Assembly (NCBI RefSeq): GCF_027625995.1
Contig: NZ_CP115396.1
Location: 930,001 to 994,000, forward strand
DNA from: Hymenobacter yonginensis
GTDB taxonomy: Bacteria; Bacteroidota; Bacteroidia; Cytophagales; Hymenobacteraceae
DNA: 64,000 bases
Direction of reading: 5' to 3'
Both the position numbers and the translations under genes were made by a program. Each line of letters starts with the position of its first letter. Positions within the stretch are counted from its first letter, which is position 1. This document shows positions 1 through 64,000 of this stretch, piece by piece. The notes beneath the pieces are model-generated. The model saw only the letters and a program-made list of their open reading frames with translations. It was not told where the DNA came from and ran no database searches.

Positions 1-287
1 TGTAGCAAACGTCCTCTGTCACTCCCAATAGGGTAGCTGCCGCACGCGCGGCCGGCTGGCCGGTTGCCCATGCCGTGGCCGGGCGCGTTTTCAGGCATTC
101 TGCTCCACCAGATAGACGCATTATCCAGTGGCTGGACACTGGTAGGTATATAGCTCTTGATGTAAGTTTTTGATGGATAGGTGAATAAGTGAATGGGCAG
201 TCGTTGGCCCTGCTTTCGCTAGCGGGGCCCCGAACATTTCCGGCCGACTGAATTCGGCCTCGTCCTTCACCTCATCCCTTTCCCTTT
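1..287. other. Intergenic leader region, no gene seen
   Basis: I see no reading frame with a recognisable product here. The first 100 bases are GC-rich and hold GGCCGG-type self-complementary stretches; the stretch from about 110 to 200 is more AT-rich and may carry the promoter of the propeller gene that starts at 288. No Bacteroidota -33/-7 pair could be placed with confidence. Confidence 0.4.
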
Positions 288-1739
288 ATGGCTACTTCTA
301 CCGTTGCTCGCACCTGCGTGCCTGAGCGCATGACTGCAATGCAAGGTTCCCGGCGGGTTACGCGTCGGCTGGCGGTGCTGGCCGGGCTGGTGGCGGGCAG
401 CTACCTGCCCGCGCAGGCACAGGCTCCACTTGATGCAGCCTGGCGCTGGGTGGCCCACTCCACCGAAAGCGGGGCCGCCGTAGTGCAGAAAGCCACCACC
501 GATGCCATGGGCAACAGCTACATCACCGGCCGCTTCAGCCGCCAGGTGCGGTTCGGGGAATTCCGGCTGCAAAGCGCCGGCAGCAGCGACATTTTTGTGG
601 CTAAAGTGTCGCCGGCCGGCCAGTGGCTGTGGGCCACCGCTGCCGGCGGCCCCGAGTCCGACATGGCCGCGGGCATCGTTCTCGATGCGCAGGGCAACAT
701 TGTGGTGGCCGGTTCCTTCTCGGCCACGGCCGCCTTCGGCACGTTGGCCCGCCGCAGTCAGGGCAGCCACGACGTATTTGTGGGCACGCTCACGCCTGAT
801 GGCCGCTGGAGTACCGTCAGTAGCGCCGGCGGCCCCGACCAGGACCAGGCCACCGCGCTGGCCATTGATGCCCAAAACCAGGTGCTGGTGGGCGGCCGCT
901 TCCGAAACAGCGCCAGCTTCGGCGACTTTACGCTTCGCGGCTCATCTGACTCTGATGGTTTCGTGGCCAAGCTCGACACGCATGGCCAATGGGCATGGGC
1001 CAGCCAGTCGGCCGGCACCGAGCAGGCCGCCGTCAGCAGCCTGACCGTAGATGCGGCCGGCAACACCTACGCCGTGGGCTACTTCGCCGGTACTGCTGCT
1101 TTCGGAGCCAGCCGCCTCAGCGCCGCGGGCACCCACGATGCCTTTGTGGCCAAGCTGGCCCCCAACGGCACCTGGCTGTGGGGTATAGCCGGCGGCGGCA
1201 GCAGCACCGACTATGCCAAAGGTGTGGCCGTGGCAGCTGACGGCAGCGTATTCGTGACGGGCTCCTTCAGCGGGCACGCCCGGTTTGGCAGCACCGACCT
1301 CACCAGCCTGGGTGGCGACGACGCCTACGTGGCGCGGCTCAGCAACCAGGGCGAATGGCAGTGGGTGTACACCATCAAAGGCAACGCGCTGGAAGATGCC
1401 ACCGACGTTTGCCTGGGCCCCGGCGGCAGCATCTATGTTACCGGCCGCTTCAGCCGGGGCGCGCAGTATGGCACCACGGCCCTGGCCAGCAAAGGCAGCA
1501 CCGACGTATTTGTGGCCCGCCTAAGCAAAAATGGCCGCTGGCTGGACTTCCTGTCAGCCGGCAGCACCTCGTCCGACGAAGCCAGCACTGTGAAGCCCAG
1601 CCCCACCGGCGACGTCTTCGTGGGCGGCACGGTGGGCACGGCCGGCAACTTCGGCAACGTGTCAGTGGGCGAAGCCAATCCATCTGTGTTCATTGGCCGA
1701 CTGCAATTTCCGGCCCGCTCTACGGTCGAAATGTATTAA
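288..1739 (+). CDS. Secreted SBBP-type beta-propeller repeat protein
   Basis: A 483-residue exported protein. After a long charged N-terminus, a hydrophobic stretch (about residues 28-44) ends in a Pro-Ala-Gln-Ala-Gln cleavage-like site. The rest is seven units of about 50-55 residues, each with the pattern D-x-x-G-N-x-Y-x-x-G-x-F, then F-G-x-x-x-L, then D-x-F-V-A-K-L and G-x-W-x-W. This is the SBBP (beta-propeller) repeat found in secreted Bacteroidota proteins. No enzyme motif and no T9SS sorting domain are visible. The start at 288 gives a 27-residue n-region, so the in-frame ATGs at 330 or 339 would give a more usual signal peptide. It stands alone and converges on the biotin operon across a bidirectional terminator. 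Ligand and function are unknown. Confidence 0.75.
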   Translation: MATSTVARTCVPERMTAMQGSRRVTRRLAVLAGLVAGSYLPAQAQAPLDAAWRWVAHSTESGAAVVQKATTDAMGNSYITGRFSRQVRFGEFRLQSAGSSDIFVAKVSPAGQWLWATAAGGPESDMAAGIVLDAQGNIVVAGSFSATAAFGTLARRSQGSHDVFVGTLTPDGRWSTVSSAGGPDQDQATALAIDAQNQVLVGGRFRNSASFGDFTLRGSSDSDGFVAKLDTHGQWAWASQSAGTEQAAVSSLTVDAAGNTYAVGYFAGTAAFGASRLSAAGTHDAFVAKLAPNGTWLWGIAGGGSSTDYAKGVAVAADGSVFVTGSFSGHARFGSTDLTSLGGDDAYVARLSNQGEWQWVYTIKGNALEDATDVCLGPGGSIYVTGRFSRGAQYGTTALASKGSTDVFVARLSKNGRWLDFLSAGSTSSDEASTVKPSPTGDVFVGGTVGTAGNFGNVSVGEANPSVFIGRLQFPARSTVEMY

Positions 1740-1782
1740 CCCCCGATCTGGCCGACGTCACAGCACCGGCGGCCGCCAAAAA

Positions 1783-1832
1783 CAAGCCGGCTTCTTCAGC
1801 GCAGAAAACTGCTGAGGAAGCCGGCTTGCTTT
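1783..1832. terminator. Bidirectional intrinsic terminator
   Basis: An 18-bp stem (1783-1800 with 1811-1828, one mismatch) with a 10-base loop lies between two convergent genes. It is flanked by CTTTTGTT on the right and by a run of A (U on the minus transcript) on the left, so it can serve both the propeller gene and the last gene of the biotin operon. Confidence 0.8.
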
Positions 1833-1867
1833 TGTTGCGGTAGGTGATGCAGAACGGGTAGTAGGCC

Positions 1868-3148
1868 TTACTGCTGGCTGACCACCACACTGGCCGCGTT
1901 GCCACCGAAACCGGCCGCATTCACCAGAATCCGCCGAATGGGCTTATCAACTATTGAAGCCAGGTCAGTGGTGAAGGGGGCGGGCAGCCATTGTTGGGAT
2001 TCCAGCACGTGGCAGGCGAAATCGAGGCTGAGCGCGGCGGAGGCCCCCAGCGTGTGACCCACCAGCCATTTATTGGACAGCAGCGGCGGTAGCGTCGGGC
2101 CGAAGATGGCGCGCAGGGCGGCCCGCTCGGCCGCGTCGCCGGCGGGGGTGCCGGGGCTGTGCAATACTACCGCGTCGATGTCGGCGGAAGTGAGATTGGC
2201 CTGGGCCAGCGCCTCGCGTATGGCTTGCTGGAAGTGCTGGCCCTCGGGCGAGAGGCCGGTTTTGCTGCCGATGGCCTCAAACCCAAAGCCGACCCCGGCC
2301 AGCACCAGCAGCGGGCTTGTTTCGGCCGCGGCTTGGGCAGCGGAAAGATGCTCCAGCGAAAACACGGCCGCGCCCTCGCCTAGTACAAACGTGGAAGGCC
2401 GGCCCGCGCCCGGCCGGCAGGGCCAGTCGGCGGCCGCCAGGGGTGAGTAGATGCCAATGGCGCGCATCTGGGCCAAAGTGAAATCGGTGAGCGGGGCCTC
2501 GGTGCCGCCGGCCAGAAACCGGGTGGCCATGCCGGCTTTCAGCCAGGCCCGAGCATTGCCCAACGCCTGAAACGCGCTGCTGCAGGTGCTGGAGTGGCTC
2601 AGGGCCGCCCCGCCGTGCTGGCCGGCATCGTAGGCCACCCAGCTGGCCACGTTGCCCAGCGTGGTCAGCGGCGAAGCCGCCACCGGCACGCTGCCTTCGG
2701 CCAGAAACCCGGCGTGAAACTCCTCCAGCCGCCCCGTCGCCCCCCGGCTGCTGCCGATGCTCACGGCGAGCGGACTGGATTGGTGGAGTGGCGGGGTGGT
2801 GGGGTGGAGTGGTGGGGTAGAGTGGTGGTGACTTGGGCCGGCTCCTTCAACCCGCGAATCCACCATTTCACCATTTCCCCATCCGGCCTGGGCGGTGGCT
2901 TGGCGGGCGGCCATCAGGGCCAGCAGTACGGTGCGGTCGAGCTGGCGGTAGCTGGGGTGGCGGCGCAGCTCGGTTACGGCCGCTTCGGCAGGGGCGGGCA
3001 GGGCGGCTACGGGTACGCCGGTGGGGTGGGTGGTGAAGGGGGAAGAGGGGGCGACGCCGGAGGGTGGCAGCGCCAGGCCCAGCGCCGATACCCGGCCCCG
3101 GCCCCGGATAACGGTAATGGCTTCGGCCTCGGTGCGGGAGTTAGTCAT
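1868..3148 (-). CDS. Beta-ketoacyl synthase of the biotin operon, with an in-frame insertion
   Basis: A thiolase-fold beta-ketoacyl-ACP synthase of 426 residues. The catalytic triad is visible: Cys189 in STCSSA, His330 in VVLHSPGT and His365 in LVGHTLGAS, with Lys360 just before the last. It is the last gene of the biotin operon; its ATG overlaps the bioA stop by 8 bp (ATGACTAA), which implies translational coupling. Ketoacyl synthases linked to bio genes are known in Bacteroidota and are thought to help build the pimeloyl chain, but the exact step here is inference. Odd: residues about 91-127, between the QAGW and SIGSSRG segments, are a His/Pro/Thr/Ser-rich low-complexity stretch encoded by repeat-like DNA (about 2768-2878) that does not look like family sequence. 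Confidence 0.85.
   Translation of the reverse strand: MTNSRTEAEAITVIRGRGRVSALGLALPPSGVAPSSPFTTHPTGVPVAALPAPAEAAVTELRRHPSYRQLDRTVLLALMAARQATAQAGWGNGEMVDSRVEGAGPSHHHSTPPLHPTTPPLHQSSPLAVSIGSSRGATGRLEEFHAGFLAEGSVPVAASPLTTLGNVASWVAYDAGQHGGAALSHSSTCSSAFQALGNARAWLKAGMATRFLAGGTEAPLTDFTLAQMRAIGIYSPLAAADWPCRPGAGRPSTFVLGEGAAVFSLEHLSAAQAAAETSPLLVLAGVGFGFEAIGSKTGLSPEGQHFQQAIREALAQANLTSADIDAVVLHSPGTPAGDAAERAALRAIFGPTLPPLLSNKWLVGHTLGASAALSLDFACHVLESQQWLPAPFTTDLASIVDKPIRRILVNAAGFGGNAASVVVSQQ
2768..2878. repeat. Repeat-like insertion inside the ketoacyl synthase gene
   Basis: The plus strand has an iterated GGTGGAGTGG/GGGGTGG stretch (about 2780-2830) followed by a CCACCATTTCACCATTTCCCC stretch (2861-2881), so the two ends are roughly complementary G/T-rich and C/A-rich arms. 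It is in frame, about 37 codons long, and falls between two conserved parts of the protein. It resembles the intergenic hairpin elements elsewhere in the window more than it resembles coding sequence. Confidence 0.55.
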
Positions 3149-4472
3149 GCAGGATTTCGGGCAGGTTGGGGGCGGGGGTGAAGTCGAGCACTAAGTGGCG
3201 CATGCGGCGCAGCACGTCGTAGAGCAGGCCCAACTCCTCGTCGGTGGTGCAATAGGGCGGCAGCAGGTACACCACGTTGCCGAGGGGGCGCAGCACCACG
3301 CGGTGGTCGAGGGCGAGCTGGTAGAAGGCGTCGCGCAGGCGGCTGAAGTAGCTGGTGCCCTCCCCGGGGTCGTACTCCACGGCCAGGATGGTGCCCCGGT
3401 GCCGCACCGCCCGGATGCCTGGCTGGCCCTCAATTTCCCGCCGGAACGCGGCGTGGGCCGCCTCGATGCGCTGGCGCTGGTGGGTGCACTCGTCGGCCCG
3501 CGTGAGTTCCAGGCTCGCCAGGGCGGCGGCGCAGGCCACCGGGTTGGCCGTGTAGGAATGGCCGTGGAACAGCGCCCGCATCTTGTCGTGGCTCAGAAAG
3601 GCCTCGTATACCGGCGCGGCGCAGGTGGTGAGGCCCATGGCCATGGTGCCGCCGGTGAGGCCCTTGGAAAAGCACATAATGTCGGGCTGCTCCGTCAGCA
3701 ACTCGGAGGCAAACAGCGGTCCGGTGCGGCCGAAGCCGGTCATCACCTCATCCGAAATGCACAGCACCCCGGCCTGGTGGCAGCGGCGCAGCATCTCACT
3801 CAGCACTTCGGGCTCGTACATCACCATGCCGGCCGTGCCCAGCACCAGCGGCTCGAAGATGAAGCCGGCCACATCGGAGCGGCGCAGCAGCTCGTCGAGC
3901 TGGGCCAGGGTTGCGGCCTCGTGGCCCGGCACCGGTACGTCGAGGAATTGCACGTCGAACAGCAGCGGCCAGAAGGGCTCGGTGAAGGCCCCGCGGGCAC
4001 TCACGGCCATGGCCCCAAAGGTGTCGCCGTGGTAGGAGTTCTGGAAGCAGAGGAAGGTGCGGCGTGCGGGCTGGTCCTGGTTGTGGAAGTACTGCAGCAC
4101 CATTTTCAGGGCCACTTCCACGGCCGTCGAGCCGTTGTCGGAGTAGAACACGCGGGCCTGGTTGGCGGGCAGGAGCGCCAGCAGCTGCTCGGCCAACTCC
4201 ACGGCCGTGGGATGGGTGAAGCCGGCAAACAGCACGTGCTCCAGGGTGCGCAGCTGCTCGCTCACGCGCTCCGCAATGGCGGGGTGACTATGGCCATGCA
4301 AATTCACCCACCACGAGGAAATGGCGTCGAGGTAGCGGGTGCCGTCTTCGGCAATCAGCCAGCTGCCTTCGCCCCGTACAATGGGGATAGGCAGCGGGGC
4401 GGTTTGCATCTGGGTATAGGGGTGCCACAGCACGGCGGCGTCGCGGAGGGCAAGGGAAGTAAGTTGAGGCAT
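3141..4472 (-). CDS. bioA: Adenosylmethionine--8-amino-7-oxononanoate aminotransferase BioA
   Basis: Class III PLP aminotransferase that converts 8-amino-7-oxononanoate to 7,8-diaminopelargonate with S-adenosylmethionine as amino donor, in the cytoplasm. The 443-residue protein has the BioA N-terminal signature WHPYTQM (16-22), the SDNGSTAVE cofactor loop (111-119), Asp241 in ISDEVMTGFGRTG and the PLP lysine Lys270 in FSKGLTGG. The frame is open further upstream to 4598, but the extra 42 residues are encoded largely by a hairpin repeat and do not look like BioA, so the ATG at 4472 is preferred. It lies downstream of bioD across a 246-bp repeat-filled gap and overlaps the ketoacyl synthase gene by 8 bp. 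Confidence 0.95.
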   Translation of the reverse strand: MPQLTSLALRDAAVLWHPYTQMQTAPLPIPIVRGEGSWLIAEDGTRYLDAISSWWVNLHGHSHPAIAERVSEQLRTLEHVLFAGFTHPTAVELAEQLLALLPANQARVFYSDNGSTAVEVALKMVLQYFHNQDQPARRTFLCFQNSYHGDTFGAMAVSARGAFTEPFWPLLFDVQFLDVPVPGHEAATLAQLDELLRRSDVAGFIFEPLVLGTAGMVMYEPEVLSEMLRRCHQAGVLCISDEVMTGFGRTGPLFASELLTEQPDIMCFSKGLTGGTMAMGLTTCAAPVYEAFLSHDKMRALFHGHSYTANPVACAAALASLELTRADECTHQRQRIEAAHAAFRREIEGQPGIRAVRHRGTILAVEYDPGEGTSYFSRLRDAFYQLALDHRVVLRPLGNVVYLLPPYCTTDEELGLLYDVLRRMRHLVLDFTPAPNLPEILHD

Positions 4473-4554
4473 TACGGGTGGGGCCGGAGGTACCGGCCGC
4501 TGCAAAGCTACAACCGCCCGCGCTGGCGGTGGTTTGATGCGGGATGGACGGGGT

Positions 4555-4701
4555 GTAGAGACGCAACATCTTGCGTCTCGTCGTTGCTGATGTTGCACTT
4601 GTCCAGAAGTTGGTAGGCCATCATGCTGAGCGCTGGTTACTGCGTGAAATCGTCAGCACGCAGGACGTTCAACGACGAGACGCAAGATATTGCGTCTCTA
4701 C
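4555..4701. repeat. Family A hairpin element (GAGACGCAA)
   Basis: Two short palindromes, each with arms GAGACGCAA and TTGCGTCTC around 4 bases (4558-4579 and 4677-4698), are themselves arranged as an outer inverted repeat (4555-4586 with 4670-4701). The element fills the bioD-bioA gap. Related copies occur near 6368-6381, 43185-43283, 57891-57986 and 61251-61273. Confidence 0.8.
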
Positions 4702-4718
4702 CCCGTCATCATGCTTTT

Positions 4719-5339
4719 CTACAGCCCGAACCACGCCCGGAACTCGGCGGCGTAGCGGCTGACCACGGCGGACGTTACTTCCGACTCGAACAGCACGCGG
4801 GGCATAACGGGCACGCCGGTGTGCGCCGTGATGAACTCCTCGGTGGCGGGGGTGGGCTCCCCGTTGAACACGAGGCCGCGCACGCGCAGGCCGCGGGCCT
4901 GCAGGGCTTCCAACGTGAGCAGGGTGTGGTTGATGCTGCCCAGGTAGTTGCGCGACACTACCACCACGTCGAGGGCCAGCTGTTGGGCCAGGTCGGCAAT
5001 GAGGAAGCCGGGAGCCAGGGGCACCAGCAGGCCGCCCGCGCCTTCTACCAGCAGGTGGTTATCGGTGGCGGGGAGCTGAAAATCCGCGGGGCGCAGGGTG
5101 ATGCCTTCGGCGGCGGCGGCGGCGTGGGGCGAGGCCGGCAGCTGCAGCCGGTGCCGCTCGGGCCAGAAGCGGCTGACGGGGTTCTGCACGAGGCCGCGCA
5201 CAGTAGCCGCGTCGGTGGTGGGGGTGAGGCCGGCCTGCACGGGCTTCCAGTAGTCGGCCTGCAGGGCTTCGGTGAGAATGGCCGATACGAAGGTCTTGCC
5301 TACGTCGGTGCCAATGCCGGTAATGAAAAGTCGTTCCAA
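4719..5339 (-). CDS. bioD: Dethiobiotin synthetase BioD
   Basis: ATP-dependent carboxylation and ring closure of 7,8-diaminopelargonate to dethiobiotin, the step before BioB. The 206-residue protein begins with the typical modified P-loop GIGTDVGKT (8-16), followed by the KPVQAG segment that binds the diamine substrate (around residues 33-38) and the VEGAGGLLVPL motif in the middle. The length is close to the family norm. It is the third biotin-pathway gene of the leftward operon, after bioF and the methyltransferase. Hairpin repeats lie on both sides of it, so the upstream gap (5340-5455) and downstream gap (4473-4718) are unusually long for a biotin operon. Confidence 0.95.
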   Translation of the reverse strand: MERLFITGIGTDVGKTFVSAILTEALQADYWKPVQAGLTPTTDAATVRGLVQNPVSRFWPERHRLQLPASPHAAAAAEGITLRPADFQLPATDNHLLVEGAGGLLVPLAPGFLIADLAQQLALDVVVVSRNYLGSINHTLLTLEALQARGLRVRGLVFNGEPTPATEEFITAHTGVPVMPRVLFESEVTSAVVSRYAAEFRAWFGL

Positions 5340-5368
5340 AGGGAGGGGTTAAATGGGTTTAGCGAATT

Positions 5369-5446
5369 GTCATTCCGAGTGAAGCGAGGAATCTGAGTCG
5401 GACCGTTGGAGGGCTAACCCAGATTCCTCGCTGCGCTCGGAATGAC
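5369..5446. repeat. Family B hairpin element (GTCATTCCGAG)
   Basis: Inverted repeat with arms starting GTCATTCCGAG...GCGAGGAATCTG on the left and ending ATTCCTCGC...CTCGGAATGAC on the right (5421-5446). It occupies the gap between the methyltransferase gene and bioD. Other copies or relatives are at 33672-33775, 45348-45398, 59679-59773, 61286-61384 and 62433-62537. Confidence 0.8.
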
Positions 5447-5455
5447 AGCCGAAAT

Positions 5456-6247
5456 TTAAAATGCGGGCTTGCGGCAGCGCAGGTGCAGGAAGTACGGCAC
5501 CACCCGGGCCTTGCGCAGAAACGGGTGCGCGGCCATCTGTTCCGCGGTGGGGCACGGCTCCTGCATTCCTTCCAGCACGAAGCCCGCTGCTACCACAGCC
5601 GCCACCCATTGGCTCATCGTCAGGTTAAATACCGGCACCCGGAATGGCGCGTGGCGGGCCTGCTCCTGGGGCGGGGCGGCATGAAACATCCACTCCTCGG
5701 GCTGGCCGTGCTGGTAGTCGAAGTAGCCGCCCACCTCCACGGCGTAGGGCCGTCCCTGAGCGTCGCGTAGGTTCTGGCGGTGGGGCGTGGTGAAGCAGGG
5801 GTGACTGATGGAAAACTGCAGAAACCCGCCCGGCCGCAGCACCCGGAACGCCTCGCGCAAAGCTAATGCCGGGTCGGGCACGTCCATCAGGTACATGAAG
5901 GAAGTGCCGAAGTCAAACGTCTCCGCCGCAAACGGCAACGCGGCGGCGCTGCCCACCAGGTACCGGATGCCCAGCAGCTCGGCCTCCTCAGTCTGCTGCG
6001 CCGCCGCCACGAATACCGGCGCAATGTCGAGGGCCGTGACGTGGGCGCCTTGTTGGGCCAGCAGGCGCGTGTTATACCCCTCGCCGCAGCCGATGTCGAG
6101 GCCCGCGAGGCCGGCTACCGGGGGCAGCCAGGCGAAGAAGGCGGGCGTGTTCAGGTGGTTGCGGTACACGTCGTAGCCGGCGCGGGCCAGAGTAGTCCAG
6201 GCAGGGGCGTTGCGGTTCCAGTATTCACCTACTTCCTGGTCGTTCAT
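5456..6247 (-). CDS. Class I SAM-dependent methyltransferase in the bioC position
   Basis: A 263-residue cytoplasmic methyltransferase with motif I LDIGCGEG (50-57), an acidic residue at the end of strand 2 (TALDIAP) and the post-II motif FRVLRPGGF. It sits between bioF and bioD, exactly where bioC (malonyl-ACP O-methyltransferase) would be expected. The N-terminus (EYWNRNAPAWTTLARAGYD) does not have the usual BioC opening with F-x-x-A-A-x-x-Y-D, and looks more like a general Rossmann-fold methyltransferase family. It could be a diverged or replacement BioC, or an unrelated gene carried in the operon. No BioH, BioG or other pimeloyl-ACP esterase is visible nearby. Confidence 0.75.
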   Translation of the reverse strand: MNDQEVGEYWNRNAPAWTTLARAGYDVYRNHLNTPAFFAWLPPVAGLAGLDIGCGEGYNTRLLAQQGAHVTALDIAPVFVAAAQQTEEAELLGIRYLVGSAAALPFAAETFDFGTSFMYLMDVPDPALALREAFRVLRPGGFLQFSISHPCFTTPHRQNLRDAQGRPYAVEVGGYFDYQHGQPEEWMFHAAPPQEQARHAPFRVPVFNLTMSQWVAAVVAAGFVLEGMQEPCPTAEQMAAHPFLRKARVVPYFLHLRCRKPAF

Positions 6248-6308
6248 AAGCGGTTGGGGGTTGGTGATGAACGGGGCGTTAGCATTTCTCCTGTTTCGCT
6301 TGATTCAC

Positions 6309-6334
6309 TAGCCCAGGGTTTAAACCCTGGGCTA
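6309..6334. repeat. Perfect 26-bp palindrome
   Basis: A perfect palindrome with half-site TAGCCCAGGGTTT lies in the gap between bioF and the methyltransferase gene. It has no loop and no T-run, so it is more likely a repeat element or binding site than a terminator. Confidence 0.7.
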
Positions 6335-6367
6335 TGGAGCGGGTGTCGTTGGCACGGCAGTGAATGA

Positions 6368-6381
6368 AGTTGCGTCTCTAC
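6368..6381. repeat. Family A half-element touching the bioF stop
   Basis: GTTGCGTCTCTAC (minus strand GTAGAGACGCAAC) is the end sequence of the family A element. The bioF stop codon TAG (6380-6378 on the minus strand) lies inside it, so the repeat appears to have supplied the end of the gene. Confidence 0.6.
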
Positions 6382-7517
6382 ATCGTGCCAGCGGCCAGTA
6401 CGGTGGCCAGCCCGTCAATTTCAGCTTCCGAATTATACGAATGGATGATGAGCCGCAGCCGCTCGGTTCCGGCGGGCACCGTGGGCGAGACGATGGCGCG
6501 CACGTCGAAGCCGACGGCCTGGGTGGCGGCGGCCACGGCGCGGACGTGGGCGGGGCCGGGGTTGCTGGTGAAGAACACGGGGTGAATGACGTGACTGGCT
6601 TCCGGGACGTGCAGGCCGGGCACCGCGTTCAGGCGGGCTTTCAGGTAGTCGGAGAGGGCAAACAGCCGGGCGCGCTCCGGGCCGAGGTCGGGCAGCAGGG
6701 CGTAGGCAGCCGTGAGGGCGGCTACCGTGAGCGGGGGCAGGGCGGTGGTGTAAATGAAAGGCCGGCTGAAGCTCAGCAGGTAGTCGCGCAGTACGGTAGG
6801 GCCGGCCACCGCCGCGCCCTGGCTGCCCAGGGCCTTGCCGAAGGTGAGGGTGCGAGCAAACACCGCGTCTTCCAGTCCCAGCTCGGTCACCAAACCTTCG
6901 CCCTGGGGGCCGTAGAGGCCGTTGGTATGGGCCTCATCCACCACCAGATACAAACCCTGCTCCTGACATAATTCCGCCAGCTCAGTCAGCGGGGCCACGT
7001 CGCCATCCATGGAATACAACGCTTCCACGGCCACGAATACGCTGCCGGTAGCGCGCGGCAGCTTGCGGCGCAGGTCGGCTACATCATTGTGGCGGAAGCT
7101 CCAGGCAGTGGCGAAGGAGCCACGGATACCGTCCTTCACGGAGGCGTGGGAAGCGTCGTCGTAGAGAATCGTGTCGCCACGCTTGGGCACGGCCGCGAAG
7201 AAGCCCATGTTGGCCGCGTAGCCGGAGTTGAACAGCAGCGCCGCCTCGGCCCCGTGGAACTGCGCCAGCGTGGTTTCCAGCGCTTCGGCCGCGGCGGAGT
7301 TGCCGGTGAGCAGGCGCGAGCCGGTGCTGCCGGCAGGCGCGTGAGCGGCGGCCTGCACCGCTGCTTGTACCTGCGGGTGCCGACTTAGCCCCAGGTAGTC
7401 GTTGGAGCTGAAATCGACGAGGCCGGGGGCAGGCGGGGCGGGCAGGCGGCGGCGGGTGCCGACGGCTTCGCGCTTGGCCAATTCTGCCTGCAGGCGTTGG
7501 TGGAGAGGAGAGGACAT
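6378..7517 (-). CDS. bioF: 8-amino-7-oxononanoate synthase BioF
   Basis: PLP-dependent alpha-oxoamine synthase that condenses pimeloyl-ACP (or -CoA) with alanine to give 8-amino-7-oxononanoate. The 379-residue protein shows FSSNDYLGLS (36-45), GSTGSRLLTGN (63-73), the DEAHTNG motif (194-200) and the PLP lysine Lys228 in TLTFGKALGSQGA. The ATG at 7517 shares its A with the TAA stop of the gene before it (TAATG), which supports this start over a 22-residue upstream extension. The stop codon falls in a family A repeat end. It is the first clear biotin gene of the operon after the bioB unit. Confidence 0.95.
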   Translation of the reverse strand: MSSPLHQRLQAELAKREAVGTRRRLPAPPAPGLVDFSSNDYLGLSRHPQVQAAVQAAAHAPAGSTGSRLLTGNSAAAEALETTLAQFHGAEAALLFNSGYAANMGFFAAVPKRGDTILYDDASHASVKDGIRGSFATAWSFRHNDVADLRRKLPRATGSVFVAVEALYSMDGDVAPLTELAELCQEQGLYLVVDEAHTNGLYGPQGEGLVTELGLEDAVFARTLTFGKALGSQGAAVAGPTVLRDYLLSFSRPFIYTTALPPLTVAALTAAYALLPDLGPERARLFALSDYLKARLNAVPGLHVPEASHVIHPVFFTSNPGPAHVRAVAAATQAVGFDVRAIVSPTVPAGTERLRLIIHSYNSEAEIDGLATVLAAGTM

Positions 7518-8116
7518 TATTTGTTCGTTTTCTCGCCGGGTAAGGGAAACTGGCGTAGTAAGCCCAGGGAATCGGGCTGCCACCCCAGTTTCTGGCGGGC
7601 TTCCCGGCGGACGGCCGTTTCAATCACCTGCTCATTGAGCATACCCAGGCTGGCTACGTGCAGGGCCACATCGGGCAGTGCATCTTCATACAGAATGTAC
7701 GTGCGCTGCCCCAGCCAGTACCACATGCCGACCACGTTGCCGGGACTAGGTGGCCCGTAGCGGCGGGTGAGTTCCTGCAGCACAAGTCGGGTTTTCTGCT
7801 CCTTCCGCAACTGATACGTGACGCCGACAAACTTTCCGCCCCGAAACCAAAACTCCGGGTGTGCCATCTGGCGGGCCAGGGTCACGGTATCAACCTGGGG
7901 TAGGAGGCCATATACCCGGCTGGTTTTCCAGCGTTTTCCGGTTCCGGAAAACTGGGGCCGCAGGTAAGAAATTGTGCCTTCGGCTGCTCCAAACGGCACG
8001 CCGTGCACAGCATAAGCAGAGTCGAGCGACGTCAGGTACGGTTTCTCCTTAACCCGACCTTGAGCATACCCGAAAACGGGAAGCACAAGTAGCAGCCAAA
8101 TACCTGATTTACTCAC
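7517..8116 (-). CDS. Small secreted protein coupled to bioF
   Basis: A 199-residue protein of unknown function. The first 19 residues (MSKSGIWLLLVLPVFGYAQ) are a clear signal peptide with a Tyr-Ala-Gln cleavage-like site; the mature part is about 180 residues, soluble in appearance, with several aromatic residues and a positively charged C-terminus (PGEKTNK). I recognise no domain. The stop codon overlaps the bioF start by one base (TAATG), so the two are likely translated together, although a secreted protein has no obvious place in biotin synthesis. It begins just after the bioB terminator, so its promoter should lie in the narrow space around 8117-8200. Confidence 0.7.
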   Translation of the reverse strand: MSKSGIWLLLVLPVFGYAQGRVKEKPYLTSLDSAYAVHGVPFGAAEGTISYLRPQFSGTGKRWKTSRVYGLLPQVDTVTLARQMAHPEFWFRGGKFVGVTYQLRKEQKTRLVLQELTRRYGPPSPGNVVGMWYWLGQRTYILYEDALPDVALHVASLGMLNEQVIETAVRREARQKLGWQPDSLGLLRQFPLPGEKTNK

Positions 8117-8137
8117 CGCAGAGCATGAATTAGTCCA

Positions 8138-8186
8138 GAAAAGAAACGCTCCTTCGGCACAGAAGTCGTGGCCGAAGGAGCGTTAA
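8138..8186 (-). terminator. Intrinsic terminator of bioB
   Basis: A perfect 14-bp stem (8145-8158 with 8171-8184, arm AACGCTCCTTCGGC) with a 12-base loop is followed on the minus strand by TTTCTTTTC. It lies 20 bases beyond the bioB stop and separates bioB from the rest of the biotin genes. Confidence 0.85.
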
Positions 8187-8204
8187 CAAATGGGGGAAGC
8201 CTGC

Positions 8205-9212
8205 CTACGCCTCCACTGCCGCCGTGCGGCCGAGTACCGTAGCACCCTCGGGCACGTCTTTGAACGACTTGCGGGGCTTGAGGCCGAGCAGGGCAAACAT
8301 CTGCTTGTCGGCGTCGAAGTCGGGGTTGGGCGTGGTCAGCAGCTTCTCACCCGAGAAGATGGAGTTGGCACCGGCCAAGAAGCACAGGGCCTGCTCCGTC
8401 ACGGGCATTTCCTGACGGCCGGCCGAGAGGCGTACCATCGTGTGGGGCATCAGGATGCGGGCCGTGGCAATCATGCGCAGCATTTCCCACACGCTCACGC
8501 GGGGCTGGTCGGCCAAGGGCGTGCCTTCCACAGGAACCAGGGCGTTTACCGGTACCGATTCGGGGTGGGCGGGCAGGGTGGCCAGCGTGTGCAGCATGGC
8601 AATGCGGTCCTCGTCGGTTTCGCCCAGGCCAATGATGCCGCCCGAGCACACCGAAATACCGGCCTTGCGCACGTGCTCCAGCGTGTTCAGCCGGTCGTCG
8701 TAGGTGCGGGTCGTGATGATGTCGTCGTACTTCTCGCGGCTGGTGTCGAGGTTGTGGTTGTAGGCGTACAGTCCGGCCTGCTTGAGGCGCTCGGCTTGGT
8801 ACTCGTTCAGCATGCCTAGCGTGCAGCACACTTCCAGGCCCAGGCCGTTCACCTGCTCCACCATGCCCAGCACGCGGTCAAAGTCCTTGTTGTCGCGGAT
8901 TTCGCGCCAGGCGGCACCCATGCAGAAGCGGGTGGAGCCCGAATCTTTGGCGCGCTGAGCTGAGGCTAGCACTTCGGCGTCGGGCAGCAGCTTATGGGCC
9001 TGTACGCCGGTGTGGTAGCGGGCGGCCTGGGGGCAGTAGGCGCAGTCTTCGGGGCAGCCGCCGGTTTTCACGCTCAGCAGGGTGCACACCTGCACTTCGC
9101 CGGTGGCCTGCGTCTGGGCGTGGATGGCGGCGGCCTGGGTGACCAGTTCCAGCACGGGCTGGTTGTAAATAGCGTGTACTTCGTCGAGGGTCCAGTCGGT
9201 ACGGAGCGTCAT
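8205..9212 (-). CDS. bioB: Biotin synthase BioB
   Basis: Radical SAM enzyme that inserts sulfur into dethiobiotin to form biotin. The 335-residue protein carries the radical-SAM cluster motif Cys53-x3-Cys57-x2-Cys60 in [12 protein letters not shown], followed by the family segments ARYHTG, CMGAAWR, CCTLGML and YNHNLDTS, which include ligands of the second, sacrificial [2Fe-2S] cluster. The ATG at 9212 matches the family N-terminus; the open frame to 9476 is not needed. It is the first biotin gene in transcription order, but a strong terminator follows it, so it may be expressed apart from bioF-bioD-bioA. A possible -7 box lies at 9297-9304 on the minus strand. Confidence 0.97.
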
Positions 9213-9296
9213 GGGTGGGATGCGTTTCGGTGGTTGATAGTCGTCGGGCAAGGGGGCCAAACGGGGCGGGCCGCCAGCGCCAAAGCTGCCAGCGGC

Positions 9297-9304
9297 CCGC
9301 AAGA
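9297..9304 (-). promoter_or_regulatory. Candidate -7 box of bioB
   Basis: The minus strand reads TATCTTGC about 85 bases before the bioB ATG, close to the Bacteroidota -7 consensus TAnnTTTG. The same octamer lies upstream of hutU (20873) and of the lipoprotein at 22706. No matching -33 TTTG was placed, so the call is weak. Confidence 0.3.
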
Positions 9305-9331
9305 TACAGGAGAAGCGGATTTGTCGGGTAG

Positions 9332-9877
9332 TTACAGCGTCCGAATTACCCGGCAGGGGTTGCCCACGGCCACCACACCGGCCGGAATATCGCGCGTAAC
9401 CACGCTGCCGGCCCCGATGGTCGTGCCTGCGCCAATCGTCACGCCCGGCAGCACCAGCACTCCCGCGCCCAGCCACACGTTGTCGCCGATGGTGATGGGC
9501 CAGGCAAACTCCCAGCCGGCCACGCGCGGCTCTACTTCCACCGGGTGGCCGGCCGTGCTCAGCACCACGTTGGGTGCCACAAACACGTTGTCGCCGATGA
9601 CGACCGGGGCGCAGTCGAGGACTGTGAAGTTGTAGTTGGCGTAGAAATTTCGGCCCAATTGAATGTTGTAGCCGTAGTCGCAGCGGAAGGGAGCTTCGAT
9701 GTGGGCGTCGGTTTCCCGGCCGAGCAACTCGGCCAGGACCTGCCGGTTGAGGTCCACGGGCTCCTGGTTGTAGCGGTGGCAGAGCTGCTTGGCGTGTCGG
9801 CGCTCGGCTACCAGCTCGGGGTCGTTGGCGAGGTACGGCTCGCCGGCTAGCATCTGTTGTTTCGGGGTCAGGCTCAT
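9332..9877 (-). CDS. Sugar O-acetyltransferase (maltose acetyltransferase family)
   Basis: A 181-residue cytoplasmic acetyltransferase of the Maa/NodL/LacA group, which transfers acetyl from acetyl-CoA to a sugar hydroxyl. The N-terminal Mac domain is recognisable ([24 protein letters not shown], split here: [12 protein letters not shown] then [11 protein letters not shown], residues 6-29), followed by the left-handed beta-helix of hexapeptide repeats and the catalytic-histidine region LSTAGHPVE. The C-terminal [20 protein letters not shown] segment is typical. It reads in the same direction as bioB, and its stop lies 119 bases upstream of the bioB start. The substrate is not known. Confidence 0.88.
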
Positions 9878-9887
9878 GGTTAAAAGT

Positions 9888-9990
9888 AGCGCGAACTTTG
9901 TAGTTCGCGTCCCCGCGCCGTCAGAACTGTTCTAACGGCGCGGGGACGCGAATCGAGCGGAGCGGAGGCGCGAACTACAAAGTTCGCGCT
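9888..9990. repeat. Family C hairpin element (AGCGCGAACTTT)
   Basis: Nested inverted repeat: an outer pair built from AGCGCGAACTTTGTAGTTCG and its complement, and an inner pair around CCCCGCGCCGT. It lies between the acetyltransferase and YiaA/B genes. A closely similar full copy is at 39503-39612 and a half copy at 24963-24995. Confidence 0.8.
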
Positions 9991-10001
9991 ATTGCTGGCG
10001 G

Positions 10002-10424
10002 CTAGTTATGAAACGTTGATTCCGGCTCCGGGGCGGCAGTGGTTTTGGCGTCGCGGGTGTTTTTCTGTACCGCAATGGCACCGAACAAGCTTAGCAGGAA
10101 GGCCATGGCGTAGAAGCCTTTTTCGCTCAGTAGCAGCGTGGCGTTCCACAAACCCACCGTGAGCAGCCCGATGGCCAGAATGGTGGAAAACCAGCTCAGC
10201 CCGTAGTAGATGCCCGTCACGGGAATACCCTCTAGCTGGTCGCGCACCGATTTCTGCAGCGAAATCCCCGAAAACAGCCCGTACATCAGTACCGTGAAGT
10301 AGTAGCCTTTCTCGTTGAGCGCCATCTGGGCGTTCCAGAGGCCGATGATGAAGGCGGCCATTCCGGCCAGCAGGGCAAACCAGGAAGCGGCAATAAAGGC
10401 GTTGGAAGGCTTGGTGGTGCTCAT
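10002..10424 (-). CDS. YiaA/YiaB family inner membrane protein
   Basis: A 140-residue integral membrane protein made of two similar halves. Each half has a pair of membrane spans with a conserved core: first A-F-I-I-G-L-W-N-A[11 protein letters not shown], then [21 protein letters not shown]. This tandem two-helix pattern is that of the YiaA/B family, whose function is unknown. The ATG at 10424 removes an unlikely 20-residue extension. The short C-terminal tail is polar. No operon partner is evident; a family C repeat follows the gene. Confidence 0.8.
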
Positions 10425-10803
10425 GGCAATCAGGTAGCTGAAAAGTAGAACAGAACCGGGGTAACTCCCCGACGCCTCAAACATAGACGGTTACGCATGG
10501 AATACACTACGCATATTTTTCGATGATCAGACTTCACAAAGCACACCCGGAAATAGCGGAAGTCCTCACTGCCTGCACATCATCCGGGGCGTTTAATGGC
10601 ATTTATAAGCGGATTTGGCACCTAATTGCCAATTTATACTCCACTGGTCAGCATGAAATTCTTCCTTAAAAATCCGATGAAATCAGACTTTTTACTTCTT
10701 GATTTCACTTGCCTAGGCCACCAATAGAAACACAAACGGCCTGCTCGTTTCGGAGCAGACCGTTCGGAAAACAGGGGCCGTGCTGGCTCGGGAAGCCAGG
10801 CGC
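10425..10803. other. AT-rich intergenic region with a terminator at its left-strand end
   Basis: About 380 bases between the YiaA/B start and the rluF stop. The stretch 10485-10730 is clearly more AT-rich than its surroundings and holds no convincing gene on either strand; it probably contains the YiaA/B promoter. The only clear structure is the hairpin near 10734-10767. Confidence 0.5.
10722..10768 (-). terminator. Intrinsic terminator of rluF
   Basis: A 12-bp stem with arms AACGGCCTGCTC and GAGCAGACCGTT (one G-T type mismatch) around a 6-base loop. On the minus strand it is followed by TTTGTGTTTCTATT, about 40 bases beyond the rluF stop. Confidence 0.7.
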
Positions 10804-11922
10804 TTAGCGGCGCTTGCCGGGGCGGCTGGCACCGCGGGAGCCGCGGCTGGAGGGTTTGCCCGTGGGCGGGCCGCTGGCGGCACTCTTGCCGGGACCGGCC
10901 GGGCGGCCTGGCCGGGTGCCGGCCTTGCCCGAGGGGCGGCCTGAGCCGGCGGTCCGGCCGGCCGTGGCCAGGCCCTTGCCGGGGCCGGCTGGCCGAGGCT
11001 TGCGGCCCGCGCTGGGTTTCTCCACCCAGGCGCCAGCCGGAGCCGTTTTAGACTTGCGCGGGGCCGCATCGTCGGGGAGGCCGGCAGGGGTGCGGATGAC
11101 GGTTTTGGGCAGGCCGGTGCCGGGGCGTGAGGTCTTACGCGAAGGCCGGTCGGCCCAGTTGTCGGCGGTGGAAACGGTTTTGCGGCGGCGCGGTACCGAG
11201 CCGTCATCAGTGCCGCTGGAGTGCTCAATCATCTCAAACAGCACCTTCAGCTCCTTTTCCGTCAGCTCGCGCCACTCGCCGGGGCCCAGGCCCTTCACGT
11301 TGATGTTCATCACCCGGATGCGCTCCAGCTGCACCACTTCGTAGCCGAAATGCTCGCACATGCGCCGGATCTGGCGGTTCATGCCCTGGATGAGGGTGAT
11401 GCGGAAGATGTAGGGCGTTTCCTTCGTTACCTTGCATTTCTGCGTCATCACGCCCAGAATGGGCACGCCGTGGGCCATGGCGTCGATGAACTGGTCGTTG
11501 ATGGGCTTGTCGACCATCACAATGTATTCCTTCTCGTGCTGGTTGCCGGCCCGCAGGATTTTGTTGACGATATCGCCGTTGCTGGTGAGCAGAATCAGGC
11601 CCTGCGACTCCTTATCGAGGCGGCCGATGGGGAAAATGCGCACCGAGTGCTTGATGTCGCGGATGATGTTGTCGCGCACGCTCGTGTCGGTGGTCGTGAC
11701 GATGCCCGGCGGCTTGTTGTAGGCAATGTAGACGGCATCTTCCTCGGCCCGCGGCTCAATGGCCACGCCGTTCACCACCACGCGGTCCTTGGTGGTCACC
11801 TGGTCGCCGACGTGGGCGCGCTTGCCGTTCACCAGCACGTTGCCCTGCTCGATGTGGCGGTCGGCTTCGCGCCGGGAGCACACGCCGCTTTCACTGATGT
11901 ATTTATTGAGACGGGTCGCCAT
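10804..11922 (-). CDS. rluF: 23S rRNA pseudouridine synthase RluF with long basic tail
   Basis: RsuA/RluB/RluF-family pseudouridine synthase; E. coli RluF makes pseudouridine 2604 in 23S rRNA. Residues 1-60 are an S4 RNA-binding domain ([21 protein letters not shown]), written here in two parts: [11 protein letters not shown] and [15 protein letters not shown]. The catalytic domain has the aspartate in [14 protein letters not shown] and the downstream segments [13 protein letters not shown] and [17 protein letters not shown], a close match to RluF. After about residue 240 the last 130 residues are low-complexity Pro/Gly/Ala/Arg/Lys sequence, much longer than the tail of the E. coli protein, probably an extra RNA-binding tail. 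The gene appears to stand alone, with its own terminator. Confidence 0.93.
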
Positions 11923-11976
11923 GGGGGTAGTGCGTAGGGCCTGGAGCTGGGTGCATAGGCACTTGGGCAGGCGGGT

Positions 11977-12016
11977 AAAAAAACAGGCTGCCGGCCCCGG
12001 GAGGGTCGGCAGCCTG
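11977..12016 (-). terminator. Strong intrinsic terminator
   Basis: A 14-bp stem (11984-11997 with 12003-12016, one wobble pair) with a 5-base loop is followed on the minus strand by seven T. It ends the unit of the gene at 12046-12402 and lies before rluF. Confidence 0.88.
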
Positions 12017-12045
12017 CAAAGATACGGTATAGCGCGGCGGCGGCC

Positions 12046-12402
12046 TTACTCCGCGGGCCGGGTTTCCCGGAAAAGCGCAAACAAGGCCGCTTCCAGCTCG
12101 GCGGGCAGCGTGGGCGGCACTACCGGTTGCAGGGCCAACGCCGGGCCTGCGTCAGCAGGCGTGTAGGTGCCTGTGGTGGTGGTAAACCGCAACCGGCCCT
12201 GCGCAAACTCGCGCTGCTGCTCGTCGCCGTCGGCGTGCATAGCCACGAAGGTGAGGTGGCGGAGCTGGCGGCTGGCGCGGTCGAAATACAGCCAGAAGTA
12301 CACGTCGCCGGGGTTGTCGCTCTGCACATCTAGCCGCTTGATTTCAAAGATGCTGGCCGTATCGGCGTTGAGGAGGAAGAGGAGGCGGTAGGGGATAGGC
12401 AT
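12046..12402 (-). CDS. Hypothetical protein, 118 residues
   Basis: A 118-residue protein with no signal peptide or membrane span. The sequence alternates short hydrophobic and polar strands (FEIKRLDVQSDNPGDVYFWL, then LRHLTFVAMHADGD, then GRLRFTTTTGTYTP), suggesting a small all-beta fold, and ends with an acidic helix. I recognise no family. The reading frame follows the codon bias of its neighbours, and a strong terminator follows the stop, so it is likely a real gene. It is preceded by about 80 bases after the next gene in the same direction. Confidence 0.6.
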   Translation of the reverse strand: MPIPYRLLFLLNADTASIFEIKRLDVQSDNPGDVYFWLYFDRASRQLRHLTFVAMHADGDEQQREFAQGRLRFTTTTGTYTPADAGPALALQPVVPPTLPAELEAALFALFRETRPAE

Positions 12403-12484
12403 CTTGATTTGAGAACGAGTAAGACAAGCAGATATGCCGCAAAATTACTGAAAGCGTATTCGCCGCTCCGTGTAGCTGCGCGGC

Positions 12485-13024
12485 TTATCCTTCCAGATTG
12501 TAGTGCAAGTCATAGAATCTTTGCGTCTTCAAGTCATATAATACCGACCATAAAGCAGGTCCCCCATCATAAAACCATTGCAGTTCCCGGAGCCAGCGCG
12601 GAGTTTGTCCTGAAGGTTCCTCTACATCATAGATGAACAGGTTTATAAACAGACAGGGGTGTCCTTCAGCATTGTGAAAACCGTAATACTGCCGGCGATA
12701 CTTTGCTAACTGATTTTTGATGATGGTGGGATAGTCGGCGTAGTAACTGTTGAGTGGCTGGTTATTGACTCGCCCAAGGTCAACTTTTGCTAGCTGTTCT
12801 TCGGCGCTCACCAGCTGTGCTTTGCTAGGGGTGAAACGCTTGGTACCCTTCAGCAATTCCTGGTGATCCAATCGTGGCTTGGCATCTGCCGGAAAGCTGG
12901 CGCAGTTGGCTTGCGGCAAAGAATACTGTAGCGCAATTGTATCTCCTCTAACAGGTGCTTCTTGCGCAATAACTGGGTGCTGAACGAAGCAAAGGGATAA
13001 GATAAAGGAGAGAAGTAAGCGCAT
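12485..13024 (-). CDS. Hypothetical secreted protein downstream of the peptidase gene
   Basis: A 179-residue protein with a signal peptide (residues about 1-20, ending VIAQ). The mature part is rich in Tyr, Trp and Gln, with a central segment of aromatic residues (NSYYADYPTIIKNQLAKYR) and a C-terminal WFYDGGPALWSVLYDLKT. No domain was recognised. It begins 10 bases after the stop of the peptidase gene at 13035 and is probably cotranscribed with it. Its base composition is visibly more AT-rich than most neighbours, and it may be a strain-specific gene. Confidence 0.6.
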   Translation of the reverse strand: MRLLLSFILSLCFVQHPVIAQEAPVRGDTIALQYSLPQANCASFPADAKPRLDHQELLKGTKRFTPSKAQLVSAEEQLAKVDLGRVNNQPLNSYYADYPTIIKNQLAKYRRQYYGFHNAEGHPCLFINLFIYDVEEPSGQTPRWLRELQWFYDGGPALWSVLYDLKTQRFYDLHYNLEG

Positions 13025-13034
13025 AAGTACAAGC

Positions 13035-14102
13035 TTACAGCTTCACCGTTTTCTCGCCCCGGTCCATGCCTTTCAGCCACCGGATCAGGCCGCGCATGTA
13101 GGTTGGCTGGTCGTCGTAGAAGCTCATGTGCGAGCCGTTGGGGCAGATGAGTGAGGTGCCGTGCTGCACCTTTTGGGCCACCATGCGCATGTGCTCAGGG
13201 TCCATGGTGTCGTACTTGCCGCCGATGCTGAGCACCGGCACACGCAGCTTCGGTAGGTCGGGCACACGGTTCCAGTTCAGCAGCTTGCCCGATACGCCAA
13301 ACTCGCTGGGGCCCTGCATGGTCACGTACAAGGACTGATTCATTTTGGCGAAGGAGCGGTTCACAGGCTCGGGCCACTCGGCCGGCGGGCGGCGCAGGAT
13401 GTGCTCGGCGTAGAAGTTGGGCAGTAGCAGCTCCATGTAACGCGGGTTCTGGAAGTCCTTGCGCGCCTCAATGGCCCGGATTTCCTTGAGCACCTCGGGC
13501 TTGAACTGCGGTGCCAGCACCTGCTCGGCGTACTTGCCATAGTCGGGCACGCTCATCATCATGTTGGAAATCACGAGGCCCTTGAGGTGCTGCTGGTACT
13601 TGAGGGCGTACTCGGCGGCCAGAATGCCGCCCCAGCTGTGGCCCAGCAGCACGAAGTTGCTGCTATCTAGTTTCAGGGCCTGGCGCACCTGCTCCACTTC
13701 CTCCACGTAGCGCGGCAAACTCCACATGGCGGTGTCCTTGGGGTTGTCGGAGTTGCCGCAGCCGAGCTGGTCGTAGTAGATGATTTCCACGCCCTCGCGG
13801 GGCAGGAAGCTTTCCATGCACTCGAAGTACTCGTGCGTGGCGCCCGGCCCGCCATTCAGCAGCAGCAGCTTCAGGCGCGGGTTGCTGCCGATACGCTTGG
13901 TCCAGACGTTGAACTTGCCCTTGGGCGTGTTGATGGCCACCATCTGCACGCCGCCGGTCTGCAGCTGCGTGGTATCGGGAGCCGGGAAGTAGCTGCTGAG
14001 ACTGGGTGTTTCCGAAGCGCCGGTTTCGGTGGGAGTGGGAGCGGAGCAGGCGGCCAGTAGGGCCAGGCTAAGCGTGGCGAGTGAGAGAAGTCGATGGAGC
14101 AC
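13035..14102 (-). CDS. Lipoprotein proline iminopeptidase (peptidase S33 family)
   Basis: An alpha/beta-hydrolase predicted to remove N-terminal proline from peptides, acting at the cell envelope. With a GTG start at 14102 the protein is 355 residues and starts MLHRLLSLATLSLALLAAC, a signal peptide with lipobox and lipidated Cys19; the ATG at 14180 would put 26 non-signal residues before it. Family marks are the oxyanion motif NGGPG (83-87), nucleophile Ser156 in GHSWGG, the acid in GGKYDTMDPEHM and the histidine in PNGSHMSF. Length is typical of proline iminopeptidases plus a lipoprotein leader. The next gene follows after 10 bases. Other S33 aminopeptidase specificities cannot be excluded. 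Confidence 0.85.
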   Translation of the reverse strand: MLHRLLSLATLSLALLAACSAPTPTETGASETPSLSSYFPAPDTTQLQTGGVQMVAINTPKGKFNVWTKRIGSNPRLKLLLLNGGPGATHEYFECMESFLPREGVEIIYYDQLGCGNSDNPKDTAMWSLPRYVEEVEQVRQALKLDSSNFVLLGHSWGGILAAEYALKYQQHLKGLVISNMMMSVPDYGKYAEQVLAPQFKPEVLKEIRAIEARKDFQNPRYMELLLPNFYAEHILRRPPAEWPEPVNRSFAKMNQSLYVTMQGPSEFGVSGKLLNWNRVPDLPKLRVPVLSIGGKYDTMDPEHMRMVAQKVQHGTSLICPNGSHMSFYDDQPTYMRGLIRWLKGMDRGEKTVKL

Positions 14103-14209
14103 GTAGAGAGGTGTGAAGGTGGGAAAGCTAAACCTACCCAACTTCCCCACCACCACCAAACGCAAAGCGGGCCGCCCCACCCGGAAAAGCCCGTTACTAA
14201 TACTCTACT

Positions 14210-14703
14210 CTATTGGCAGCGTGAGGCCAAATAGTCGTCGTTTGAATTCACTGTTCGGCAATTGCAGGTCTTGGTACTTCTTACCAGCACCACAGTACCG
14301 CGAGCCGAGTTGGTATCCAATGTCAGCTCGTAGTAGTATTTCCCTTCCGGCAGCTCAGCTCCTTGGCTGTCATGACCATCAAATTCGCTCTGATAATTCA
14401 GCCCTTCAAACACCAGCTTCCGGCCCGTCTTTGTTATACTTTCAGCGTTCTACTGGAAAACGTGGGGGACGGCGGTGCTCCAACCGGAGGCAGATTAGTA
14501 TAGAAGGCAAAAGGTATAAATCGGTCATTTAGCCCGTCACCGTTTGGGCTGATACCGTTTGGCAGCATCAACTGTACGTTGGGTGTCACGATGCTCTGAG
14601 AGAAATCTTCGTCAGCACACGTTGTGTCAGGTTGGGCGTCTTTCTTCTGGCAGCCAATGACCAATAACAAGCCCAGCATTGCACATAAGCGTAGTGAAGG
14701 CAT
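14210..14703 (-). pseudogene. Frameshifted lipoprotein with gliding-motility (CHU_C) C-terminal domain
   Basis: Two adjacent frames together make one protein. The first (14703 to 14434) has a lipoprotein signal (MPSLRLCAMLGLLLVIGC, Cys18) and the opening of a CHU_C domain, PNGISPNGDGLNDRFIPF. It stops at TAA 14436-14434 just after RTLKV. The other frame continues the same domain: TKTGRKLVFEGLNYQSEFDG, then LPEGKYYYELTLD. A single missing base between about 14434 and 14449 explains the break, since one added base restores LKV-Y-TKTGRK. CHU_C domains are type B sorting tails of the type IX secretion system, so their presence in a short lipoprotein is unusual. It is either a recent pseudogene or a sequencing error. 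Confidence 0.75.
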
Positions 14704-14728
14704 AGAAGTAGCGTGTTACGTAAATATG

Positions 14729-14791
14729 GACGATTCAATTAGACAAGCGGGCCGCCCCAATGGAGCGGCCCGCTTGTCTAATTGAATCGTC
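14729..14791. repeat. Long near-perfect hairpin downstream of yebC
   Basis: A 31-bp stem with one mismatch and a tiny loop: arm GACGATTCAATTAGACAAGC continuing into GGGCCGCCCCA, and its complement. It lies between yebC and the frameshifted lipoprotein gene. It has no T-run, so terminator function is uncertain. Confidence 0.75.
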
Positions 14792-14834
14792 TACAAAATC
14801 CGTGAAATCCGGACAATCCGTTTAAATCCGTGAT

Positions 14835-15569
14835 TTAGCCGAGCGTGTGGTACACGGCCTGCACGTCGTCGTCGTCCTCGAATTTCTCGATGAGGTTCAT
14901 CACTTCTTCCAGCTCGTCGCCTTCGAGGTGCACGGTGGTGTTGGGGATGCGCTGCAGCTGCGCCGACACCACGTTCAGACCTTTTTCCTCCAGCGCCTTC
15001 TGCATCTGGCCGAAGTCGGTGAAGGCGGTTTCCACCACGATGAAGTGCTTTTCGTTGCCGTGCTCATCTTCGTCCTGGTCGGCGTACACGTCTTCGGCGC
15101 CGGCATCAATCAGTTCCAGCTCCAGCTCGTCGAGGTCCAGGCCTTCTGCAGCTAGCTTGAACACGCCCTTGCGGGTGAAGGTGTAGTCACTGGAGCCAGC
15201 GGTGCCCAGGGCGCCGTTGCCGCGGTTGAAGTACATGCGCACGTTGGCCACGGTGCGGGTGGGGTTGTCGGTGGCGGTTTCAATCACCACGGCCACGCCG
15301 TGGGGCGCGTAGCCCTCGTACACCACCTCCGAATAGTCCTTCTCCTCGCGGGAGCTGGCCCGCTTGATGGCGGCTTCCACCCGGTCTTTGGGCATGTTCA
15401 CGCCCTTGGCGTTCTGCATGGCCGTGCGCAGGCGCGAGTTGGTATCGGGGTTGGAGCCCGACTCCTTCACGGCCATCACAATTTCGCGGCCGATGCGGGT
15501 GAAATCTTTGGACATCCGGTCCCAGCGCTTCATTTTGCGGCCTTTGCGGAATTCAAACGCGCGTCCCAT
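14835..15569 (-). CDS. yebC: YebC/PmpR family protein
   Basis: A 244-residue cytoplasmic protein of the YebC/TACO1 family, known as a transcriptional regulator in some bacteria and as a factor helping translation of proline-rich stretches in others. The first residues (MGRAFEFRKGRKMKRWDRMSK) are cut here as MGRAFEFRKGRK; the family core then shows FTRIGREI, LRTAMQNAK, NMPKDRVEAAIKRA and the YEGYAPHGVAVVIE segment, followed by the acidic three-domain C-terminal part. Its length is typical. It stands alone, with a long hairpin behind the stop. The start at 15569 gives the conserved basic N-terminus. Confidence 0.92.
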   Translation of the reverse strand: MGRAFEFRKGRKMKRWDRMSKDFTRIGREIVMAVKESGSNPDTNSRLRTAMQNAKGVNMPKDRVEAAIKRASSREEKDYSEVVYEGYAPHGVAVVIETATDNPTRTVANVRMYFNRGNGALGTAGSSDYTFTRKGVFKLAAEGLDLDELELELIDAGAEDVYADQDEDEHGNEKHFIVVETAFTDFGQMQKALEEKGLNVVSAQLQRIPNTTVHLEGDELEEVMNLIEKFEDDDDVQAVYHTLG

Positions 15570-15639
15570 CTATATGCGGTGATTAGGTGATTAGGTAAGT
15601 AAGCAAACCGGCCGGCAATGCCGAACGGGCTGCAAGTTA

Positions 15640-15697
15640 GCAGAAAGCCCGGCCGGGCGCAACGCAGGCCGCCATGAGCCGCCGCCCGGCCGGGCTC
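15640..15697 (-). terminator. Candidate terminator
   Basis: A 14-bp perfect stem (15646-15659 with 15683-15696, arm AGCCCGGCCGGGCG) lies about 30 bases beyond the stop of the 143-residue gene and is followed on the minus strand by TTTCTGCTAAC. It separates that gene from yebC. Confidence 0.65.
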
Positions 15698-15724
15698 AAT
15701 AGCCAGCCACGGCGCTGCCGCCGG

Positions 15725-16156
15725 CTATTGCGCCCGCAGCGTGTACACGCTCTGATTGCCGGCCGGATAGCCCAGGATGGTAAGCGTCAGGATGCCGTTG
15801 GTGAGCCGGAACGTGCCCTCGTCGGTGCGGGGCTGGCCCTTCTTGTCGGTGTAGGTGAAGGCAATGCGGTCGGCGGTGAAGCGGAACCGGCCCGTTTGGT
15901 CGAAGCGCATGGTGCCGCCGTTGCCGGCAATGGTCAGGGCCTTCTGGTAGGTACCGTCGGGGCGCAGCGTGAGCGTGCCGCCCACGCCCTGCGCCGCCAT
16001 GGGCGCGGCACTGGTGCCTTTGTCGAGAATAGTATAGGTGAGGTAGGCGTAGGTGCTGAAAAACGAGGGCGCCAGTCGGGGAACGGCTGCCCGGCGCTGC
16101 GCCTGCGCGGCCGGAGCCGCCAGCAGCAGGCCCGCCAGCAAAAGAAGCTTGTTCAT
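15725..16156 (-). CDS. Hypothetical secreted protein, 143 residues
   Basis: A small exported protein. Residues 1-20 (MNKLLLLAGLLLAAPAAQAQ) are a textbook signal peptide. The mature part contains a pattern of short beta strands with G-G-T-L-T-L-R-P-D-G-T-Y and G-R-F-R-F-T-A-D-R-I-A-F-T-Y, resembling the small lipocalin-like or META-like barrels common in Bacteroidota, but no family can be assigned with confidence. It is followed by a terminator-like hairpin and seems to be a single-gene unit. It lies 27 bases behind the gene at 16184 in the same direction, so the two may be cotranscribed. Confidence 0.6.
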   Translation of the reverse strand: MNKLLLLAGLLLAAPAAQAQRRAAVPRLAPSFFSTYAYLTYTILDKGTSAAPMAAQGVGGTLTLRPDGTYQKALTIAGNGGTMRFDQTGRFRFTADRIAFTYTDKKGQPRTDEGTFRLTNGILTLTILGYPAGNQSVYTLRAQ

Positions 16157-16183
16157 GGCCGGAAGATACGGTGCGGGTCCGGC

Positions 16184-16609
16184 TTAGCTGCCAGCCTGCA
16201 GCCAGTGCCGGGCTTCCTCCAGCTGGTCGAAGTCGAAGATGGTCACGACTGGATGAGGCGTGTGATGCACCGAAGAGGCTACGCAGCTGCGCGCCGGCCA
16301 GTCCATGGCATTCACCCAGGCAATTGCCTCAATGCCGGCCTGCTGCAACTGCGGGATAAAGGTGGCCCCAATCCAAGCGGCCAGTTCCTTCCATTCGCCA
16401 AACACCTCGCTGCTGTCATTGAGCAGGCGCTTACTGCCCGTCTTGTACACTTCCTGCAGTAGCCGCTGACAGCCCAGCCGGGCCGATTCCGAATCGTGGT
16501 GGCCCCGCCACTCCGCCAGCAGATAGTTGTGCTCCGGACTGTGGTAGATCATCAGCGAAGCGGAATCCAGTAGAACGTGTAATTGCGGTAAGCTAAGTAC
16601 CATCGGCAA
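16184..16609 (-). CDS. STAS/SpoIIAA-like hypothetical protein
   Basis: A 141-residue soluble protein. The order of predicted elements (N-terminal strand with SLMIYHSPEHNYLLAEWRG, a helix, then SKRLLNDSSEVFG, a long helix, AIAWVNA, and a final helix with FDFDQLEEARHWL) fits the small STAS/SpoIIAA-like proteins that are frequent in Hymenobacter and relatives. No catalytic residues are seen. The end FxxxxEARxWL resembles the end of the 134-residue protein at 32194 (ELAAQQWL). The role is unknown. The upstream region is shared with the divergent ureohydrolase gene at 16778. Confidence 0.5.
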   Translation of the reverse strand: MPMVLSLPQLHVLLDSASLMIYHSPEHNYLLAEWRGHHDSESARLGCQRLLQEVYKTGSKRLLNDSSEVFGEWKELAAWIGATFIPQLQQAGIEAIAWVNAMDWPARSCVASSVHHTPHPVVTIFDFDQLEEARHWLQAGS

Positions 16610-16765
16610 TATCGGGAAAGTAGTATTGAAATTTAACTTGTTTGTAAACGTGCTTACAACCGGAATCGTTCAGCTTGCTGCGAATATGAAAAGAGTGATT
16701 AGGTGTGGCAAAACGGTAATCTTCGGCAAAGATAACCGCCATACGGCTGCAAGGCCTTTAGATAG

Positions 16766-16773
16766 TACTTTTG
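16766..16773 (+). promoter_or_regulatory. Candidate -7 box TACTTTTG
   Basis: Exact match to the Bacteroidota -7 consensus TAnnTTTG, only 5 bases before the ATG of the ureohydrolase gene. If it is used, the transcript would have almost no leader. No clear -33 element was found, so this may be chance. Confidence 0.3.
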
Positions 16774-16777
16774 GCGA

Positions 16778-17725
16778 ATGGTAACTTTTCTGCATGAGCT
16801 CATTCGGCCGGCCGCGGAGCTGCCCGAAGCCGACGTTTGCCTAGTAGGCTTGCCCCTGGATTTTGGGACGGTGCTGGAAGGCGGGCGGGCCGGGGCGGCC
16901 GGCGCGCCCGCCGCCATCCGGCGCGAGCTACGCCGCTACCACAAGGCCTACAACCTAGAGCACCACGTGCGCCTCGACCACCTGCGCATTGCCGATGCCG
17001 GCGACCTGGCCCTGCGCCACCCCGACCACGCCGCCAACCACGCCCACATCCGCGAGCAGCTGGCGGCGCTGTTGCGGCAGTATCCGCGGGTGGTGGTGCT
17101 GGGCGGCTCCCATGATGGCAGCTACAGCACCGCCCGCGGCCTTTCCGATGCCACTGGCGGGCAGGCTATCGGCGGCATCAACCTCGATGCCCACGCCGAC
17201 GTGAAAGACCGGCCGGTTATCAGCAGCGGTACGCCGTTTGGCCGGCTGCTGCGCGAAGGATTTCTGCACGGCCCGCACTTCACCGAAATTGGCCTGCATT
17301 CCAACCTCAATACCTGGCCCGACATTGAGTTTCTGCACCAGCAGCAGGCCACAGTAGTACCGCTGGCCCATGTGCAGGCCGATGGAATGCCGCTGTACAT
17401 GAGCCGCGCGCTGGCGCGGGCGGCCGGCAGTGCAGCCTGTTTCGTGAGCTTTGATGTGGACAGCTGCGCTGAGGCGTTTGCGCCGGCTGTATCGGCCCCG
17501 AGCGCCGACGGCTTCACGCCGCGGCAGGCTACGGAAGCGGCTTTCCTGGCCGGCTGCCAGCCGCAGGTGCGGCTGTTTGAAATCATGGAGCTCAACCCAG
17601 TGTTCGACCGGGACAACCAGACGGCCCGCCTGGCCGCTACCGTGCTGGCGGCCTACCTGACCGGCGTAGCAGCCGGGCCCGCGCCGACTGCTGGCTTTCT
17701 TCACTCCAACCTGACAGTGCTATGA
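16778..17725 (+). CDS. Arginase-family ureohydrolase, probable formimidoylglutamase
   Basis: Binuclear-manganese hydrolase of the arginase/agmatinase/HutG family, 315 residues, cytoplasmic. All six metal ligands are visible: His112 in GGSHD, Asp137, His139 and Asp141 in LDAHAD, Asp226 and Asp228 in SFDVDSC. The later EIMELNPVFD segment is also typical. The DVDSCAEAFAPAVSAP stretch resembles formimidoylglutamase (HutG) more than arginase, and urocanate hydratase lies 3 kb downstream on the same strand, so a role in histidine breakdown (N-formimidoyl-glutamate to glutamate and formamide) is likely but not certain. Its stop overlaps the start of the DUF4097 gene by 4 bp (ATGA). Confidence 0.8.
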   Translation: MVTFLHELIRPAAELPEADVCLVGLPLDFGTVLEGGRAGAAGAPAAIRRELRRYHKAYNLEHHVRLDHLRIADAGDLALRHPDHAANHAHIREQLAALLRQYPRVVVLGGSHDGSYSTARGLSDATGGQAIGGINLDAHADVKDRPVISSGTPFGRLLREGFLHGPHFTEIGLHSNLNTWPDIEFLHQQQATVVPLAHVQADGMPLYMSRALARAAGSAACFVSFDVDSCAEAFAPAVSAPSADGFTPRQATEAAFLAGCQPQVRLFEIMELNPVFDRDNQTARLAATVLAAYLTGVAAGPAPTAGFLHSNLTVL

Positions 17726-18561
17726 AATATCCGCTCCTGGCTTTGCTGCTGGCGCTGGCCGGCCCGGTGGCTGCCCAAACGCCAGCCGCACCGGCCTTCC
17801 AGCTTCAGTGCGAAGTCAACGCCACCACGCAGCTACGCAAAACCTACTGCGAAACCCGCGACCTGACGTTGCCTGCGCCCCCGGCCGGCACGGCGCTTTC
17901 CGTGGATGCGCGCCTGAACGGCAACATTACGGTGCGGGGCTGGGACGCCTCTACTGTGCGGGTACGGGCGCTGGTACGGGCGTCTTCCGGCGAGCTGGCG
18001 GCCGCCCAGGCCCTGGCGGCCAGTGTCCGCATCAGCACCGCCAACCACCAGGTGCAGGCCGCCCGCGCCAACGGCAGCCTCGACGACTGGAGTGTGAGCT
18101 ACGAGGTGCTGGTACCCACCCGCACCAGCCTGGCGCTGCACGCCACCAACGGCGGCCTGCACCTCGAAAACGTGCAGGGCACCATCACCTTCGAAACCAC
18201 CAACGGCAGCGTGCAGCTGCTGAACCTGGCCGGCGACGTGCGCGGCAAAACCACCAACGGCAGCGTGGCCCTCATGCTCAGTGGCCCCACCTGGGACGGC
18301 ACCGGCTTCGATGTGCAAACCACCAGCGGCAGCGTGCAGTGCCGGCTGCCCACCACGTATGCCGCCACTCTCACGGCCCGCACCACCAACGGCCGCGTGA
18401 CAGCCAAGCTGGCCCCGGCCACCCGCAAGCAGCTGCTGCCCCGCAGCCTCACCGCCACCTTCGGCAAAGGCGGTCCGCAGCTGCGTCTGGCCACCGTAAA
18501 CGGCAGCGTGGATGTGCAGCAGTCGGACGCCAGCTCGTCGTCAGCGCCGGGGAAGGAGTAG
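17722..18561 (+). CDS. Secreted DUF4097-type beta-helix protein
   Basis: A 279-residue exported protein with an 18-residue signal peptide ending in Val-Ala-Ala-Gln. The body is a run of short parallel-beta repeats with the recurring core T-T-N-G-S-V or T-T-S-G-S-V (around residues 155-230), the hallmark of DUF4097 adhesin-like proteins. The first part holds G-N-I-T-V-R-G-W-D, also typical of that family. Its ATG overlaps the ureohydrolase stop (ATGA), so the two are translationally coupled, though no functional link is known. A 23-bp hairpin follows the stop. The function is unknown; such proteins may be envelope-stress related, but nothing here proves it. Confidence 0.78.
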   Translation: MKYPLLALLLALAGPVAAQTPAAPAFQLQCEVNATTQLRKTYCETRDLTLPAPPAGTALSVDARLNGNITVRGWDASTVRVRALVRASSGELAAAQALAASVRISTANHQVQAARANGSLDDWSVSYEVLVPTRTSLALHATNGGLHLENVQGTITFETTNGSVQLLNLAGDVRGKTTNGSVALMLSGPTWDGTGFDVQTTSGSVQCRLPTTYAATLTARTTNGRVTAKLAPATRKQLLPRSLTATFGKGGPQLRLATVNGSVDVQQSDASSSSAPGKE

Positions 18562-18569
18562 CTGAAAAG

Positions 18570-18642
18570 ACCGTGCCCCGACGGCGGGCAGGTGGTTGCC
18601 ACCCGGTTGGGTGTAGCCGCCTGCCCGCCGTCGGGGCACGGT
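18570..18642. terminator. Long perfect hairpin between convergent genes
   Basis: A perfect 23-bp stem (18570-18592 with 18620-18642, arm beginning ACCGTGCCCCGACGGCGGGC) with a 27-base loop. It lies 8 bases after the DUF4097 stop and is followed by AAAATTAGGTTTT. It probably ends both converging transcripts. Confidence 0.75.
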
Positions 18643-18664
18643 GAAAATTAGGTTTTACAGCCGC

Positions 18665-19657
18665 CTAGTGCCGGATTACCTCGCCGGTACGCTCGTGGCG
18701 TGGGCCATCGGGCTCGGTAGTAGGGTAGGCGTTCTGTTGATGCGTCTTCTGCTTCTTGATGAAGTAGGCGGCGGCGGCCATGGCACCCAGGGCAGCGCCC
18801 AGAATGGCGAGCTTGGTGCGCAGCGGATCGGAAGGGGCGGGGGGCACCGAGGCAACGCCGTTGGCGTCGAGGCGGGCGGGTTCTTGTACGTAGCGTCCTT
18901 TGGTGGGCATGGGAAAGTTATCGGCTAAATGTTGAAGTCCTTCGGTGGCCTTGGGGCCGGTAATAACGGGGCCGTGGCCGCAGCCGATGGCCGCGGGGCG
19001 CAGGGCCGCCAGCTTCTGCACCGACTCGCGCACTTGCTGCCAGTCGTAGTTGAAGGGCGCGCCGGCCACGCTGATTTCGGGTACCTGCAGCAGCAGCTTC
19101 GGCACCGACTCGTGGTTGGCAGTGGCAAAGGCATCGGCGCCCAGCAGCGTGCGGTCCGACTCGCGGAACAGCGCCAGCTGGCCGGGCGCGTGGCCAGGCA
19201 CGTGCACCCAGCGCCAGCCCGGCAGGTAGGGCACCTCCTCGGTATCTGTAGGGAAGGCCTGCACGTAATTGGAGAGCTGGAACGACTGCGGTGGGAAAAA
19301 CCGCGCCACAAACGCCAGGGAGCCGCCGTTTTCCACCGTCGGGTCGGCGGCTGGATACACAGCGCGGGCCGTGAGGAAAGGCAGCTCCAGCGGGTGGGCC
19401 AGCACCGGCACCTTCCAGTGCTCGGCCAGCGCCTGCACCGAGCCGGAGTGGTCCATGTGGCCATGCGTCAGGATGATGGCTTCGGGATGCGTGCCGGGGT
19501 AGAACAGCTTGTCGGCGGCGGCAATGATGTCCTTGTCGGAGCCCGGCAGGCCGGTGTCTACCAGCACCCATTCGCCGGCGCGGCCGGTTTCCACGAAATA
19601 AAGATTAACGAAGCGCTGAATCTGAAGCTGGGTTACGCCAGCGGCTACCTGTTTCAT
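18665..19657 (-). CDS. MBL-fold metallo-hydrolase with C-terminal membrane anchor
   Basis: A 330-residue protein with the metallo-beta-lactamase fold. The zinc motif is His65-x-His67-x-Asp69-His70 (THGHMDHSG), preceded by VLVDTGLPGSDKDI; further ligands are likely in VPGHAPGQL and in GCGHGPVI. After the domain (about residue 265) there is a linker, then one hydrophobic segment (LAILGAALGAMAAAAYFI, about residues 295-312) followed by KKQKTHQQ, so the protein looks tail-anchored with its active domain on the cytoplasmic side. That layout is not usual for this family. The ATG at 19657 fits the fold start; an upstream extension to 19732 is less likely. Substrate unknown. Confidence 0.82.
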   Translation of the reverse strand: MKQVAAGVTQLQIQRFVNLYFVETGRAGEWVLVDTGLPGSDKDIIAAADKLFYPGTHPEAIILTHGHMDHSGSVQALAEHWKVPVLAHPLELPFLTARAVYPAADPTVENGGSLAFVARFFPPQSFQLSNYVQAFPTDTEEVPYLPGWRWVHVPGHAPGQLALFRESDRTLLGADAFATANHESVPKLLLQVPEISVAGAPFNYDWQQVRESVQKLAALRPAAIGCGHGPVITGPKATEGLQHLADNFPMPTKGRYVQEPARLDANGVASVPPAPSDPLRTKLAILGAALGAMAAAAYFIKKQKTHQQNAYPTTEPDGPRHERTGEVIRH

Positions 19658-19765
19658 AGCAAACAACAGTAAGGTTTGGCCCTGCATACGCAGAAGCCGG
19701 CCGCAGGGCTGCGCCAGGGCCGCGAATGCCACGATTCTGCCCCGGCCGGCACCGCAGGCCGCGGG

Positions 19766-19993
19766 CTACTCAGCCGGCGCAGCCGGCGGCTCGGGCACGT
19801 ATTCCAGCAGGTCGCCGGGCTGGCACTCCAGCACCCGGCAGATGGCCTCCAGCGTGCTGAAACGCACGGCTTTGGCTTTGTCGCTCTTGAGAATGGACAG
19901 GTTGGCCAGCGTGATATCCACGGCGGCGGCCAGGGTGCTGAGCGACATCTTGCGCCGCGCCAGCATCACGTCTAATCGGACTACAATCGGCAT
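19766..19993 (-). CDS. Small XRE-family helix-turn-helix regulator (YozG type)
   Basis: A 75-residue DNA-binding protein made almost wholly of a Cro/C1 helix-turn-helix: MPIVVRLDVMLARRKMSLST, then LAAAVDITLANLSILKSDKA, then TLEAICRVLECQPGDLLEY. It has the short YozG-like form that is usually encoded next to a DUF2975 membrane protein, as here: the DUF2975 gene ends 5 bases upstream. The pair probably forms one operon, with the regulator controlling its own promoter. A perfect palindrome at 20705-20729, upstream of the operon, is a candidate binding site. The short start at 19993 is chosen because it matches the family N-terminus. Confidence 0.88.
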   Translation of the reverse strand: MPIVVRLDVMLARRKMSLSTLAAAVDITLANLSILKSDKAKAVRFSTLEAICRVLECQPGDLLEYVPEPPAAPAE

Positions 19994-19998
19994 CAGAA

Positions 19999-20658
19999 TC
20001 AGACGGTTAGTTCCGCTTCCTCGGTCAGCTCTACGCCCCGCTGGTAGCTGCTGGCCAGCAGCACCAGCACCGCCGCCGCCAGCCCACTCGACAGCATCGA
20101 CGACCCAAAATCCGCGTTGGTCACCAAGTCGGCGGTGCCTGCTGCTGGCAGGCGGCTCAGGTAGTCCTGCATCCACCAGCTGGCCGCCCGCTGATACACT
20201 TCGCAACAGAGCAGCAACACGGCCAGCCAGCGCAGCCGCCGCACATTGGCCGCTGTGAAGGGGACGCCGGGCTTGATGTCGCCCAGAATTTTGGCCATGA
20301 GGAGGGCAAAAGCTAAACCGGCCACTATCATCGGCAGCGGCCCCCGCTCAGCATTGACGAGGCGCAGCAGCACGCGGCGAACAGCGCTGGGCTCCTGCAC
20401 TACCAGCGTACCGATCTGGGCGTGCATCAGCAGCCGGGCCGGTTTGCCGCCAGCCACTTGCTGCTCGGCCTGGGAATGCAGTTCCGAATTGTAGTGGGAG
20501 ATGCGCTGCCGCACGTTCAGCACTACCACGTCGCCGGGGGTGCTGGGATACAGGATATGGTAGGCAACAAAGGGTGCCACAAACAATAGCCCCGCAATAC
20601 TCATCAGCAGGAAAATGGCACGCAGGAATTTCAGCAGCAATCCGGTTATCTGAGCCAT
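19999..20658 (-). CDS. DUF2975 family membrane protein
   Basis: A 219-residue integral membrane protein with about four spans: residues 8-33, around 108-126, 145-160 and 186-202. It has the DUF2975 features G-x-P-F-T-x-x-N-V-x-R-L-R (GVPFTAANVRRLRWLA) and a following hydrophobic helix. DUF2975 proteins are commonly paired with a tiny XRE regulator, and here the XRE gene starts 5 bases after the stop. The function of such pairs is not established. The promoter should lie in 20659-20760, which is very AT-rich. Confidence 0.85.
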   Translation of the reverse strand: MAQITGLLLKFLRAIFLLMSIAGLLFVAPFVAYHILYPSTPGDVVVLNVRQRISHYNSELHSQAEQQVAGGKPARLLMHAQIGTLVVQEPSAVRRVLLRLVNAERGPLPMIVAGLAFALLMAKILGDIKPGVPFTAANVRRLRWLAVLLLCCEVYQRAASWWMQDYLSRLPAAGTADLVTNADFGSSMLSSGLAAAVLVLLASSYQRGVELTEEAELTV

Positions 20659-20704
20659 GAGGCGTTACGATTAGCGTGAGACGAATACCTGCTGCAAGTA
20701 AGAG

Positions 20705-20729
20705 TTATTTATTGATAAACAATAAATAA
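20705..20729. promoter_or_regulatory. Perfect AT-rich palindrome, candidate operator for the XRE regulator
   Basis: Perfect inverted repeat with 10-bp arms TTATTTATTG and CAATAAATAA and a 5-base centre (ATAAA), 47 bp before the start of the DUF2975-XRE operon, in a short AT-rich island. Its symmetry, size and place fit a dimeric helix-turn-helix operator; that is inference. Confidence 0.5.
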
Positions 20730-20872
20730 TATCCGTTTATAGGTAAATGCTAATGGCAATTGATAGCTCAAATCAGGTTGGCAGTAGGCTGCGGAATCTG
20801 TGTTGATTCCTAGCTCTGCTAACCCGTGCGCAGCGGTAGGCCGCAACGATTCCGGTGCCCGCCGAAAAACAA

Positions 20873-20880
20873 TATCTTGC
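20873..20880 (+). promoter_or_regulatory. Candidate -7 box of hutU
   Basis: TATCTTGC, close to TAnnTTTG, 28 bases before the hutU ATG. The same octamer appears upstream of the lipoprotein at 22706 and of bioB. No -33 element was placed. Confidence 0.3.
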
Positions 20881-20907
20881 TGCTCCCCACCCAAACTTTC
20901 CCTCGTC

Positions 20908-22671
20908 ATGCCCCAATCTGCCCTCGATACCCCCGAACTGAACCTGGAAGCCACCAGCCAATCAGACCCGACTGCCACGCCCGCCACCCGGCCCATGTAC
21001 TACGAGTACAAGCCCGCGGAAATGGTGCGCGCCCAGCACGGCACCACCCTGCGCTGCAAAACCTGGGAAGCCGAAGCGGCCCTGCGGATGCTGGAAAACA
21101 ACCTCGACCCAGCCGTGAGCCTCGTGTATGACGAGCTGATTGTGTACGGCGGAGCCGGCCGCGCCGCCCGCAACTGGAAGGAGTACCAGACCATTGTGCG
21201 TACCCTCAAAAACCTGGAGCCCGACGAAACCATGCTGGTGCAGAGCGGTAAGGCGGTGGGCGTGCTGCGCACCTGGGCCCACGCCCCGCGCGTGCTGATT
21301 GCCAACTCCAACCTCGTGCCTGCCTGGAGCACCCAGGAATACTTCGATGAGCTGGACCGGCTGGGCCTTATGATGTACGGGCAGATGACGGCCGGCTCCT
21401 GGATTTATATTGCCACCCAGGGTATCCTGCAAGGCACCTACGAAACCTTCGCGGCTGTGGCCGACAAGCACTTTGCGGGCACGCTGGCTGGCACCGTTAC
21501 CGTCACGGCCGGGCTGGGCGGCATGAGCGGCGCGCAGCCGCTGGCCGTGACCATGAACGACGGCGTGTGCCTCGTCATCGAGCCGATTGACGAGCGGGTG
21601 AAGCAGAAGGTGCGCGAAGGCTACCTCGACGAGCAGGCCCGCGACCTGCCGCACGCCCTGGCCCTGTGCGAGCAGTACAAAGCCGCCCGCATCGGCTGGA
21701 GCATCGGCCTCACCGGCAACGCCGCCACCGTTCTGCCCGAGCTGCTGGCCCAGGGCTACAAAGTGGACATCGTAACGGACCAGACCTCTGCCCACGACCT
21801 GCTGGACTACTTGCCCGAAGGCGACATCGACGCGGTATTGCAGCTGCGCAAAGATGACCCCGTCGAGTTCCGCCGGCAGGCCCTACAGTCCATCATGAAG
21901 CACTGCCAGGCCATTATCGATATGCAGACTGCGGGTGCCGTGGCCCTCGACTATGGCAATAACCTGCGCGGGCAGGCCGAGAAAGGCGGCCTGAAAGTGC
22001 GCGACGAGCACGGCCAGTTTCTCTACCCCGGCTTCGTGCCCGGCTACATCCGGCCGCTGTTCTGCGAGGGCAAAGGCCCCTTCCGCTGGGCTGCCCTCAG
22101 TGGCGACCCGGCCGATATTCTGCGCATCGACCGGGCGTTGCTGGAAACCTTCCCTGACAATAAGATGCTGGCCCGCTGGATTGAGAAGGCCCAGGCCAAG
22201 GTGCCGTTCATCGGCTTGCCGGCGCGGGTGTGCTGGCTGGGCTACGGTGAGCGGGAGAAGTTCGGCCTGGTCATCAACGACCTCGTGGCGCGGGGCGAAG
22301 TCTCGGCTCCCATCGTCATCGGCCGCGACCATCTCGACTGCGGCTCCGTGGCCTCGCCTAACCGCGAAAGCGAAGGCATGCTCGACGGCTCAGACGCCGT
22401 AGCCGACTGGCCCCTGCTCAACGCCCTGGCCAACTGCGCCAGCGGTGCCGACTGGGTTTCGCTGCACAACGGCGGCGGCGTGGGTATCGGCAACTCCACC
22501 CACTCCGGCATGGTGATAGTGGCCACCGGCACCCCCGAAAAAGCCGAGCGACTGCGCCGTGTGCTCACCACCGACCCCGGCATGGGCGTCTTCCGCCACG
22601 CCGACGCCGGCTACGAGTTGGCCCGGCAGGTAGCCGAGGAGCGCGGGGTCAAAATTCCGGGGTGGGAGTAG
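20908..22671 (+). CDS. hutU: Urocanate hydratase HutU
   Basis: Cytoplasmic NAD-dependent enzyme that converts urocanate to imidazolonepropionate, the second step of histidine degradation. The 587-residue protein shows the family core: [32 protein letters not shown] (20 residues), [28 protein letters not shown] and the catalytic-cysteine segment [14 protein letters not shown], and ends [13 protein letters not shown]. It is slightly longer than typical bacterial HutU because of a 30-residue polar N-terminal extension; the ATG at 20908 is the first reasonable start. hutH and hutI are not in the window; a probable hutG lies upstream at 16778. A decayed copy of its last 31 codons is at 23384-23479. 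Confidence 0.96.
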
Positions 22672-22681
22672 GCGTAGCGTA

Positions 22682-22689
22682 TATCTTGC
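22682..22689 (+). promoter_or_regulatory. Candidate -7 box of the lipoprotein gene
   Basis: TATCTTGC, 16 bases before the ATG at 22706 and just behind the hutU stop. It is identical to the octamer before hutU. Weak evidence alone. Confidence 0.3.
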
Positions 22690-22705
22690 AGCACCTTACC
22701 TGATC

Positions 22706-23350
22706 ATGTACACTGTGATAATTTACGTGAAACCTACATTTCTACTGGTTGGCCTGCTGGGGCTGGCTGCTTGCCAAAGCACCCCTACTATTGACGTAGC
22801 CACCGTTGAGCCAACCCAACCAACCCAAACGACTCCGGAGCCGGCCCAGCCCGCCCCCGCCGCCGCCCAACCCGATAACCCAGAGTATATCGAGCTGTCC
22901 ATGCTGACCATCAACGGCAAGCCGCATGAGCAACTCAGCACCAAGATGCTGATCAGTCAGCTCGGTCGCCCAGACAGTATCGCCAGGGGAGCGGTGGAGT
23001 GCGGCGGGGAGTTAGAGCCCGTCGATAACGCCAACGGCGACTTCTGGTACTATGGCAAAACCTTCTACGAGGTAGCCGGCTCCCAGGCAGTGCTGGCCAG
23101 CTTCAACGTGACTACCGGCCAGTTTCAGGGCAAGCTGGGGAAGCTCCTGCTCAACCAGCATACTACCCTGGAGGACGTCCGCCGTTTCTATCCGATTTCT
23201 GCCAAGCAGGCCGAGGAGCCGGCATCCAGCCGACCGGGAGAAGCAATGTATTTGCCTTTCTTCTATAAAGGCGTTCCTACGGATGCTTCGCTGAATCTGC
23301 TGTTCAAGAATGGTCGTCTGCAGGAAGTGGAGTTTTTCAGCCCATGCTGA
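22706..23350 (+). CDS. Hypothetical lipoprotein with Pro/Thr linker
   Basis: A 214-residue exported lipoprotein. The signal peptide ends in the lipobox Leu-Ala-Ala-Cys (Cys23), followed by a Pro/Thr/Gln-rich linker (about residues 34-58). The folded part begins near residue 60 and contains L-T-I-N-G-K-P and, later, F-Y-Y-G-K-T-F-Y-E-V; no family was recognised. It lies between intact hutU and a decayed copy of the hutU 3' end, so the gene probably arrived or was trapped during a duplication or insertion there. The role is unknown. Confidence 0.65.
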   Translation: MYTVIIYVKPTFLLVGLLGLAACQSTPTIDVATVEPTQPTQTTPEPAQPAPAAAQPDNPEYIELSMLTINGKPHEQLSTKMLISQLGRPDSIARGAVECGGELEPVDNANGDFWYYGKTFYEVAGSQAVLASFNVTTGQFQGKLGKLLLNQHTTLEDVRRFYPISAKQAEEPASSRPGEAMYLPFFYKGVPTDASLNLLFKNGRLQEVEFFSPC

Positions 23351-23383
23351 GTTAGCGCCTGCTCTGCAGGCTCATATATTGCT

Positions 23384-23479
23384 CCCGACATGAGCATCTT
23401 CCGCTCCGTCGATGCGGGGTGCGAACTGGTCTAGCAAGTGGCCGAGGAGCGCGGGGTGAAGATTCCGGGGCGGGAGTAA
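23384..23479 (+). pseudogene. Decayed remnant of the hutU 3' end
   Basis: Read in one frame, these codons match the last 31 residues of HutU (encoded at 22576-22671) at 22 positions and end in a stop at the same place: PDMSIFRSVDAG, then C-E-L-V, an in-frame TAG at 23432, then [14 protein letters not shown]. HutU itself has [12 protein letters not shown] and [14 protein letters not shown]. No other part of hutU was found nearby. It is a clear scar of a partial duplication or of an insertion that replaced a second hutU copy. Confidence 0.85.
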
Positions 23480-23496
23480 GTTTTAGAGCGAAGTAT

Positions 23497-24012
23497 ATGC
23501 AAGTCAGCGTGGCGCAACTAAGTTGGGTAGATGTGAAAAGATACATCTATACTCCTGATGGCTCATTACCTGATACCTATGTGCTGGATACCACCCGCGC
23601 CGACTGGCGCCAATGGGTTGAATTTGTAAATGCTACCTATAAAGTTATGTTCCGAGATGCGTACGAGCAGGAACATGAGTCTATAGACTTTACAGCGGTT
23701 TTGAAATGCTGGGATGATAACGAAGCAGATGGCTGGCCTTTTGCAAGCATTTCTGTAGGGGAGGTACAGGTCAATTGCTTCTTTCTTGCCGAGGATATCA
23801 TTGATGGTGATATTGATCCAAGGCAGTTCAAACAGCCCGAAAACCATTTGCAGTTGATGAGTTATCTGGTGAGTTTGTCTACAATGCTTGGTAAGAAAGT
23901 GGTCATGTTGAGTGAGGGTACCCGATTGGAGGAGCATAACAGCTTCGACCCTGAACCACTTGTTATTATAGATAAGGGTGAAACATGGGTGAATGCATAC
24001 TGGCTTGATTAG
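23497..24012 (+). CDS. AT-rich orphan gene, hypothetical protein
   Basis: A 171-residue acidic protein, soluble, with no signal peptide. It holds SWVDVKRYIYTPDGSLPDTY, a central run with KCWDDNEADGWPFASISVG, and a C-terminal SFDPEPLVIIDKGETWVNAY. I do not recognise a family; the small, acidic, aromatic-rich makeup is reminiscent of immunity-type proteins, but that is only an impression. Base composition is clearly more AT-rich, with A/T-ending codons, unlike nearly all neighbours, which points to recent acquisition. It starts 18 bases after the hutU remnant. The ATG at 23497 is preferred, because the upstream extension would run through that remnant. Confidence 0.65.
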   Translation: MQVSVAQLSWVDVKRYIYTPDGSLPDTYVLDTTRADWRQWVEFVNATYKVMFRDAYEQEHESIDFTAVLKCWDDNEADGWPFASISVGEVQVNCFFLAEDIIDGDIDPRQFKQPENHLQLMSYLVSLSTMLGKKVVMLSEGTRLEEHNSFDPEPLVIIDKGETWVNAYWLD

Positions 24013-24055
24013 GTTATTAGAGGTTTCTCTGTTAGTCAGATGCTTTTCATGGTTT

Positions 24056-24088
24056 CAACGCCGCCCGAGCCCCGCTCCGGCGGCGTTG
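24056..24088 (+). terminator. Hairpin after the orphan gene
   Basis: A 10-bp perfect stem (CAACGCCGCC with GGCGGCGTTG, 13-base loop) about 45 bases after the stop at 24012. The following bases are only weakly T-rich, so it is a modest terminator candidate. Confidence 0.45.
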
Positions 24089-24197
24089 CTCGTTGTAGTC
24101 TACTCGAGAAGAAAAAATCAAAACCTACTCCTCCGCTGTTCAGTAACCTATACCTGCGTCGGCACATCACCGGCGCACCAACCAAAACCACGCAACT

Positions 24198-24926
24198 ATG
24201 AACATCGGAATCATTGGCGCCGGCCACATCGGCAGCGCCTTGGCCGTGCGGCTCACCAGCCTCGGCCATTCGGTATACATTGCCAACTCCCGCGGCCCCG
24301 AGACACTGAAGGACGTGGCCCAGAAAACTGGCGCTACGCCCGTTACGGCCGAGGAAGCGGCCCGCCACGGCAGCGATATCATCGTGGTAACCATCCCACT
24401 GAAAAACATTCCCGACCTGCCCAAGGACCTGTTCGCCAGCGTGCCGGCCGACGTGCCCGTCATCGACACCAGCAACTACTATCCCCACCTGCGCGACGGC
24501 AAAATTGCGGAGCTGGAAACCGGCTCGTTGACCGAAAGTGAGTGGGTGCAGCAGCACCTGGGCCGCCCCGTGGTGAAGGTGTTCAACAACATCTACGCCG
24601 ACCACCTGCAAAACAAGGGGCAAGCTGCCGGCACGCCCGGCCGCATCTCACTGCCCGTAGCCGGCGACGATGCCGCCGCCAAGCAGAAAGTAATGGCCTT
24701 GGTAGACGAACTGGGCTTCGACGCCGTGGACGATGGCACCCTGCACGAGTCGTGGCGCCAGCAGCCCGGCACCCCGTCCTACGGCGCCGACCTACCCGCC
24801 GACAAGCTGCGTGAGCATTTTGCGAGCCTTGGTACCGAGCGCACCGAGGCCCAGCACGCCGAGTACCTGGCCAACCACGCCAAGACGGAGCAGGCTATGG
24901 AAGCCCAGGGCATCAAGCTGAAGTAG
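24198..24926 (+). CDS. NADPH-dependent F420 reductase-like oxidoreductase
   Basis: A 242-residue protein with an N-terminal Rossmann fold, MNIGIIGAGHIGSALAVRL (dinucleotide motif GxGxxG at 7-12), followed by the NSRG turn and VTIPLKNIPDLP. This is the YqeK-unrelated NADP oxidoreductase family named after coenzyme F420:NADP reductase, common in bacteria that do not make F420. The C-terminal half, with ERTEAQHAEYLANHA, is less conserved. The substrate is unknown and nothing in the neighbourhood suggests one. A hairpin lies about 120 bases downstream. Confidence 0.8.
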   Translation: MNIGIIGAGHIGSALAVRLTSLGHSVYIANSRGPETLKDVAQKTGATPVTAEEAARHGSDIIVVTIPLKNIPDLPKDLFASVPADVPVIDTSNYYPHLRDGKIAELETGSLTESEWVQQHLGRPVVKVFNNIYADHLQNKGQAAGTPGRISLPVAGDDAAAKQKVMALVDELGFDAVDDGTLHESWRQQPGTPSYGADLPADKLREHFASLGTERTEAQHAEYLANHAKTEQAMEAQGIKLK

Positions 24927-24962
24927 CCCACTGCCTGAAGCCTTTCCAAAGCCGCCGCACCG

Positions 24963-24995
24963 TAGCGCGAACTTTATAGTTCGCGTCTCCGCGCC
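24963..24995. repeat. Family C half element
   Basis: TAGCGCGAACTTTATAGTTC and the following GCGTCTCCGCGCC match the left half of the family C elements at 9888 and 39503; the right half is missing. Confidence 0.65.
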
Positions 24996-25044
24996 GATAG
25001 CACTATCATAAAAGTGCGAGGCCGTGAAGGCACAGTGGCAAACT

Positions 25045-25087
25045 GAAAAGTGTCGCCTCAGGAAACTGGGGCGGCACTTTTCGTTTC
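25045..25087 (+). terminator. Terminator-like hairpin
   Basis: A 16-bp stem (25045-25060 with 25067-25082, arm GAAAAGTGTCGCCTCA, two wobble pairs) with a 6-base loop, followed by GTTTCGGG. It probably ends the transcript of the F420-reductase-like gene. Confidence 0.55.
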
Positions 25088-25148
25088 GGGTGATTACCAC
25101 GAAAGCACCAGTTTCAACCCCTGCGTGGGTCTCCGCGTATCCGCACGT

Positions 25149-25580
25149 ATGCATCCTATCGTGCCTTGGCTACCGCTACTATTTATCCCCGTTTTTGGAG
25201 CCTTCTGGTGTCTGATAGTTTTCATGATATCCCGCATGGGCTGGAGCCGCCTGGCCGAGGAGTATGCCGCAACCGAAGCACCCGCCGTGTACCGGCAGAC
25301 GCTAGCCTACCTGCGGATTGGGGTGGCGAAATACAACAATGCCGCCCGCATGGGCATCACCCCGCAGGGCCTGTACCTGTCCACCTGGAAAATCTTCTTC
25401 GTGGGTCACCCGCCGCTGTTCATTCCCTGGTCGGCTTTTGGGCCGGTGCAGGAAGAGACGTTTCTGTGGGTGAAAACCTACACCACCCACATCAGTTGCC
25501 CCGGCGGGGCCGTCCGATTCCAGTTCACCAGCGACCAGCTACGGGCCGCGTTGCCCACACCGTTGAGTGCTCCGCGGTAA
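25149..25580 (+). CDS. Hypothetical protein with one N-terminal membrane span
   Basis: A 143-residue protein. Residues 7-30 (PWLPLLFIPVFGAFWCLIVF, 20 residues, plus neighbours) form one strong membrane segment; the rest is soluble and faces one side. It includes GITPQGLYLSTWKIFFVGHPPLF, written here as GITPQGLYLS and WKIFFVGHPPLF, then IPWSAFGPVQEETF, which looks like a PH-like or small beta-barrel fold. No family was recognised. The ATG at 25149 directly precedes the membrane segment and is preferred to a longer upstream start. Confidence 0.55.
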   Translation: MHPIVPWLPLLFIPVFGAFWCLIVFMISRMGWSRLAEEYAATEAPAVYRQTLAYLRIGVAKYNNAARMGITPQGLYLSTWKIFFVGHPPLFIPWSAFGPVQEETFLWVKTYTTHISCPGGAVRFQFTSDQLRAALPTPLSAPR

Positions 25581-25705
25581 GCAGGGGAGTGGGTGCGTGG
25601 AATGCCTGTAGAAGGCTTTATTATTTTCAGTCAGTGATACGCTGGTTGGCGGCCGCAACGTTGAAGCTCAGCGCCGTTAGGTGTTGCATAACTAAGGCTT
25701 GATCT

Positions 25706-26191
25706 ATGTATAAAATCTTCTTTACAATGCTCGGCTGCCTGGCGGGCACCGCGGCCGTCGCCCAAACCGACTGTTCTGCCCCCGTGCTGCAAGTGCTGCA
25801 CAACGGGCAGGCCATACCAGCCACCGGTAGCGCACTGCCTGCCAGCGCGCAGATGCGCCTGGTGCCCGCGCCCGGTTGTCCGGCGGCCGGCAGCTACCGC
25901 GCCACCGGCGCCGAAGTCACGCTGGTTCGGGCCGGCCGGCCAGTACTGCCCATCATGCTCGTGTCTCAGTCCCGCCTCGACCTGCGGGCGTTGCAACGCG
26001 TAGCCCGACCCGGCGACCATCTTTTCGTGTTCATCCCCTATGAAAACCTGCTGGTAGTAGCCGCCGACGGTTCGCAACGCCCCTATGCCAAACCCACACC
26101 CAAGCCCGACAGGCCGAGACTATCTCCCAACGACGTAAAAGGCGTCAGCTTCAAGTGGCTGATAGTGCCGCCGGAATTGGGCGCAAAGTAG
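25706..26191 (+). CDS. Hypothetical secreted protein, 161 residues
   Basis: A small exported protein with a signal peptide (residues 1-20, ending AVAQ) and a mature part that starts with a Cys-containing segment (TDCSAPVLQVLHNGQAIPA). The middle holds EVTLVRAGRPVLPIMLVSQS and the later GDHLFVFIPYENLLVVAADG, giving alternating strands, probably a beta sandwich; a faint likeness to the C-terminal part of gliding protein GldM is noted but not relied on. The C-terminal tail is Lys/Pro-rich. It converges on the ion-channel gene, whose stop lies only 15 bases away. Confidence 0.55.
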   Translation: MYKIFFTMLGCLAGTAAVAQTDCSAPVLQVLHNGQAIPATGSALPASAQMRLVPAPGCPAAGSYRATGAEVTLVRAGRPVLPIMLVSQSRLDLRALQRVARPGDHLFVFIPYENLLVVAADGSQRPYAKPTPKPDRPRLSPNDVKGVSFKWLIVPPELGAK

Positions 26192-26206
26192 CGCACGTAC
26201 GCCCCG

Positions 26207-27049
26207 CTACAACTTCTCGCCGCAGCGCCAGCAATACTCGGCGTCGGGGCGGTGCTCCTGGGCCTGGCACACGTGGCATATCACCTGTCTGAAAGCGGGC
26301 GGGGCGGCGGGGCGGCCGCCGGTCGGCAGCGCCATCTGGGCCGACACAATGCCCGTCGGCACGGCAATGATGGCATAGCCCATAATCATCAGCACCGACG
26401 CCAGACTCTGGCCCAGCACCGTGGCCGGCGAAATGTCGCCGTAGCCAACCGTGGTCAGCGTCACGATGGCCCAGTACACGCTTTTCGGGATGCTAGTGAA
26501 GCCGTTCTGCCCGCCTTCCACCACGTACATCAGCGTGCCCACCACAATGGTGAGGGTGAAAACGGCCGTCAGAAACACCAGAATCTTGAAGCGGCTGGCC
26601 CGCAGCGCCTGCACGATAAACTCGCCTTCGCCCACAAACTGGCCCAGCTTGAAGATGCGGAACACCCGCAGCAGCCGCAGTGTCCGAATCACAAGCAGGT
26701 AGCGGCTGCCGGCCAGCACCAGCGCCGCCAACGTGGGCACGATGGCCAGAAAGTCAATGATGCCGAGCAAACTCAGCGCGTAGGCCAGCGGCCGCCGCAC
26801 CACCAGCAGGCGCAGCCCGTATTCCACCAGAAACAGCCCCGTAAACACCCATTCTACCACCCGCAGCGCGGGCCCATACTGCGCCTCAATGCTGCGGACG
26901 CTCTCCAGCATCACGGCCAGCACGCTCAGCACGATGGCCACCAGCAGCACAATATCAAACAGCTGCCCTGCCCGCGTATCCGACTCAAAGATGATGCGGT
27001 AGGCGTTTTGCTTCCAAGCGGGCGCGTTTTCGCGGGGGCGGATATCCAT
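26207..27049 (-). CDS. Voltage-gated potassium-type ion channel with C-terminal zinc ribbon
   Basis: A 280-residue membrane protein of the six-span cation-channel family. Charged voltage-sensor helix S4 is RTLRLLRVFRIFKL (122-135), and the pore loop carries the potassium selectivity filter TTVGYGD (199-205). The first span is around residues 29-48. After the last span (about 216-236) comes a short Pro/Ala-rich linker and a zinc ribbon with Cys258-x2-Cys261 and Cys273-x2-Cys276 (CHVC...CWRC). Channels with such a terminal ribbon occur in some Bacteroidota; the ribbon could sense metal or redox state, but that is inference. It stands alone on the minus strand. Confidence 0.88.
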   Translation of the reverse strand: MDIRPRENAPAWKQNAYRIIFESDTRAGQLFDIVLLVAIVLSVLAVMLESVRSIEAQYGPALRVVEWVFTGLFLVEYGLRLLVVRRPLAYALSLLGIIDFLAIVPTLAALVLAGSRYLLVIRTLRLLRVFRIFKLGQFVGEGEFIVQALRASRFKILVFLTAVFTLTIVVGTLMYVVEGGQNGFTSIPKSVYWAIVTLTTVGYGDISPATVLGQSLASVLMIMGYAIIAVPTGIVSAQMALPTGGRPAAPPAFRQVICHVCQAQEHRPDAEYCWRCGEKL

Positions 27050-27231
27050 AGGCGGCAGGAGGGAGGCAGACCGGCCGAGGCAGCCGGTACAGCTTTGGGC
27101 TTACGATAAAACACCCCGGCCCGGCCGAACTGCCTGGCGTGTGGCGCAGCTGCACCGAATTCGGTAGTATTGCGGCTACCTATTTCCTGATGCGTGTCAG
27201 CGTGACACCATCATTCATTTCTACCTACACA

Positions 27232-27423
27232 ATGGCAGTATATACCCTAGGCGACACCGTTCGGCTGCAGTCCGGCGGCCCGGTTATGACAATCGTCAAG
27301 CTCACCCTCAAGGAAACAACCTGTACCTGGTTTGATGAGCAAAACCGCTTGCAGGGCCCCGTTACGTTCCCGCGCGACGCCGTGCAGCATGTACCAGCCG
27401 CTTCCTCAACGGCCAAGGCATAA
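27232..27423 (+). CDS. DUF2158 (YodC-type) small protein
   Basis: A 63-residue protein matching the DUF2158 pattern: G-D-T-V-R-L-Q-S-G-G-P-x-M-T-I near the N-terminus, a tight turn, then T-C-T-W-F-D in the next strand, and a run ending with F-P-R-D-A-V. The E. coli homologue is YodC, of unknown function. The ATG at 27232 gives the family N-terminus directly; the open frame starts further upstream but the added residues are unlike the family. It is divergent from the ion-channel gene. Confidence 0.78.
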   Translation: MAVYTLGDTVRLQSGGPVMTIVKLTLKETTCTWFDEQNRLQGPVTFPRDAVQHVPAASSTAKA

Positions 27424-27483
27424 GCCGGGTGGTGCAGGTTCCGCGCTGAACGAAGCTGGATTGCCGGCGCAGGCCGCCAGGTG

Positions 27484-28428
27484 CTACTGGCGCCCGGCCA
27501 GCACTTCGTGCACCTGCGTCCAACGGATTTCGGGGTAACGGTCGTTGTCGAGCGGTTCGGCTAGCTTGGCCTGCCCGCTGAACATATTGTGCAGGTATTG
27601 CATGCCCTGCCACGGCGGAAATACCTCGCTGCTGGCCGGCATCAGCGCTTTCGTCACCTGTATCACCTTGCCGAAAGCGCCCAGCCCGCCTACCCGAAAC
27701 AGCTTGTAGGGCTGCCCAGTGGCCCGCGTGGCCGCTGCCTGCAGCCCCCGGATGCTGGCCACCTCGCCCGCCACGCGCAGGTAGCGCGGCGTGGTGGCAT
27801 CGAGGGCGGCGGCGGCCGTGAATTCGGCCGTGTTAGTCATGGTGGTGAAGTCCAGGGGCTGGTCGGCGTCGCCCCAGTAGACCACGCGCTTCGGACCCGG
27901 CAGCACTACGGGCGCCTGCCCGGTCAGCAGGTCCATGAACATGCCGTTGAGCACAGACGTGGCCTGAATGGGCACCTGCTCCAGCCGCCGCTGAAACTCC
28001 CGCCGCAAATCGAAGTTGCGGTTCGAGCCGTCAGGTAGCCGCGTGAAGTCGGCTGAAAAGTCAGAGGGAATGAAGCGTGGCACGCCTGCCGCCACGGCCG
28101 CATCGAGCAGTTGGGTCTGGGCATCCACAATCACCTCCCGCAGCCCCGAAAGCGCCGACACCACGCAACTTGCTCCGGTGCAGGCCTCTATAAGAGCCGT
28201 TGGATCGGAGTAGTCGGCGGCTACCACTTCCACGCTCTGCAGCCGCAGCGAAGTCGCCTCGGCCCCGGCCACGGCCCCAGGGCGCACCAGGGCCCGCACC
28301 GGGGCTCCGCGCTGGCGCAGGAAGTGGGCAATCAGCAAACCCAGCTGCCCGGTAGCGCCAGCCAGCACGATGAGCGGCTTATCGGGAGTGGAAGGAGTTG
28401 CAGCGGCAGGTTGTGAGGCAGTAGCCAT
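27484..28428 (-). CDS. NmrA-family NAD(P)-binding protein
   Basis: A 314-residue atypical short-chain dehydrogenase. The NAD(P)-binding motif is G-A-T-G-Q-L-G (LIVLAGATGQLGLLIAHFL, near residues 20-38), followed by VRALVRPG, and later FIPSDFSADF, the segment that carries the lysine or its substitute in NmrA/isoflavone-reductase-like enzymes. Such proteins act as NAD(P)H-dependent reductases of quinones or aromatic alcohols, or as redox sensors; the choice cannot be made here. The ATG at 28428 is chosen because the first 18 residues of the longer frame are not family-like. It stands alone on the minus strand. Confidence 0.82.
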   Translation of the reverse strand: MATASQPAAATPSTPDKPLIVLAGATGQLGLLIAHFLRQRGAPVRALVRPGAVAGAEATSLRLQSVEVVAADYSDPTALIEACTGASCVVSALSGLREVIVDAQTQLLDAAVAAGVPRFIPSDFSADFTRLPDGSNRNFDLRREFQRRLEQVPIQATSVLNGMFMDLLTGQAPVVLPGPKRVVYWGDADQPLDFTTMTNTAEFTAAAALDATTPRYLRVAGEVASIRGLQAAATRATGQPYKLFRVGGLGAFGKVIQVTKALMPASSEVFPPWQGMQYLHNMFSGQAKLAEPLDNDRYPEIRWTQVHEVLAGRQ

Positions 28429-29007
28429 TCGGGTATCAGAAAAGGTTGGCGCGAGGCCGTAATACCCGGTTGCCTGCCGCAAGGTTGTATGAATAGGCTT
28501 GCGACGAGCGTGCAGACTTGTTCGCTAACTTAGGTTGCGCAAAGAGCCGCCGGACCGGGGCCCTTACCAGAGGCCGCCGTATCTTCCGCAACTTCGGTGC
28601 AGCTTGGTCTGCCTTCGATGAGTAGACCGGCCGCTCCGGCGCGTGGTGTGGGCGCGGCCAAAGCCGCCGGGATGCCGGCCGAAAAGCCGTGGTTTCAGGC
28701 TTGGGGCCGGGCGTTTGTCTGGGCGCGGCAGCTATTTTGGCGAATATCAGCAGGCAGGAAAAAAACCTGCAAACGCCCCTGGTGCTGCGGTGAGGCGGAA
28801 ATACCAGCGAAACAAACCGGCAAATCCTGCCCAGACGTTGCCTGCCTTGTCCCTGCAAGTGGGCCCGCGCCCGGCGGAATGAAAATAAGCCCTATATTTA
28901 CATCGTTAAAGGCAAATAGCCTCGTACCGCTACCATTGATTCGCTATGCTGAATTATTGTAGAGTTTCGTTGCCGGTTGCTTCATTTCCTTTCATTTCCT
29001 AAGCATC
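28429..29007. other. Long intergenic region and csp leader
   Basis: About 580 bases between the divergent NmrA gene and the cold-shock gene. The first 450 bases are GC-rich and hold no convincing gene on either strand; a small hairpin GCAGG/CCTGC around seven A lies at 28754-28770. The last 120 bases are AT-rich, include TATATTTA at 28893 (near a -7 consensus) and probably form the promoter and long leader typical of cold-shock mRNAs. Confidence 0.45.
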
Positions 29008-29199
29008 ATGTCAACAGGAACAGTAAAATTCTTCAATGAAACCAAAGGCTTTGGTTTCATCAACGACGCCGCCACCGGCCAGGACGTATTCGTTCACGTA
29101 ACCGGTCTGATCGACGAAATCCGCGACAACGACAAGGTTGAGTTCGAGGTAGAAGAAGGCCGTAAAGGTCTGAACGCTGTGAAAGTACGCCGCGCGTAG
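29008..29199 (+). CDS. Cold-shock domain protein (CspA family)
   Basis: A 63-residue single cold-shock domain protein that binds single-stranded RNA and DNA, in the cytoplasm. Both RNA-binding motifs are intact: KGFGFI (RNP1, residues 13-18) and DVFVHV (RNP2, residues 26-31). The C-terminal half ends with the strand LNAVKVRR. The leader upstream is long and AT-rich, as in other cold-shock genes, suggesting control at the mRNA level. A strong terminator follows the stop within 20 bases. It is a single-gene unit. Confidence 0.95.
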   Translation: MSTGTVKFFNETKGFGFINDAATGQDVFVHVTGLIDEIRDNDKVEFEVEEGRKGLNAVKVRRA

Positions 29200-29218
29200 T
29201 TTCCCTCACCGCCTATAT

Positions 29219-29256
29219 GAAAAAGGAGCATGCCACCCGGCATGCTCCTTTTTTTG
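29219..29256 (+). terminator. Intrinsic terminator of the cold-shock gene
   Basis: A 14-bp stem AAAAGGAGCATGCC (29221-29234) pairing with GGCATGCTCCTTTT, loop ACCC, then a T-run up to 29255. Textbook rho-independent terminator. Confidence 0.93.
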
Positions 29257-29368
29257 TGTTGCTCGGCAGCGTAAGCTTCTTTGTAGAATCTCTGCGCCCA
29301 GGATAAAAGGTTGCTGCAAGGCCCTGAGGGCAGCCAGCGCCCGAAGCAACGCTGGCTGCTCTTGTAGC

Positions 29369-31945
29369 CTACCGCTCCAGCACCAGCCGCTGCACGGCCA
29401 CCGCCGCCCCCGACTGCACCCGCACGAAATACGTGCCGGCCTGCAGATGGGCGACGGGCATGGTGTAGGTGCCGCCCGCGAATCGGGCGGTATGCACCAG
29501 CCGGCCGGTCAGGTCGAAAACTTGCACCTGGCTGCTGGCGGCCGGGGCGGCGGCCAGGTCCAGGCGCACCGGGCCCGTGGCAGGGTTGGGGTACAGGGCC
29601 AGCGCAAAGGCCGGCTTGGCGCTGGCGGTGCTGTTGACGGTGGCCGCGCGCAGCTGCAGCATCCAGGTGCCGTTGGGAGCCAGCGCGGGCAGGGTGGCCG
29701 TCCAGTTGCTGAAGCCACCTTGCGCATCTACTACCACGGTGCCGGCTGCCTGGCCGCTATAGAGGTCCGTCACTTGGTAGGTGCCGGCCGCCAGCGTGGA
29801 AATGCCCAGCGACAACGCCGGGGTGCTGGCCGCGGTGCCGCTCAGGTTGGTGGCTACCACCGTGGCCTGCTGCTCATACACCCGCGCGTAGACCAGCACC
29901 GTCGGAACCGAGGCGGCAGCCGGCAGATAGTAGCCTTTGCGCAGCGTTTCGTGGGTGGTGCGCAGGGCAATCAGCTTCTTATAGTGGTTGAGCAGCGAAG
30001 CCGGATCGGCTTGGGCGTTGGCGACGTTGAACTGGCGGTAGTTGGCGTTGAGGGTGCGCCACGGAGTGCCCGTGGTGAAGCCGCCCTGGGTGCCGGCCGT
30101 CCACTGCATCGGGCGGCGCTTGTCTTCGTCGGGGCCGGTGCCGGCCATGCCCAGCTCCTCGCCATAGTACAGAAACGGCACGCCCGGCATGGTCAGGTAC
30201 AGGGCCGCCGCCTGTTTCATGCGGGCCGGGTTGCTGCCCAGCACATCGAAGACGCGGTTTTGGTCGTGGTTGGTGAGGAAGGTGGCGTACTGCAGCTTGG
30301 GGTAGAGCGTGTTGACGAGGTTAAGCTGCGTGCGCAGGCCGGAGGCGCTGCCCTGGTTGACGGCGTTGATGATGCTTTCGGCCAGATCAAACTCAAAGCA
30401 CAGGTCCAGCCGGTCGTTGCTTACGTAGGGCACCACTAGGCGGGTGCTGCTCCAGGCTTCGCCCACCGTCAGGGCGGCCGGGTTTACGGCCCGCACGGAG
30501 TCGTGAAATTCTTCCAGCGTCGCCAGGGTTTCGGGCGTGTCGAGCAGGGTGGGGCCGTCTTCCACCAGATACTTCACGGCATCGAGGCGGTAGCCGTCCA
30601 CGCCTTTGCGCAGCCAAAACCGGCTGACGTCCCACATGGCGGCCCGCACCTGGGGGTTGCGCCAGTTCAGGTCGGGCATTTCGCTCCAGAACAGGGCGTA
30701 GTTGTAGCTGCCGCCGCGCGGGTACCACACCGTCTGCCCCCAGGGGCCCAGGTAGCCCGGGTTGGTGGCCGACCACCGGTACCAGTCGCGGGTGGGGCTG
30801 TTGGCGTTGCCGACGGCCTGCGTAAACCACGGATGCCGGCTGGAAGAGTGGTTGAGCACCAGGTCGATGATGACTTTGATGCCGCGCTGGTGGGCGGCGG
30901 CCAGAAACGCCTCAAACTCGGCCATGCTGCCGTAGTCGGCTTCGGTGGCCTTGTAGTCGCTCACGTCGTAGCCGTGGTAGCTCGGCGACTCCATCATGGG
31001 CATCAGCCAGATGCCGGTCACGCCCAAGTCGGTGGTGGTGGCGGGGTTGCCGTCGTTGAGGTAGTCCAGCCGCTGGGTCATGCCCACGAAGTCGCCCTTG
31101 CCGTCGCCGTTGCTGTCCTGGAAGCTGCGTACCAGAATCTCGTAGAATACGGCGTCGTTCCACCAGTGCGTGGCGTAGTTGGTGCCGGGCTGCCCGCCAC
31201 TGCACGGCGCACACGACCCGAAGCAGAAGGCGGGCGTAGTCGTAGCGGCGGTGGTGGCGTCGAGCACGCGGGTGAGGGTGCCGGTGGCGTCGGGGGTGCC
31301 GCAGGAGGCGGGCACGGTTTCGACGGCGGCCAGCGTGCTGCCATTCACGAAGCGGTACTGGAAGCGGCCGGGGGCAGGCAGCGAAATCTGCGCTTCAAAG
31401 ATGCCGTCATTGTTGTCGTCGCGCAGGGGCAGAGCGGTGGGGTCGTCGTTGGCACCGTAGCCGGCCAGAGTCTGGAAGTTGCCCACCACATGCACGCCGC
31501 CGGCCGCTACGGTCTGGCCGTTCATGTCCACGGCAAAGCGCACCTGCGTGGCGCAGTCGCCGAAGGCCACGAGGGGCAGACGCACGGCCGTGCCGCCCAC
31601 CACCACCTGCCGGTTTACGTTGCCGCCGCCATCATCGAGGCCGCAGCCGGCAGGCACCAGCTCGGCGCCGCCCCAGGTGTCGCCGTTCACGAACTTGTAG
31701 AGGAACACGCCGGCCGGCACCGTCACGGTTGCCTCCCAGATATGGTCGCCGTCGGGGTCGGTGAGGGCCGTGGTGGCGGGGTTCCAGTTGGCCGGAAACC
31801 CGGCCGGGGCCTGGAAGGTGCCTGCTACGTGCACCCCGCCCGCGGGCACTGTGCGGGTCCCCATATCTACTCGAAAGATGAGTTGGCCGGCCTGCGCTCC
31901 GGCAAAACCGAAAAGCAGTGAGAAAAGAAGTACAAGGTGTTTCAT
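29369..31945 (-). CDS. Secreted GH13 alpha-amylase-family enzyme with T9SS sorting domain
   Basis: An 858-residue exported glycoside hydrolase. A signal peptide (1-19) is followed by two related modules of about 110 residues (20-130 and 134-240), each with the core R-V-D-M or A-V-D-M ... G-G-V-H-V-x-G-x-F, resembling starch-binding or carbohydrate-esterase-like accessory folds. The GH13 catalytic domain runs from about 258 to 690: regions I-IV appear as DLVLNH, GYRLDAVKY (nucleophile Asp455), VGEAW (acid Glu496) and FLTNHDQNR (Asp561). The C-terminal 75 residues begin ALYPNPATGPVRLDL and form a type A sorting domain for the type IX secretion system. Predicted outcome is secretion and starch or maltodextrin cleavage outside the cell. 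No sus-type neighbours are present here. Confidence 0.92.
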   Translation of the reverse strand: MKHLVLLFSLLFGFAGAQAGQLIFRVDMGTRTVPAGGVHVAGTFQAPAGFPANWNPATTALTDPDGDHIWEATVTVPAGVFLYKFVNGDTWGGAELVPAGCGLDDGGGNVNRQVVVGGTAVRLPLVAFGDCATQVRFAVDMNGQTVAAGGVHVVGNFQTLAGYGANDDPTALPLRDDNNDGIFEAQISLPAPGRFQYRFVNGSTLAAVETVPASCGTPDATGTLTRVLDATTAATTTPAFCFGSCAPCSGGQPGTNYATHWWNDAVFYEILVRSFQDSNGDGKGDFVGMTQRLDYLNDGNPATTTDLGVTGIWLMPMMESPSYHGYDVSDYKATEADYGSMAEFEAFLAAAHQRGIKVIIDLVLNHSSSRHPWFTQAVGNANSPTRDWYRWSATNPGYLGPWGQTVWYPRGGSYNYALFWSEMPDLNWRNPQVRAAMWDVSRFWLRKGVDGYRLDAVKYLVEDGPTLLDTPETLATLEEFHDSVRAVNPAALTVGEAWSSTRLVVPYVSNDRLDLCFEFDLAESIINAVNQGSASGLRTQLNLVNTLYPKLQYATFLTNHDQNRVFDVLGSNPARMKQAAALYLTMPGVPFLYYGEELGMAGTGPDEDKRRPMQWTAGTQGGFTTGTPWRTLNANYRQFNVANAQADPASLLNHYKKLIALRTTHETLRKGYYLPAAASVPTVLVYARVYEQQATVVATNLSGTAASTPALSLGISTLAAGTYQVTDLYSGQAAGTVVVDAQGGFSNWTATLPALAPNGTWMLQLRAATVNSTASAKPAFALALYPNPATGPVRLDLAAAPAASSQVQVFDLTGRLVHTARFAGGTYTMPVAHLQAGTYFVRVQSGAAVAVQRLVLER

Positions 31946-32193
31946 AGGGGATTTTTGCGAAGGCGAATCATAAAGATACGCTTCCGTACTCCGCGCTGCT
32001 TGCCAGCGGGCGTCATCCCCAAAAAATTAACTATAAGTAAGTTTTGTGGCTGATAAACAGACGTTTATTGGCTGGTTGTTTGATTGGGCTCACGGGTAGA
32101 CAGTATAGTATACACTGCGTCAGCAACGACGAGGCTCCAACCGTTGTGTCTCAACAGCGTGCTATCAGGCAGTCAACTGCGCCCAAGCATATC

Positions 32194-32598
32194 CTAAGTG
32201 TTGCTGGTCAGCCACTGCTGCGCAGCCAACTCGTCTACGAACAGCTGGACGCGGAACGGCAGGTTGTCGTAGTGGGCGGGCAGAGGGGTGTCGTCCTGGC
32301 CTTCGATGTCGGCGAGCAGCATCGGCGAAACTAGGTAGGCCAGATACGTCAGCTTGCCGGGCTGGTCGCCGGGCTGCGGAAAAAACGTGGTGAGCATCTC
32401 GGGCTGGTAGGTGCTGTGGCGGCGCAGGTCGATGAGCCAGTGCTGGCAGCCGTGCTGGTTGGCAGCGTCCAGCATCAGCGCGTAGGCTTCCTGGGCCTCG
32501 GTAGGAGCCAGCGGACGCAGAATCCGGTTGATTATGAAGCAGACGTCGTCCCGATAGGTGAGGTCGAGAAAGTCGCGGGCTGGTAAGGCATGATACAT
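32194..32598 (-). CDS. STAS/SpoIIAA-like hypothetical protein, second copy
   Basis: A 134-residue soluble protein. The pattern (strand around DVCFIINRILRPL, helix, then strand CQHWLIDLRRHSTY, helix, LTYLAYLVSPMLL, and a terminal VDELAAQQWL helix) fits the same small STAS-like group as the protein at 16184, with which it shares the closing acidic-helix and WL ending. No catalytic residues or partner gene are evident. It is divergent from the CtlX-like gene at 32707. Confidence 0.5.
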   Translation of the reverse strand: MYHALPARDFLDLTYRDDVCFIINRILRPLAPTEAQEAYALMLDAANQHGCQHWLIDLRRHSTYQPEMLTTFFPQPGDQPGKLTYLAYLVSPMLLADIEGQDDTPLPAHYDNLPFRVQLFVDELAAQQWLTSNT

Positions 32599-32706
32599 GG
32601 TAGCAGGAGCGTGGGGGAACTACGCTCTACGGGGTGGGGGCCGCATAGTTCAGCCGGTTTCAGAGTAGGGCTGCATCTTTACAGCCCTCACCCCTTTTTC
32701 TTCCAG

Positions 32707-33630
32707 ATGCAGTCTGCTTCTATTGTGCTGATGGTGCGCCCGGCCAGCTTCGGCTTCAACCTCGAAACCGCGCCTTCCAATTCGTTTCAGCAGTTGATGG
32801 CCGGGCACACACCCGCCGAGCTGCAGGCCCGGGCCGTAGCGGAGTTCGACGCGGCCGTGGCGCAACTACGGGCGCATGGCCTACGGGTGCTGGTGTTTGA
32901 GGATGTGCCCACGCCCGCCAGGCCCGACGCCGTGTTTCCCAACAACTGGCTCACCCTGCACGCCGACGGCCGGGTGCTGCTCTACCCCATGTGCGCCCCC
33001 AACCGCCGCTTGGAGCGCCGCCCCGACTTGGTAGCCGTGCTGGCCCAGCAGTTCGCCGTGACGGAAGTGCTGGATTACTCGGCGCGGGAAGAGCAGGCGG
33101 TGTTTCTGGAAGGCACCGGCAGCATCATCTTCGACCACGAGCACCGTGTGGCTTACGCCGGTCTGTCGCCCCGCACCGATGCGGCGCTGCTGGCGGAGGT
33201 GTGCGCCGAGCTGGGCTACCGGCCGGTGGCGTTTCGGGCGCAGGACGCGCAGGGGCAGGAAATCTACCACACCAACGTGCTGCTGAGCATCGGGCCGGGG
33301 TTTGCGGTGGTGTGCCTGGAAAGCATCCGCGCCGCTGCCGAGCGTGCTGCCGTGGTGGCCTCGCTGCAGGAAACCGGCCACGAAATCGTGGACATTACGC
33401 TGGCGCAGGTGGCGCGCTTCGCCGGCAACATGCTGGCGCTGCAGCCCGCCGCCGGGCCGGTGCTGCTGGCCCTTTCCCAAAACGCCCACGACGCCCTCAC
33501 GCCCGCCCAGCGCCACACGCTGAGTGCCTACGCCACGCTGCTGCCGCTGTCCATCCCCACCATCGAAACGATAGGCGGTGGCAGCGTGCGGTGCATGCTG
33601 GCCGAGGTGTTTCTGCCGGAGCGGGTGTAA
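32707..33630 (+). CDS. CtlX-like arginine deiminase/amidinotransferase-fold hydrolase
   Basis: A 307-residue enzyme with the pentein (guanidino-group-modifying) fold. Motifs: PDAVFPNNW (73-81), the acid in LEGTGSIIFD (Glu135), catalytic His188 in IYHTNVLLSIG and nucleophile Cys296 in GGGSVRCMLAEV. This layout matches the CtlX citrulline-utilisation hydrolase family rather than classical arginine deiminase. Substrates are likely citrulline or a related guanidino or ureido compound. The ATG at 32707 starts the family N-terminus (SIVLMVRPASFGFN). No arginine or citrulline pathway gene is next to it. A family B repeat follows. Confidence 0.82.
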   Translation: MQSASIVLMVRPASFGFNLETAPSNSFQQLMAGHTPAELQARAVAEFDAAVAQLRAHGLRVLVFEDVPTPARPDAVFPNNWLTLHADGRVLLYPMCAPNRRLERRPDLVAVLAQQFAVTEVLDYSAREEQAVFLEGTGSIIFDHEHRVAYAGLSPRTDAALLAEVCAELGYRPVAFRAQDAQGQEIYHTNVLLSIGPGFAVVCLESIRAAAERAAVVASLQETGHEIVDITLAQVARFAGNMLALQPAAGPVLLALSQNAHDALTPAQRHTLSAYATLLPLSIPTIETIGGGSVRCMLAEVFLPERV

Positions 33631-33671
33631 GTAGATGGGGAGGAGTAGGTTCAGGTAAAGCCTTATAAATC

Positions 33672-33775
33672 AGAACGCCATCCCGAGCGGAGCGAGGAAT
33701 CTCGCGTGCTGACGTTGGGATTACTACCGCAACATCAGCACGCGAGATTCCTCGCTCCGCTCGGAATGACGTTCT
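33672..33775. repeat. Family B hairpin element
   Basis: Long inverted repeat: arms AGAACGCCATCCCGAGCGGA... and ...CCGCTCGGAATGACGTTCT, with the inner part ATCTCGCGTGCTGA pairing with TCAGCACGCGAGAT. It separates the CtlX-like gene from mqo. Its inner sequence is nearly the same as in the element at 61286. Confidence 0.85.
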
Positions 33776-33797
33776 AAGGTTAAAGGACGTTCTGAGG

Positions 33798-35333
33798 TTA
33801 GCTGCCAGCCTGCTGCGAGGCGGGCTCTACCAACCCCAGCACCTTGCTGGTACGGGCCCGTACCTCGGCTACCAGCTCGGGCTTGGTGGCCAACGACTGC
33901 CCGAAGGAGGGCAGCATTTCGTGGAACTTCTGCTGCCACTCCGGCGAGGCGGCCTGCTGCGGAAAGCATTTCTGCACCAGATGCACCATGATGCTGACGG
34001 CCGTAGAGGCGCCGGGCGAAGCGCCCAGCAGCGCCGCAATGGAGCCGTCGGCGCTGGTGACTACCTCGGTGCCGAACTCCAGCACGCCGCCCTGCTTTTC
34101 GTCTTTCTTGATAACCTGCACGCGCTGGCCGGCCACAGCCAGTTCCCAGTCCTGCGACTGGGCCTCGGGCATATACTCGCGCAGAGCCGCCACCCGGTCC
34201 TGCGGCGACTGGCGCACCTGCTGGATGAGGTACTTGGTGAGCGGCAGGTTTTTCAGGCCCGCCATAATCATGGGGCGCAGGTTGCTGAGCTGGATGGAGC
34301 CGGGCAAATCGAGGTAGGAGCCGGTTTTCAGGAACTTGGTGCTGAAGCCGGCGTAGGGCCCGAACAGCAGCTCCTTGCGGCCGTCAATCATGCGCGAGTC
34401 GAGGTGGGGCACCGACATGGGCGGCGAGCCGACGCTGGCTTTGCCGTAGACTTTGGCGTCGTGGCGGGCAATGACGGCGGGGTTGGTGCACTTCAGCCAC
34501 TGCCCGCTCACCGGGAAGCCCCCGAAGCCGTCGGCCTCCGGAATGCCCGACTTCTCAAGCAGCGGCAACGAGCCGCCGCCGGCCCCGATGAACACGAACC
34601 GGGCCCGCACCTTCATCGTCTGGCCGGTGGTGCGGTCTTCGGCTTTCACGCTCCAGGTGCCGTCGTCTTTGCGGCGCAGCTTCTGCACGTCGTGGTGGAA
34701 GTGCATGGTCACGCCGGGCTTTTCCTGCAGCAGATAGAACATACCGCGCGTGAGCGAGCCGAAGTTGACGTCGGTGCCCAGGTCCATGCGGGTGGCGGCC
34801 ACGGGCTGCTGCGGGTCGCGGCCCTCCATCACCAGCGGCATCCAGGCGCGCAGCTCGGCGGGGTCGGTGCTGAACTCCATGCCCTCAAACAGGGCCGACT
34901 GCGTGAGGGCCGCGTGGCGCTTGCGCAGGTACTCCACGTTTTCCTCGCCCCACACAAAGCTGATGTGCGGAATGTGGTTGATGAAGCGCTGGATTTCCTT
35001 GACGCTGTACTGCTCGGTGAGGTAGGCCCAGAACTGCTTGCTTTCCTCGAACTGCTCGGCAATCTTGAGGGCCTTGCTGATGTCGATGGTGCCGTCGGGC
35101 TTTTCGGGCGTGTAGTTCAGCTCGCAGAAAGCCGAGTGGCCGGTGCCGGCGTTGTTCCAGGCGTCGGAGCTTTCGGCGGCGGCCACGTCGAGGCGCTCCA
35201 AGATGGTGATGGTCAGGCTGGGGTCCAGCTCCTTGAGCATCAGCCCCAGCGTGGCGCTCATGATGCCGGCTCCAATCAGGACGACATCGGTAGTAGTAGT
35301 GTTGGTAGTAAGGTCGGAGGCAGGTGTGCTCAT
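33798..35333 (-). CDS. mqo: Malate:quinone oxidoreductase
   Basis: FAD-dependent, membrane-associated enzyme that oxidises malate to oxaloacetate and passes electrons to the quinone pool, replacing or assisting NAD-malate dehydrogenase in the TCA cycle. The 511-residue protein opens with an FAD Rossmann motif VVLIGAGIMSATLGLML (residues 17-33) and shows the Mqo segments WNNAGTGHSAFCELNYTPE, NHIPHISFVWGEEN and GAGGGSLPLLEKSGIPE, and ends with an SPGASTAVSIM region. The length is typical. The ATG at 35333 is chosen because the longer frame adds residues unlike the family. It is a single-gene unit. Confidence 0.96.
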   Translation of the reverse strand: MSTPASDLTTNTTTTDVVLIGAGIMSATLGLMLKELDPSLTITILERLDVAAAESSDAWNNAGTGHSAFCELNYTPEKPDGTIDISKALKIAEQFEESKQFWAYLTEQYSVKEIQRFINHIPHISFVWGEENVEYLRKRHAALTQSALFEGMEFSTDPAELRAWMPLVMEGRDPQQPVAATRMDLGTDVNFGSLTRGMFYLLQEKPGVTMHFHHDVQKLRRKDDGTWSVKAEDRTTGQTMKVRARFVFIGAGGGSLPLLEKSGIPEADGFGGFPVSGQWLKCTNPAVIARHDAKVYGKASVGSPPMSVPHLDSRMIDGRKELLFGPYAGFSTKFLKTGSYLDLPGSIQLSNLRPMIMAGLKNLPLTKYLIQQVRQSPQDRVAALREYMPEAQSQDWELAVAGQRVQVIKKDEKQGGVLEFGTEVVTSADGSIAALLGASPGASTAVSIMVHLVQKCFPQQAASPEWQQKFHEMLPSFGQSLATKPELVAEVRARTSKVLGLVEPASQQAGS

Positions 35334-35444
35334 GAGGATAGAGACGGAAACAGCCGCCCGGCGCAGACGCAACAGCGCGCTGCCGCCCGAACGGCCCGGA
35401 TACGGTACGTGAGGAGGCCGGAAAAAGGTATTGCTAGGCTGGCA

Positions 35445-35981
35445 TTAGCCCTGCAGAGCGCGCCACTCGTGCTCGAGCATGCTCATTTCAATCAGGCTCC
35501 AGTACTCGCCTTCGTAGCGCAGAATGTCGCGCGAGAGGCCTTCCTGCTGCATGCCGGCTTTCTCGTAGCAGCGGATGGCGGCGGTGTTGAAATCGTAGAC
35601 GCCCAGGTCGATGCGGTGCAACCCCAGGTCTTCGAAGCCGATGCGCAGGATGGCCTGCATCATGCCCTGGCAGATGCCGCGCCGCCGCGCCGTGCTATTG
35701 CCGACCAGCACCCGGCTGATGCGGGCGGCGCTGTTTTTGCGGCTGATGCCGCCCAGCGAAATGTGGCCCACCACCTCGCCGGTCTTGGTTTCGATGGCCT
35801 TGTACACCAGCGCGTCGGAGGTGGCGGGGTCGTTGGTGTCTTCGAGGTACCAGGCCAGCTTGTCTTCGGTGAGGGGGAAGCTAAACAAAGAGCCCGACCA
35901 GTTCATGAGCAGCTTAGCATCGGTAATCCAGTCGATAAGCTGCGGAAAGTCGGCCGGGGTGAAGTATTCGAGTCGGATCAT
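35445..35981 (-). CDS. GNAT family N-acetyltransferase
   Basis: A 178-residue acetyl-CoA-dependent acetyltransferase of the RimJ/RimL-like branch. It has the GNAT layout: N-terminal RLEYFTPADFPQLIDWI, the central strands around GEVVGHISLGGI, the acetyl-CoA binding motif with V-L-V-G-N-S-T-A-R-R-R-G-I-C-Q-G-M-M (motif A, Q/R-x-x-G-x-A like), and the closing YEKAGMQQEG motif. The acceptor is unknown; ribosomal proteins, antibiotics or amino acids are all possible. The ATG at 35981 fits the family; a frame open to 36137 adds no family sequence. Confidence 0.82.
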   Translation of the reverse strand: MIRLEYFTPADFPQLIDWITDAKLLMNWSGSLFSFPLTEDKLAWYLEDTNDPATSDALVYKAIETKTGEVVGHISLGGISRKNSAARISRVLVGNSTARRRGICQGMMQAILRIGFEDLGLHRIDLGVYDFNTAAIRCYEKAGMQQEGLSRDILRYEGEYWSLIEMSMLEHEWRALQG

Positions 35982-36188
35982 GAAATAAGCAGGAAAAAGC
36001 CGCCTGGCGAGGTCGGCCAGCGCAGCGGCCACGCGAAGGTAAGGCGGCAGACGGGCGGATTGTTTGGCTTCTATCTGCTGCGCCGCATTATTCTTTGTGG
36101 CGGTAGAATAATAAAAACCGATGCCCTGATAATGCAATAAAGGCGCCGCCCCGCGTTACCTTGTCACTCTGCGCTATACGCCCCTGCT

Positions 36189-36923
36189 ATGTTGCCGAAA
36201 TACCTGCTGCTCCCGTTGGCACTACTTGCCGCCGCCTGCCATTCTGATGCGCCGGCCGCCACTACCGTAGCCCATACCAGCCCCGATCCGGCGGCGGCGG
36301 CCGAATACAGGCCGCGGGTGGCCCGGCTGGCGGCCCGGCGCACGGCGCTGGCGGCGCGCTACCGGCAGGCCCGCACGGCCGCGCAGAAAGCGGCGGTGCT
36401 GCAACAGGCCCGGCAGTTGCTCGTGGCCAGCCTCGATACCGTTATCTGGCCGGCGTGGTACGGCACGCCGTGGGCGTTCTACGGCACCACCCAGCAGCCC
36501 CAGCAGGATTCCATTGCCTGCGGCTACTTCGTGACGACCATCCTGCGCGACGCCGGCCTGCGCCTCGACCAGGTGGCCCTGGCCAAAACCACCTCTGAAA
36601 AGCTGATCCAGAACCTTACCGACGAAGCCCACATCCGGCGCTACCGCCTCGTGCCGCAGGCCCGCTTTGTGCAGCAACTGCAGCAGCTCGGCGACGGCCT
36701 CTACATCGTGGGGCTGGACTTTCACGTGGGGTTCCTGCGCGTGCGGCAAGGGCAGGTGCGCTTCATCCATTCCACGTACCTGGGCGAGGGGCAGGTGGTG
36801 AATGAGGAGGCCGCCACCTCCGCCGCCCTGCGCTCCAAGTACCGCGTGGTGGGTTGCATTTCGGCCGATGCGCGCCTGCTGGACAGCTGGCTACGGCAGC
36901 GGCGGTTTGTATTTGGTGGCTGA
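36189..36923 (+). CDS. Lipoprotein with NlpC/P60-like cysteine-peptidase features
   Basis: A 244-residue lipoprotein. The signal peptide ends in the lipobox Leu-Ala-Ala-Ala-Cys (Cys17), followed by an Ala/Arg-rich helix (about 40-82). The C-terminal half has features of a papain-like NlpC/P60 fold: Cys111 in DSIACGYFVTTILRDAGL (compare the usual D-C-S-G-F-V), His179 in LDFHVGFLRV and His194 in VRFIHSTYLG. NlpC/P60 proteins cleave cell-wall peptide bonds, so peptidoglycan remodelling at the outer membrane or periplasm is a plausible role, but the Ser before Cys is replaced and the match is not strong. It converges on the MscS gene. Confidence 0.65.
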   Translation: MLPKYLLLPLALLAAACHSDAPAATTVAHTSPDPAAAAEYRPRVARLAARRTALAARYRQARTAAQKAAVLQQARQLLVASLDTVIWPAWYGTPWAFYGTTQQPQQDSIACGYFVTTILRDAGLRLDQVALAKTTSEKLIQNLTDEAHIRRYRLVPQARFVQQLQQLGDGLYIVGLDFHVGFLRVRQGQVRFIHSTYLGEGQVVNEEAATSAALRSKYRVVGCISADARLLDSWLRQRRFVFGG

Positions 36924-36935
36924 ACGAATTGGCAG

Positions 36936-38039
36936 CTAGCCTTCTACGCTGCCAGGCGTGAAAGGCTGGTCGGTGGGCTCGGTGAGGGTGCGGGTTTTGG
37001 GCAGGCACTGGGGGTAGTACTGCTGAATGAAGCCAATAAGCTGCTCGCGCACCGCGCACCGCAAATCAAACGCCTGGCTGGAGTTGGCCGCACTCACCAG
37101 GCACCGCAGCTCGATGGTGCGCTCCTTGGAATCCGTGACCTGCAGCACGCACACGCGCTGGTCCCAGAGCGGGTGGGCGGCCACCACGCGCTGCAGCTCG
37201 GCGCGCACGGCTTCCACCGGCAGAGTGTAGTCGGTGTACAAAAACACGGTGCCCAGCAGCTGCGCGGTGGTGCGGGTCCAGTTCTGGAAGGGCTTCTCGA
37301 TGAAGTAGTTGAGCGGCAGCACCAGCCGGCGCTCGTCCCAGATGCGCAGCACCACATACGTAAACGTAATTTCCTCGACCCGGCCCCACTCGCCTTCCAC
37401 CACCAGCACGTCGTCGAGGCGGATGGGCTGGGTGAAGGCAATCTGGAAGCCCGCCAGCAGGTTGCCGATGGAGCGCTGGGCCGCGAAGCCCACAATCACG
37501 CTGGCAATACCCGCCGAGGTCAGCAGGCCCGTTCCGATCTTACGCACCGTGGCGAAGCTCATCAGAATGAGGGCAATGGCCACGAAAATGATGAGCGACA
37601 CCGTGAGTTTTTTCACGAACTGCAGCTGCGTAAAGAGCTTGCGCACCCGCAGGTTGTCCTCGCCGTTGATGTGGTAGTGTCTCTGCACCAGGTCCTGCAC
37701 CACATCCACGGTTTTCACCAGCCCCCAGGCAAACGTAGTGAGCAGTGCCGTTTCCACGAAGCGCCGCGCCACTTCCAGGGCCCGGTCCTGCAGATCGGTG
37801 AGAGGCAGCACGAATGAGAGGACGAGCACCGGAAAAAACCACGCGCTGGGCTGGCGCAAGTGGCGCAGCACCGAGCTGGCCAGCAGCGTGGCCGGCTCGC
37901 GCCGCACGTAGGCAGCCAGCACCCCGAATACGGCCACCTTCAGCAGCCACCCGGCCAGCAAGCTGCCGGCCACGATGCCCAGCGTGCGGAGCAGGGTTTC
38001 CACTTGGTCGGGCAGCAGGTCAGGGAGTTGGAAGGGCAT
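36936..38039 (-). CDS. MscS-family mechanosensitive ion channel
   Basis: A 367-residue inner membrane channel that opens under membrane tension to release solutes. Four hydrophobic segments lie in the first 180 residues (about 18-40, 66-85, 95-112, 147-165). The pore-lining TM3 is GIASVIVGFAAQRSIGNLLA (20 residues, about 181-200) with the GxxxG/AxxxG-like pattern, followed by the beta domain IAFTQPIRLDDVLVVEGEWG and the alpha/beta C-terminal domain. This is the larger YnaI/YbdG-like form with extra membrane helices before the MscS core. It is a single-gene unit, divergent from the BLUF gene. Confidence 0.9.
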   Translation of the reverse strand: MPFQLPDLLPDQVETLLRTLGIVAGSLLAGWLLKVAVFGVLAAYVRREPATLLASSVLRHLRQPSAWFFPVLVLSFVLPLTDLQDRALEVARRFVETALLTTFAWGLVKTVDVVQDLVQRHYHINGEDNLRVRKLFTQLQFVKKLTVSLIIFVAIALILMSFATVRKIGTGLLTSAGIASVIVGFAAQRSIGNLLAGFQIAFTQPIRLDDVLVVEGEWGRVEEITFTYVVLRIWDERRLVLPLNYFIEKPFQNWTRTTAQLLGTVFLYTDYTLPVEAVRAELQRVVAAHPLWDQRVCVLQVTDSKERTIELRCLVSAANSSQAFDLRCAVREQLIGFIQQYYPQCLPKTRTLTEPTDQPFTPGSVEG

Positions 38040-38247
38040 AGTCAGGAGCTAGTAAGGCCGGCCGCAGCCGGTTGGTAGTGCTGCCATGTACCCGCAGCAT
38101 CAGGCAAAGGTTGTAGGCTGGGCGGGCCGCGGCGGCCAGCTGCGCGGCAGCCAGGCAGTTGGGTTGCCGCTGAAAAATTTACTTCTTCCAGTATATATTG
38201 TACCACCGGCTACGCTACACTGACTTAAAGCCGCTATCATTACCTAT

Positions 38248-38676
38248 ATGCATCGGATAGTATATCTCAGCTCGGCCACCGGCGACTTGGACGAGCAGCA
38301 GCTGAAGGATTTGCTGCTGCACTCGCGCCGCAAAAACCAGGCGCGCGCCATTACGGGGCTGCTGCTGGTCAGCGAGGGCGACATTCTGCAGGTGCTGGAG
38401 GGCGAGCGGCAGGCCGTGGAGCAACTCTACGACCTGATTGCCCGCGACGTTCGACACTCCCACATCTACAAGCTGGCCGACGGCCCCATTCCTGAGCGCG
38501 CTTTCCCCGACTGGTCGATGGGCTTTGCCACGGCCACGCCCGAGACGTTTGAGCAGCTGGCCGGCTACCGCAACCTGGATAGCGCCGGCTTCCTGATAAC
38601 CCAGCCGCAGAACATGGATACCGCTTTCTTCGAGGTGCTGCGCGAATTTGCCACTTTACACACCGCCAACTTCTAG
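38248..38676 (+). CDS. BLUF-domain blue-light sensor
   Basis: A 142-residue protein made of one BLUF (sensors of blue light using FAD) domain with a short C-terminal helix. The residues that form the flavin hydrogen-bond switch are all present: Tyr6 (RIVYLSSAT), Asn30 (SRRKNQARAITG), Gln48 (GDILQVLEG), Trp89 and Met91 (DWSMGF). There is no output domain, so it should act through protein partners, as do other short BLUF proteins. It is followed after 12 bases by a methyltransferase gene in the same direction. Its AT-rich upstream region (38150-38247) separates it from the divergent channel gene. Confidence 0.93.
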   Translation: MHRIVYLSSATGDLDEQQLKDLLLHSRRKNQARAITGLLLVSEGDILQVLEGERQAVEQLYDLIARDVRHSHIYKLADGPIPERAFPDWSMGFATATPETFEQLAGYRNLDSAGFLITQPQNMDTAFFEVLREFATLHTANF

Positions 38677-38688
38677 CCGCCCCGGCTC

Positions 38689-39495
38689 ATGCCCGATTAT
38701 CCCGCCAACTACACCGACATCAACCGCGCCCTTTGGAACACGAAAACCGCGCATCACGTAGCGTCGGAGTTCTACAATGTGCCCGCGTTCTTGGCAGGGG
38801 CCTCGTCGCTGAACGCCATTGAGCTGGAGCTGCTGGGCGACGTGGCCGGGCAGCGTGTGTTGCACCTGCAATGCCACTTCGGGCAGGATTCGTTGTCGCT
38901 GAGCCGGCTGGGGGCGCAGGTGACGGGCGTGGATCTGTCGGATGCGGCCATTGCCGAGGCCCGCGCGCTGAACACGCAGCTGGGGCTGGATGCGCAGTTT
39001 GTCTGCGCCGATGTGTATGCGCTGCCGCAGCATCTGCAGCAGCAGCAGTTCGATGTGGTGTATACCACCTACGGCGTGCTGGGCTGGCTGCCCGACCTGG
39101 AGCGCTGGGCGGCCGTGGTAACGCACTTTCTCCGGCCCGGCGGCCGCCTAGTGCTGGTGGAGTTTCACCCGGTGGTCTGGATGTTCGACAACAACTTCAC
39201 CCGCTTCGACTACTCCTACTTCAACCGCGAAACCATCACGGAACTGGAAACCGGCACCTACGCCGACCGCGCGGCGCCCATCGAAGCCACCTCGGTTTCC
39301 TGGAACCACAGCCTGAGCGAAGTGCTGGGCGCCCTGCTCGGCCAGGGCCTGGAAATCCGGCACTTCGACGAGTACGACTACTCGCCCTACAACTGCTTTG
39401 CCGGGCTGGAAGACGCGGGCGAGCGGCGCTACCAGTGCCCACACCTGCGCGGCAAGCTGCCGATGGTGTATTCGGTGGTGGCCCAAAAGAAGTAA
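38689..39495 (+). CDS. Class I SAM-dependent methyltransferase
   Basis: A 268-residue methyltransferase with the Rossmann motif VLHLQCHFGQDSLSLSRLGA (20 residues, motif I is L-x-C-x-F-G-x-D) and GVDLSD at the end of the second strand, then PGGRLVLVEFHPVVW. The segment WNHSLSEVLGALL and DEYDYSPYNCF close the domain. This family is widespread and its substrates are mostly unknown. It begins 12 bases after the BLUF gene, so the two could be cotranscribed, though no shared role is known. A family C repeat follows the stop. Confidence 0.8.
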   Translation: MPDYPANYTDINRALWNTKTAHHVASEFYNVPAFLAGASSLNAIELELLGDVAGQRVLHLQCHFGQDSLSLSRLGAQVTGVDLSDAAIAEARALNTQLGLDAQFVCADVYALPQHLQQQQFDVVYTTYGVLGWLPDLERWAAVVTHFLRPGGRLVLVEFHPVVWMFDNNFTRFDYSYFNRETITELETGTYADRAAPIEATSVSWNHSLSEVLGALLGQGLEIRHFDEYDYSPYNCFAGLEDAGERRYQCPHLRGKLPMVYSVVAQKK

Positions 39496-39502
39496 GCGGC
39501 CA

Positions 39503-39612
39503 GTAGCGCGAACTTTGCAGTTCGCGCCCCCGCGCCGTTGGGGTAGTTGCAATGGCGCGGGGGCTTTATCGTTTGAACGGCGCGAAGGCGCGAACTACAA
39601 AGTTCGCGCTAC
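39503..39612. repeat. Family C hairpin element
   Basis: Outer inverted repeat GTAGCGCGAACTTTGCAGTT...CGCGAACTACAAAGTTCGCG (39503 to 39612), inner pair CCCCCGCGCC with GGCGCGGGGG. It has the same layout as the element at 9888-9990 and lies between the convergent methyltransferase and nicotinamidase genes. Confidence 0.85.
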
Positions 39613-39625
39613 TGCGCTACTGGTG

Positions 39626-40231
39626 CTATATCTCGGCTGCTGCTACGAACCGGGCGCCGCGCTGCTCAAGTTCGGCGCGGGCCTGCTGGTAGCCTTCTGC
39701 ATTGATGGCGCGGGTGGCGTCTTCGATGAAAAATACCTCGAAACCTTCCTGCAGGGCGTCTTTGGCAGAGAAGTACACGCAATAGTCGGCGGCGAGGCCG
39801 GCTAGGTACACCTGCCGGACGCCACGGCCGCGCAGGTAGTCGGCCAGGCCGGTGCTTTTGCGGTGGCCGTTGTCGAAGAAGCCGCTGTAGGAGTCGAGGT
39901 CAGGGTTGGTGCCTTTGCGGAAGATGGCCTCAATGCGGTCCTGGTCGAGGGCGGGGTGGAACTCGGCGCCGGGTGTGCCCTGCACGCAGTGGTCGGGCCA
40001 GAGCGTCTGGGGCAGGCCGTGCAGGTCGATTTGCTCGAACGGCTGCCGGCCTGCGTGGCTGCTGGCAAAGCTGCCGTGGCCGGCTGGGTGCCAGTCCTGG
40101 GTAGCTACCACCAGTTCGAACCGGGGCTGCAGCGCATTAACCAGCGGAATCACCGCGTCGCCTCCCGGCACCGCCAGCGCGCCGCCGGGCACGAAATCGT
40201 TCTGAATATCAATCAGCAGGAGAGCTTTCAT
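39626..40231 (-). CDS. pncA: Nicotinamidase PncA
   Basis: Cytoplasmic amidase that converts nicotinamide to nicotinate for NAD salvage. The 201-residue protein has the catalytic triad Asp8 (LLLIDIQNDF), Lys106 (IFRKGTNPD) and Cys151 (GLAADYCVYF), and the metal-binding Asp46, His48 and His52 in QDWHPAGHGS. The length is typical. The start at 40231 matches the family N-terminus. It stands alone, converging on the methyltransferase gene across a family C repeat. No other NAD-salvage gene is seen next to it. Confidence 0.95.
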   Translation of the reverse strand: MKALLLIDIQNDFVPGGALAVPGGDAVIPLVNALQPRFELVVATQDWHPAGHGSFASSHAGRQPFEQIDLHGLPQTLWPDHCVQGTPGAEFHPALDQDRIEAIFRKGTNPDLDSYSGFFDNGHRKSTGLADYLRGRGVRQVYLAGLAADYCVYFSAKDALQEGFEVFFIEDATRAINAEGYQQARAELEQRGARFVAAAEI

Positions 40232-40290
40232 TCGGGAAAAGTAGTAGCGCGAAGCTCCTGCTCCGCGGATAGATGAAAAACGGCAGAAAT

Positions 40291-40476
40291 GTAACGCGAA
40301 GTTTCACTTCGCGGCTGCTCCGGGCGGCAAAACAGCAAACCCGCAAGACGTATCAGTGCTTCACGGCTGCTACGAAGTCAGCACTCCCGCCGGACGTGCT
40401 GGGGATTCGCGGCTGCAACGAAGTCAGCAAGCCCGCTGGACGTACCAACGTGTCGCGAAGTGGAACTTCGCGTTAC
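40291..40476. repeat. Inverted-repeat-bounded element with internal tandem units
   Basis: Ends are GTAACGCGAAGTTTCACTTC (40291) and its complement CGCGAAGTGGAACTTCGCG-TTAC (40454-40476). Inside, units starting CGGCTGC recur at 40312, 40364 and 40410, the last two sharing about 34 bases with few mismatches (ACGAAGTCAGCA is identical). It is a relative of family C (GCGCGAA...TTCGCG). Confidence 0.7.
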
Positions 40477-40617
40477 GGGTTACAAGTGCCGCCAGTATAC
40501 GGCGCTGCAGCCGTAGCAGAATACAATTGCAGGCAAAGCAGCGGCGGGCAGCAAACAGCACAACGTGAGGCGCCAGGCAGTGTACCCAGCCTGCTCAGGC
40601 CTGATACTTCGGGCGTT

Positions 40618-40645
40618 GGCAACGTTCCCGATAACGATTGCGCAA
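40618..40645 (+). promoter_or_regulatory. Candidate LacI-family operator, copy 1
   Basis: Contains CGTTCCCGATAACG (40623-40636), an imperfect palindrome CGTTnnCGnnAACG with central CpG, typical of LacI-family operators. It lies 155 bp before the ATG of the CE12-GH28 gene. Its 28-bp block is identical, except at two positions, to 46741-46768 in front of kduD, next to the LacI-type regulator gene. Confidence 0.65.
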
Positions 40646-40791
40646 AAAATACAAGAGCCGGATGCGGCCAGCCCCAACTATTCCAGTAACCTTATCAACC
40701 AGTCCGCTGATCTGCCCGGCGGCGGCATCCCGGAAACCTGCTGTTTCATTGGCTGCTGCGCCGTTTCGCCCGCCTACTTTCCCGCCCCGAT

Positions 40792-43128
40792 ATGAAACAC
40801 CTGTGCCTTGCTCTGCTGGCCGTGCTGCTGCTGGCCTTCCGGCCGGCGGACGACCGGAACCCCACCATCTTCCTCGTGGGGGATTCCACCATGTCGGACA
40901 AGCCGCTGGATAAGGCCGAGCGGGGCTGGGGCATGTACTTCCGGCAGTATTTCGATGCGAATGTGGCCGTGCAGAACCACGCCATGAACGGGCGCAGCAC
41001 CCGCAACTTCCGCCACGAAGGCCGCTGGGCCAAGGTGCTGGAGCAGCTCAAGCCCGGCGACTGGGTGTTCATCCAGTTCGGCCACAACGACAGCAAGCAG
41101 GAGGACACCGCCCGCTACGCCGCCCCCCAAACGGCATACCGCCAGAACCTGACCCGCTACGTGCAGGAAGCCCGCGCCAAAGGTGCCAACCCGGTGCTGC
41201 TCACGCCCGTGGGCCGGCGCTACTTCGACGAGGCCGGCAAGCGCAAGGACGACCACGGCGAATACCCCGGCGTGGTGCGCGAGGTAGCCAAAGCTCAGAA
41301 AGTGCCGCTGATTGACGCCCACGAAGCTACCTGGGCCATGTACAGCCAGCTCGGCGACGCAGGCACCAAGCCGTTGTTCTGGAGCTACCAGAACGGGGCC
41401 AACAATACCAAGCTCGATAACACCCACTTCTCGGCCTACGGTGCCGAGCGGGTGGCCCAGCTGGTAGCCCAGGAAGTGAAAAAACAGAACCTCGGTATTG
41501 CCGCGCACCTTAAGCCGCTGGCCTTCGCCGGTAAGTACGCCTACGAGCTGCCCATCGTGCTGCAGCCCACCTTCCGCAAGGATACTTTCAACATCACCAA
41601 GTACGGCGCGGTGGCCGACGGGCAAACGCTCAACACCGAGGCTTTTCGTAAGGCTATTGACGCCTGCAGCCAGCAGGGCGGCGTGGTGCTGGTGCCGCGC
41701 GGCCTCTGGCTCACCGGCCCGATTCAGCTGAAAAGCAACGTGAACCTGCACCTGGCCCAGGGCGCGCTGGTGCAGTTCAGCAACCGGCTTTCTGATTATC
41801 AGCTCATCAAAACCAACTGGGAAGGGGAGGACGCCGTGCGCAACCAGTCGCCCATTTCCGGCTACGACCTCGAAAACATTGCCATTACCGGCCCGGGCAC
41901 CTTCGACGGAGCCGGCGACGCCTGGCGCATGGTGAAGAAGGAAAAGCTCAACCCCGGCCAGTGGCAGCGCCTCGTGAAATCGGGCGGGGTGGTAGACGAG
42001 AAGGGCACCACCTGGTACCCTTCGGCCGGCTCGCTCAAAGGCTCTACCCTCAACAAGCCCTGGACGCTGACCGCCGGTCAGGAGCCCGACTTCAGCAAGT
42101 ACGCCGAGTTCAAGGATTTCCTGCGGCCCAACATGCTTAGCCTGCAGCGCTGCAAACAGATTCTGCTCGAAGACTTCACCATCCAGAACTCCCCCGCCTG
42201 GACCATTCACCCGCTGCTCTGCGACAACATCACGCTGCGCAACGTGACGGCCCGCAACCCCTGGTACGGCCAGAACACCGACGCCCTGGACCTGGAATCC
42301 TGCCGCAACGGCCTGGTGGAAGGCTGCACATTTGACGTGGGCGACGACGGCATCTGTATCAAGAGTGGCCGCGACGCAGAGGGCCGCCGGCGCGGCGTGC
42401 CGACTGAGAACTTCATCATTCGCGACACGAAAGTGTACCACGCCCACGGCGGCTTCGTGATTGGCTCGGAAATGTCGGGCGGGGCGCGCAACCTGTACGT
42501 GAGCAACTGCACCTTCATGGGCACCGACGTGGGCCTGCGCTTCAAGACGGCCCGGGGCCGGGGCGGCGTGGTGGAAAACATCTTTGTGGACGGCGTGGAC
42601 ATGACCGACATTGCCGGCGAGGCCATCCTGTTCGATATGTACTACGCCGCCAAAGACCCCGTGCAGGTGAACGGCGAGGCCTACGGCATCCCCGAAATCA
42701 AGGCCGAGCCGCTGAACGAGGGTACCCCGCAGTTCCGCAACTTCCGCATCACCAACGTGACCTGCAAGGGTGCCAACACCGGCATCCTGGTGCGCGGCCT
42801 GCCCGAAATGGCGGTGCAGAACATCGAAATCGAAAACACGGTACTGGAGTGCAACAAAGGCATGGTGTGCCAGGAAGCCGACGGCATCCGCCTCAAAAAC
42901 GTGACCCTGCTGTCCCAGGAAACCAAGCCCGTGCTGGAAGTCCAGAACAGCCGCAACATCAGCTTCGACAACCTGCGCTACACGCCCGGCGCCGAACTGC
43001 TGCTGCGCGTAACCGGCGCCCGCAGCAAAGCCGTAACCCTGCGCAATACCGACACCAAACCCGCCAAAAAAGGCGTGGAAATGGGGGAGAGGGTGGCCAA
43101 GAAAACGGTGACGGTAAGCAAGCTGTAG
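40792..43128 (+). CDS. Two-domain pectinase: CE12 acetylesterase fused to GH28 polygalacturonase
   Basis: A 778-residue exported enzyme. A hydrophobic N-terminus (1-18) is followed by a rhamnogalacturonan acetylesterase domain (CE12, SGNH fold, about 23-240) with the GDSTMSD nucleophile block (Ser32), the FGHND block and the DNTHFS end (Asp209, His212). The second domain (about 264-740) is a GH28 right-handed beta-helix with motifs NTD (495-497), DVGDDG (Asp518-Asp519), HGGFVIGSE (His552) and the RFK triad (583-585). The fusion couples deacetylation to hydrolysis of galacturonan. It is the first gene of the pectin locus, preceded by a candidate LacI-type operator. No T9SS sorting tail is visible, so it may act in the periplasm. 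Confidence 0.9.
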   Translation: MKHLCLALLAVLLLAFRPADDRNPTIFLVGDSTMSDKPLDKAERGWGMYFRQYFDANVAVQNHAMNGRSTRNFRHEGRWAKVLEQLKPGDWVFIQFGHNDSKQEDTARYAAPQTAYRQNLTRYVQEARAKGANPVLLTPVGRRYFDEAGKRKDDHGEYPGVVREVAKAQKVPLIDAHEATWAMYSQLGDAGTKPLFWSYQNGANNTKLDNTHFSAYGAERVAQLVAQEVKKQNLGIAAHLKPLAFAGKYAYELPIVLQPTFRKDTFNITKYGAVADGQTLNTEAFRKAIDACSQQGGVVLVPRGLWLTGPIQLKSNVNLHLAQGALVQFSNRLSDYQLIKTNWEGEDAVRNQSPISGYDLENIAITGPGTFDGAGDAWRMVKKEKLNPGQWQRLVKSGGVVDEKGTTWYPSAGSLKGSTLNKPWTLTAGQEPDFSKYAEFKDFLRPNMLSLQRCKQILLEDFTIQNSPAWTIHPLLCDNITLRNVTARNPWYGQNTDALDLESCRNGLVEGCTFDVGDDGICIKSGRDAEGRRRGVPTENFIIRDTKVYHAHGGFVIGSEMSGGARNLYVSNCTFMGTDVGLRFKTARGRGGVVENIFVDGVDMTDIAGEAILFDMYYAAKDPVQVNGEAYGIPEIKAEPLNEGTPQFRNFRITNVTCKGANTGILVRGLPEMAVQNIEIENTVLECNKGMVCQEADGIRLKNVTLLSQETKPVLEVQNSRNISFDNLRYTPGAELLLRVTGARSKAVTLRNTDTKPAKKGVEMGERVAKKTVTVSKL

Positions 43129-43130
43129 TC

Positions 43131-43342
43131 GCACCCCACCCCCCGACCCCCTCCCCTCCGGGAGAGGGGGAGCCAGCCGAACGATGTAGAGAAGCGACAC
43201 TTCGCGTCTCCTGCCAGAACGACCGGAGCCGAACCAACCAAACAACATCAGCAACGACGAGACGCGAAGTGTCGCGTCTCTACAACCCGCCCGCGCCGCC
43301 GTGGCTCCCCCTCTCTGAAGGAGAGGGGGCCGGGGGGTGAGG
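43131..43342. repeat. Composite repeat (family E arms around a family A hairpin)
   Basis: Outer arms: a C-rich block (43133-43174, CCCCTCCGGGAGAGGGGGAGCC inside it in shorter pieces) and its G-rich complement (43303-43342). Inner element: family A hairpins (43185-43210 and 43250-43283, GAGACGCGAAGTGTCGCGTC). Two repeat families are nested in one gap between the CE12-GH28 and GH105 genes. Confidence 0.75.
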
Positions 43343-43359
43343 CCCCATCCGCACCATCC

Positions 43360-45288
43360 ATGTCCTTCCGTCCTTTCCTGCTGGCCGGCCTGCTCACGGC
43401 CTCGCTTTCCACCCAGGCACATACCACACCCGCGGCGCGCCCAATGTCGCAGCGCATGGCTGATGCGTTTATCAGCTGGCACCCCGATTCCATCCTTATC
43501 GGCAGCCGCAAAACCGCCCGCTGGGACTACGAGCAGGGCCTGATGCTGAAGGCGCTGGAAAGGGTGTGGCAGCGCACCGGCGACGCCCGCTACTTCACCT
43601 ACATTCAGAAGGACCTCGACCAGTTCGTGCGCCCCGACGGCAGCATCCGCACCTACAAGCTGGACGACTACAACCTCGACAACCTGACTACCGGCCACGC
43701 TTTGCTCACGCTTAGCCAGATGTCGGTGCCCCAGGCCGAGAAGTACCGGCTGGCTGCCCAGCAGCTGCGTAAGCAGCTGGAGGGGCAGCCGCGCACCAAG
43801 GCCGGCGGCTTCTGGCACAAGAAAATCTACACCAACCAGATGTGGCTGGATGGCCTGTACATGGCCGAGCCCTTCTACGCCGAGTACAGCCAGGCCTTCA
43901 ACCAGCCCGCCGGTTTCGACGATGTGGCTAAGCAGTTTGCGCTGATTGAGAAGAACCTCACGGACCCCAAAACCGGCCTGAAATACCACGGCTACGACGA
44001 AAGCCGGGAGCAGCAGTGGGCCAACAAAACCACCGGGCAGTCGGCCAATTTCTGGGACCGGGGCCTGGGCTGGTACGCCATGGCCTTAGTGGACGTGCTG
44101 GATTATTTCCCTCAGAACCACCCGCAGCGACAGCAGCTCATCCAGAATGTGCAGCGCCTCGCACCGGTGCTGGTGAAGTACCAGGATGCCACCGCCGGCA
44201 CCTGGGCGCTGGTGATGGACCAGGCCGCCCGCAAGGGCAATTACCAGGAGGCCTCGGGCAGCAGCATGTTCGTGTATTTCCTGCAAAAGGGTGTGCGCAT
44301 GGGCTACCTCGACAAGAAATACGCCGCCGCCGCCCGCAAGGGGTATGATGGCCTGCTGAGGCAATTCGTGGCCGAGGAAAACGGCGCGCTGGCCTTCAAC
44401 GGCACCGTGAGCGTGGGCGGCCTCGGCGGCAAGCCCTACCGCGACGGCAGCTTCGAGTACTACCTCACCGAGCCGCTGCGCCAGAACGACCTGAAAGGGG
44501 TGGGCCCTTTCATTCTGGCCAGCGTGGAGATGGAAACGGCTGCCAGCGCCGTGGGAACCGGCAAAACCGTGGCCGTGGACAACTACTTCAACCACGAGCT
44601 GCGCAAAAACGCCCTGAGCGGCCAGCCCGAAACCTGGCACTACACCTGGGATGACCGCACCCACGGCGGCTTCTACTTCTGGGGCCAGCAGTTCCGCGAC
44701 CTGGGCGCGAAAACCGCCACCATCAGCACCGCGCCCACGGCCGCCGCGCTTAAAGGCGTCGACGTGTTCATCATCGTGGACCCCGACACCCGCAAGGAAA
44801 CTCCGCAGCCCAACTTCGTGCAGCCCGCCGACGTGCAGGTGCTCACCAAATGGGTAAAGGATGGCGGCACGTTGGTGCTGATGGCCAACGACACCAGCAA
44901 CTGCGAAATCCCGCGCTTCAACACCCTGGCCCGGGCCTTCGGCCTAGAGTTTCTGCCCCTGAACCTGAACATGGTGAAAGGCAGCGAATTTGAGCAGGGC
45001 CGGGTGAATATCCCGGCCGGCAACGCCGTCTTCAAAACCGCAAAATCGGCCTACATCAAGGAGCTAGCCCCGCTGAAAGTGCAGGCCCCGGCCACGCCGC
45101 TGGTGCAGATGGGCGCGCACACCATCATAGCCACCGCCAAAGTGGGCAAGGGCACCGTACTGGCCGTGGGCGACCCGTGGCTGTACAACGAGTACGTGGA
45201 CGGCCGCAAGATTCCCGCCTCGTTCGAGAACTACAACGCCGCCCGCGACTTGGCGACCTGGCTGCTGCAACAGTCCGGCCGCAAGTAG
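43360..45288 (+). CDS. GH105 unsaturated rhamnogalacturonyl hydrolase with C-terminal DUF4350-like domain
   Basis: A 642-residue exported protein. A signal peptide (1-20) is followed by an (alpha/alpha)6-barrel GH105 domain (about 25-400) that removes the unsaturated uronic acid from the non-reducing end of pectin fragments: WDYEQGLMLKALERVWQ, the DDYNLDN substrate loop, and NFWDRGLGWYAMALVDVLDYF (split here: NFWDRGLGWYAM then ALVDVLDYF). From about 420 to the end a second domain of Rossmann/amidotransferase-like type appears (DVFIIVDPD, then GGTLVLMANDTSN, GKGTVLAVGDPWLYNEY), resembling DUF4350. Its role is unknown; it may bind sugar or protein partners. The gene stands between repeat elements in the pectin locus. 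Confidence 0.88.
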   Translation: MSFRPFLLAGLLTASLSTQAHTTPAARPMSQRMADAFISWHPDSILIGSRKTARWDYEQGLMLKALERVWQRTGDARYFTYIQKDLDQFVRPDGSIRTYKLDDYNLDNLTTGHALLTLSQMSVPQAEKYRLAAQQLRKQLEGQPRTKAGGFWHKKIYTNQMWLDGLYMAEPFYAEYSQAFNQPAGFDDVAKQFALIEKNLTDPKTGLKYHGYDESREQQWANKTTGQSANFWDRGLGWYAMALVDVLDYFPQNHPQRQQLIQNVQRLAPVLVKYQDATAGTWALVMDQAARKGNYQEASGSSMFVYFLQKGVRMGYLDKKYAAAARKGYDGLLRQFVAEENGALAFNGTVSVGGLGGKPYRDGSFEYYLTEPLRQNDLKGVGPFILASVEMETAASAVGTGKTVAVDNYFNHELRKNALSGQPETWHYTWDDRTHGGFYFWGQQFRDLGAKTATISTAPTAAALKGVDVFIIVDPDTRKETPQPNFVQPADVQVLTKWVKDGGTLVLMANDTSNCEIPRFNTLARAFGLEFLPLNLNMVKGSEFEQGRVNIPAGNAVFKTAKSAYIKELAPLKVQAPATPLVQMGAHTIIATAKVGKGTVLAVGDPWLYNEYVDGRKIPASFENYNAARDLATWLLQQSGRK

Positions 45289-45347
45289 CGGCGCGCACCC
45301 AGGCCGGCCGTTTGGTGAGTGAGCCGCCAGTCCGGGTGCTGCCGCCC

Positions 45348-45398
45348 GTCATTCCGACCAACCGATGTCCGCAGAGGCCGCCGGCTGGTCGGAATGAC
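45348..45398. repeat. Short family B hairpin
   Basis: Arms GTCATTCCGACCA (45348-45360) and TGGTCGGAATGAC (45386-45398), perfect 13-bp stem. A reduced relative of the family B elements, between the convergent GH105 and LacI-type genes. Confidence 0.7.
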
Positions 45399-45439
45399 AG
45401 TTTTTGGCCTTATCTGCGGCGCAGTGCAAACCCGTCGAT

Positions 45440-45516
45440 TATCCTGAAAAGCAAAAGACCTTATTCCGTTAGCAAGTCGTATCAACGGCTCGTGCCAACG
45501 GGGCAAGGTCCTTCGT
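45440..45516 (-). terminator. Candidate terminator of the LacI-type gene
   Basis: An imperfect inverted repeat (AAGACCTTATTCCGTTAGCA pairing loosely with TGCCAACGGGGCAAGGTCCT) is followed on the minus strand by TTTTGCTTTTC. It lies about 40-110 bases beyond the regulator stop. Confidence 0.4.
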
Positions 45517-45557
45517 CCTCGCTTGAAGCGCGAAATACTTGGGCTGACAGCGCCGGT

Positions 45558-46586
45558 TTACAGCTTCACCGCTTCCAGCCGCGTGGAGCTGCGTACCACC
45601 AACTCGGTGGGAATGCGCACGGTTTCGATGGGGAGGGCGCGGTGCTTGCGCTCAATCTGGTCGATGAGGCGCTCGGCGGCCAGCTGGCCGATTTCCTGGG
45701 CGGGCTGCACCACGGTGCTTAGGGGCGGGTCCAGCAGGTCGGCCACGTTGAGGTTAGTGAAGCCGATGAGCGACACGTCGTCGGGGATGTGCAGGTTGCG
45801 CTGGCGCAGGGCCTGCAGGCAGCCCACGGCCAGACGGTCGGAGGCCGTGAAGAAGGCATCGGGCGGCGAGCCGAGGTGCATGAGCTCGTCCACCATCGGG
45901 CCTACCTCGTCAGGGCCGAAGGTGCCGTAACGAATCAGCGCTTCGTCGAATTCTAGGCCGTTTTGCTCTAGGGCGGCACGGTAGCCCGCCAGCCGCTCCT
46001 GCGTGATGCTGAGCCAGGGCTGAATGGTGAGGTGGGCAATGCGCCGCCGTCCGCTCCGGATCAGGTGCTCGGTGGCGGCAAAGGCCCCGCCGAAGTTATC
46101 GGCCACCACTTTCGTTACGTTCAGCTCGCTGGAAACCCGGTCGAACAGCACCAGCGGTACGTTTTTGTCGAGTACGTCCTGCAGGTGCGTCACGTCGGAG
46201 GTTTCGCTCGACAAGGACATCAGCAAACCATCTACCTTGCGCGACATGGCCTGCTGCACGTTGGCCATTTCCCGTTCGTAGCTTTCCTGGCTCTGGAAGA
46301 TGATGACGTGGTAGCCGCGGTTGTAGGCAATGGCCTCGATGCCGTTGATGGCCTGCGAGAAAAAGTAGTTGGCCACCTGGGGCAGAATCACGCCGATGGC
46401 GCGGCTGGCGCTGCCCTTCAGGCTGAGCGCAATGGGGTTGGGGCGGTAGTTGAGCCGCTCGGCGCACTCCATCACCAGCCGCTTGGTTTCGGGGTTGATT
46501 TCGTAGCTGCCCCGCAGGGCCCGCGACACCGTGGAAGTGGAAAGTCCCAGCTCCCGGGCAATGTCTTTGATGGTGTAGGTTTCCAA
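45558..46586 (-). CDS. LacI-family transcriptional regulator of the pectin locus
   Basis: A 342-residue DNA-binding repressor or activator with a sugar-binding core. The LacI helix-turn-helix is at the start: TYTIKDIARELGLSTSTVSR, then the hinge NPIALSLKGSASRAIGV. The periplasmic-binding-like core follows (VILPQVANYFFSQAINGIEA, DGLLMSLSSETSD, PDAFFTASDRLAVG). The family N-terminus begins at a TTG codon (46586); an ATG further upstream at 46694 would add 36 unlike residues. It lies inside the pectin locus, divergent from kduD, so it most likely controls that locus. The nearby block 46741-46768 carries a central-CpG palindrome that recurs before the CE12-GH28 gene. The effector is probably a KDG-pathway intermediate, which is inference. 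Confidence 0.9.
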   Translation of the reverse strand: METYTIKDIARELGLSTSTVSRALRGSYEINPETKRLVMECAERLNYRPNPIALSLKGSASRAIGVILPQVANYFFSQAINGIEAIAYNRGYHVIIFQSQESYEREMANVQQAMSRKVDGLLMSLSSETSDVTHLQDVLDKNVPLVLFDRVSSELNVTKVVADNFGGAFAATEHLIRSGRRRIAHLTIQPWLSITQERLAGYRAALEQNGLEFDEALIRYGTFGPDEVGPMVDELMHLGSPPDAFFTASDRLAVGCLQALRQRNLHIPDDVSLIGFTNLNVADLLDPPLSTVVQPAQEIGQLAAERLIDQIERKHRALPIETVRIPTELVVRSSTRLEAVKL

Positions 46587-46893
46587 CGGATTAAGGAAAA
46601 AAGAAGCGGTGGAAATGGCGCGGCTGTCTAAAGTACAACACCGCACCGCAATCAGGCAAGGCCGCTTGAGAAGCTGAAAGTAGTGACCCCTCACTGATTC
46701 TCAACAGTAGCGCCGTTGAGTAGGTGCCAAATCGGCAACTGGCAACGTTCCCGACAACGATTGCGCGAATAAACATTCGCATATTTTTCCGTTTGGCGCA
46801 AGCAAGCATTAACCTTATTGACGGCTAATCACCTCCCGCAGGTTGCTTGCCGAATGGTCTTCTTCAAATAGTGTACAAACCTCTGCCTGCAGT
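46587..46893. other. Divergent regulator/kduD promoter region
   Basis: About 300 bases, AT-richer than the coding parts, with the candidate operator at 46741-46768 and the run ATATTTTTCCG near 46790 that could hold a -7 box. I see no gene in it. Confidence 0.5.
46741..46768 (+). promoter_or_regulatory. Candidate LacI-family operator, copy 2
   Basis: Contains CGTTCCCGACAACG (46746-46759), the same palindrome form (CGTTnnCGnnAACG) as 40623-40636. It lies about 155 bp from the TTG start of the LacI-type gene and about 126 bp before the kduD ATG, between the two. The whole 28-bp block differs from copy 1 at only two positions. Confidence 0.65.
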
Positions 46894-47664
46894 ATGTCAT
46901 TTGCCACCGCCTTTGATTTAAACGGTAAACTGGCTCTGGTAACCGGCTGCAACCGGGGTATCGGGCAGGCCATGGCGCTGGGCCTGGCCGAAGCCGGGGC
47001 CGATATCATCGGCGTATCGGCCACGCTGGCGCTGGAGGGCTCCGACACGGCACGGCAGGTGCAGGCTTTGGGCCGGCAGTTTCACGCGTACCAGGCCGAT
47101 TTCAGCAGCCGCGCCGCCGTGGATGCCTTTCTGGAAAAGGTGCAGCGTGATTTCCCACGCATCGACATCCTGATCAACAACGCCGGCATCATCCGGCGCG
47201 CCCCCGCCGCCGAGCACTCCGACGCCGACTGGGACAACGTCCTGTCCATCAACCTTGATGCCCCATTCCGGCTGGCGCGGGCTATTGGGGGCCGGATGCT
47301 GGCGCAGGGCTCGGGCAAGATCATCTTCACGGCCTCGTTGCTCACGTTTCAGGGCGGCATCAACGTGCCGGGCTACGCGGCCAGCAAGGGCGCTATTGGC
47401 TCACTGGTGAAGGCGCTGGCCAACGAGTGGGCGGGCCGCGGCGTGAACGTGAATGCCATTGCCCCCGGCTACATCGCCACCGACAACACCGAGGCGCTGC
47501 GCCAGGACCCCGAGCGCAGCAGCAGCATCCTGGGCCGCATTCCGGCCGGCCGCTGGGGCCAGCCCGAGGACTTCAAAGGCCCGACCGTCTTTCTCGCTTC
47601 CGAAGCCGCCAGCTACGTCCACGGCACCATCCTCACCGTGGATGGCGGCTGGATGGGACGCTGA
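46894..47664 (+). CDS. kduD: 2-dehydro-3-deoxy-D-gluconate 5-dehydrogenase KduD
   Basis: Short-chain dehydrogenase that reduces 2,5-diketo-3-deoxygluconate (DKII) to 2-keto-3-deoxygluconate in the cytoplasm, the last step of the unsaturated-uronate branch. The 256-residue protein has the NAD motif VTGCNRGIG (16-24), NNAG (95-98) and the catalytic Ser148, Tyr161 and Lys165 (FTASL; PGYAASKGA). The C-terminal VDGGWMGR end is typical of the KduD group. The ATG at 46894 is preferred to a start at 46843, which adds residues unlike the family. It starts the operon that runs through kduI to the susC/susD genes, and the candidate operator lies in its upstream region. Confidence 0.92.
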   Translation: MSFATAFDLNGKLALVTGCNRGIGQAMALGLAEAGADIIGVSATLALEGSDTARQVQALGRQFHAYQADFSSRAAVDAFLEKVQRDFPRIDILINNAGIIRRAPAAEHSDADWDNVLSINLDAPFRLARAIGGRMLAQGSGKIIFTASLLTFQGGINVPGYAASKGAIGSLVKALANEWAGRGVNVNAIAPGYIATDNTEALRQDPERSSSILGRIPAGRWGQPEDFKGPTVFLASEAASYVHGTILTVDGGWMGR

Positions 47665-47803
47665 GAGTAACTGAGTAAGTGAGTAGCTGAGTAACTGTTC
47701 GGCTACCGGCTCTTGCTCCGCACTGCTTTCGCTTCATATCACACTGCCCAATTCCCCCACTGAGCGCCCACCTTACTCAGTTATTCAACTACTCAGTTAC
47801 TCC
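47665..47803. repeat. Family F hairpin (GTAACTGAGTAA)
   Basis: Left arm 47665-47697 (GAGTAACTGAGTAAGTGAGT...) and right arm 47772-47803 (...CAACTACTCAGTTACTC) are complementary. It fills the whole kduD-kduI gap, starting at the kduD stop and ending 9 bases before the kduI ATG. Confidence 0.75.
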
Positions 47804-47811
47804 AGACAGAC

Positions 47812-48642
47812 ATGCGTCAGTATTACGCCATCGGCCCGCGCGAAACAGCGGCAATGAACACTGCCGAGCTGCGGGAGAATTTCCTGCTCGAAAACCTGTT
47901 CGTGGCCGGTGATATTCAGCTGGTGTACACCCACTACGACCGAATGATGGTGGGCGGCGTGGTGCCCACGGCTGCGCCCATTGCGCTGCCGAATCCCGCC
48001 AATCTGAAAGCCGACTTCTTTTTGCAGCGCCGCGAGCTGGGCATCCTCAATATTGGGGCGGCCGGCACCGTGACGGTAGACGGCACCGCCTACGAGCTGG
48101 GCCGCCAGGATTGCCTGTACGTAGGCAAGGACGCCCGGGAAGTGGTTTTTGCCAGCTCTGACGCGGCTGCGCCGGCCAAGTTCTACCTGCTTTCCACGCC
48201 GGCCCACGCCAGCCACCCCACCACCCGCCTCACGCAGGCCGAGGCCACGCCCGTGACCATGGGTACGCTGGAAACCGCCAATCAGCGCACGATTTACAAG
48301 TACATCTACTCCGAAGGCATCCAGAGCTGCCAGCTGGTGATGGGCCTCACGCAGCTGCACGCCGGCAGCGTCTGGAACACCATGCCCGCCCACACCCACG
48401 ACCGGCGCATGGAAGCCTACCTCTACTTCGACCTGGCCGAGGGCCAACGCGTGCTGCACCTCATGGGCCAGCCCCAGGAAACCCGCCACTTGTGGGTGGG
48501 CGAGGGGCAGGCCATTCTTTCCCCGCCATGGTCCATTCACTCGGGCTGCGGCACGGCCGGCTACACCTTCATCTGGGGGATGGGCGGCGAAAACCAGGAA
48601 TACACCGACATGGACCCCGTGGCCATTCCGGATTTGCGCTAG
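47812..48642 (+). CDS. kduI: 5-dehydro-4-deoxy-D-glucuronate isomerase KduI
   Basis: Zinc-dependent cupin isomerase that converts 5-keto-4-deoxyuronate (DKI) to 2,5-diketo-3-deoxygluconate (DKII), the step before KduD. The 276-residue protein has the metal ligands at the same numbers as in the E. coli enzyme: His194, His196 and Glu201 in AHTHDRRMEAYLYFD, and His243 in PPWSIHSGCG. The N-terminal REPEAT-like half (TAELRENFLLENLF, then VYTHYDRMMVGG) matches too. It follows kduD directly across a hairpin-filled gap and precedes susC by 60 bases, so it belongs to the same pectin operon. Confidence 0.95.
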   Translation: MRQYYAIGPRETAAMNTAELRENFLLENLFVAGDIQLVYTHYDRMMVGGVVPTAAPIALPNPANLKADFFLQRRELGILNIGAAGTVTVDGTAYELGRQDCLYVGKDAREVVFASSDAAAPAKFYLLSTPAHASHPTTRLTQAEATPVTMGTLETANQRTIYKYIYSEGIQSCQLVMGLTQLHAGSVWNTMPAHTHDRRMEAYLYFDLAEGQRVLHLMGQPQETRHLWVGEGQAILSPPWSIHSGCGTAGYTFIWGMGGENQEYTDMDPVAIPDLR

Positions 48643-48702
48643 CCGCTGCGGCGCCTTGGCTCCCACGGCTTGCTTTGCTCTTACTCACCAAATTCCCACA
48701 CC

Positions 48703-51700
48703 ATGAAAAGAAATTTACTGTTGCTCGCACCGCTCATGGTGTGCGCAGTGGCTCCCGCCTGGGCGCAGCAGCGCCGGGTGCAGGGGGTTGTGAAATCGGA
48801 CAAGGGCGAAGGCCTGCCCGGCGTGACAGTAGTAGTGAAAGGCACCACCAACGGCGCCTCCACCGACGGTGACGGCCGCTTCACTATCTCGCTGCCGGCC
48901 GGCGGCAACCCCACGCTCAGCATCAGCTACATCGGCTACGTGGCGCAGGAAGTGGTGGTGGGCGACCGGACCGATGTGAGCATCACGCTGCGCGAAGACA
49001 GCAAGGTGCTGGAAGACGTGGTGGTAATTGGCTACCAGGAAGTGCAGCGCCGCGACGTAACGGGCTCCGTCTCGTCGGTGGGCGCGCAGCAGATCAAGGA
49101 CGTGCCGGTGAACTCCGCCGCCGAGGCCCTGACTGGCCGCCTGGCCGGCGTGCAGCTCACCTCCGCCGAAGGCACGCCCGGCAACGCCAACGTGCAGATC
49201 CGGGTGCGCGGTGGCGGCTCCATCACCCAGGACAACTCGCCGCTGTACGTGGTGGACGGGATTCAGGTGGAAAACGCCCTAAGCGTGATTTCGCCCCAGG
49301 ACATTGCCTCCGTCGATGTGCTCAAGGATGCTTCGGCGACGGCCATCTACGGGGCCCGCGGCGCCAACGGCGTGGTGATTATCACCACCAAAAAGGGCCG
49401 CGAGGGCAAGGTGGTGGTGAGCTACAACGGCTTTGCCGGCTTCCGCCGCCTGGCCAACAAGCTCGACCTGATGAAGCCCGCTGATTATGTGGACTACCAG
49501 TTCGAGCGCGCGCAGTCCATCGGCACGGCGGCCGGCGGCATCAACACGTTCAAGACAGCGTTCGGCAGCAAAAACTTCCTGTCGGATACGCTCAACGCTA
49601 GCCGCAACGCCCCGTTCCTCGACTGGCAGGACCAGGTGTTCGGGCGCGACGCTTTCCAGCAAACCCACAACCTGTCGGTGGCGGGTGGCGCCAAGGGCAC
49701 CACGTACTCGCTGAGCCTCACCGACAACCAGGAGGAAGGCATTCAGAAGGGCTCCGACTACGACCGGAAGCTGGTGAATTTCCGCTTCGACACGAAAGCC
49801 ACCGAAAAGCTCACCATCGGGCTGAACGTGCGCTTCAACAACCAGAAGATCAACGGCTCGGGCACGTCCAGCTCGCTGTCTACCGTCACGTCGCGGCTGC
49901 GCAACGCGGTGCAGTTTCAGCCGCTGGCCGTGCCGCTGGCCGGCGCCCTCGACCCCAACCAGTTCGATGAGGATTTCTTCCAGCAGTCGAGCCTGGTGAA
50001 CCCCATCATTGCCATCGACAACGAGTACCGCCTGGACCGCCGCCGCACCACCAACATCAGCGGCAACGTGGGTTTGACGATTCTGCCCAACCTGATTTTC
50101 CGCTCGACGGCGGGCTTCGACATCACCGATTCCAAGCTCGAAACCTTCAACGGCCGCTATTCGCCCACCATCCGGCAGCAAGCCGGCAACTACGCCGCCC
50201 TGCCGTTTGCCTCGGTGAGCTCGGGCACGCTCACCACCATCAACAACTCCAACGTGCTGAGCTACTCCTTCTCGAAGGGCGTGCACAGCGTGGACGCGCT
50301 GGTGGGCCAGGAGATTTACCAGCAGAACAGCACCACGCAGTACATCCAAACCAACTTCCTGCCGCTGGATATCACCTCGCGCCAAGCGCTGGCCAACATC
50401 AACCAGGGCGTGCTGCCAGCCGGCACCGTGGCCCAGCCGATTCTGCCCACCACCAGCGTGCCGATCAACGCGCGTCTGCTCTCGGGCTTCAGCCGCCTCA
50501 ACTATACCTTCGCCGACAAGTACCTGTTCACGGCCACGTTCCGGGCCGATGGCTCGTCGAAGTACGCCGCCGGCAACCGGGTGGGCTATTTCCCGGCTGC
50601 CTCGCTGGCCTGGCGCGTGTCGCAGGAGAACTTCCTGAAGTCGATAACCGCTATTTCCGACCTGAAGCTGCGTTTGAGCTACGGCCTGGCCGGCAACAAC
50701 CGCATCAACGACTTTGCCTTCCGGCAGCTGTTTTCGGGCGGCGGCGGCGAGTACTGGCTGAACCACATCCGGGTGGGCGGCGCGGCCGTGCCGTTTCTGG
50801 CCAACGAAAACCTGAAGTGGGAAACCACGGTGTCGCGCAACCTGGGTATGGACCTGGCGCTGTTCAGCAACCGGGTGCAGTTCACGGCCGACGCCTACTA
50901 CAACACCACCCGCGACCTGCTCGTGAACGTGCCGATTCCGGTGGTGGTGGGCTACGCCTCGCAGCTGCAGAACATCGGCTCGACCAGCAACCGCGGCCTG
51001 GAGCTGCAGCTGAGCGGCACGGTGCTCCAGACGCCCGACTTCACCTGGACCGCCAACGTGAATACGTCCTTCAACCGGGGCAAGATTGAGAGCCTGGGCG
51101 GCGCGCCCAACATTCCGGGCGTGTACTCGGGCTGGGCCAGCACGGCCATCTCGCAGGACTTCGTGGCCCGCGTCGGCGACCCTATCGGGCTGATGTATGG
51201 CTACGTGACCGATGGTTTCTACACCCCCGACGACTTCGAGAGCTACAATGCCACCACCCGCACCGGCACGCTGAAAGCCGGTATTGCCTCCAATGCCGGG
51301 GTGCAGGGCCAGCCGGTGATGCCGGGCATCATCAAGCTGAAAGACCTGAACGGCGACGGGGTGGTGAATGACCTCGACCGCACGGTTATCGGCAATGCCA
51401 ACCCCAAGTTCACGGGCGGCTTCAACCAGCAGTTTGCTTACAAGGGCTTTGATGCCAGCGTGTTCCTGAACTTCGTGTACGGCAACGACATCTACAACGC
51501 CAACAAGATTGAGTTCACCTCGGCCGTGAATCCGCTCAGCAACATGCTGGACATCACCTCCGACCGGTACCGCACCATCGACGCCAACGGCGCCCCCATT
51601 ACCACCCTCGACGGCTTCCGCCAGGCCAACCCCGATGCCAAGCTCTGGCAGCCCACGCGCCAGCTGTTCACGCACTCCTGGGCTATCGAAGACGGCTCGT

Positions 51701-51939
51701 TTCTGCGGGTCAATAACGTGACGCTGGGCTACTCGCTGCCGAAAGAGCTCATCAGCCGGGCCAAGCTCACGCAGGTGCGCTTCTACGTGACGGGCAACAA
51801 CCTCTACACGTTCACGAAATACACCGGCTACGACCCCGAGGCCAACACCCGCCGTGCCACCGGCCTCACACCCGGCGTCGACTACGCCGCCTACCCGCGC
51901 AGCCGTGCCCTGCTGTTCGGCATCAACCTGGGACTGTAA
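48703..51939 (+). CDS. SusC-like TonB-dependent outer membrane transporter
   Basis: A 1078-residue outer membrane barrel that imports oligosaccharides with energy from TonB, together with its SusD partner encoded next. A signal peptide (1-22) is followed by a carboxypeptidase-like regulatory domain (about 24-105: VQGVVKSDKGEGLPGVTVVV), a plug domain (about 115-230, VPVNSAAEALTGRLAGVQL, then the SusC box LYVVDGIQVEN) and the barrel, ending with an aromatic C-terminal strand (RALLFGINLGL). Its place in the pectin locus points to pectin-derived oligogalacturonides as the substrate, which is inference from context. The ATG at 48703 gives the signal peptide. Confidence 0.95.
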   Translation: MKRNLLLLAPLMVCAVAPAWAQQRRVQGVVKSDKGEGLPGVTVVVKGTTNGASTDGDGRFTISLPAGGNPTLSISYIGYVAQEVVVGDRTDVSITLREDSKVLEDVVVIGYQEVQRRDVTGSVSSVGAQQIKDVPVNSAAEALTGRLAGVQLTSAEGTPGNANVQIRVRGGGSITQDNSPLYVVDGIQVENALSVISPQDIASVDVLKDASATAIYGARGANGVVIITTKKGREGKVVVSYNGFAGFRRLANKLDLMKPADYVDYQFERAQSIGTAAGGINTFKTAFGSKNFLSDTLNASRNAPFLDWQDQVFGRDAFQQTHNLSVAGGAKGTTYSLSLTDNQEEGIQKGSDYDRKLVNFRFDTKATEKLTIGLNVRFNNQKINGSGTSSSLSTVTSRLRNAVQFQPLAVPLAGALDPNQFDEDFFQQSSLVNPIIAIDNEYRLDRRRTTNISGNVGLTILPNLIFRSTAGFDITDSKLETFNGRYSPTIRQQAGNYAALPFASVSSGTLTTINNSNVLSYSFSKGVHSVDALVGQEIYQQNSTTQYIQTNFLPLDITSRQALANINQGVLPAGTVAQPILPTTSVPINARLLSGFSRLNYTFADKYLFTATFRADGSSKYAAGNRVGYFPAASLAWRVSQENFLKSITAISDLKLRLSYGLAGNNRINDFAFRQLFSGGGGEYWLNHIRVGGAAVPFLANENLKWETTVSRNLGMDLALFSNRVQFTADAYYNTTRDLLVNVPIPVVVGYASQLQNIGSTSNRGLELQLSGTVLQTPDFTWTANVNTSFNRGKIESLGGAPNIPGVYSGWASTAISQDFVARVGDPIGLMYGYVTDGFYTPDDFESYNATTRTGTLKAGIASNAGVQGQPVMPGIIKLKDLNGDGVVNDLDRTVIGNANPKFTGGFNQQFAYKGFDASVFLNFVYGNDIYNANKIEFTSAVNPLSNMLDITSDRYRTIDANGAPITTLDGFRQANPDAKLWQPTRQLFTHSWAIEDGSFLRVNNVTLGYSLPKELISRAKLTQVRFYVTGNNLYTFTKYTGYDPEANTRRATGLTPGVDYAAYPRSRALLFGINLGL

Positions 51940-51958
51940 ATTTTAGTGAGTAGGAAAT

Positions 51959-52034
51959 GGGGCTTAGGGCTTGGGTCGCTGCGGCGGCAAAGCAAGAACA
52001 TCCTAAGCCTCAGGCCCTGAGTCCTAAGCCCTAA
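51959..52034. repeat. Family G imperfect hairpin (GGCTTAGGGCTT)
   Basis: Left arm GGGGCTTAGGGCTTGGGTC (51959-51977) and right arm GAGTCCTAAGCCCTAAC (to 52034) are largely complementary, with a middle CCTAAGCCTCAGG block. It lies in the susC-susD gap. Confidence 0.6.
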
Positions 52035-52045
52035 CTTCTGACATC

Positions 52046-53842
52046 ATGAAACCTGCCTTTTTTCGTTCTACCCTCAGTGCCGCGGCCCTGACCCTGCTCC
52101 TCGGAATAGGAGGCTGCAAAGACTATCTGGAAGCCGATCCGGACGCCTACTACACCACCGAGCAGATCTTCAGCTCGGTGAGCGGCGCCACCACGGCCGT
52201 CATCACGGCCTACGACCTGCTGTCCGGCGACCGGACCTACGGCACCCGCCTCAACCTGTACTACCCCTACGACACCGACGAGCTGATTGGGGCGCCCGGC
52301 GCCGCCAACGCCGGCAACCGCGGCCTGTCGCGCTACAAAGCCCAGCCCACCAACCCCGAGATTGTAAACCCCTGGGGCGACCTGTACTCGGGCGTGGAGA
52401 AGGCCAACATCTGCATCAAGAACATCCCGCAGATGGCGCTCTACCGCAACGGCACCGCCGCCGACACCGCCGCCCTGCACCGCCTGCACGGCGAGGCCCT
52501 CACGCTGCGTGCCCAGTATCTGTACGAACTGATCCGCAACTGGGGCGACGTGCCGGCCCCGCTCACGCCCACCGATCCGTCGAAGAGCTTCCAGCTGCCC
52601 TCCGTGGACCGCAACGTGACGCTAGATACGCTGATTGCCAACCTGGGCAAGGCCCAGAAGCTGGTGCCTTGGCGCTCCAAGGCCGGGGCAGTGAATGAGC
52701 GCATCACCAAAGGCGCCGTGAAAGCTTTGCGCGCCCGCCTAGCCCTGCAACGCGGCGGTTACTCGGCCAATGCCACCACCGGCCAGATTACGCGCCCTGC
52801 CGACTACCTGACTTACTACCGCATTGCCCAGGTGGAGTGCGCCGAGCTGATGCGCAACCGCGGCGAGCACACGCTCAACACCAGCTTCTACGACCTGTTC
52901 AAGAGCTTCAATGAGCAGCGCCGCGAAAGCGCCAACGAGGTGATATTTGAAGTAGCCATGGGCGGCAGCAGCGCCACCGCCGACAGCAAGCTGGGCTACT
53001 ACGACGGCCCCCGCCTGAACACGTCGCCGATTTTCGGCTCGTCGCAGGGCTCGATTGTGGCCGTGCCGACCTACTTCTACGCCTTCGACTCCACGGACGT
53101 GCGCCGCGACATCACGCTGACGCCCTACACCATCGGGAGCAACAACAACCAGGCGGGCACCTCGCTGGCCGTCATCACCACCGGCAAGTTCCGCCGCGAC
53201 TGGCGCGTGCCGGCGCTGCCCGGCTCCGGCAACTACCTCGGCTACAACTGGCCCCTCATCCGCTTCGCCGACGTGCTGCTGATGTTTGCCGAGGCCGAAA
53301 ACGAGCTGAACGGTCCTACTTCGGCGGCCCGCACGGCGCTGCTGGAAGTGCGCACCCGCGGCTTCGGCGGCAACGCCACCCGCGCCGCGGCCGGCCTCGA
53401 CCTTTCGTCGAAAGACGCTTTCTTCACGGCCCTCAAAAAAGAGCGCCTGCTGGAGTTTGGCGGCGAAGGCATCCGCAAGTACGACCTGCTGCGCTGGGGG
53501 CAGCTGGCCAGCCAACTGGCTGCCACCAAGGCTGAGCTGGCCAAGATGCAGTTGGCCCAGGCGCCCTACAACACGGTGCCGCAATACATGTACTTCAGGG
53601 TGGTGAACACCCAGGTGCAGTGGGCCCGCTCGTTCTACCGGCCTTCGCCGGCCGCCACGCCCAGCGGCACCACCCGCGTCGACTGGCGGCAGGCCATTAC
53701 GGCCGCCTACATCACCAACACTCGCCCCGGCGGCACGGGCTTGGCTGCCGACTTCGAGCCCGGCAAAGGCAAAGAGCTGATGCCGATTCCGCAGAGCACG
53801 CTCGACACCGACCCCAACGTGAAGCAGAACTTCGGCTACTAA
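52046..53842 (+). CDS. SusD/RagB-like outer-membrane carbohydrate-binding lipoprotein
   Basis: A 598-residue surface lipoprotein that forms the lid of the SusC barrel and captures oligosaccharides. The signal peptide ends in the lipobox GIGGC (Cys24). The family N-terminus (KDYLEADPDAYYTTEQIFSS, 20 residues) and the later TPR-like helices (around 95-250, ALTLRAQYLYELIRNWGDVP) and the C-terminal RFADVLLMFAEAEN and ERLLEFGGEGIRKYDLLRWG motifs are all typical of SusD. It follows susC at 106 bases across a hairpin repeat and precedes the kdgF-like gene by 13 bases. Substrate inference as for its partner. Confidence 0.95.
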   Translation: MKPAFFRSTLSAAALTLLLGIGGCKDYLEADPDAYYTTEQIFSSVSGATTAVITAYDLLSGDRTYGTRLNLYYPYDTDELIGAPGAANAGNRGLSRYKAQPTNPEIVNPWGDLYSGVEKANICIKNIPQMALYRNGTAADTAALHRLHGEALTLRAQYLYELIRNWGDVPAPLTPTDPSKSFQLPSVDRNVTLDTLIANLGKAQKLVPWRSKAGAVNERITKGAVKALRARLALQRGGYSANATTGQITRPADYLTYYRIAQVECAELMRNRGEHTLNTSFYDLFKSFNEQRRESANEVIFEVAMGGSSATADSKLGYYDGPRLNTSPIFGSSQGSIVAVPTYFYAFDSTDVRRDITLTPYTIGSNNNQAGTSLAVITTGKFRRDWRVPALPGSGNYLGYNWPLIRFADVLLMFAEAENELNGPTSAARTALLEVRTRGFGGNATRAAAGLDLSSKDAFFTALKKERLLEFGGEGIRKYDLLRWGQLASQLAATKAELAKMQLAQAPYNTVPQYMYFRVVNTQVQWARSFYRPSPAATPSGTTRVDWRQAITAAYITNTRPGGTGLAADFEPGKGKELMPIPQSTLDTDPNVKQNFGY

Positions 53843-53855
53843 CCGCCCCGCCACC

Positions 53856-54194
53856 ATGCTTCCCGCCGCCGACTACTTTCTGGAAGACGATGCCCAACCC
53901 TGGGAAACCGTGGGTGAGGGCGTGCGCCGCAAGGTGCTCACCTACGACCCGCAGCTGATGCTGGTGCGGGTGGAGTTTGCGGCGGGAAGCATCGGGGCGC
54001 CGCACCGGCACGTGCACACCCAGATGACCCACGTGGTCAGTGGAGTGTTCGAGGCCACCGTGGGCGGCCGGATGCAGGTGCTGCGGGCCGGCGACACGTT
54101 TCATGCGCCGTCGGAGGTGGTGCATGGGGTGGTGTGCGTGGAGGCTGGGGTGCTGCTTGATGCCTTCAGCCCCATGCGCGAGGATTTTGTGTAG
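53856..54194 (+). CDS. kdgF: KdgF-like cupin for unsaturated galacturonate
   Basis: A 112-residue single-domain cupin. The metal-binding cupin motif is PHRHVHTQMTHVVSGVFEAT (about 46-65) with the second motif AGDTFHAPSEVVHGVVCVEAG, and the end LLDAFSPMREDF matches the KdgF family closely. KdgF speeds the ring opening of 4,5-unsaturated uronates released by GH105 or lyases into the keto form (DKI) that KduI takes. The gene lies between susD and the CE8-PL10 gene with gaps of 13 and 23 bases, so it is surely in the same operon. Its presence completes the lyase branch of the pathway. Confidence 0.9.
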   Translation: MLPAADYFLEDDAQPWETVGEGVRRKVLTYDPQLMLVRVEFAAGSIGAPHRHVHTQMTHVVSGVFEATVGGRMQVLRAGDTFHAPSEVVHGVVCVEAGVLLDAFSPMREDFV

Positions 54195-54217
54195 GCCTGC
54201 GGGCGCCAATCCAACTT

Positions 54218-56356
54218 ATGAAACTACTGACAACACTACTGCTTCTGCTGACTGGAATAGGGGGGATGGGGATCTTTACTGCCCAGGCCCAGCAGATTAC
54301 GGTGGCGGCGGATGGTTCGGGCCAGTTCCGGACCATCCAGGCCGCCATCAACAGCCTGCCCGACCAGGCCAGCCAGCCGCGCACGGTGTACATCAAAAAC
54401 GGCACCTACAAGGAGAAAGTGCGGCTCGACAACAAGCAGCGCGTCATCCTGAAAGGCCAGAGTGAAAAGGGCGTGGTGCTGACTTACGCCCAGTCGCGCG
54501 ATGCGTGGCGCTGCGACCCGGTGGGCGGCGCCGACGACTGGGGCGTGGCCACGCTCAACATGCGCAACTCGCCCGACGTTACGCTCGAGAACCTCACCGT
54601 CATCAACTCCTATGGCTTCGACCACCGCGGCGAGCCCGACGTGGTGCTGCCCTGCCCCGCTGACCCCAGCGGCCAGAAGAAAATCAGTGCCACCGGCCAC
54701 CAGATGGCCCTGCGCACCATGCCCGGCACCACCCGCCTCACGGTGAAGCACTGCACGTTCCGCTCGCTGAACGGCGACACCGTGAGCCCCTGGGACGTGG
54801 ACGCCGGCCTCTACTATTTCAAGGACTGCACCATGGAAGGCGGGGTGGATTTCTACTGCCCCCGCGGCTGGGCCTACGCCGAAAACTGCCGCTTCATCTG
54901 CCACAATATGTCGGCCGCCATCTGGCACGACGGTTCGGGCAATCAGGAGTCGAAAACGGTGCTGAAAAACTGCGTGTTCGAGGGCGACGACAACTTCAAG
55001 CTCGGGCGCTACCACCGCGAGGCGCAGTTCTACCTGATCAACTGCAAATTCCCGCAGAACATGGCCGACGCCGACATCTACTGGGCCCAGTCGGGGCCCG
55101 GGACCAAGCAGTGGGGGCGGCGCGTGTACTACCAGAACTGCCACCGCAAAGGCGGCGACTACGCCTGGCACCAGGACAACCTGAGCACGGCCGCCGGCGC
55201 CCCTAAGCCCGCCCAGATTACCGCCGACTGGACCTTTGGCGGGCGTTGGTACCCGGTGTCGGGCAAAGCCGCTACGGTAGCCGTGCCCGTCTACGACCCC
55301 ACCGCCAAAGACCGGTACTCGGCAGTGCCGACTGCCCCGGCTGCGGTGGCGCCGGCTGCAACCCCGGCCCTCGATTCGGTGGCCGAGCGGATGCTGGTGT
55401 ATCAGCGCACGGTGGGCGGCTGGCCCAAGGCAGTAGGGGAGGTGAAAGTGAAGTACGACCAGCCTATGAGTGTTACTGCCATTGCTGCCACCCGCGACGA
55501 CGCCGGCCGCAACGATGCCACCATCGACAACGACGCCACCACCCGCGAAATCCGCTACCTGGCCGGCGCCTACGCTGCCACCCGCAACCCCTCCTACAAA
55601 GCCGCCGCTGAAAAAGGTGTGCGCTACCTGCTGCAGATGCAGTACCCCAACGGCGGCTTCCCGCAATTCTACCCCGACCTGAGCAGCTACCGCCACCAGA
55701 TTACCTACAACGACAACGCCATGGTGAAGGCCCTGCAGGTGCTGCGCGACGTGAGCCGCCGCACCCACGGCCTGGAGGTGCTGGATGCCAGCCTCGCGGA
55801 GCCCGCCACCCAGGCCGTGACCCGCGGCATCGACTGCATCCTGAAAACCCAGTACGTGCAGCGCGGCAAGCTTACGGCCTGGTGCGCCCAGTACGACGAA
55901 AAGACACTGCAGCCGGCCAAGGCCCGCGCCTTCGAGCTGGCCTCACTCAGCGGGATGGAAACTGTGGGCATCGTGCAGTTTCTGCTGGATACCGACAACC
56001 CCACGCCCGCCATCCGGCAGGCGGTGGAAGCGGCAGTAGCGTGGCTGCGGGCCGTGCAGCTGACTGGCTACACGGTGCAGGACCGGCCCGACCCGAAACA
56101 GCCCAAGGGCTACGACCGGGTGCTGGTGCCGCAGCCCGGCGCCGTCATCTGGGCCCGCTTCTACGACCTCACCACCAACCAGCCCATCTACGTGGGGCGC
56201 GACTCCAAGCCCCGCGCCACGCTGGCCGAAATCGAATACGAGCGCCGCACGGGCTATGCCTACGCCGGTACCTGGCCCGAAAAGCTGCTCAGCCGCGACT
56301 ATCCGCGCTGGCAGCAAAAATGGAATGCTACTGCCCCGCAGGGCAGCATTAAATAA
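54218..56356 (+). CDS. Two-domain pectinase: CE8 pectin methylesterase fused to PL10 pectate lyase
   Basis: A 712-residue exported enzyme. Signal peptide 1-24. CE8 domain (about 25-345): right-handed beta-helix with QITVAADGSGQFRTIQAAIN, QMALR, DAGLYYFKDC and the GVDFYCPRG block. A Pro/Ala linker (about 372-382) leads to the PL10 domain (about 386-705) with the family motifs GGWPKAVGEVKV, IDNDATTREIRYLA, QYPNGGFPQFYPD, ITYNDNAMVKALQVLRD and GAVIWARFYDLTTN. Removing methyl esters prepares the chain for beta-elimination by the lyase in the same molecule, giving unsaturated oligogalacturonides. It is flanked by kdgF and uxaB with very short gaps. Confidence 0.92.
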   Translation: MKLLTTLLLLLTGIGGMGIFTAQAQQITVAADGSGQFRTIQAAINSLPDQASQPRTVYIKNGTYKEKVRLDNKQRVILKGQSEKGVVLTYAQSRDAWRCDPVGGADDWGVATLNMRNSPDVTLENLTVINSYGFDHRGEPDVVLPCPADPSGQKKISATGHQMALRTMPGTTRLTVKHCTFRSLNGDTVSPWDVDAGLYYFKDCTMEGGVDFYCPRGWAYAENCRFICHNMSAAIWHDGSGNQESKTVLKNCVFEGDDNFKLGRYHREAQFYLINCKFPQNMADADIYWAQSGPGTKQWGRRVYYQNCHRKGGDYAWHQDNLSTAAGAPKPAQITADWTFGGRWYPVSGKAATVAVPVYDPTAKDRYSAVPTAPAAVAPAATPALDSVAERMLVYQRTVGGWPKAVGEVKVKYDQPMSVTAIAATRDDAGRNDATIDNDATTREIRYLAGAYAATRNPSYKAAAEKGVRYLLQMQYPNGGFPQFYPDLSSYRHQITYNDNAMVKALQVLRDVSRRTHGLEVLDASLAEPATQAVTRGIDCILKTQYVQRGKLTAWCAQYDEKTLQPAKARAFELASLSGMETVGIVQFLLDTDNPTPAIRQAVEAAVAWLRAVQLTGYTVQDRPDPKQPKGYDRVLVPQPGAVIWARFYDLTTNQPIYVGRDSKPRATLAEIEYERRTGYAYAGTWPEKLLSRDYPRWQQKWNATAPQGSIK

Positions 56357-56367
56357 CGGTTTTCATC

Positions 56368-57894
56368 ATGCCGCATCTATCCGCCAATCTTCTTTCCCGG
56401 CTGCCTGCCACCCCGGCCGTAGCCCTGCCCGACGCCCGCCTGCTGGCGCTGCCTGAAAAGGTGCTGCAATTCGGGACCGGCGTGCTGCTGCGCGGCCTGC
56501 CCGACTACCTCATCGACAAAGCCAACCGCCAAGGTATCTTCAACGGCCGCATTGTGGTGGTGAAATCCACTGACGGCGGCGACATCGACGCCTTCCGCCG
56601 CCAGGACGGCCTCTACACGCTCAGCATCCGCGGCATCGACGACGGGCAGGAAATCGAGGAAAATGTGGTGTGCGCCGCTATCAGCCGGGTGCTGTCGGCC
56701 AAAAGCCAGTGGGCCGATATCCTGGCCTGTGCCGCCAATCCCGACCTGACCGTGGTGCTGTCCAACACCACCGAAGTCGGCATTCAGCTGGTGTCGGATG
56801 ATATCCGGCAGAGCCCGCCGGTGTCGTTTCCGGGCAAGCTGCTGGCGTTTCTGCTGGCCCGTTATCAGGCATTTCAAGGCGCCAAAGACAAGGGCCTCGT
56901 GATAGTGCCCACCGAGCTGATTCCCGACAACGGCACCAAGCTGGAAGGCATTCTGCTGGAGCAGGCCCACCGCAACAACCTCGACGCGGAATTCATCGAC
57001 TGGCTGGAAACGGCCAACCAGGTCTGCAACTCCCTCGTGGACCGCATCGTGCCCGGCCGCCCCGACGTTGCCACCCAAACCGCGCTGGCCGCCCAACTCG
57101 GCTACCACGACGACCTGCTGACCATGTCGGAGGTGTACACGCTCTGGGCCATTGAGGGCGACGAGCACGTGAAGCAAGTGCTGAGCTTCGAGCAGGCCGA
57201 CGCCGGCGTGGTGGTGCAGCCCAACATCAACCTGTTCCGGGAGCTGAAGCTGCGTTTGCTCAACGGCACACACACGCTCAGCTGCGGCCTGGCTTTTCTG
57301 GCCGGTTTCCCCACGGTGCGCGACGCCATGCAGGACGACTGCGTGGCCGGCTTCATCCACAACCTGATGCTGGGCGACCTGCTGCCCGGCATTCCCTACC
57401 ATGTCGACGAAAAAATGGGCCAGCGCTTCGGTATGCAGGTACTGGACCGGTTCCGCAACCCCGCCATCGAGCACCGCTGGCTGTCGATTACGATGAACTA
57501 CACGGCCAAGCTGCAGATGCGCAACGTGCCCACGCTGCTGCACTACTACCACAAGCTGCGGGCTGTGCCGCACTACATGGCGCTGGGCTTCGCGGCCTAC
57601 CTGTTGTTCATGCGCGGCACCCACCAGCGCGACGAGGTGTGGTACGGCGAGCTGGAAGGCCAGGAATACCCGATTCAGGACGACAAAGCCGGCTACTTTG
57701 CCGAGCTCTGGCGCCGCCTGGAGCCCGCCGAACTCACGCACACCGTGCTGCACAACCAAACCCTGTGGGGACACGACCTGGCCGCGTTGCCCGGCTTCCT
57801 CGACTGCGTGAGTCGCTACCTGCACCAGCTGCTGGAGCAGGGCGCCCACGCCACCGTGGCCCAGGCCCTCAACCGGAAACCAGTAGCTGTGTAG
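56368..57894 (+). CDS. uxaB: Tagaturonate reductase UxaB
   Basis: NAD-dependent reductase (altronate oxidoreductase) that converts tagaturonate, made from galacturonate by UxaC, to altronate. The 508-residue protein belongs to the mannitol dehydrogenase superfamily. It opens with a variant dinucleotide motif (VLQFGTGVLLRGLPDYLIDK, residues about 32-51) and has the active-site region VPTELIPDNGTKLEG and NSLVDRIVPGRP, then GTHTLSCGLAFLAGFPTVRD. The stop codon falls in the family A repeat that follows (TAGAGACGC). It starts 11 bases after the CE8-PL10 stop. In cytoplasm; pathway partners UxaA and UxaC are the next two genes. Confidence 0.95.
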   Translation: MPHLSANLLSRLPATPAVALPDARLLALPEKVLQFGTGVLLRGLPDYLIDKANRQGIFNGRIVVVKSTDGGDIDAFRRQDGLYTLSIRGIDDGQEIEENVVCAAISRVLSAKSQWADILACAANPDLTVVLSNTTEVGIQLVSDDIRQSPPVSFPGKLLAFLLARYQAFQGAKDKGLVIVPTELIPDNGTKLEGILLEQAHRNNLDAEFIDWLETANQVCNSLVDRIVPGRPDVATQTALAAQLGYHDDLLTMSEVYTLWAIEGDEHVKQVLSFEQADAGVVVQPNINLFRELKLRLLNGTHTLSCGLAFLAGFPTVRDAMQDDCVAGFIHNLMLGDLLPGIPYHVDEKMGQRFGMQVLDRFRNPAIEHRWLSITMNYTAKLQMRNVPTLLHYYHKLRAVPHYMALGFAAYLLFMRGTHQRDEVWYGELEGQEYPIQDDKAGYFAELWRRLEPAELTHTVLHNQTLWGHDLAALPGFLDCVSRYLHQLLEQGAHATVAQALNRKPVAV

Positions 57895-57986
57895 AGACGC
57901 AACACTGCGCGCCGCCTCGTTGAACGGCAACTGATGAATGACCCTGAACGGCGCGGGCGACGAGACGCGAAGTGTCGCGTCTCTAC
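57891..57986. repeat. Family A hairpin element at the end of uxaB
   Basis: Left end GTAGAGACGCAACAC (57891) and right end GACGAGACGCGAAGTGTCGC-GTCTCTAC (to 57986). The uxaB stop TAG is part of the left end, so the repeat lies directly on the gene end. Confidence 0.75.
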
Positions 57987-58008
57987 GACGTTCTTATTGA
58001 CCTCGAAT

Positions 58009-59664
58009 ATGAAACACCTGGTAGCCAAGATTCACCCTGCTGATAACGTGCTGGTTGCTCTCCAGGACCTGCCCGTGGGCACGCCCGTCACCTGGGACGG
58101 CACCACCGTCACGACCACCGAAAAGATACCGGCCAAGCACAAGCTGGCCCTGCAGTTTCTGGCCCCCGGCGACCCGGTGCATATGTACGGCGTGCTGGTG
58201 GGCAAAGCCGCCCAGGCCATCGGCATCGGCGGCCTGCTGACCACGGCCAACATGCGCCACGCCACCGACAGCTACAACGAGCACCAGCAACGCCGCCCCG
58301 ACTGGACCGCACCCGACGTAAGCCAGTGGGCCGGCCGCACTTTCCAGGGCTTCCACCGCCCCGATGGCCGCGTGGGCACCGCCAACTACTGGCTGGTGAT
58401 TCCGCTGGTGTTCTGCGAAAACCGCAACATTCAGGTGTTGGAAGAAGCCTTAGTGAACGACCTCGGCTACGCCCGCCGCAAAAGCTACCAGCCCCAGACC
58501 CAGGAGCTGATTTCGCTGATGCAGGCCGGCAAAACCGTAGAAGAAATCCTGGCCACCGACCTGCATTCCGCCGAAGACGGCCACCAGAAACCGCGGCTGT
58601 TCCCGAACGTGGACGGCATCCGGTTTTTGCAGCACGAAGGTGGCTGCGGCGGCATCCGGCAGGATGCCCAGACGCTGTGCGGCCTGCTGGCTGGCTACAT
58701 CACGCACCCCAACGTGGCGGGCGCCACCGTGCTCAGCCTAGGCTGCCAGAACGCACAGGTGAGCATGCTGCAGGACGAGATAAACAAGCGCAGCCCCGGC
58801 GGTCTGCAAAAGCCGCTCTACATCCTGGAGCAGCAGAAAATCGGAACCGAAGAGGCACTCATCAGCGCGGCGTTACGCCAGACGTTTGCGGGCCTGATGG
58901 TGGCCAACCAGCAGACGCGCCAGCCCGCACCCATCAGCCAGCTGTGCATCGGGCTGGAGTGCGGCGGCTCCGACGGCTTCTCCGGCATCTCGGCCAACCC
59001 CGCCGTGGGCCACGTCTCCGACCTGCTGGTAGCGGCCGGTGGCTCCGTGATTCTGGCCGAGTTTCCCGAGCTGTGCGGCGTCGAGCAGGAGCTGGTAGAC
59101 CGCAGCGTAGACACCGCCACGGCCGAGCGGTTCAGTTCCCTGATGAAGGCCTACGGCGACTCCGCCGTGGCCGTCGGCTCGGGCTTCGACATGAACCCCT
59201 CGCCGGGCAACATCCGCGACGGGCTGATTACGGACGCCATGAAATCGGCCGGCGCGGCCCGCAAAGGCGGCTCCTCGCCGGTAGTAGCCGTGCTCGACTA
59301 CCCCGAGCCCGTGACGCTGCCCGGCCTCAACCTGCTGTGCACGCCCGGCAACGACGTGGAAAGCACCACCGCCGAAGTAGGGTCGGGGGCCAATGTGGTC
59401 CTCTTTACCACCGGCCTCGGCACGCCCACCGGCAACCCCATTGCGCCGGTCGTGAAAATCAGCTCCAACACCGCCCTGGCCCGCCGCATGCCCGACATCA
59501 TCGACGTGAACACCGGCACCGTCATCGACGGCGAGGAAACCATCGAACAGGCCGCCGAGCGGATTCTGGACTACGTCATCCGGGTGGCCAGCGGCGAGGA
59601 AGTAGCCGCCGTGCGCCACGGCCAAACCGACTTCATTCCGTGGAAACGCGGGGTGAGTTTGTAA
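58009..59664 (+). CDS. uxaA: Altronate dehydratase UxaA
   Basis: Iron-dependent hydrolyase that removes water from altronate to give 2-keto-3-deoxygluconate, the point where the galacturonate route joins the lyase route. The 551-residue protein has an N-terminal SAF domain (about 1-95, AKIHPADNVLVALQDLPVG) followed by the catalytic UxaA/GarD domain with FHRPDGRVGTANYWLVIP, QHEGGCGGIRQDA, LSLGCQN, GLECGGSDGFSGISANPAVG and GSGANVVLFTTGLGTPTG. The ATG at 58009 begins the family sequence; a frame open to 57934 includes repeat-derived residues. It follows uxaB across a family A element. Confidence 0.95.
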   Translation: MKHLVAKIHPADNVLVALQDLPVGTPVTWDGTTVTTTEKIPAKHKLALQFLAPGDPVHMYGVLVGKAAQAIGIGGLLTTANMRHATDSYNEHQQRRPDWTAPDVSQWAGRTFQGFHRPDGRVGTANYWLVIPLVFCENRNIQVLEEALVNDLGYARRKSYQPQTQELISLMQAGKTVEEILATDLHSAEDGHQKPRLFPNVDGIRFLQHEGGCGGIRQDAQTLCGLLAGYITHPNVAGATVLSLGCQNAQVSMLQDEINKRSPGGLQKPLYILEQQKIGTEEALISAALRQTFAGLMVANQQTRQPAPISQLCIGLECGGSDGFSGISANPAVGHVSDLLVAAGGSVILAEFPELCGVEQELVDRSVDTATAERFSSLMKAYGDSAVAVGSGFDMNPSPGNIRDGLITDAMKSAGAARKGGSSPVVAVLDYPEPVTLPGLNLLCTPGNDVESTTAEVGSGANVVLFTTGLGTPTGNPIAPVVKISSNTALARRMPDIIDVNTGTVIDGEETIEQAAERILDYVIRVASGEEVAAVRHGQTDFIPWKRGVSL

Positions 59665-59678
59665 GCTAATTTCTATCT

Positions 59679-59773
59679 GTCATCCTGAGCTTGCGAAGGA
59701 CCTTATCACGACTGGATTGTGCCTGAGTGAATTGTGCATGAAGGATAAGCTCCTTCGCGCTGCTCAGGATGAC
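59679..59773. repeat. Family B relative (GTCATCCTGAGC)
   Basis: Arms GTCATCCTGAGC-TTGCGAAGGACCTTATC (59679-59707) and GATAAGCTCCTTCGCGCTGC-TCAGGATGAC (to 59773). Same design as family B but with CCTGAG in place of TCCGAG. It fills most of the uxaA-uxaC gap. Confidence 0.8.
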
Positions 59774-59794
59774 AAGAGTATAAAAATCCCACCC

Positions 59795-61231
59795 ATGAAG
59801 CCCTTCCTCAACGCCGACTTCCTGCTGCAGACGCCCACGGCCCGCACGCTCTACCACGAGTACGCCGCTGCTATGCCCATCATCGACTACCACAACCACC
59901 TGCTGCCCGACCAGATTGCCGAAGACCGGCAGTTCGACAACATCACGCAGGTGTGGCTCTACGGCGACCATTACAAGTGGCGCGCCATGCGCACCAACGG
60001 CGTGCCCGAGCGCTACATCACCGGCGACGCTACCGACTGGGAGAAGTTCGAGAAGTGGGCCGAAACCGTGCCCCAGACCGTGCGCAACCCGCTCTACCAC
60101 TGGACGCACCTGGAGCTGCAGCGCTACTTCGGCATCACGGAGCTGCTCAGCGCCGCCAGCGCCCGCCGCATCTACGACCAGTGCAACGCGCTGCTCCAGA
60201 CGCCCGAATATTCGGTGCGCAATCTGCTGCGCAAAATGAACGTGGAAACGCTCTGCACCACCGACGACCCCGCCGACTCGCTGGAGCACCACCGCGCCCT
60301 GCAAAGCAGCAGCTTCGAGGTGCGCGTGCTGCCCACCTTCCGGCCCGACAAGGCCATGGCCGTGGATGATGCCGCCAGCTACAACCTTTACCTCGACAAG
60401 CTGGGCGAAGCCGCCGCCGTGGAAATCCGCACGTTCTTCGACCTGCAAACGGCCCTGCGCCTGCGCCACGACTACTTCGCGGCCCTCGGCTGCCGCCTTT
60501 CCGACCACGGCCTGGAGCAGCTGTACGCAGCCGACTACACCGAGGCGCAATGCAACGATATCTTCCTGAAAATCCGCAGCGGCGAGGAGCTGACGGCCGA
60601 GGAGGTACTGCGCTTTAAGTCGGCCATGCTAGTGCTGCTGGCCGAAATGGACTGGGAGAAAGGCTGGACTCAGCAGTTCCACCTCGGCGCGCTGCGCAAC
60701 AACAACGCCCGCATGCTGCGCCAGCTCGGTCCCGACACCGGCTGGGACTCCATCGGCGACTTCTCGCAGGGCCGCGCCCTTTCGAAGTTCCTCAACCGCC
60801 TCGACGAGCAGGACAAGCTCACCAAAACCATCCTCTACAACCTCAATCCCGCCGACAACGAGCTGATGGCCACCATGATTGGCAACTTCAACGACGGCTC
60901 GGTGGCGGGTAAGGTGCAGTTCGGTTCCGGCTGGTGGTTTCTGGACCAGAAGGACGGCATGGAAAAGCAGATCAACGCTTTGAGTAACATGGGCCTGCTG
61001 AGCCGCTTCGTAGGCATGCTCACTGATTCGCGCAGCTTCCTCTCGTACCCGCGCCACGAGTATTTCCGGCGTGTACTCTGCAACCTCTTCGGCCAGGACG
61101 TGGAAAACGGCGAGCTGCCCAATGACCTGGAGGGCCTAGGCGCCATCATCAAAAACATCTGCTACGGCAACGCCAAGGCGTATTTCGGCTTTGAAACGGT
61201 AGCCAGGCCCACAGAAGCTGCTACGGTGTAG
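59795..61231 (+). CDS. uxaC: Glucuronate/galacturonate isomerase UxaC
   Basis: Amidohydrolase-fold isomerase that interconverts D-galacturonate and D-tagaturonate (and D-glucuronate and D-fructuronate), the first intracellular step of the galacturonate route. The 478-residue protein has the metal motif IIDYHNHLLPDQI (about 27-39), then VWLYGDHYKWRAMRTNG, CTTDDPADSLEHH, RVLPTFRPDKA and QFHLGALRNNNARM, and ends with NICYGNAKAYF. The ATG at 59795 is chosen because the longer frame starts within a repeat. It lies between two repeat elements, in line with uxaA and kdgK. Confidence 0.95.
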   Translation: MKPFLNADFLLQTPTARTLYHEYAAAMPIIDYHNHLLPDQIAEDRQFDNITQVWLYGDHYKWRAMRTNGVPERYITGDATDWEKFEKWAETVPQTVRNPLYHWTHLELQRYFGITELLSAASARRIYDQCNALLQTPEYSVRNLLRKMNVETLCTTDDPADSLEHHRALQSSSFEVRVLPTFRPDKAMAVDDAASYNLYLDKLGEAAAVEIRTFFDLQTALRLRHDYFAALGCRLSDHGLEQLYAADYTEAQCNDIFLKIRSGEELTAEEVLRFKSAMLVLLAEMDWEKGWTQQFHLGALRNNNARMLRQLGPDTGWDSIGDFSQGRALSKFLNRLDEQDKLTKTILYNLNPADNELMATMIGNFNDGSVAGKVQFGSGWWFLDQKDGMEKQINALSNMGLLSRFVGMLTDSRSFLSYPRHEYFRRVLCNLFGQDVENGELPNDLEGLGAIIKNICYGNAKAYFGFETVARPTEAATV

Positions 61232-61250
61232 ATTACAAAGACCGTCGTGC

Positions 61251-61273
61251 AGAGACGCAGCCGAAGCGTCTCT
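61251..61273. repeat. Short family A hairpin
   Basis: AGAGACGC and GCGTCTCT around seven bases (AGCCGAA). A minimal family A copy, 20 bases after the uxaC stop. Confidence 0.65.
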
Positions 61274-61285
61274 AAAACCTCGCCT

Positions 61286-61384
61286 GAACGTCATTCCGAG
61301 CTTGCGAGGAATCTCGCGTGCTGACGCAGGATTACCATAGCAACCCCAGCACGCGAGATTCCTCGCAAGCTCGGAATGACGTTC
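61286..61384. repeat. Family B hairpin element
   Basis: Arms GAACGTCATTCCGAGCTTGC...(61286-61323) and ...GCAAGCTCGGAATGACGTTC (61347-61384), perfect over about 38 bp, with the inner ATCTCGCGTGCTG shared with the element at 33672. It fills the uxaC-kdgK gap. Confidence 0.88.
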
Positions 61385-61405
61385 TAAAACTCCCAAGTCC
61401 CCAAC

Positions 61406-62416
61406 ATGAAGCAAGTCGTCACCTTTGGTGAAATCATGATGCGGTTGTCGCCGCCGCTAAACTACCGGCTGCCGCAGGCCAGCACGCTGGAAGTAACCTA
61501 CGGCGGCGGCGACGCCAACGTGGGCGCCGCGCTGGTGCACCTGGGGATGCCGGCCGCGCACGTCGGCTGCTTCCCCGACAACGCCGTGGGCCAGGCCGCT
61601 GCGCAGGCGTTCCGCGCCCACGGCGTGGACATGCAGCATTGCGTGTTCCGGGGCGAGCGGCTGGGGCTGTATTTCCTGGAAGTGGGCGCCTCGCTGCGCG
61701 GCAGCCGCATTGTGTACGACCGCTACAACTCGGCCTTCGCCAACCTGCAGCCGGAGTGGTTCAATTGGGAAGAAATCTTGAAAAACGCGCAGTGGCTGCA
61801 CTGGACTGGTATCACGCCGGCCATTTCAGCCGCGGCGGCCCAGGCCACCCGCGACGCCATCCGGGCGGCCCTCCGGCTCGGCATCACCGTATCGGCCGAC
61901 GTGAACTACCGCCGCAACCTGTGGCAGTATGGCCAGCGGGCGCAGGACGTAATGCCCGAGCTGGTGGCTGGCTGCGACGTGGTGGTGTGCACCGAAGGCG
62001 ACGCCGACGACCTGTTTGGCATCAAGCCCGAAGCCGGCGCTGAAAACCGCTTTGTTTCGATGAGTGAGCAGCTGATAGCACAGTTTCCGCAGATCAAGCA
62101 GGTGATTGCCACGCGCCGCAAAACCCGCAGCGCCTCGCACGAGCGAATCCGGGGCATGGCTTACGTGGACGGCACCTACCACCAAACCAGCTACTTCGAC
62201 ATCAACCCCGTTGTGGACCGCATCGGCGGCGGCGACTCGTTCATTTCCGGCTACATCTACGGCCAGCAGCACTACGCCACCACCGACGAAGCCCTGACGT
62301 TTGCCACGGCCGCCTCTGCCCTCAAGCACACCATCCACGGCGACGTCAACCTCGTGACGGCAGCCGAGGTCGAGCACATCATGGCCGGCAACCTTACGGG
62401 GCGGCTGCTGCGGTAG
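61406..62416 (+). CDS. kdgK: 2-keto-3-deoxygluconate kinase KdgK
   Basis: PfkB-family (ribokinase-like) sugar kinase that phosphorylates KDG to KDPG with ATP. The 336-residue protein begins VTFGEIMMRLSPP, has the substrate loop GGGDANVGAALVHLG (about 31-45), the variable VNYRRNLWQYG region and the catalytic anion-hole motif with the Asp base DRIGGGDSFISGYIYG (about 271-286). KdgK in other Bacteroidota has the same layout. It follows uxaC across a family B element and precedes kdgA, so both branches of the pathway drain through it. Confidence 0.93.
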   Translation: MKQVVTFGEIMMRLSPPLNYRLPQASTLEVTYGGGDANVGAALVHLGMPAAHVGCFPDNAVGQAAAQAFRAHGVDMQHCVFRGERLGLYFLEVGASLRGSRIVYDRYNSAFANLQPEWFNWEEILKNAQWLHWTGITPAISAAAAQATRDAIRAALRLGITVSADVNYRRNLWQYGQRAQDVMPELVAGCDVVVCTEGDADDLFGIKPEAGAENRFVSMSEQLIAQFPQIKQVIATRRKTRSASHERIRGMAYVDGTYHQTSYFDINPVVDRIGGGDSFISGYIYGQQHYATTDEALTFATAASALKHTIHGDVNLVTAAEVEHIMAGNLTGRLLR

Positions 62417-62432
62417 TGGGCCGGAAAAGCAC

Positions 62433-62537
62433 GTCATGCTGAGCTTGTCAAAGCATCTCTACCGCTTTGTTGCAATGCCACTGATTAGTCAGAGGTAGAG
62501 ATGCTTCGACTGCGGCTGCGCCTTCGCTCAGCATGAC
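62433..62537. repeat. Family B relative (GTCATGCTGAGC)
   Basis: Arms GTCATGCTGAGC-TTGTCAAAGCATCTC-TACC and GGTAGAGATGCTTCGAC...TCAGCATGAC (to 62537). Same design as family B, with TGCTGAG core. It fills the kdgK-kdgA gap. Confidence 0.8.
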
Positions 62538-62565
62538 AAATAATAACAACTGACAACTCCAACAA

Positions 62566-63219
62566 ATGCCCCGTTTCTCCGCTGCTCATATCCTCGAAAC
62601 CGTGCTGGCTACGCCCATCGTGCCGGTGTTCTACCATGCCGATGCCGCGTACGCCCAGCGTATTGTGCAGGCCTGCTATGACGGTGGACTGCGCGTGTTT
62701 GAGTTCACCAACCGCGGGGCGCAGGCCTTCGAGGTGTTCGGGCAGCTGATGGCCTTCGTGCAGCAAAACTGCCCGGCAATGCTGCTTGGCATCGGCACGA
62801 TTTACACGGCTGCTGACGCCGAACGGTTCATTGCCGCCGGCGCCGATTTTGTGGTGCAGCCCTGCATCACAGCGGAGGTGGCGGAGGTGTGCCGCCGGCA
62901 CGACACGCCCTGGCTGCCCGGCACCATGACCGTGCGCGAGGTGTACGAGGCCACGCAGCTGGGCGCGGCCATCGTGAAGGTGTTCCCCGGCAACGTGGTC
63001 GGGCCGGGCTTCATCAAGAGTCTGCGCGGCCCCATGCCGAGCGTGCCGCTGATGGTAACCGGCGGCGTAGAGCCCACTCGCGAGAGTCTGCGCGAGTGGT
63101 TTGGGGCCGGCGTGAACGTGGTGGGCATGGGCTCCCAGCTGTTCAAAAATGACGACCCCGCCGCCCTGAAAACCCTGCTCCGCGACCTGCTGGACTACCT
63201 GCCGACGCTGAAGAACTAA
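62566..63219 (+). CDS. kdgA: KDPG aldolase KdgA (Eda type)
   Basis: Class I aldolase that splits 2-keto-3-deoxy-6-phosphogluconate into pyruvate and glyceraldehyde 3-phosphate, linking the pathway to glycolysis. The 217-residue protein has the catalytic Glu46 in VFEFTNRG, the TVREVYEATQLGA region and the Schiff-base lysine Lys138 in IVKVFPGNVVGPGF, then GGVEPTRESLREWFGAG. Such enzymes may also act on 4-hydroxy-2-oxoglutarate. It follows kdgK and precedes the ExuT-like transporter by 65 bases. Confidence 0.94.
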   Translation: MPRFSAAHILETVLATPIVPVFYHADAAYAQRIVQACYDGGLRVFEFTNRGAQAFEVFGQLMAFVQQNCPAMLLGIGTIYTAADAERFIAAGADFVVQPCITAEVAEVCRRHDTPWLPGTMTVREVYEATQLGAAIVKVFPGNVVGPGFIKSLRGPMPSVPLMVTGGVEPTRESLREWFGAGVNVVGMGSQLFKNDDPAALKTLLRDLLDYLPTLKN

Positions 63220-63284
63220 GTGCTAGGCCGCCGTTGCTTGCCAACCTTGTACTATCTGCTCATCTCCATTCCCGCCCGCCTCCG

Positions 63285-64000
63285 ATGATACAAACTGTCC
63301 CTGCTACTTCGGCCCCCGTCACCGATGTGATTGGCAAATACCGCTGGACCATCTGTGGTCTGGTGTTCTTTGCCACCACCGTCAACTACCTCGACCGGGC
63401 CGTTATTTCCCTGCTCAAGCCCTACTTGGAAACCGAGTTCCGGTGGAACTCCGGCGACTACGCCAACATCGAAATTGCCTTCAAGCTGGCCTATTCGCTG
63501 GGCATGCTGGGCGTGGGCCGCATCATCGATAAGCTGGGCACCAAGATGGGCTACGCGCTGTCCACGTTTCTGTGGAGTCTGGCCGCCATCGGGCACGCGT
63601 TTGTGAGCAGCACGCTGGGCTTTTCGGTGGCGCGGGCGTTTCTGGGCGTCACGGAGGCCGGCAACTTCCCGGCCGCCATCAAAACCACGGCCGAGTGGTT
63701 TCCGCAAAAGGAGCGGGCCCTGGCCACCGGCATCTTCAACTCGGGCTCCAACGTGGGGGCCATTATTGCGCCGCTCACGGTGCCGCTCATTGCCGAGTCT
63801 ATCGGCTGGAAATGGGCCTTCGTGATTACCGGTGCGCTGGGCTTTGTGTGGCTGATTCTGTGGTTCGTCTACTACGAAGTGCCGGCCCGCCACGCCCGGC
63901 TCACCAAAGCCGAGTTCGACTACATCCACAGCGACGTGGACGATCTGGCCGCCGCGGCCATCACCAGTCAGCCCAAGGTGTCGTGGTTTAAGCTGCTCAC
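63285..64000 (+). CDS. ExuT-like MFS hexuronate transporter, 3' end outside the window
   Basis: Inner membrane permease of the major facilitator superfamily, anion:cation symporter group, likely for galacturonate and glucuronate. Only the first 238 residues are in the window. They hold the first six spans; the MFS signature lies between spans 2 and 3 (GRIIDKLGTKMGYALS, about 76-91). Family marks are VFFATTVNYLDRAVISLLKP, RAFLGVTEAGNFPAAIKTTA and WFPQKERALATGIFNSGSN. It is the last gene seen in the pectin locus and supplies the inner-membrane step for monomers released outside or in the periplasm. The frame runs on beyond 64000, so it is partial, not broken. Confidence 0.9.
   Translation, partial: MIQTVPATSAPVTDVIGKYRWTICGLVFFATTVNYLDRAVISLLKPYLETEFRWNSGDYANIEIAFKLAYSLGMLGVGRIIDKLGTKMGYALSTFLWSLAAIGHAFVSSTLGFSVARAFLGVTEAGNFPAAIKTTAEWFPQKERALATGIFNSGSNVGAIIAPLTVPLIAESIGWKWAFVITGALGFVWLILWFVYYEVPARHARLTKAEFDYIHSDVDDLAAAAITSQPKVSWFKLL

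Follow-up and report, generated by a model that had tools for sequence, protein, structure and literature searches.

The pectin locus and its regulator

The window, by which we mean the whole 64-kb stretch of Hymenobacter yonginensis DNA that was analysed, carries two plus-strand pectin gene units on either side of a minus-strand regulator gene. The first unit begins with a GDSL esterase fused to GH28 (40792..43128; Pfam PF13472 and PF00295), the esterase part of which we take to be of CE12 type, and the next same-strand gene (43360..45288; PF07470), for a GH88/GH105-type unsaturated uronyl hydrolase, would presumably belong to it as well. The second begins with kduD, starting at the ATG at 46894 (46894..47664; above the cut-off of NCBIfam TIGR01832), and continues with kduI (47812..48642; above the cut-off of NF002091) and a same-strand run at 48703..63219 comprising SusC, SusD-like, a CE8-PL10 fusion, tagaturonate reductase, a dehydratase of altronate/galactarate type, UxaC, a PfkB-type (KdgK-like) kinase and an aldolase of KDPG type; the names of the dehydratase, kinase and aldolase come from scores below the NCBIfam cut-offs or from Pfam alone. 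The kduD run to 63219 would appear to form one operon.

Between the two units lies the gene for a LacI-family regulator (45558..46586, minus strand), with an N-terminal LacI helix-turn-helix (PF00356, 51.2 bits against a cut-off of 27) and a periplasmic-binding-protein-like effector domain (PF13377, 133 bits against 26.5); its sequence matches of known structure are CcpA, the ribose repressor and PurR. None of the 19 named NCBIfam equivalog families listed (RbsR, CytR, CcpA, PurR, GntR and others) reached its cut-off, the best being RbsR (NF047341) with 220 bits against 382. The gene most likely starts at the TTG at 46586, residue 37 of the P0001 translation; the first aligned residue is V, L or M in all 80 relatives, a comparison made on amino acids.

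A 28-bp block, GGCAACGTTCCCGATAACGATTGCGCAA, at 40618-40645 recurs as GGCAACGTTCCCGACAACGATTGCGCGA at 46741-46768 with 2 differences in 28 bases. The preliminary description of this DNA had reported these two copies and no third, and the letters agree: when a 26-base form of the block is compared with the window, the next-best match after the two copies has 9 mismatches. It had also set the first block 155 bp before the CE12-GH28 gene, a distance we correct to 174 bp from the block's start to the gene start at 40792; the second block starts 155 bp upstream of lacI, with TTG 46586 taken as the lacI start. The 14-mer CGTTCCCGAYAACG matches perfectly at exactly 2 places in the window and, at up to 3 mismatches, at 20 places, as compared to a shuffled mean of 10.5 and a maximum of 18 in 100 shuffles, a nominal excess in which most of the 20 matches are scattered and uninformative. 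Markov shuffles yielded no pair of 28-mers with 2 mismatches or fewer (0 of 3). Other repeated 28-mers exist in the window, with 46 overlapping pairs altogether, and repetition by itself is therefore little proof of function.

Conservation of the block and its targets

We regard the block as a functional site because it is conserved in relatives, where it adjoins the lacI orthologue: it lies upstream of that gene at 78 of 81 loci (80 relatives plus the window) and is absent beside lacI at the other three (L054, L072 and L078). Across 292 genomes of the order, with orthologues taken at an identity of at least 57%, the exact motif occurs in 66 of the 69 genomes with an orthologue, not being found in the remaining 3, as compared to 10 of the 223 without one (Fisher 1e-50). 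Read backwards as a control, the pattern gave 1 match in the 292 genomes against 285 exact forward matches, and with one mismatch allowed it gave 12 against 159 in 20 genomes. The other repeated 28-mers of the window would suit a dispersed repeat without regulatory role, but one conserved place beside lacI across genera, the co-occurrence with the regulator, the excess of forward over reversed matches and, as described below, the single -7 distance shared by 44 of 90 unrelated promoters all speak against such a repeat, to which we assign next to no probability.

Alternatively, the sites might be common to several LacI paralogues with near-identical operators, the 45558-46586 protein being one reader among them. 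For instance, similar sites adjoin the genes of LacI paralogues of 41-47% identity, one of which (L258) lies beside kduI and has the site GCAAACGCTTGC GGTAACGATTGC; the recognition helices of the regulator and these paralogues are much alike; and the exact motif is present in the 10 genomes without a detected orthologue at the identity threshold, of which only G063 carries a split one, in two frames. Against such sharing stand the numbers of exact matches, 266 in the 69 genomes with an orthologue and 19 in the 223 without (6 of the 19 in G063), and the finding that, G063 apart, 8 of the 9 checked motif-bearing genomes without an orthologue do have other LacI relatives, G299 having none at 1e-50. 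We consider this explanation improbable.

Away from lacI, a set of 90 de-duplicated sites was assembled, 52 of which precede pectate lyase, CE8, CE12 or GH28 genes, 17 SusC and 7 a GntR gene. In all, 76 of these 90 sites stand before genes of pectin-enzyme, SusC or GntR/rhamnose type. The preliminary description had named numerous copies remote from sugar genes as evidence that would count against it, and this is not what was found. Two neighbouring genes had misleading labels: the minus-strand neighbour at L167, a 307-aa permease-like protein on reading, was labelled “GH105” through a naming collision, and the gene label at the L144 site came from the wrong frame, the neighbour being CE12-like.

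The prediction that a LacI-family pectin regulator acts on the block and controls both units of the locus is well supported, and the breakdown and catabolic genes of pectin appear here to share one operator. The preliminary description had predicted one regulator for both units and for its own promoter region. While the first part is borne out by the 78 of 81 loci, the co-occurrence and the targets, the second is not, as the element faces kduD and GH28 rather than lacI; the site would belong to the downstream promoter, and control of lacI itself via the block is not supported.

Operator and promoter geometry

The predicted functional element is larger than the block, with an operator of 24-26 bp, a 7-bp A-rich tract downstream and a promoter whose -7 box would lie 69 bp from the operator start. 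At the CE12-GH28 unit, on the plus strand, the predicted double LacI-type operator (GGCAACGTTCCC + GATAACGATTGC; 40618..40641, columns 0-23 of the conserved element, predicted centres 12 bp apart) is directly followed by the tract AAAAAAT, as read from the sequence (40644..40650), and by a predicted -7 box, TAACCTTA (40687..40694), 69 bp from the block start, with a predicted transcription start at ~40699. At the kduD unit, on the same strand, the corresponding features are the predicted operator GGCAACGTTCCC + GACAACGATTGC (46741..46764), the tract GAATAAA (46767..46773), read from the sequence and the relatives' alignment, a -33 element position (46786..46789) that is TTTC here and TTTG in the Dyadobacter, Runella and Flectobacillus rows, and a predicted -7 box, again TAACCTTA and again 69 bp from the block start (46810..46817), with a predicted transcription start at ~46822. 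The spacers of the two copies have 5 of 36 bases in common, yet TAACCTTAT stands at equal distance in both.

Conservation in the 90 sites is largely limited to the operator, columns 26-32 (the A tract), a trace at columns 46-48 and columns 69-76 (the -7 box). Part of the operator invariance in this set is imposed by the scanning pattern, in which many operator columns are fixed; the lacI-side set alone came from a loose search. When the 27 lacI-side sites were used to train a -7 matrix, it scored best at 67-71 in 44 of the 90, where chance would give 5.9, and elsewhere in the other 46, the promoters being predicted ones. The A-rich tract is one-sided, at least 6 of its 7 bases being A/T in 84 of the 90 sites as compared to 14 of 90 on the mirror side. 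Among deeper relatives (51-58% identity), L208, L211, L212 and L213 retain both operator and A tract, with a TA box at column 69 or 70, and L210 keeps the tract and TA box with a degenerate distal half of the operator.

The Bacteroidota promoter consensus consists of -33 TTTG and -7 TAnnTTTG (PMC7366714, PMC9723704), the position of the -7 box relative to the transcription start being given in PMC9723704. The pectin promoters resemble it in having TAAnYTTA as their -7 box and, at about the expected distance, a faint TTG signal at -33 (columns 46-48, in 21 of the 90 sites). They differ from it in the box variant, TAACCTTA, and in their -33, which most sites have in weak form or not at all. Dependence on an activator does not necessarily follow from a poor -33 box: in Flavobacterium johnsoniae no -33 motif at all was identifiable (PMC7366714). 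A repressor site overlapping the -33 box, with the operator's TTGC end read as -33, was also considered and rejected, as alignment put the -33/-7 pair further downstream.

Both window copies have the -7 box 69 bp from the block start, which would put the operator near -70, where activators bind. If the -7 box occupies -12 to -5, the operator would span ~-81 to -58 and the A tract ~-55 to -49, and this place upstream of the promoter suggests that a “repressor-type” protein may switch the genes on. We note that an upstream operator position is also compatible with some repression mechanisms.

The preliminary description had seen in the block a 14-bp LacI-type palindrome with a central CpG. The CpG is present, one of three in the operator element near the regulator gene (columns 5-6, 11-12 and 17-18), but the conserved unit is a 26-bp element, followed by the A-rich tract and -7 box, and the CGTTnnCGnnAACG palindrome may mark where two adjacent 12-bp LacI operators meet. 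These would be abutting sites, GRNAWC|GTTNCC and GRNAWC|GWTTGC, with centres 12 bp apart, at which two dimers may bind side by side. Conservation spans columns -1 to 24, that is ±7 bp about centres 5.5 and 17.5, and ±7 bp is the contact range given for LacI-family motifs in PMC4052901; columns 7, 10, 13, 21 and 22 are, beside lacI, as invariant as the columns that the proposed half-site explains. Symmetry pair counts (8.0/12 for one long palindrome, 8.4/12 for two operators) offer no choice between the two. Three loci beside lacI paralogues have only the promoter-proximal 12-bp site with an A tract, namely L201, which was unselected and has no clear -7 box, and L252 and L254, which were found via the proximal unit and A tract. 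At L263 the distal unit is GCAAACGTTTGC. Among the proximal-unit sites read, a distal unit is recognisable in all that match without mismatch and is missing only from some with a single mismatch, from which it follows that the distal half is rarely dispensable.

These features also bear on a classical LacI-type repressor, which would bind one long palindrome centred on CCGA/CCGG and be released by a pectin sugar, the A tract and spacing being the promoter's own. LacI-family motifs as a rule have a central CpG, and most of the members named in the passages of PMC4052901 drawn on here are repressors (PMC4052901); the L179, L180 and L181 paralogues have near-perfect 24-bp palindromes with that same centre; the symmetry counts are compatible with it; and weak -33 boxes may be normal outside Bacteroides (PMC7366714). 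However, the operator ends ~22 bp upstream of the -33 position, a single -7 distance in 44 of the 90 sites is more than a repressor needs, conserved bases extend to ±12 of the long palindrome's centre, past the contact range of PMC4052901, and neither the one-sided tract nor the three loci with a proximal unit only fit well. We judge such a repressor rather unlikely.

The regulator is probably an activator. In the reading we favour, and hold to be somewhat likelier to be right than wrong, an activating LacI-family protein encoded beside the block would control both pectin units from a double operator upstream of the A tract and -7 box. The adjacent protein is predicted to bind the block as its operator. 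Because of the operator position and the A tract, we infer that the upstream-bound protein would hold the RNA polymerase alpha C-terminal domain on the tract and so recruit polymerase, like class I activators. The signal would be a pectin breakdown product, with KDG, galacturonate or a similar compound as candidates.

Related regulators and known systems

A generic search for this architecture in 20 regions (19 LacI paralogues and G063's own orthologue) gave 7 matches against 2.7 expected, of which 2 are convincing (L183 and L184); looser inspection by eye added L191, but it also took in regions that have no site. On a tree, the rows labelled “double operator + A tract” cluster without forming one clade, with 9 changes against a shuffled mean of 17.5. 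Of 52 sampled rows, 31, including the window regulator, form an activator-candidate group; the other 21 comprise 12 unclassified, 6 double without an A tract, 1 single and 2 with an A tract (L258 and L263, both picked by an A-tract search). This leads us to speculate, tentatively and with more doubt than confidence, that a Bacteroidota LacI clade (the 31 of 52 rows) consists of activators with doubled 12-bp operators, two dimers 12 bp apart, an A tract docking the polymerase alpha C-terminal domain and a fixed -7 distance, and that the other paralogue group (A tract in 2 of 21) uses classical repression.

The present work describes, base by base, the predicted promoter layout (double operator, A tract, -33, -7) of a pectin regulon across several Bacteroidota families, from which regulons could be predicted directly in Bacteroidota genomes. 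If the geometry means activation, a textbook repressor family has a lineage of dedicated activators. CcpA, of the LacI family, can act as an activator, and the pectin regulator would resemble it and Cra/FruR in this ability. Both belong to other phyla and use single operators at variable positions, and we know of no A tract of the pectin-operator kind there. The ability of Cra/FruR to activate is described in PMC4052901.

LacI-family sites ~13 bp apart, e.g., those of GntR at gntKU, are likewise described in PMC4052901, where tetramer binding is said to be hard to reconcile with structures. The likeness lies in a pair of LacI-type sites separated by about one helical turn; the pectin sites would be spaced at 12 bp, and the doubled site would be a rule of the regulon, coupled to the A tract and -7 box. 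If two dimers do bind 12 bp apart, the pectin operators would offer a natural test system for close LacI sites, whose binding mode is left open in the part of PMC4052901 drawn on here.

Closer by phylum are the predicted Bacteroides LacI-family regulators KdgR (BT0487), UxaR (BT0824) and UxuR (BT1434) (PMC3878776, PMC4052901), likened here by description (family, Bacteroidota, and glucuronate, galacturonate and KDG catabolism) rather than by motif or orthology; neither activation nor a fixed distance between operator and promoter is mentioned in the portions of these two papers used here. In B. thetaiotaomicron, as far as the sources drawn on go, the rhamnogalacturonan breakdown loci are under HTCS regulators, whereas here breakdown and catabolic genes alike would be under one operator.

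The block and the regulator across genomes

The preliminary description had placed a 28-bp block with a LacI-type palindrome before the CE12-GH28 gene (40618-40645) and between lacI and kduD (46741-46768), and both copies are indeed there, with 2 differences in 28 bases; as it also stated, the block does not recur in the window, where the runner-up place has 9 mismatches in 26. Since matches to the 14-base core, allowing 3 mismatches, are modestly over-represented in the window (20 versus 10.5), and other near-identical repeats of at least 28 bases that are unrelated to the operator occur there as well (9885-9996, 39502-39616 and 24962-24996; 22633 and 23441; 43253 and 57956; from a listing of 40 of the 46 overlapping pairs), we examined the conservation of the block.

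Across the order (292 genomes), we counted 285 exact copies of the motif CGTTNCCGRNAWCGWTTGC, spread over 76 genomes, and a single copy of its reversed form. With orthologues of the regulator called at 57% identity or more and E 1e-95 or better, the motif is present in 66/69 genomes with an orthologue versus 10/223 others; the Fisher value of 1e-50 is inflated by shared ancestry, and the direction of the co-occurrence is clear. One of these ten, G063, has 6 exact motif copies and an orthologue split over two frames (locus L202; pieces 78% and 83% identical), which represents either decay or an assembly error. With one mismatch allowed, 20 chosen genomes all contain the motif (159 matches versus 12 when the pattern is reversed).

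Searching GTDB genomes with the protein encoded by lacI (45558-46586, minus strand) identified 93 relatives; the best 80 loci (57-97% identity) were taken. Allowing no more than 5 mismatches, a 26-base version of the block lies within 430 bases upstream of lacI in 78 of 81 loci, window included; by the same measure L054, L072 and L078 have none. The loci come from, among others, Hymenobacter, Spirosoma, Rudanella, Dyadobacter, Runella, Flectobacillus and metagenome-assembled genomes labelled Saprospiraceae and Bacteroidota. A phylum-wide scan of 392 genomes gave 14 matches (51-86% identity): L203, L204, L207, L208 and L210-L213 carry the site followed by an A tract, the distal half being degenerate in L210; L214 and L215 have a partial site and no A tract; and no trustworthy site was seen in the 420 bases examined for L205, L206, L209 and L216.

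Downstream genes and promoter geometry

We collected 178 exact sites from the 80 loci, 60 fetched regions (covering 14 of the 20 chosen genomes, and part of their sites) and the window, 77 adjoining lacI and 101 elsewhere, or 27 and 90 after removal of near-copies. First downstream genes were named after the window protein or representative most similar to them, some labels resting on about 30% identity. Pectin enzymes come first at 52 of the 90 non-lacI sites, namely CE12-GH28 or CE12 (25, L144 included), pectate lyases (16) and CE8 (11). The rest are SusC (17), a GntR-type regulator (7), MocA-type oxidoreductases (2), permeases (2), UxaB (1), an ECF sigma factor (1), a protein whose domain we take to be DUF1080, with a LacI paralogue adjoining (1), an adhesin-like protein, a 330-residue secreted-looking protein and a putative acyl-CoA dehydrogenase (3 together), and at 4 sites no labelled gene. 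Eleven of the 16 lyases are similar first genes (L111, L116, L124, L125, L129, L131, L133, L134, L149 and two sites in L140); their representative matches a pectate lyase, PDB 9buj, at 6.7e-66, and has no Pfam match at 1e-8. The GntR-type loci (L119, L130, L139, L148, L154, L162, L164), four of which adjoin a large gene that is KduD-like in part, are presumably rhamnose loci, and the operator before this regulator, perhaps one of rhamnose use, suggests a pectin-to-rhamnose cascade.

Two side observations concern gene content. The operator lies near an ECF-sigma-like gene in L168 (by Pfam) and L266 (25% identity only). In the window, the single protein P0008 (54218-56356) fuses a pectinesterase-like domain to a pectic acid lyase domain, presumably of type PL10.

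Counting columns from the block start, information in the 90 non-lacI sites is largely limited to the operator (-1 to 25), an A tract RAAWAAA (26-32) and a -7 box TAAnYTTA (69-76), with a trace at 45-48. At least six of seven bases are A or T in 84/90 sites at 26-32, as compared to 3/90 at 33-39, 19/90 at 40-46 and 14/90 on the mirror side. A -7 matrix built from the 27 lacI-side sites has its best match at columns 67-71 in 44 of the 90 sites, against 5.9 expected, and elsewhere in 46. The two window copies share only 5 of 36 spacer bases, yet have TAACCTTAT at equal distance.

Activators need to bind at a set distance ahead of the promoter; repressor sites usually overlap it and vary in place. 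The A tract lies where, we presume, an UP element would be. From this layout we infer that the LacI-type regulator would activate from its upstream site. The weak -33 boxes are compatible with an activated promoter, a soft argument because a -33 motif was likewise not found in Flavobacterium johnsoniae (PMC7366714). Promoters of Bacteroidota are described as having -33 TTTG and -7 TAnnTTTG (PMC7366714), the latter at -12 to -5 (PMC9723704). On that scale the predicted start falls near column 81, with the operator spanning roughly -81 to -58 and the A tract roughly -55 to -49. The lacI-side matches, sought on both strands, point away from lacI; the suggestion that the regulator also controls its own gene found no support, there being almost no conservation on the lacI-facing side.

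One palindrome or two operators

The palindrome of the preliminary description is centred at column 11.5. Alternatively, and in our reading of the motif somewhat more probably, the block would comprise two 12-bp operators, a distal and a promoter-proximal unit, centred at 5.5 and 17.5. In favour, each of the four half-sites keeps its C1, A3 and G6 with little or no variation in the lacI-side set, which was found with a loose search and in which columns 7, 10, 13, 21 and 22 are no less invariant, and the conserved span covers 7 bp either side of both centres, matching the contact range of LacI-family proteins (PMC4052901). L201, L252 and L254 have the proximal unit and A tract only, the last two having been found by searching for exactly that; the distal unit reads GCAAACGTTTGC in L263 and GCAAACGCTTGC in L258; and some paralogues with a much similar recognition helix have, by eye, single GCAAWCGWTTGC-type sites. 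Against it, symmetry pairs number 8.4/12 for two operators versus 8.0/12 for one palindrome, L179-L181 carry near-perfect 24-bp palindromes, and proximal-unit matches (97 in 14 genomes; reversed control 0) seldom lack the distal unit among those whose letters were read. Separately, a proximal half-operator with A tract directly follows uxaA in two relatives (L246/L247, one site, and L253); in the window no such match follows uxaA with up to 4 mismatches.

Paralogues and known systems

A tree of 52 LacI rows, a non-random sample with midpoint rooting only, divides into 31 and 21 rows (support 100/99), the larger group holding the pectin-locus regulator together with its orthologues and with paralogues such as L166, L183, L184, L191, L252 and L254. 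By the criterion used here, the double operator with A tract accompanies 22/31 of that group versus 2/21 of the other, in which 7 rows have a site, double or single, that lacks the A tract and 12 are unclassified. This label requires 9 changes on the tree as compared to a mean of 17.5 when shuffled, none of 500 shuffles being as low. By inspection, a TA box is present at columns 69-70 in both L183 and L184 as well.

Our literature search, of limited depth, found no account of this operator, A-tract and -7-box layout, and does not prove its absence. Pairs of LacI-type sites spaced about 13 bp apart have been reported and are structurally puzzling (PMC4052901). KdgR, UxaR and UxuR, predicted in Bacteroides, are LacI-type uronate regulators (PMC3878776, PMC4052901).
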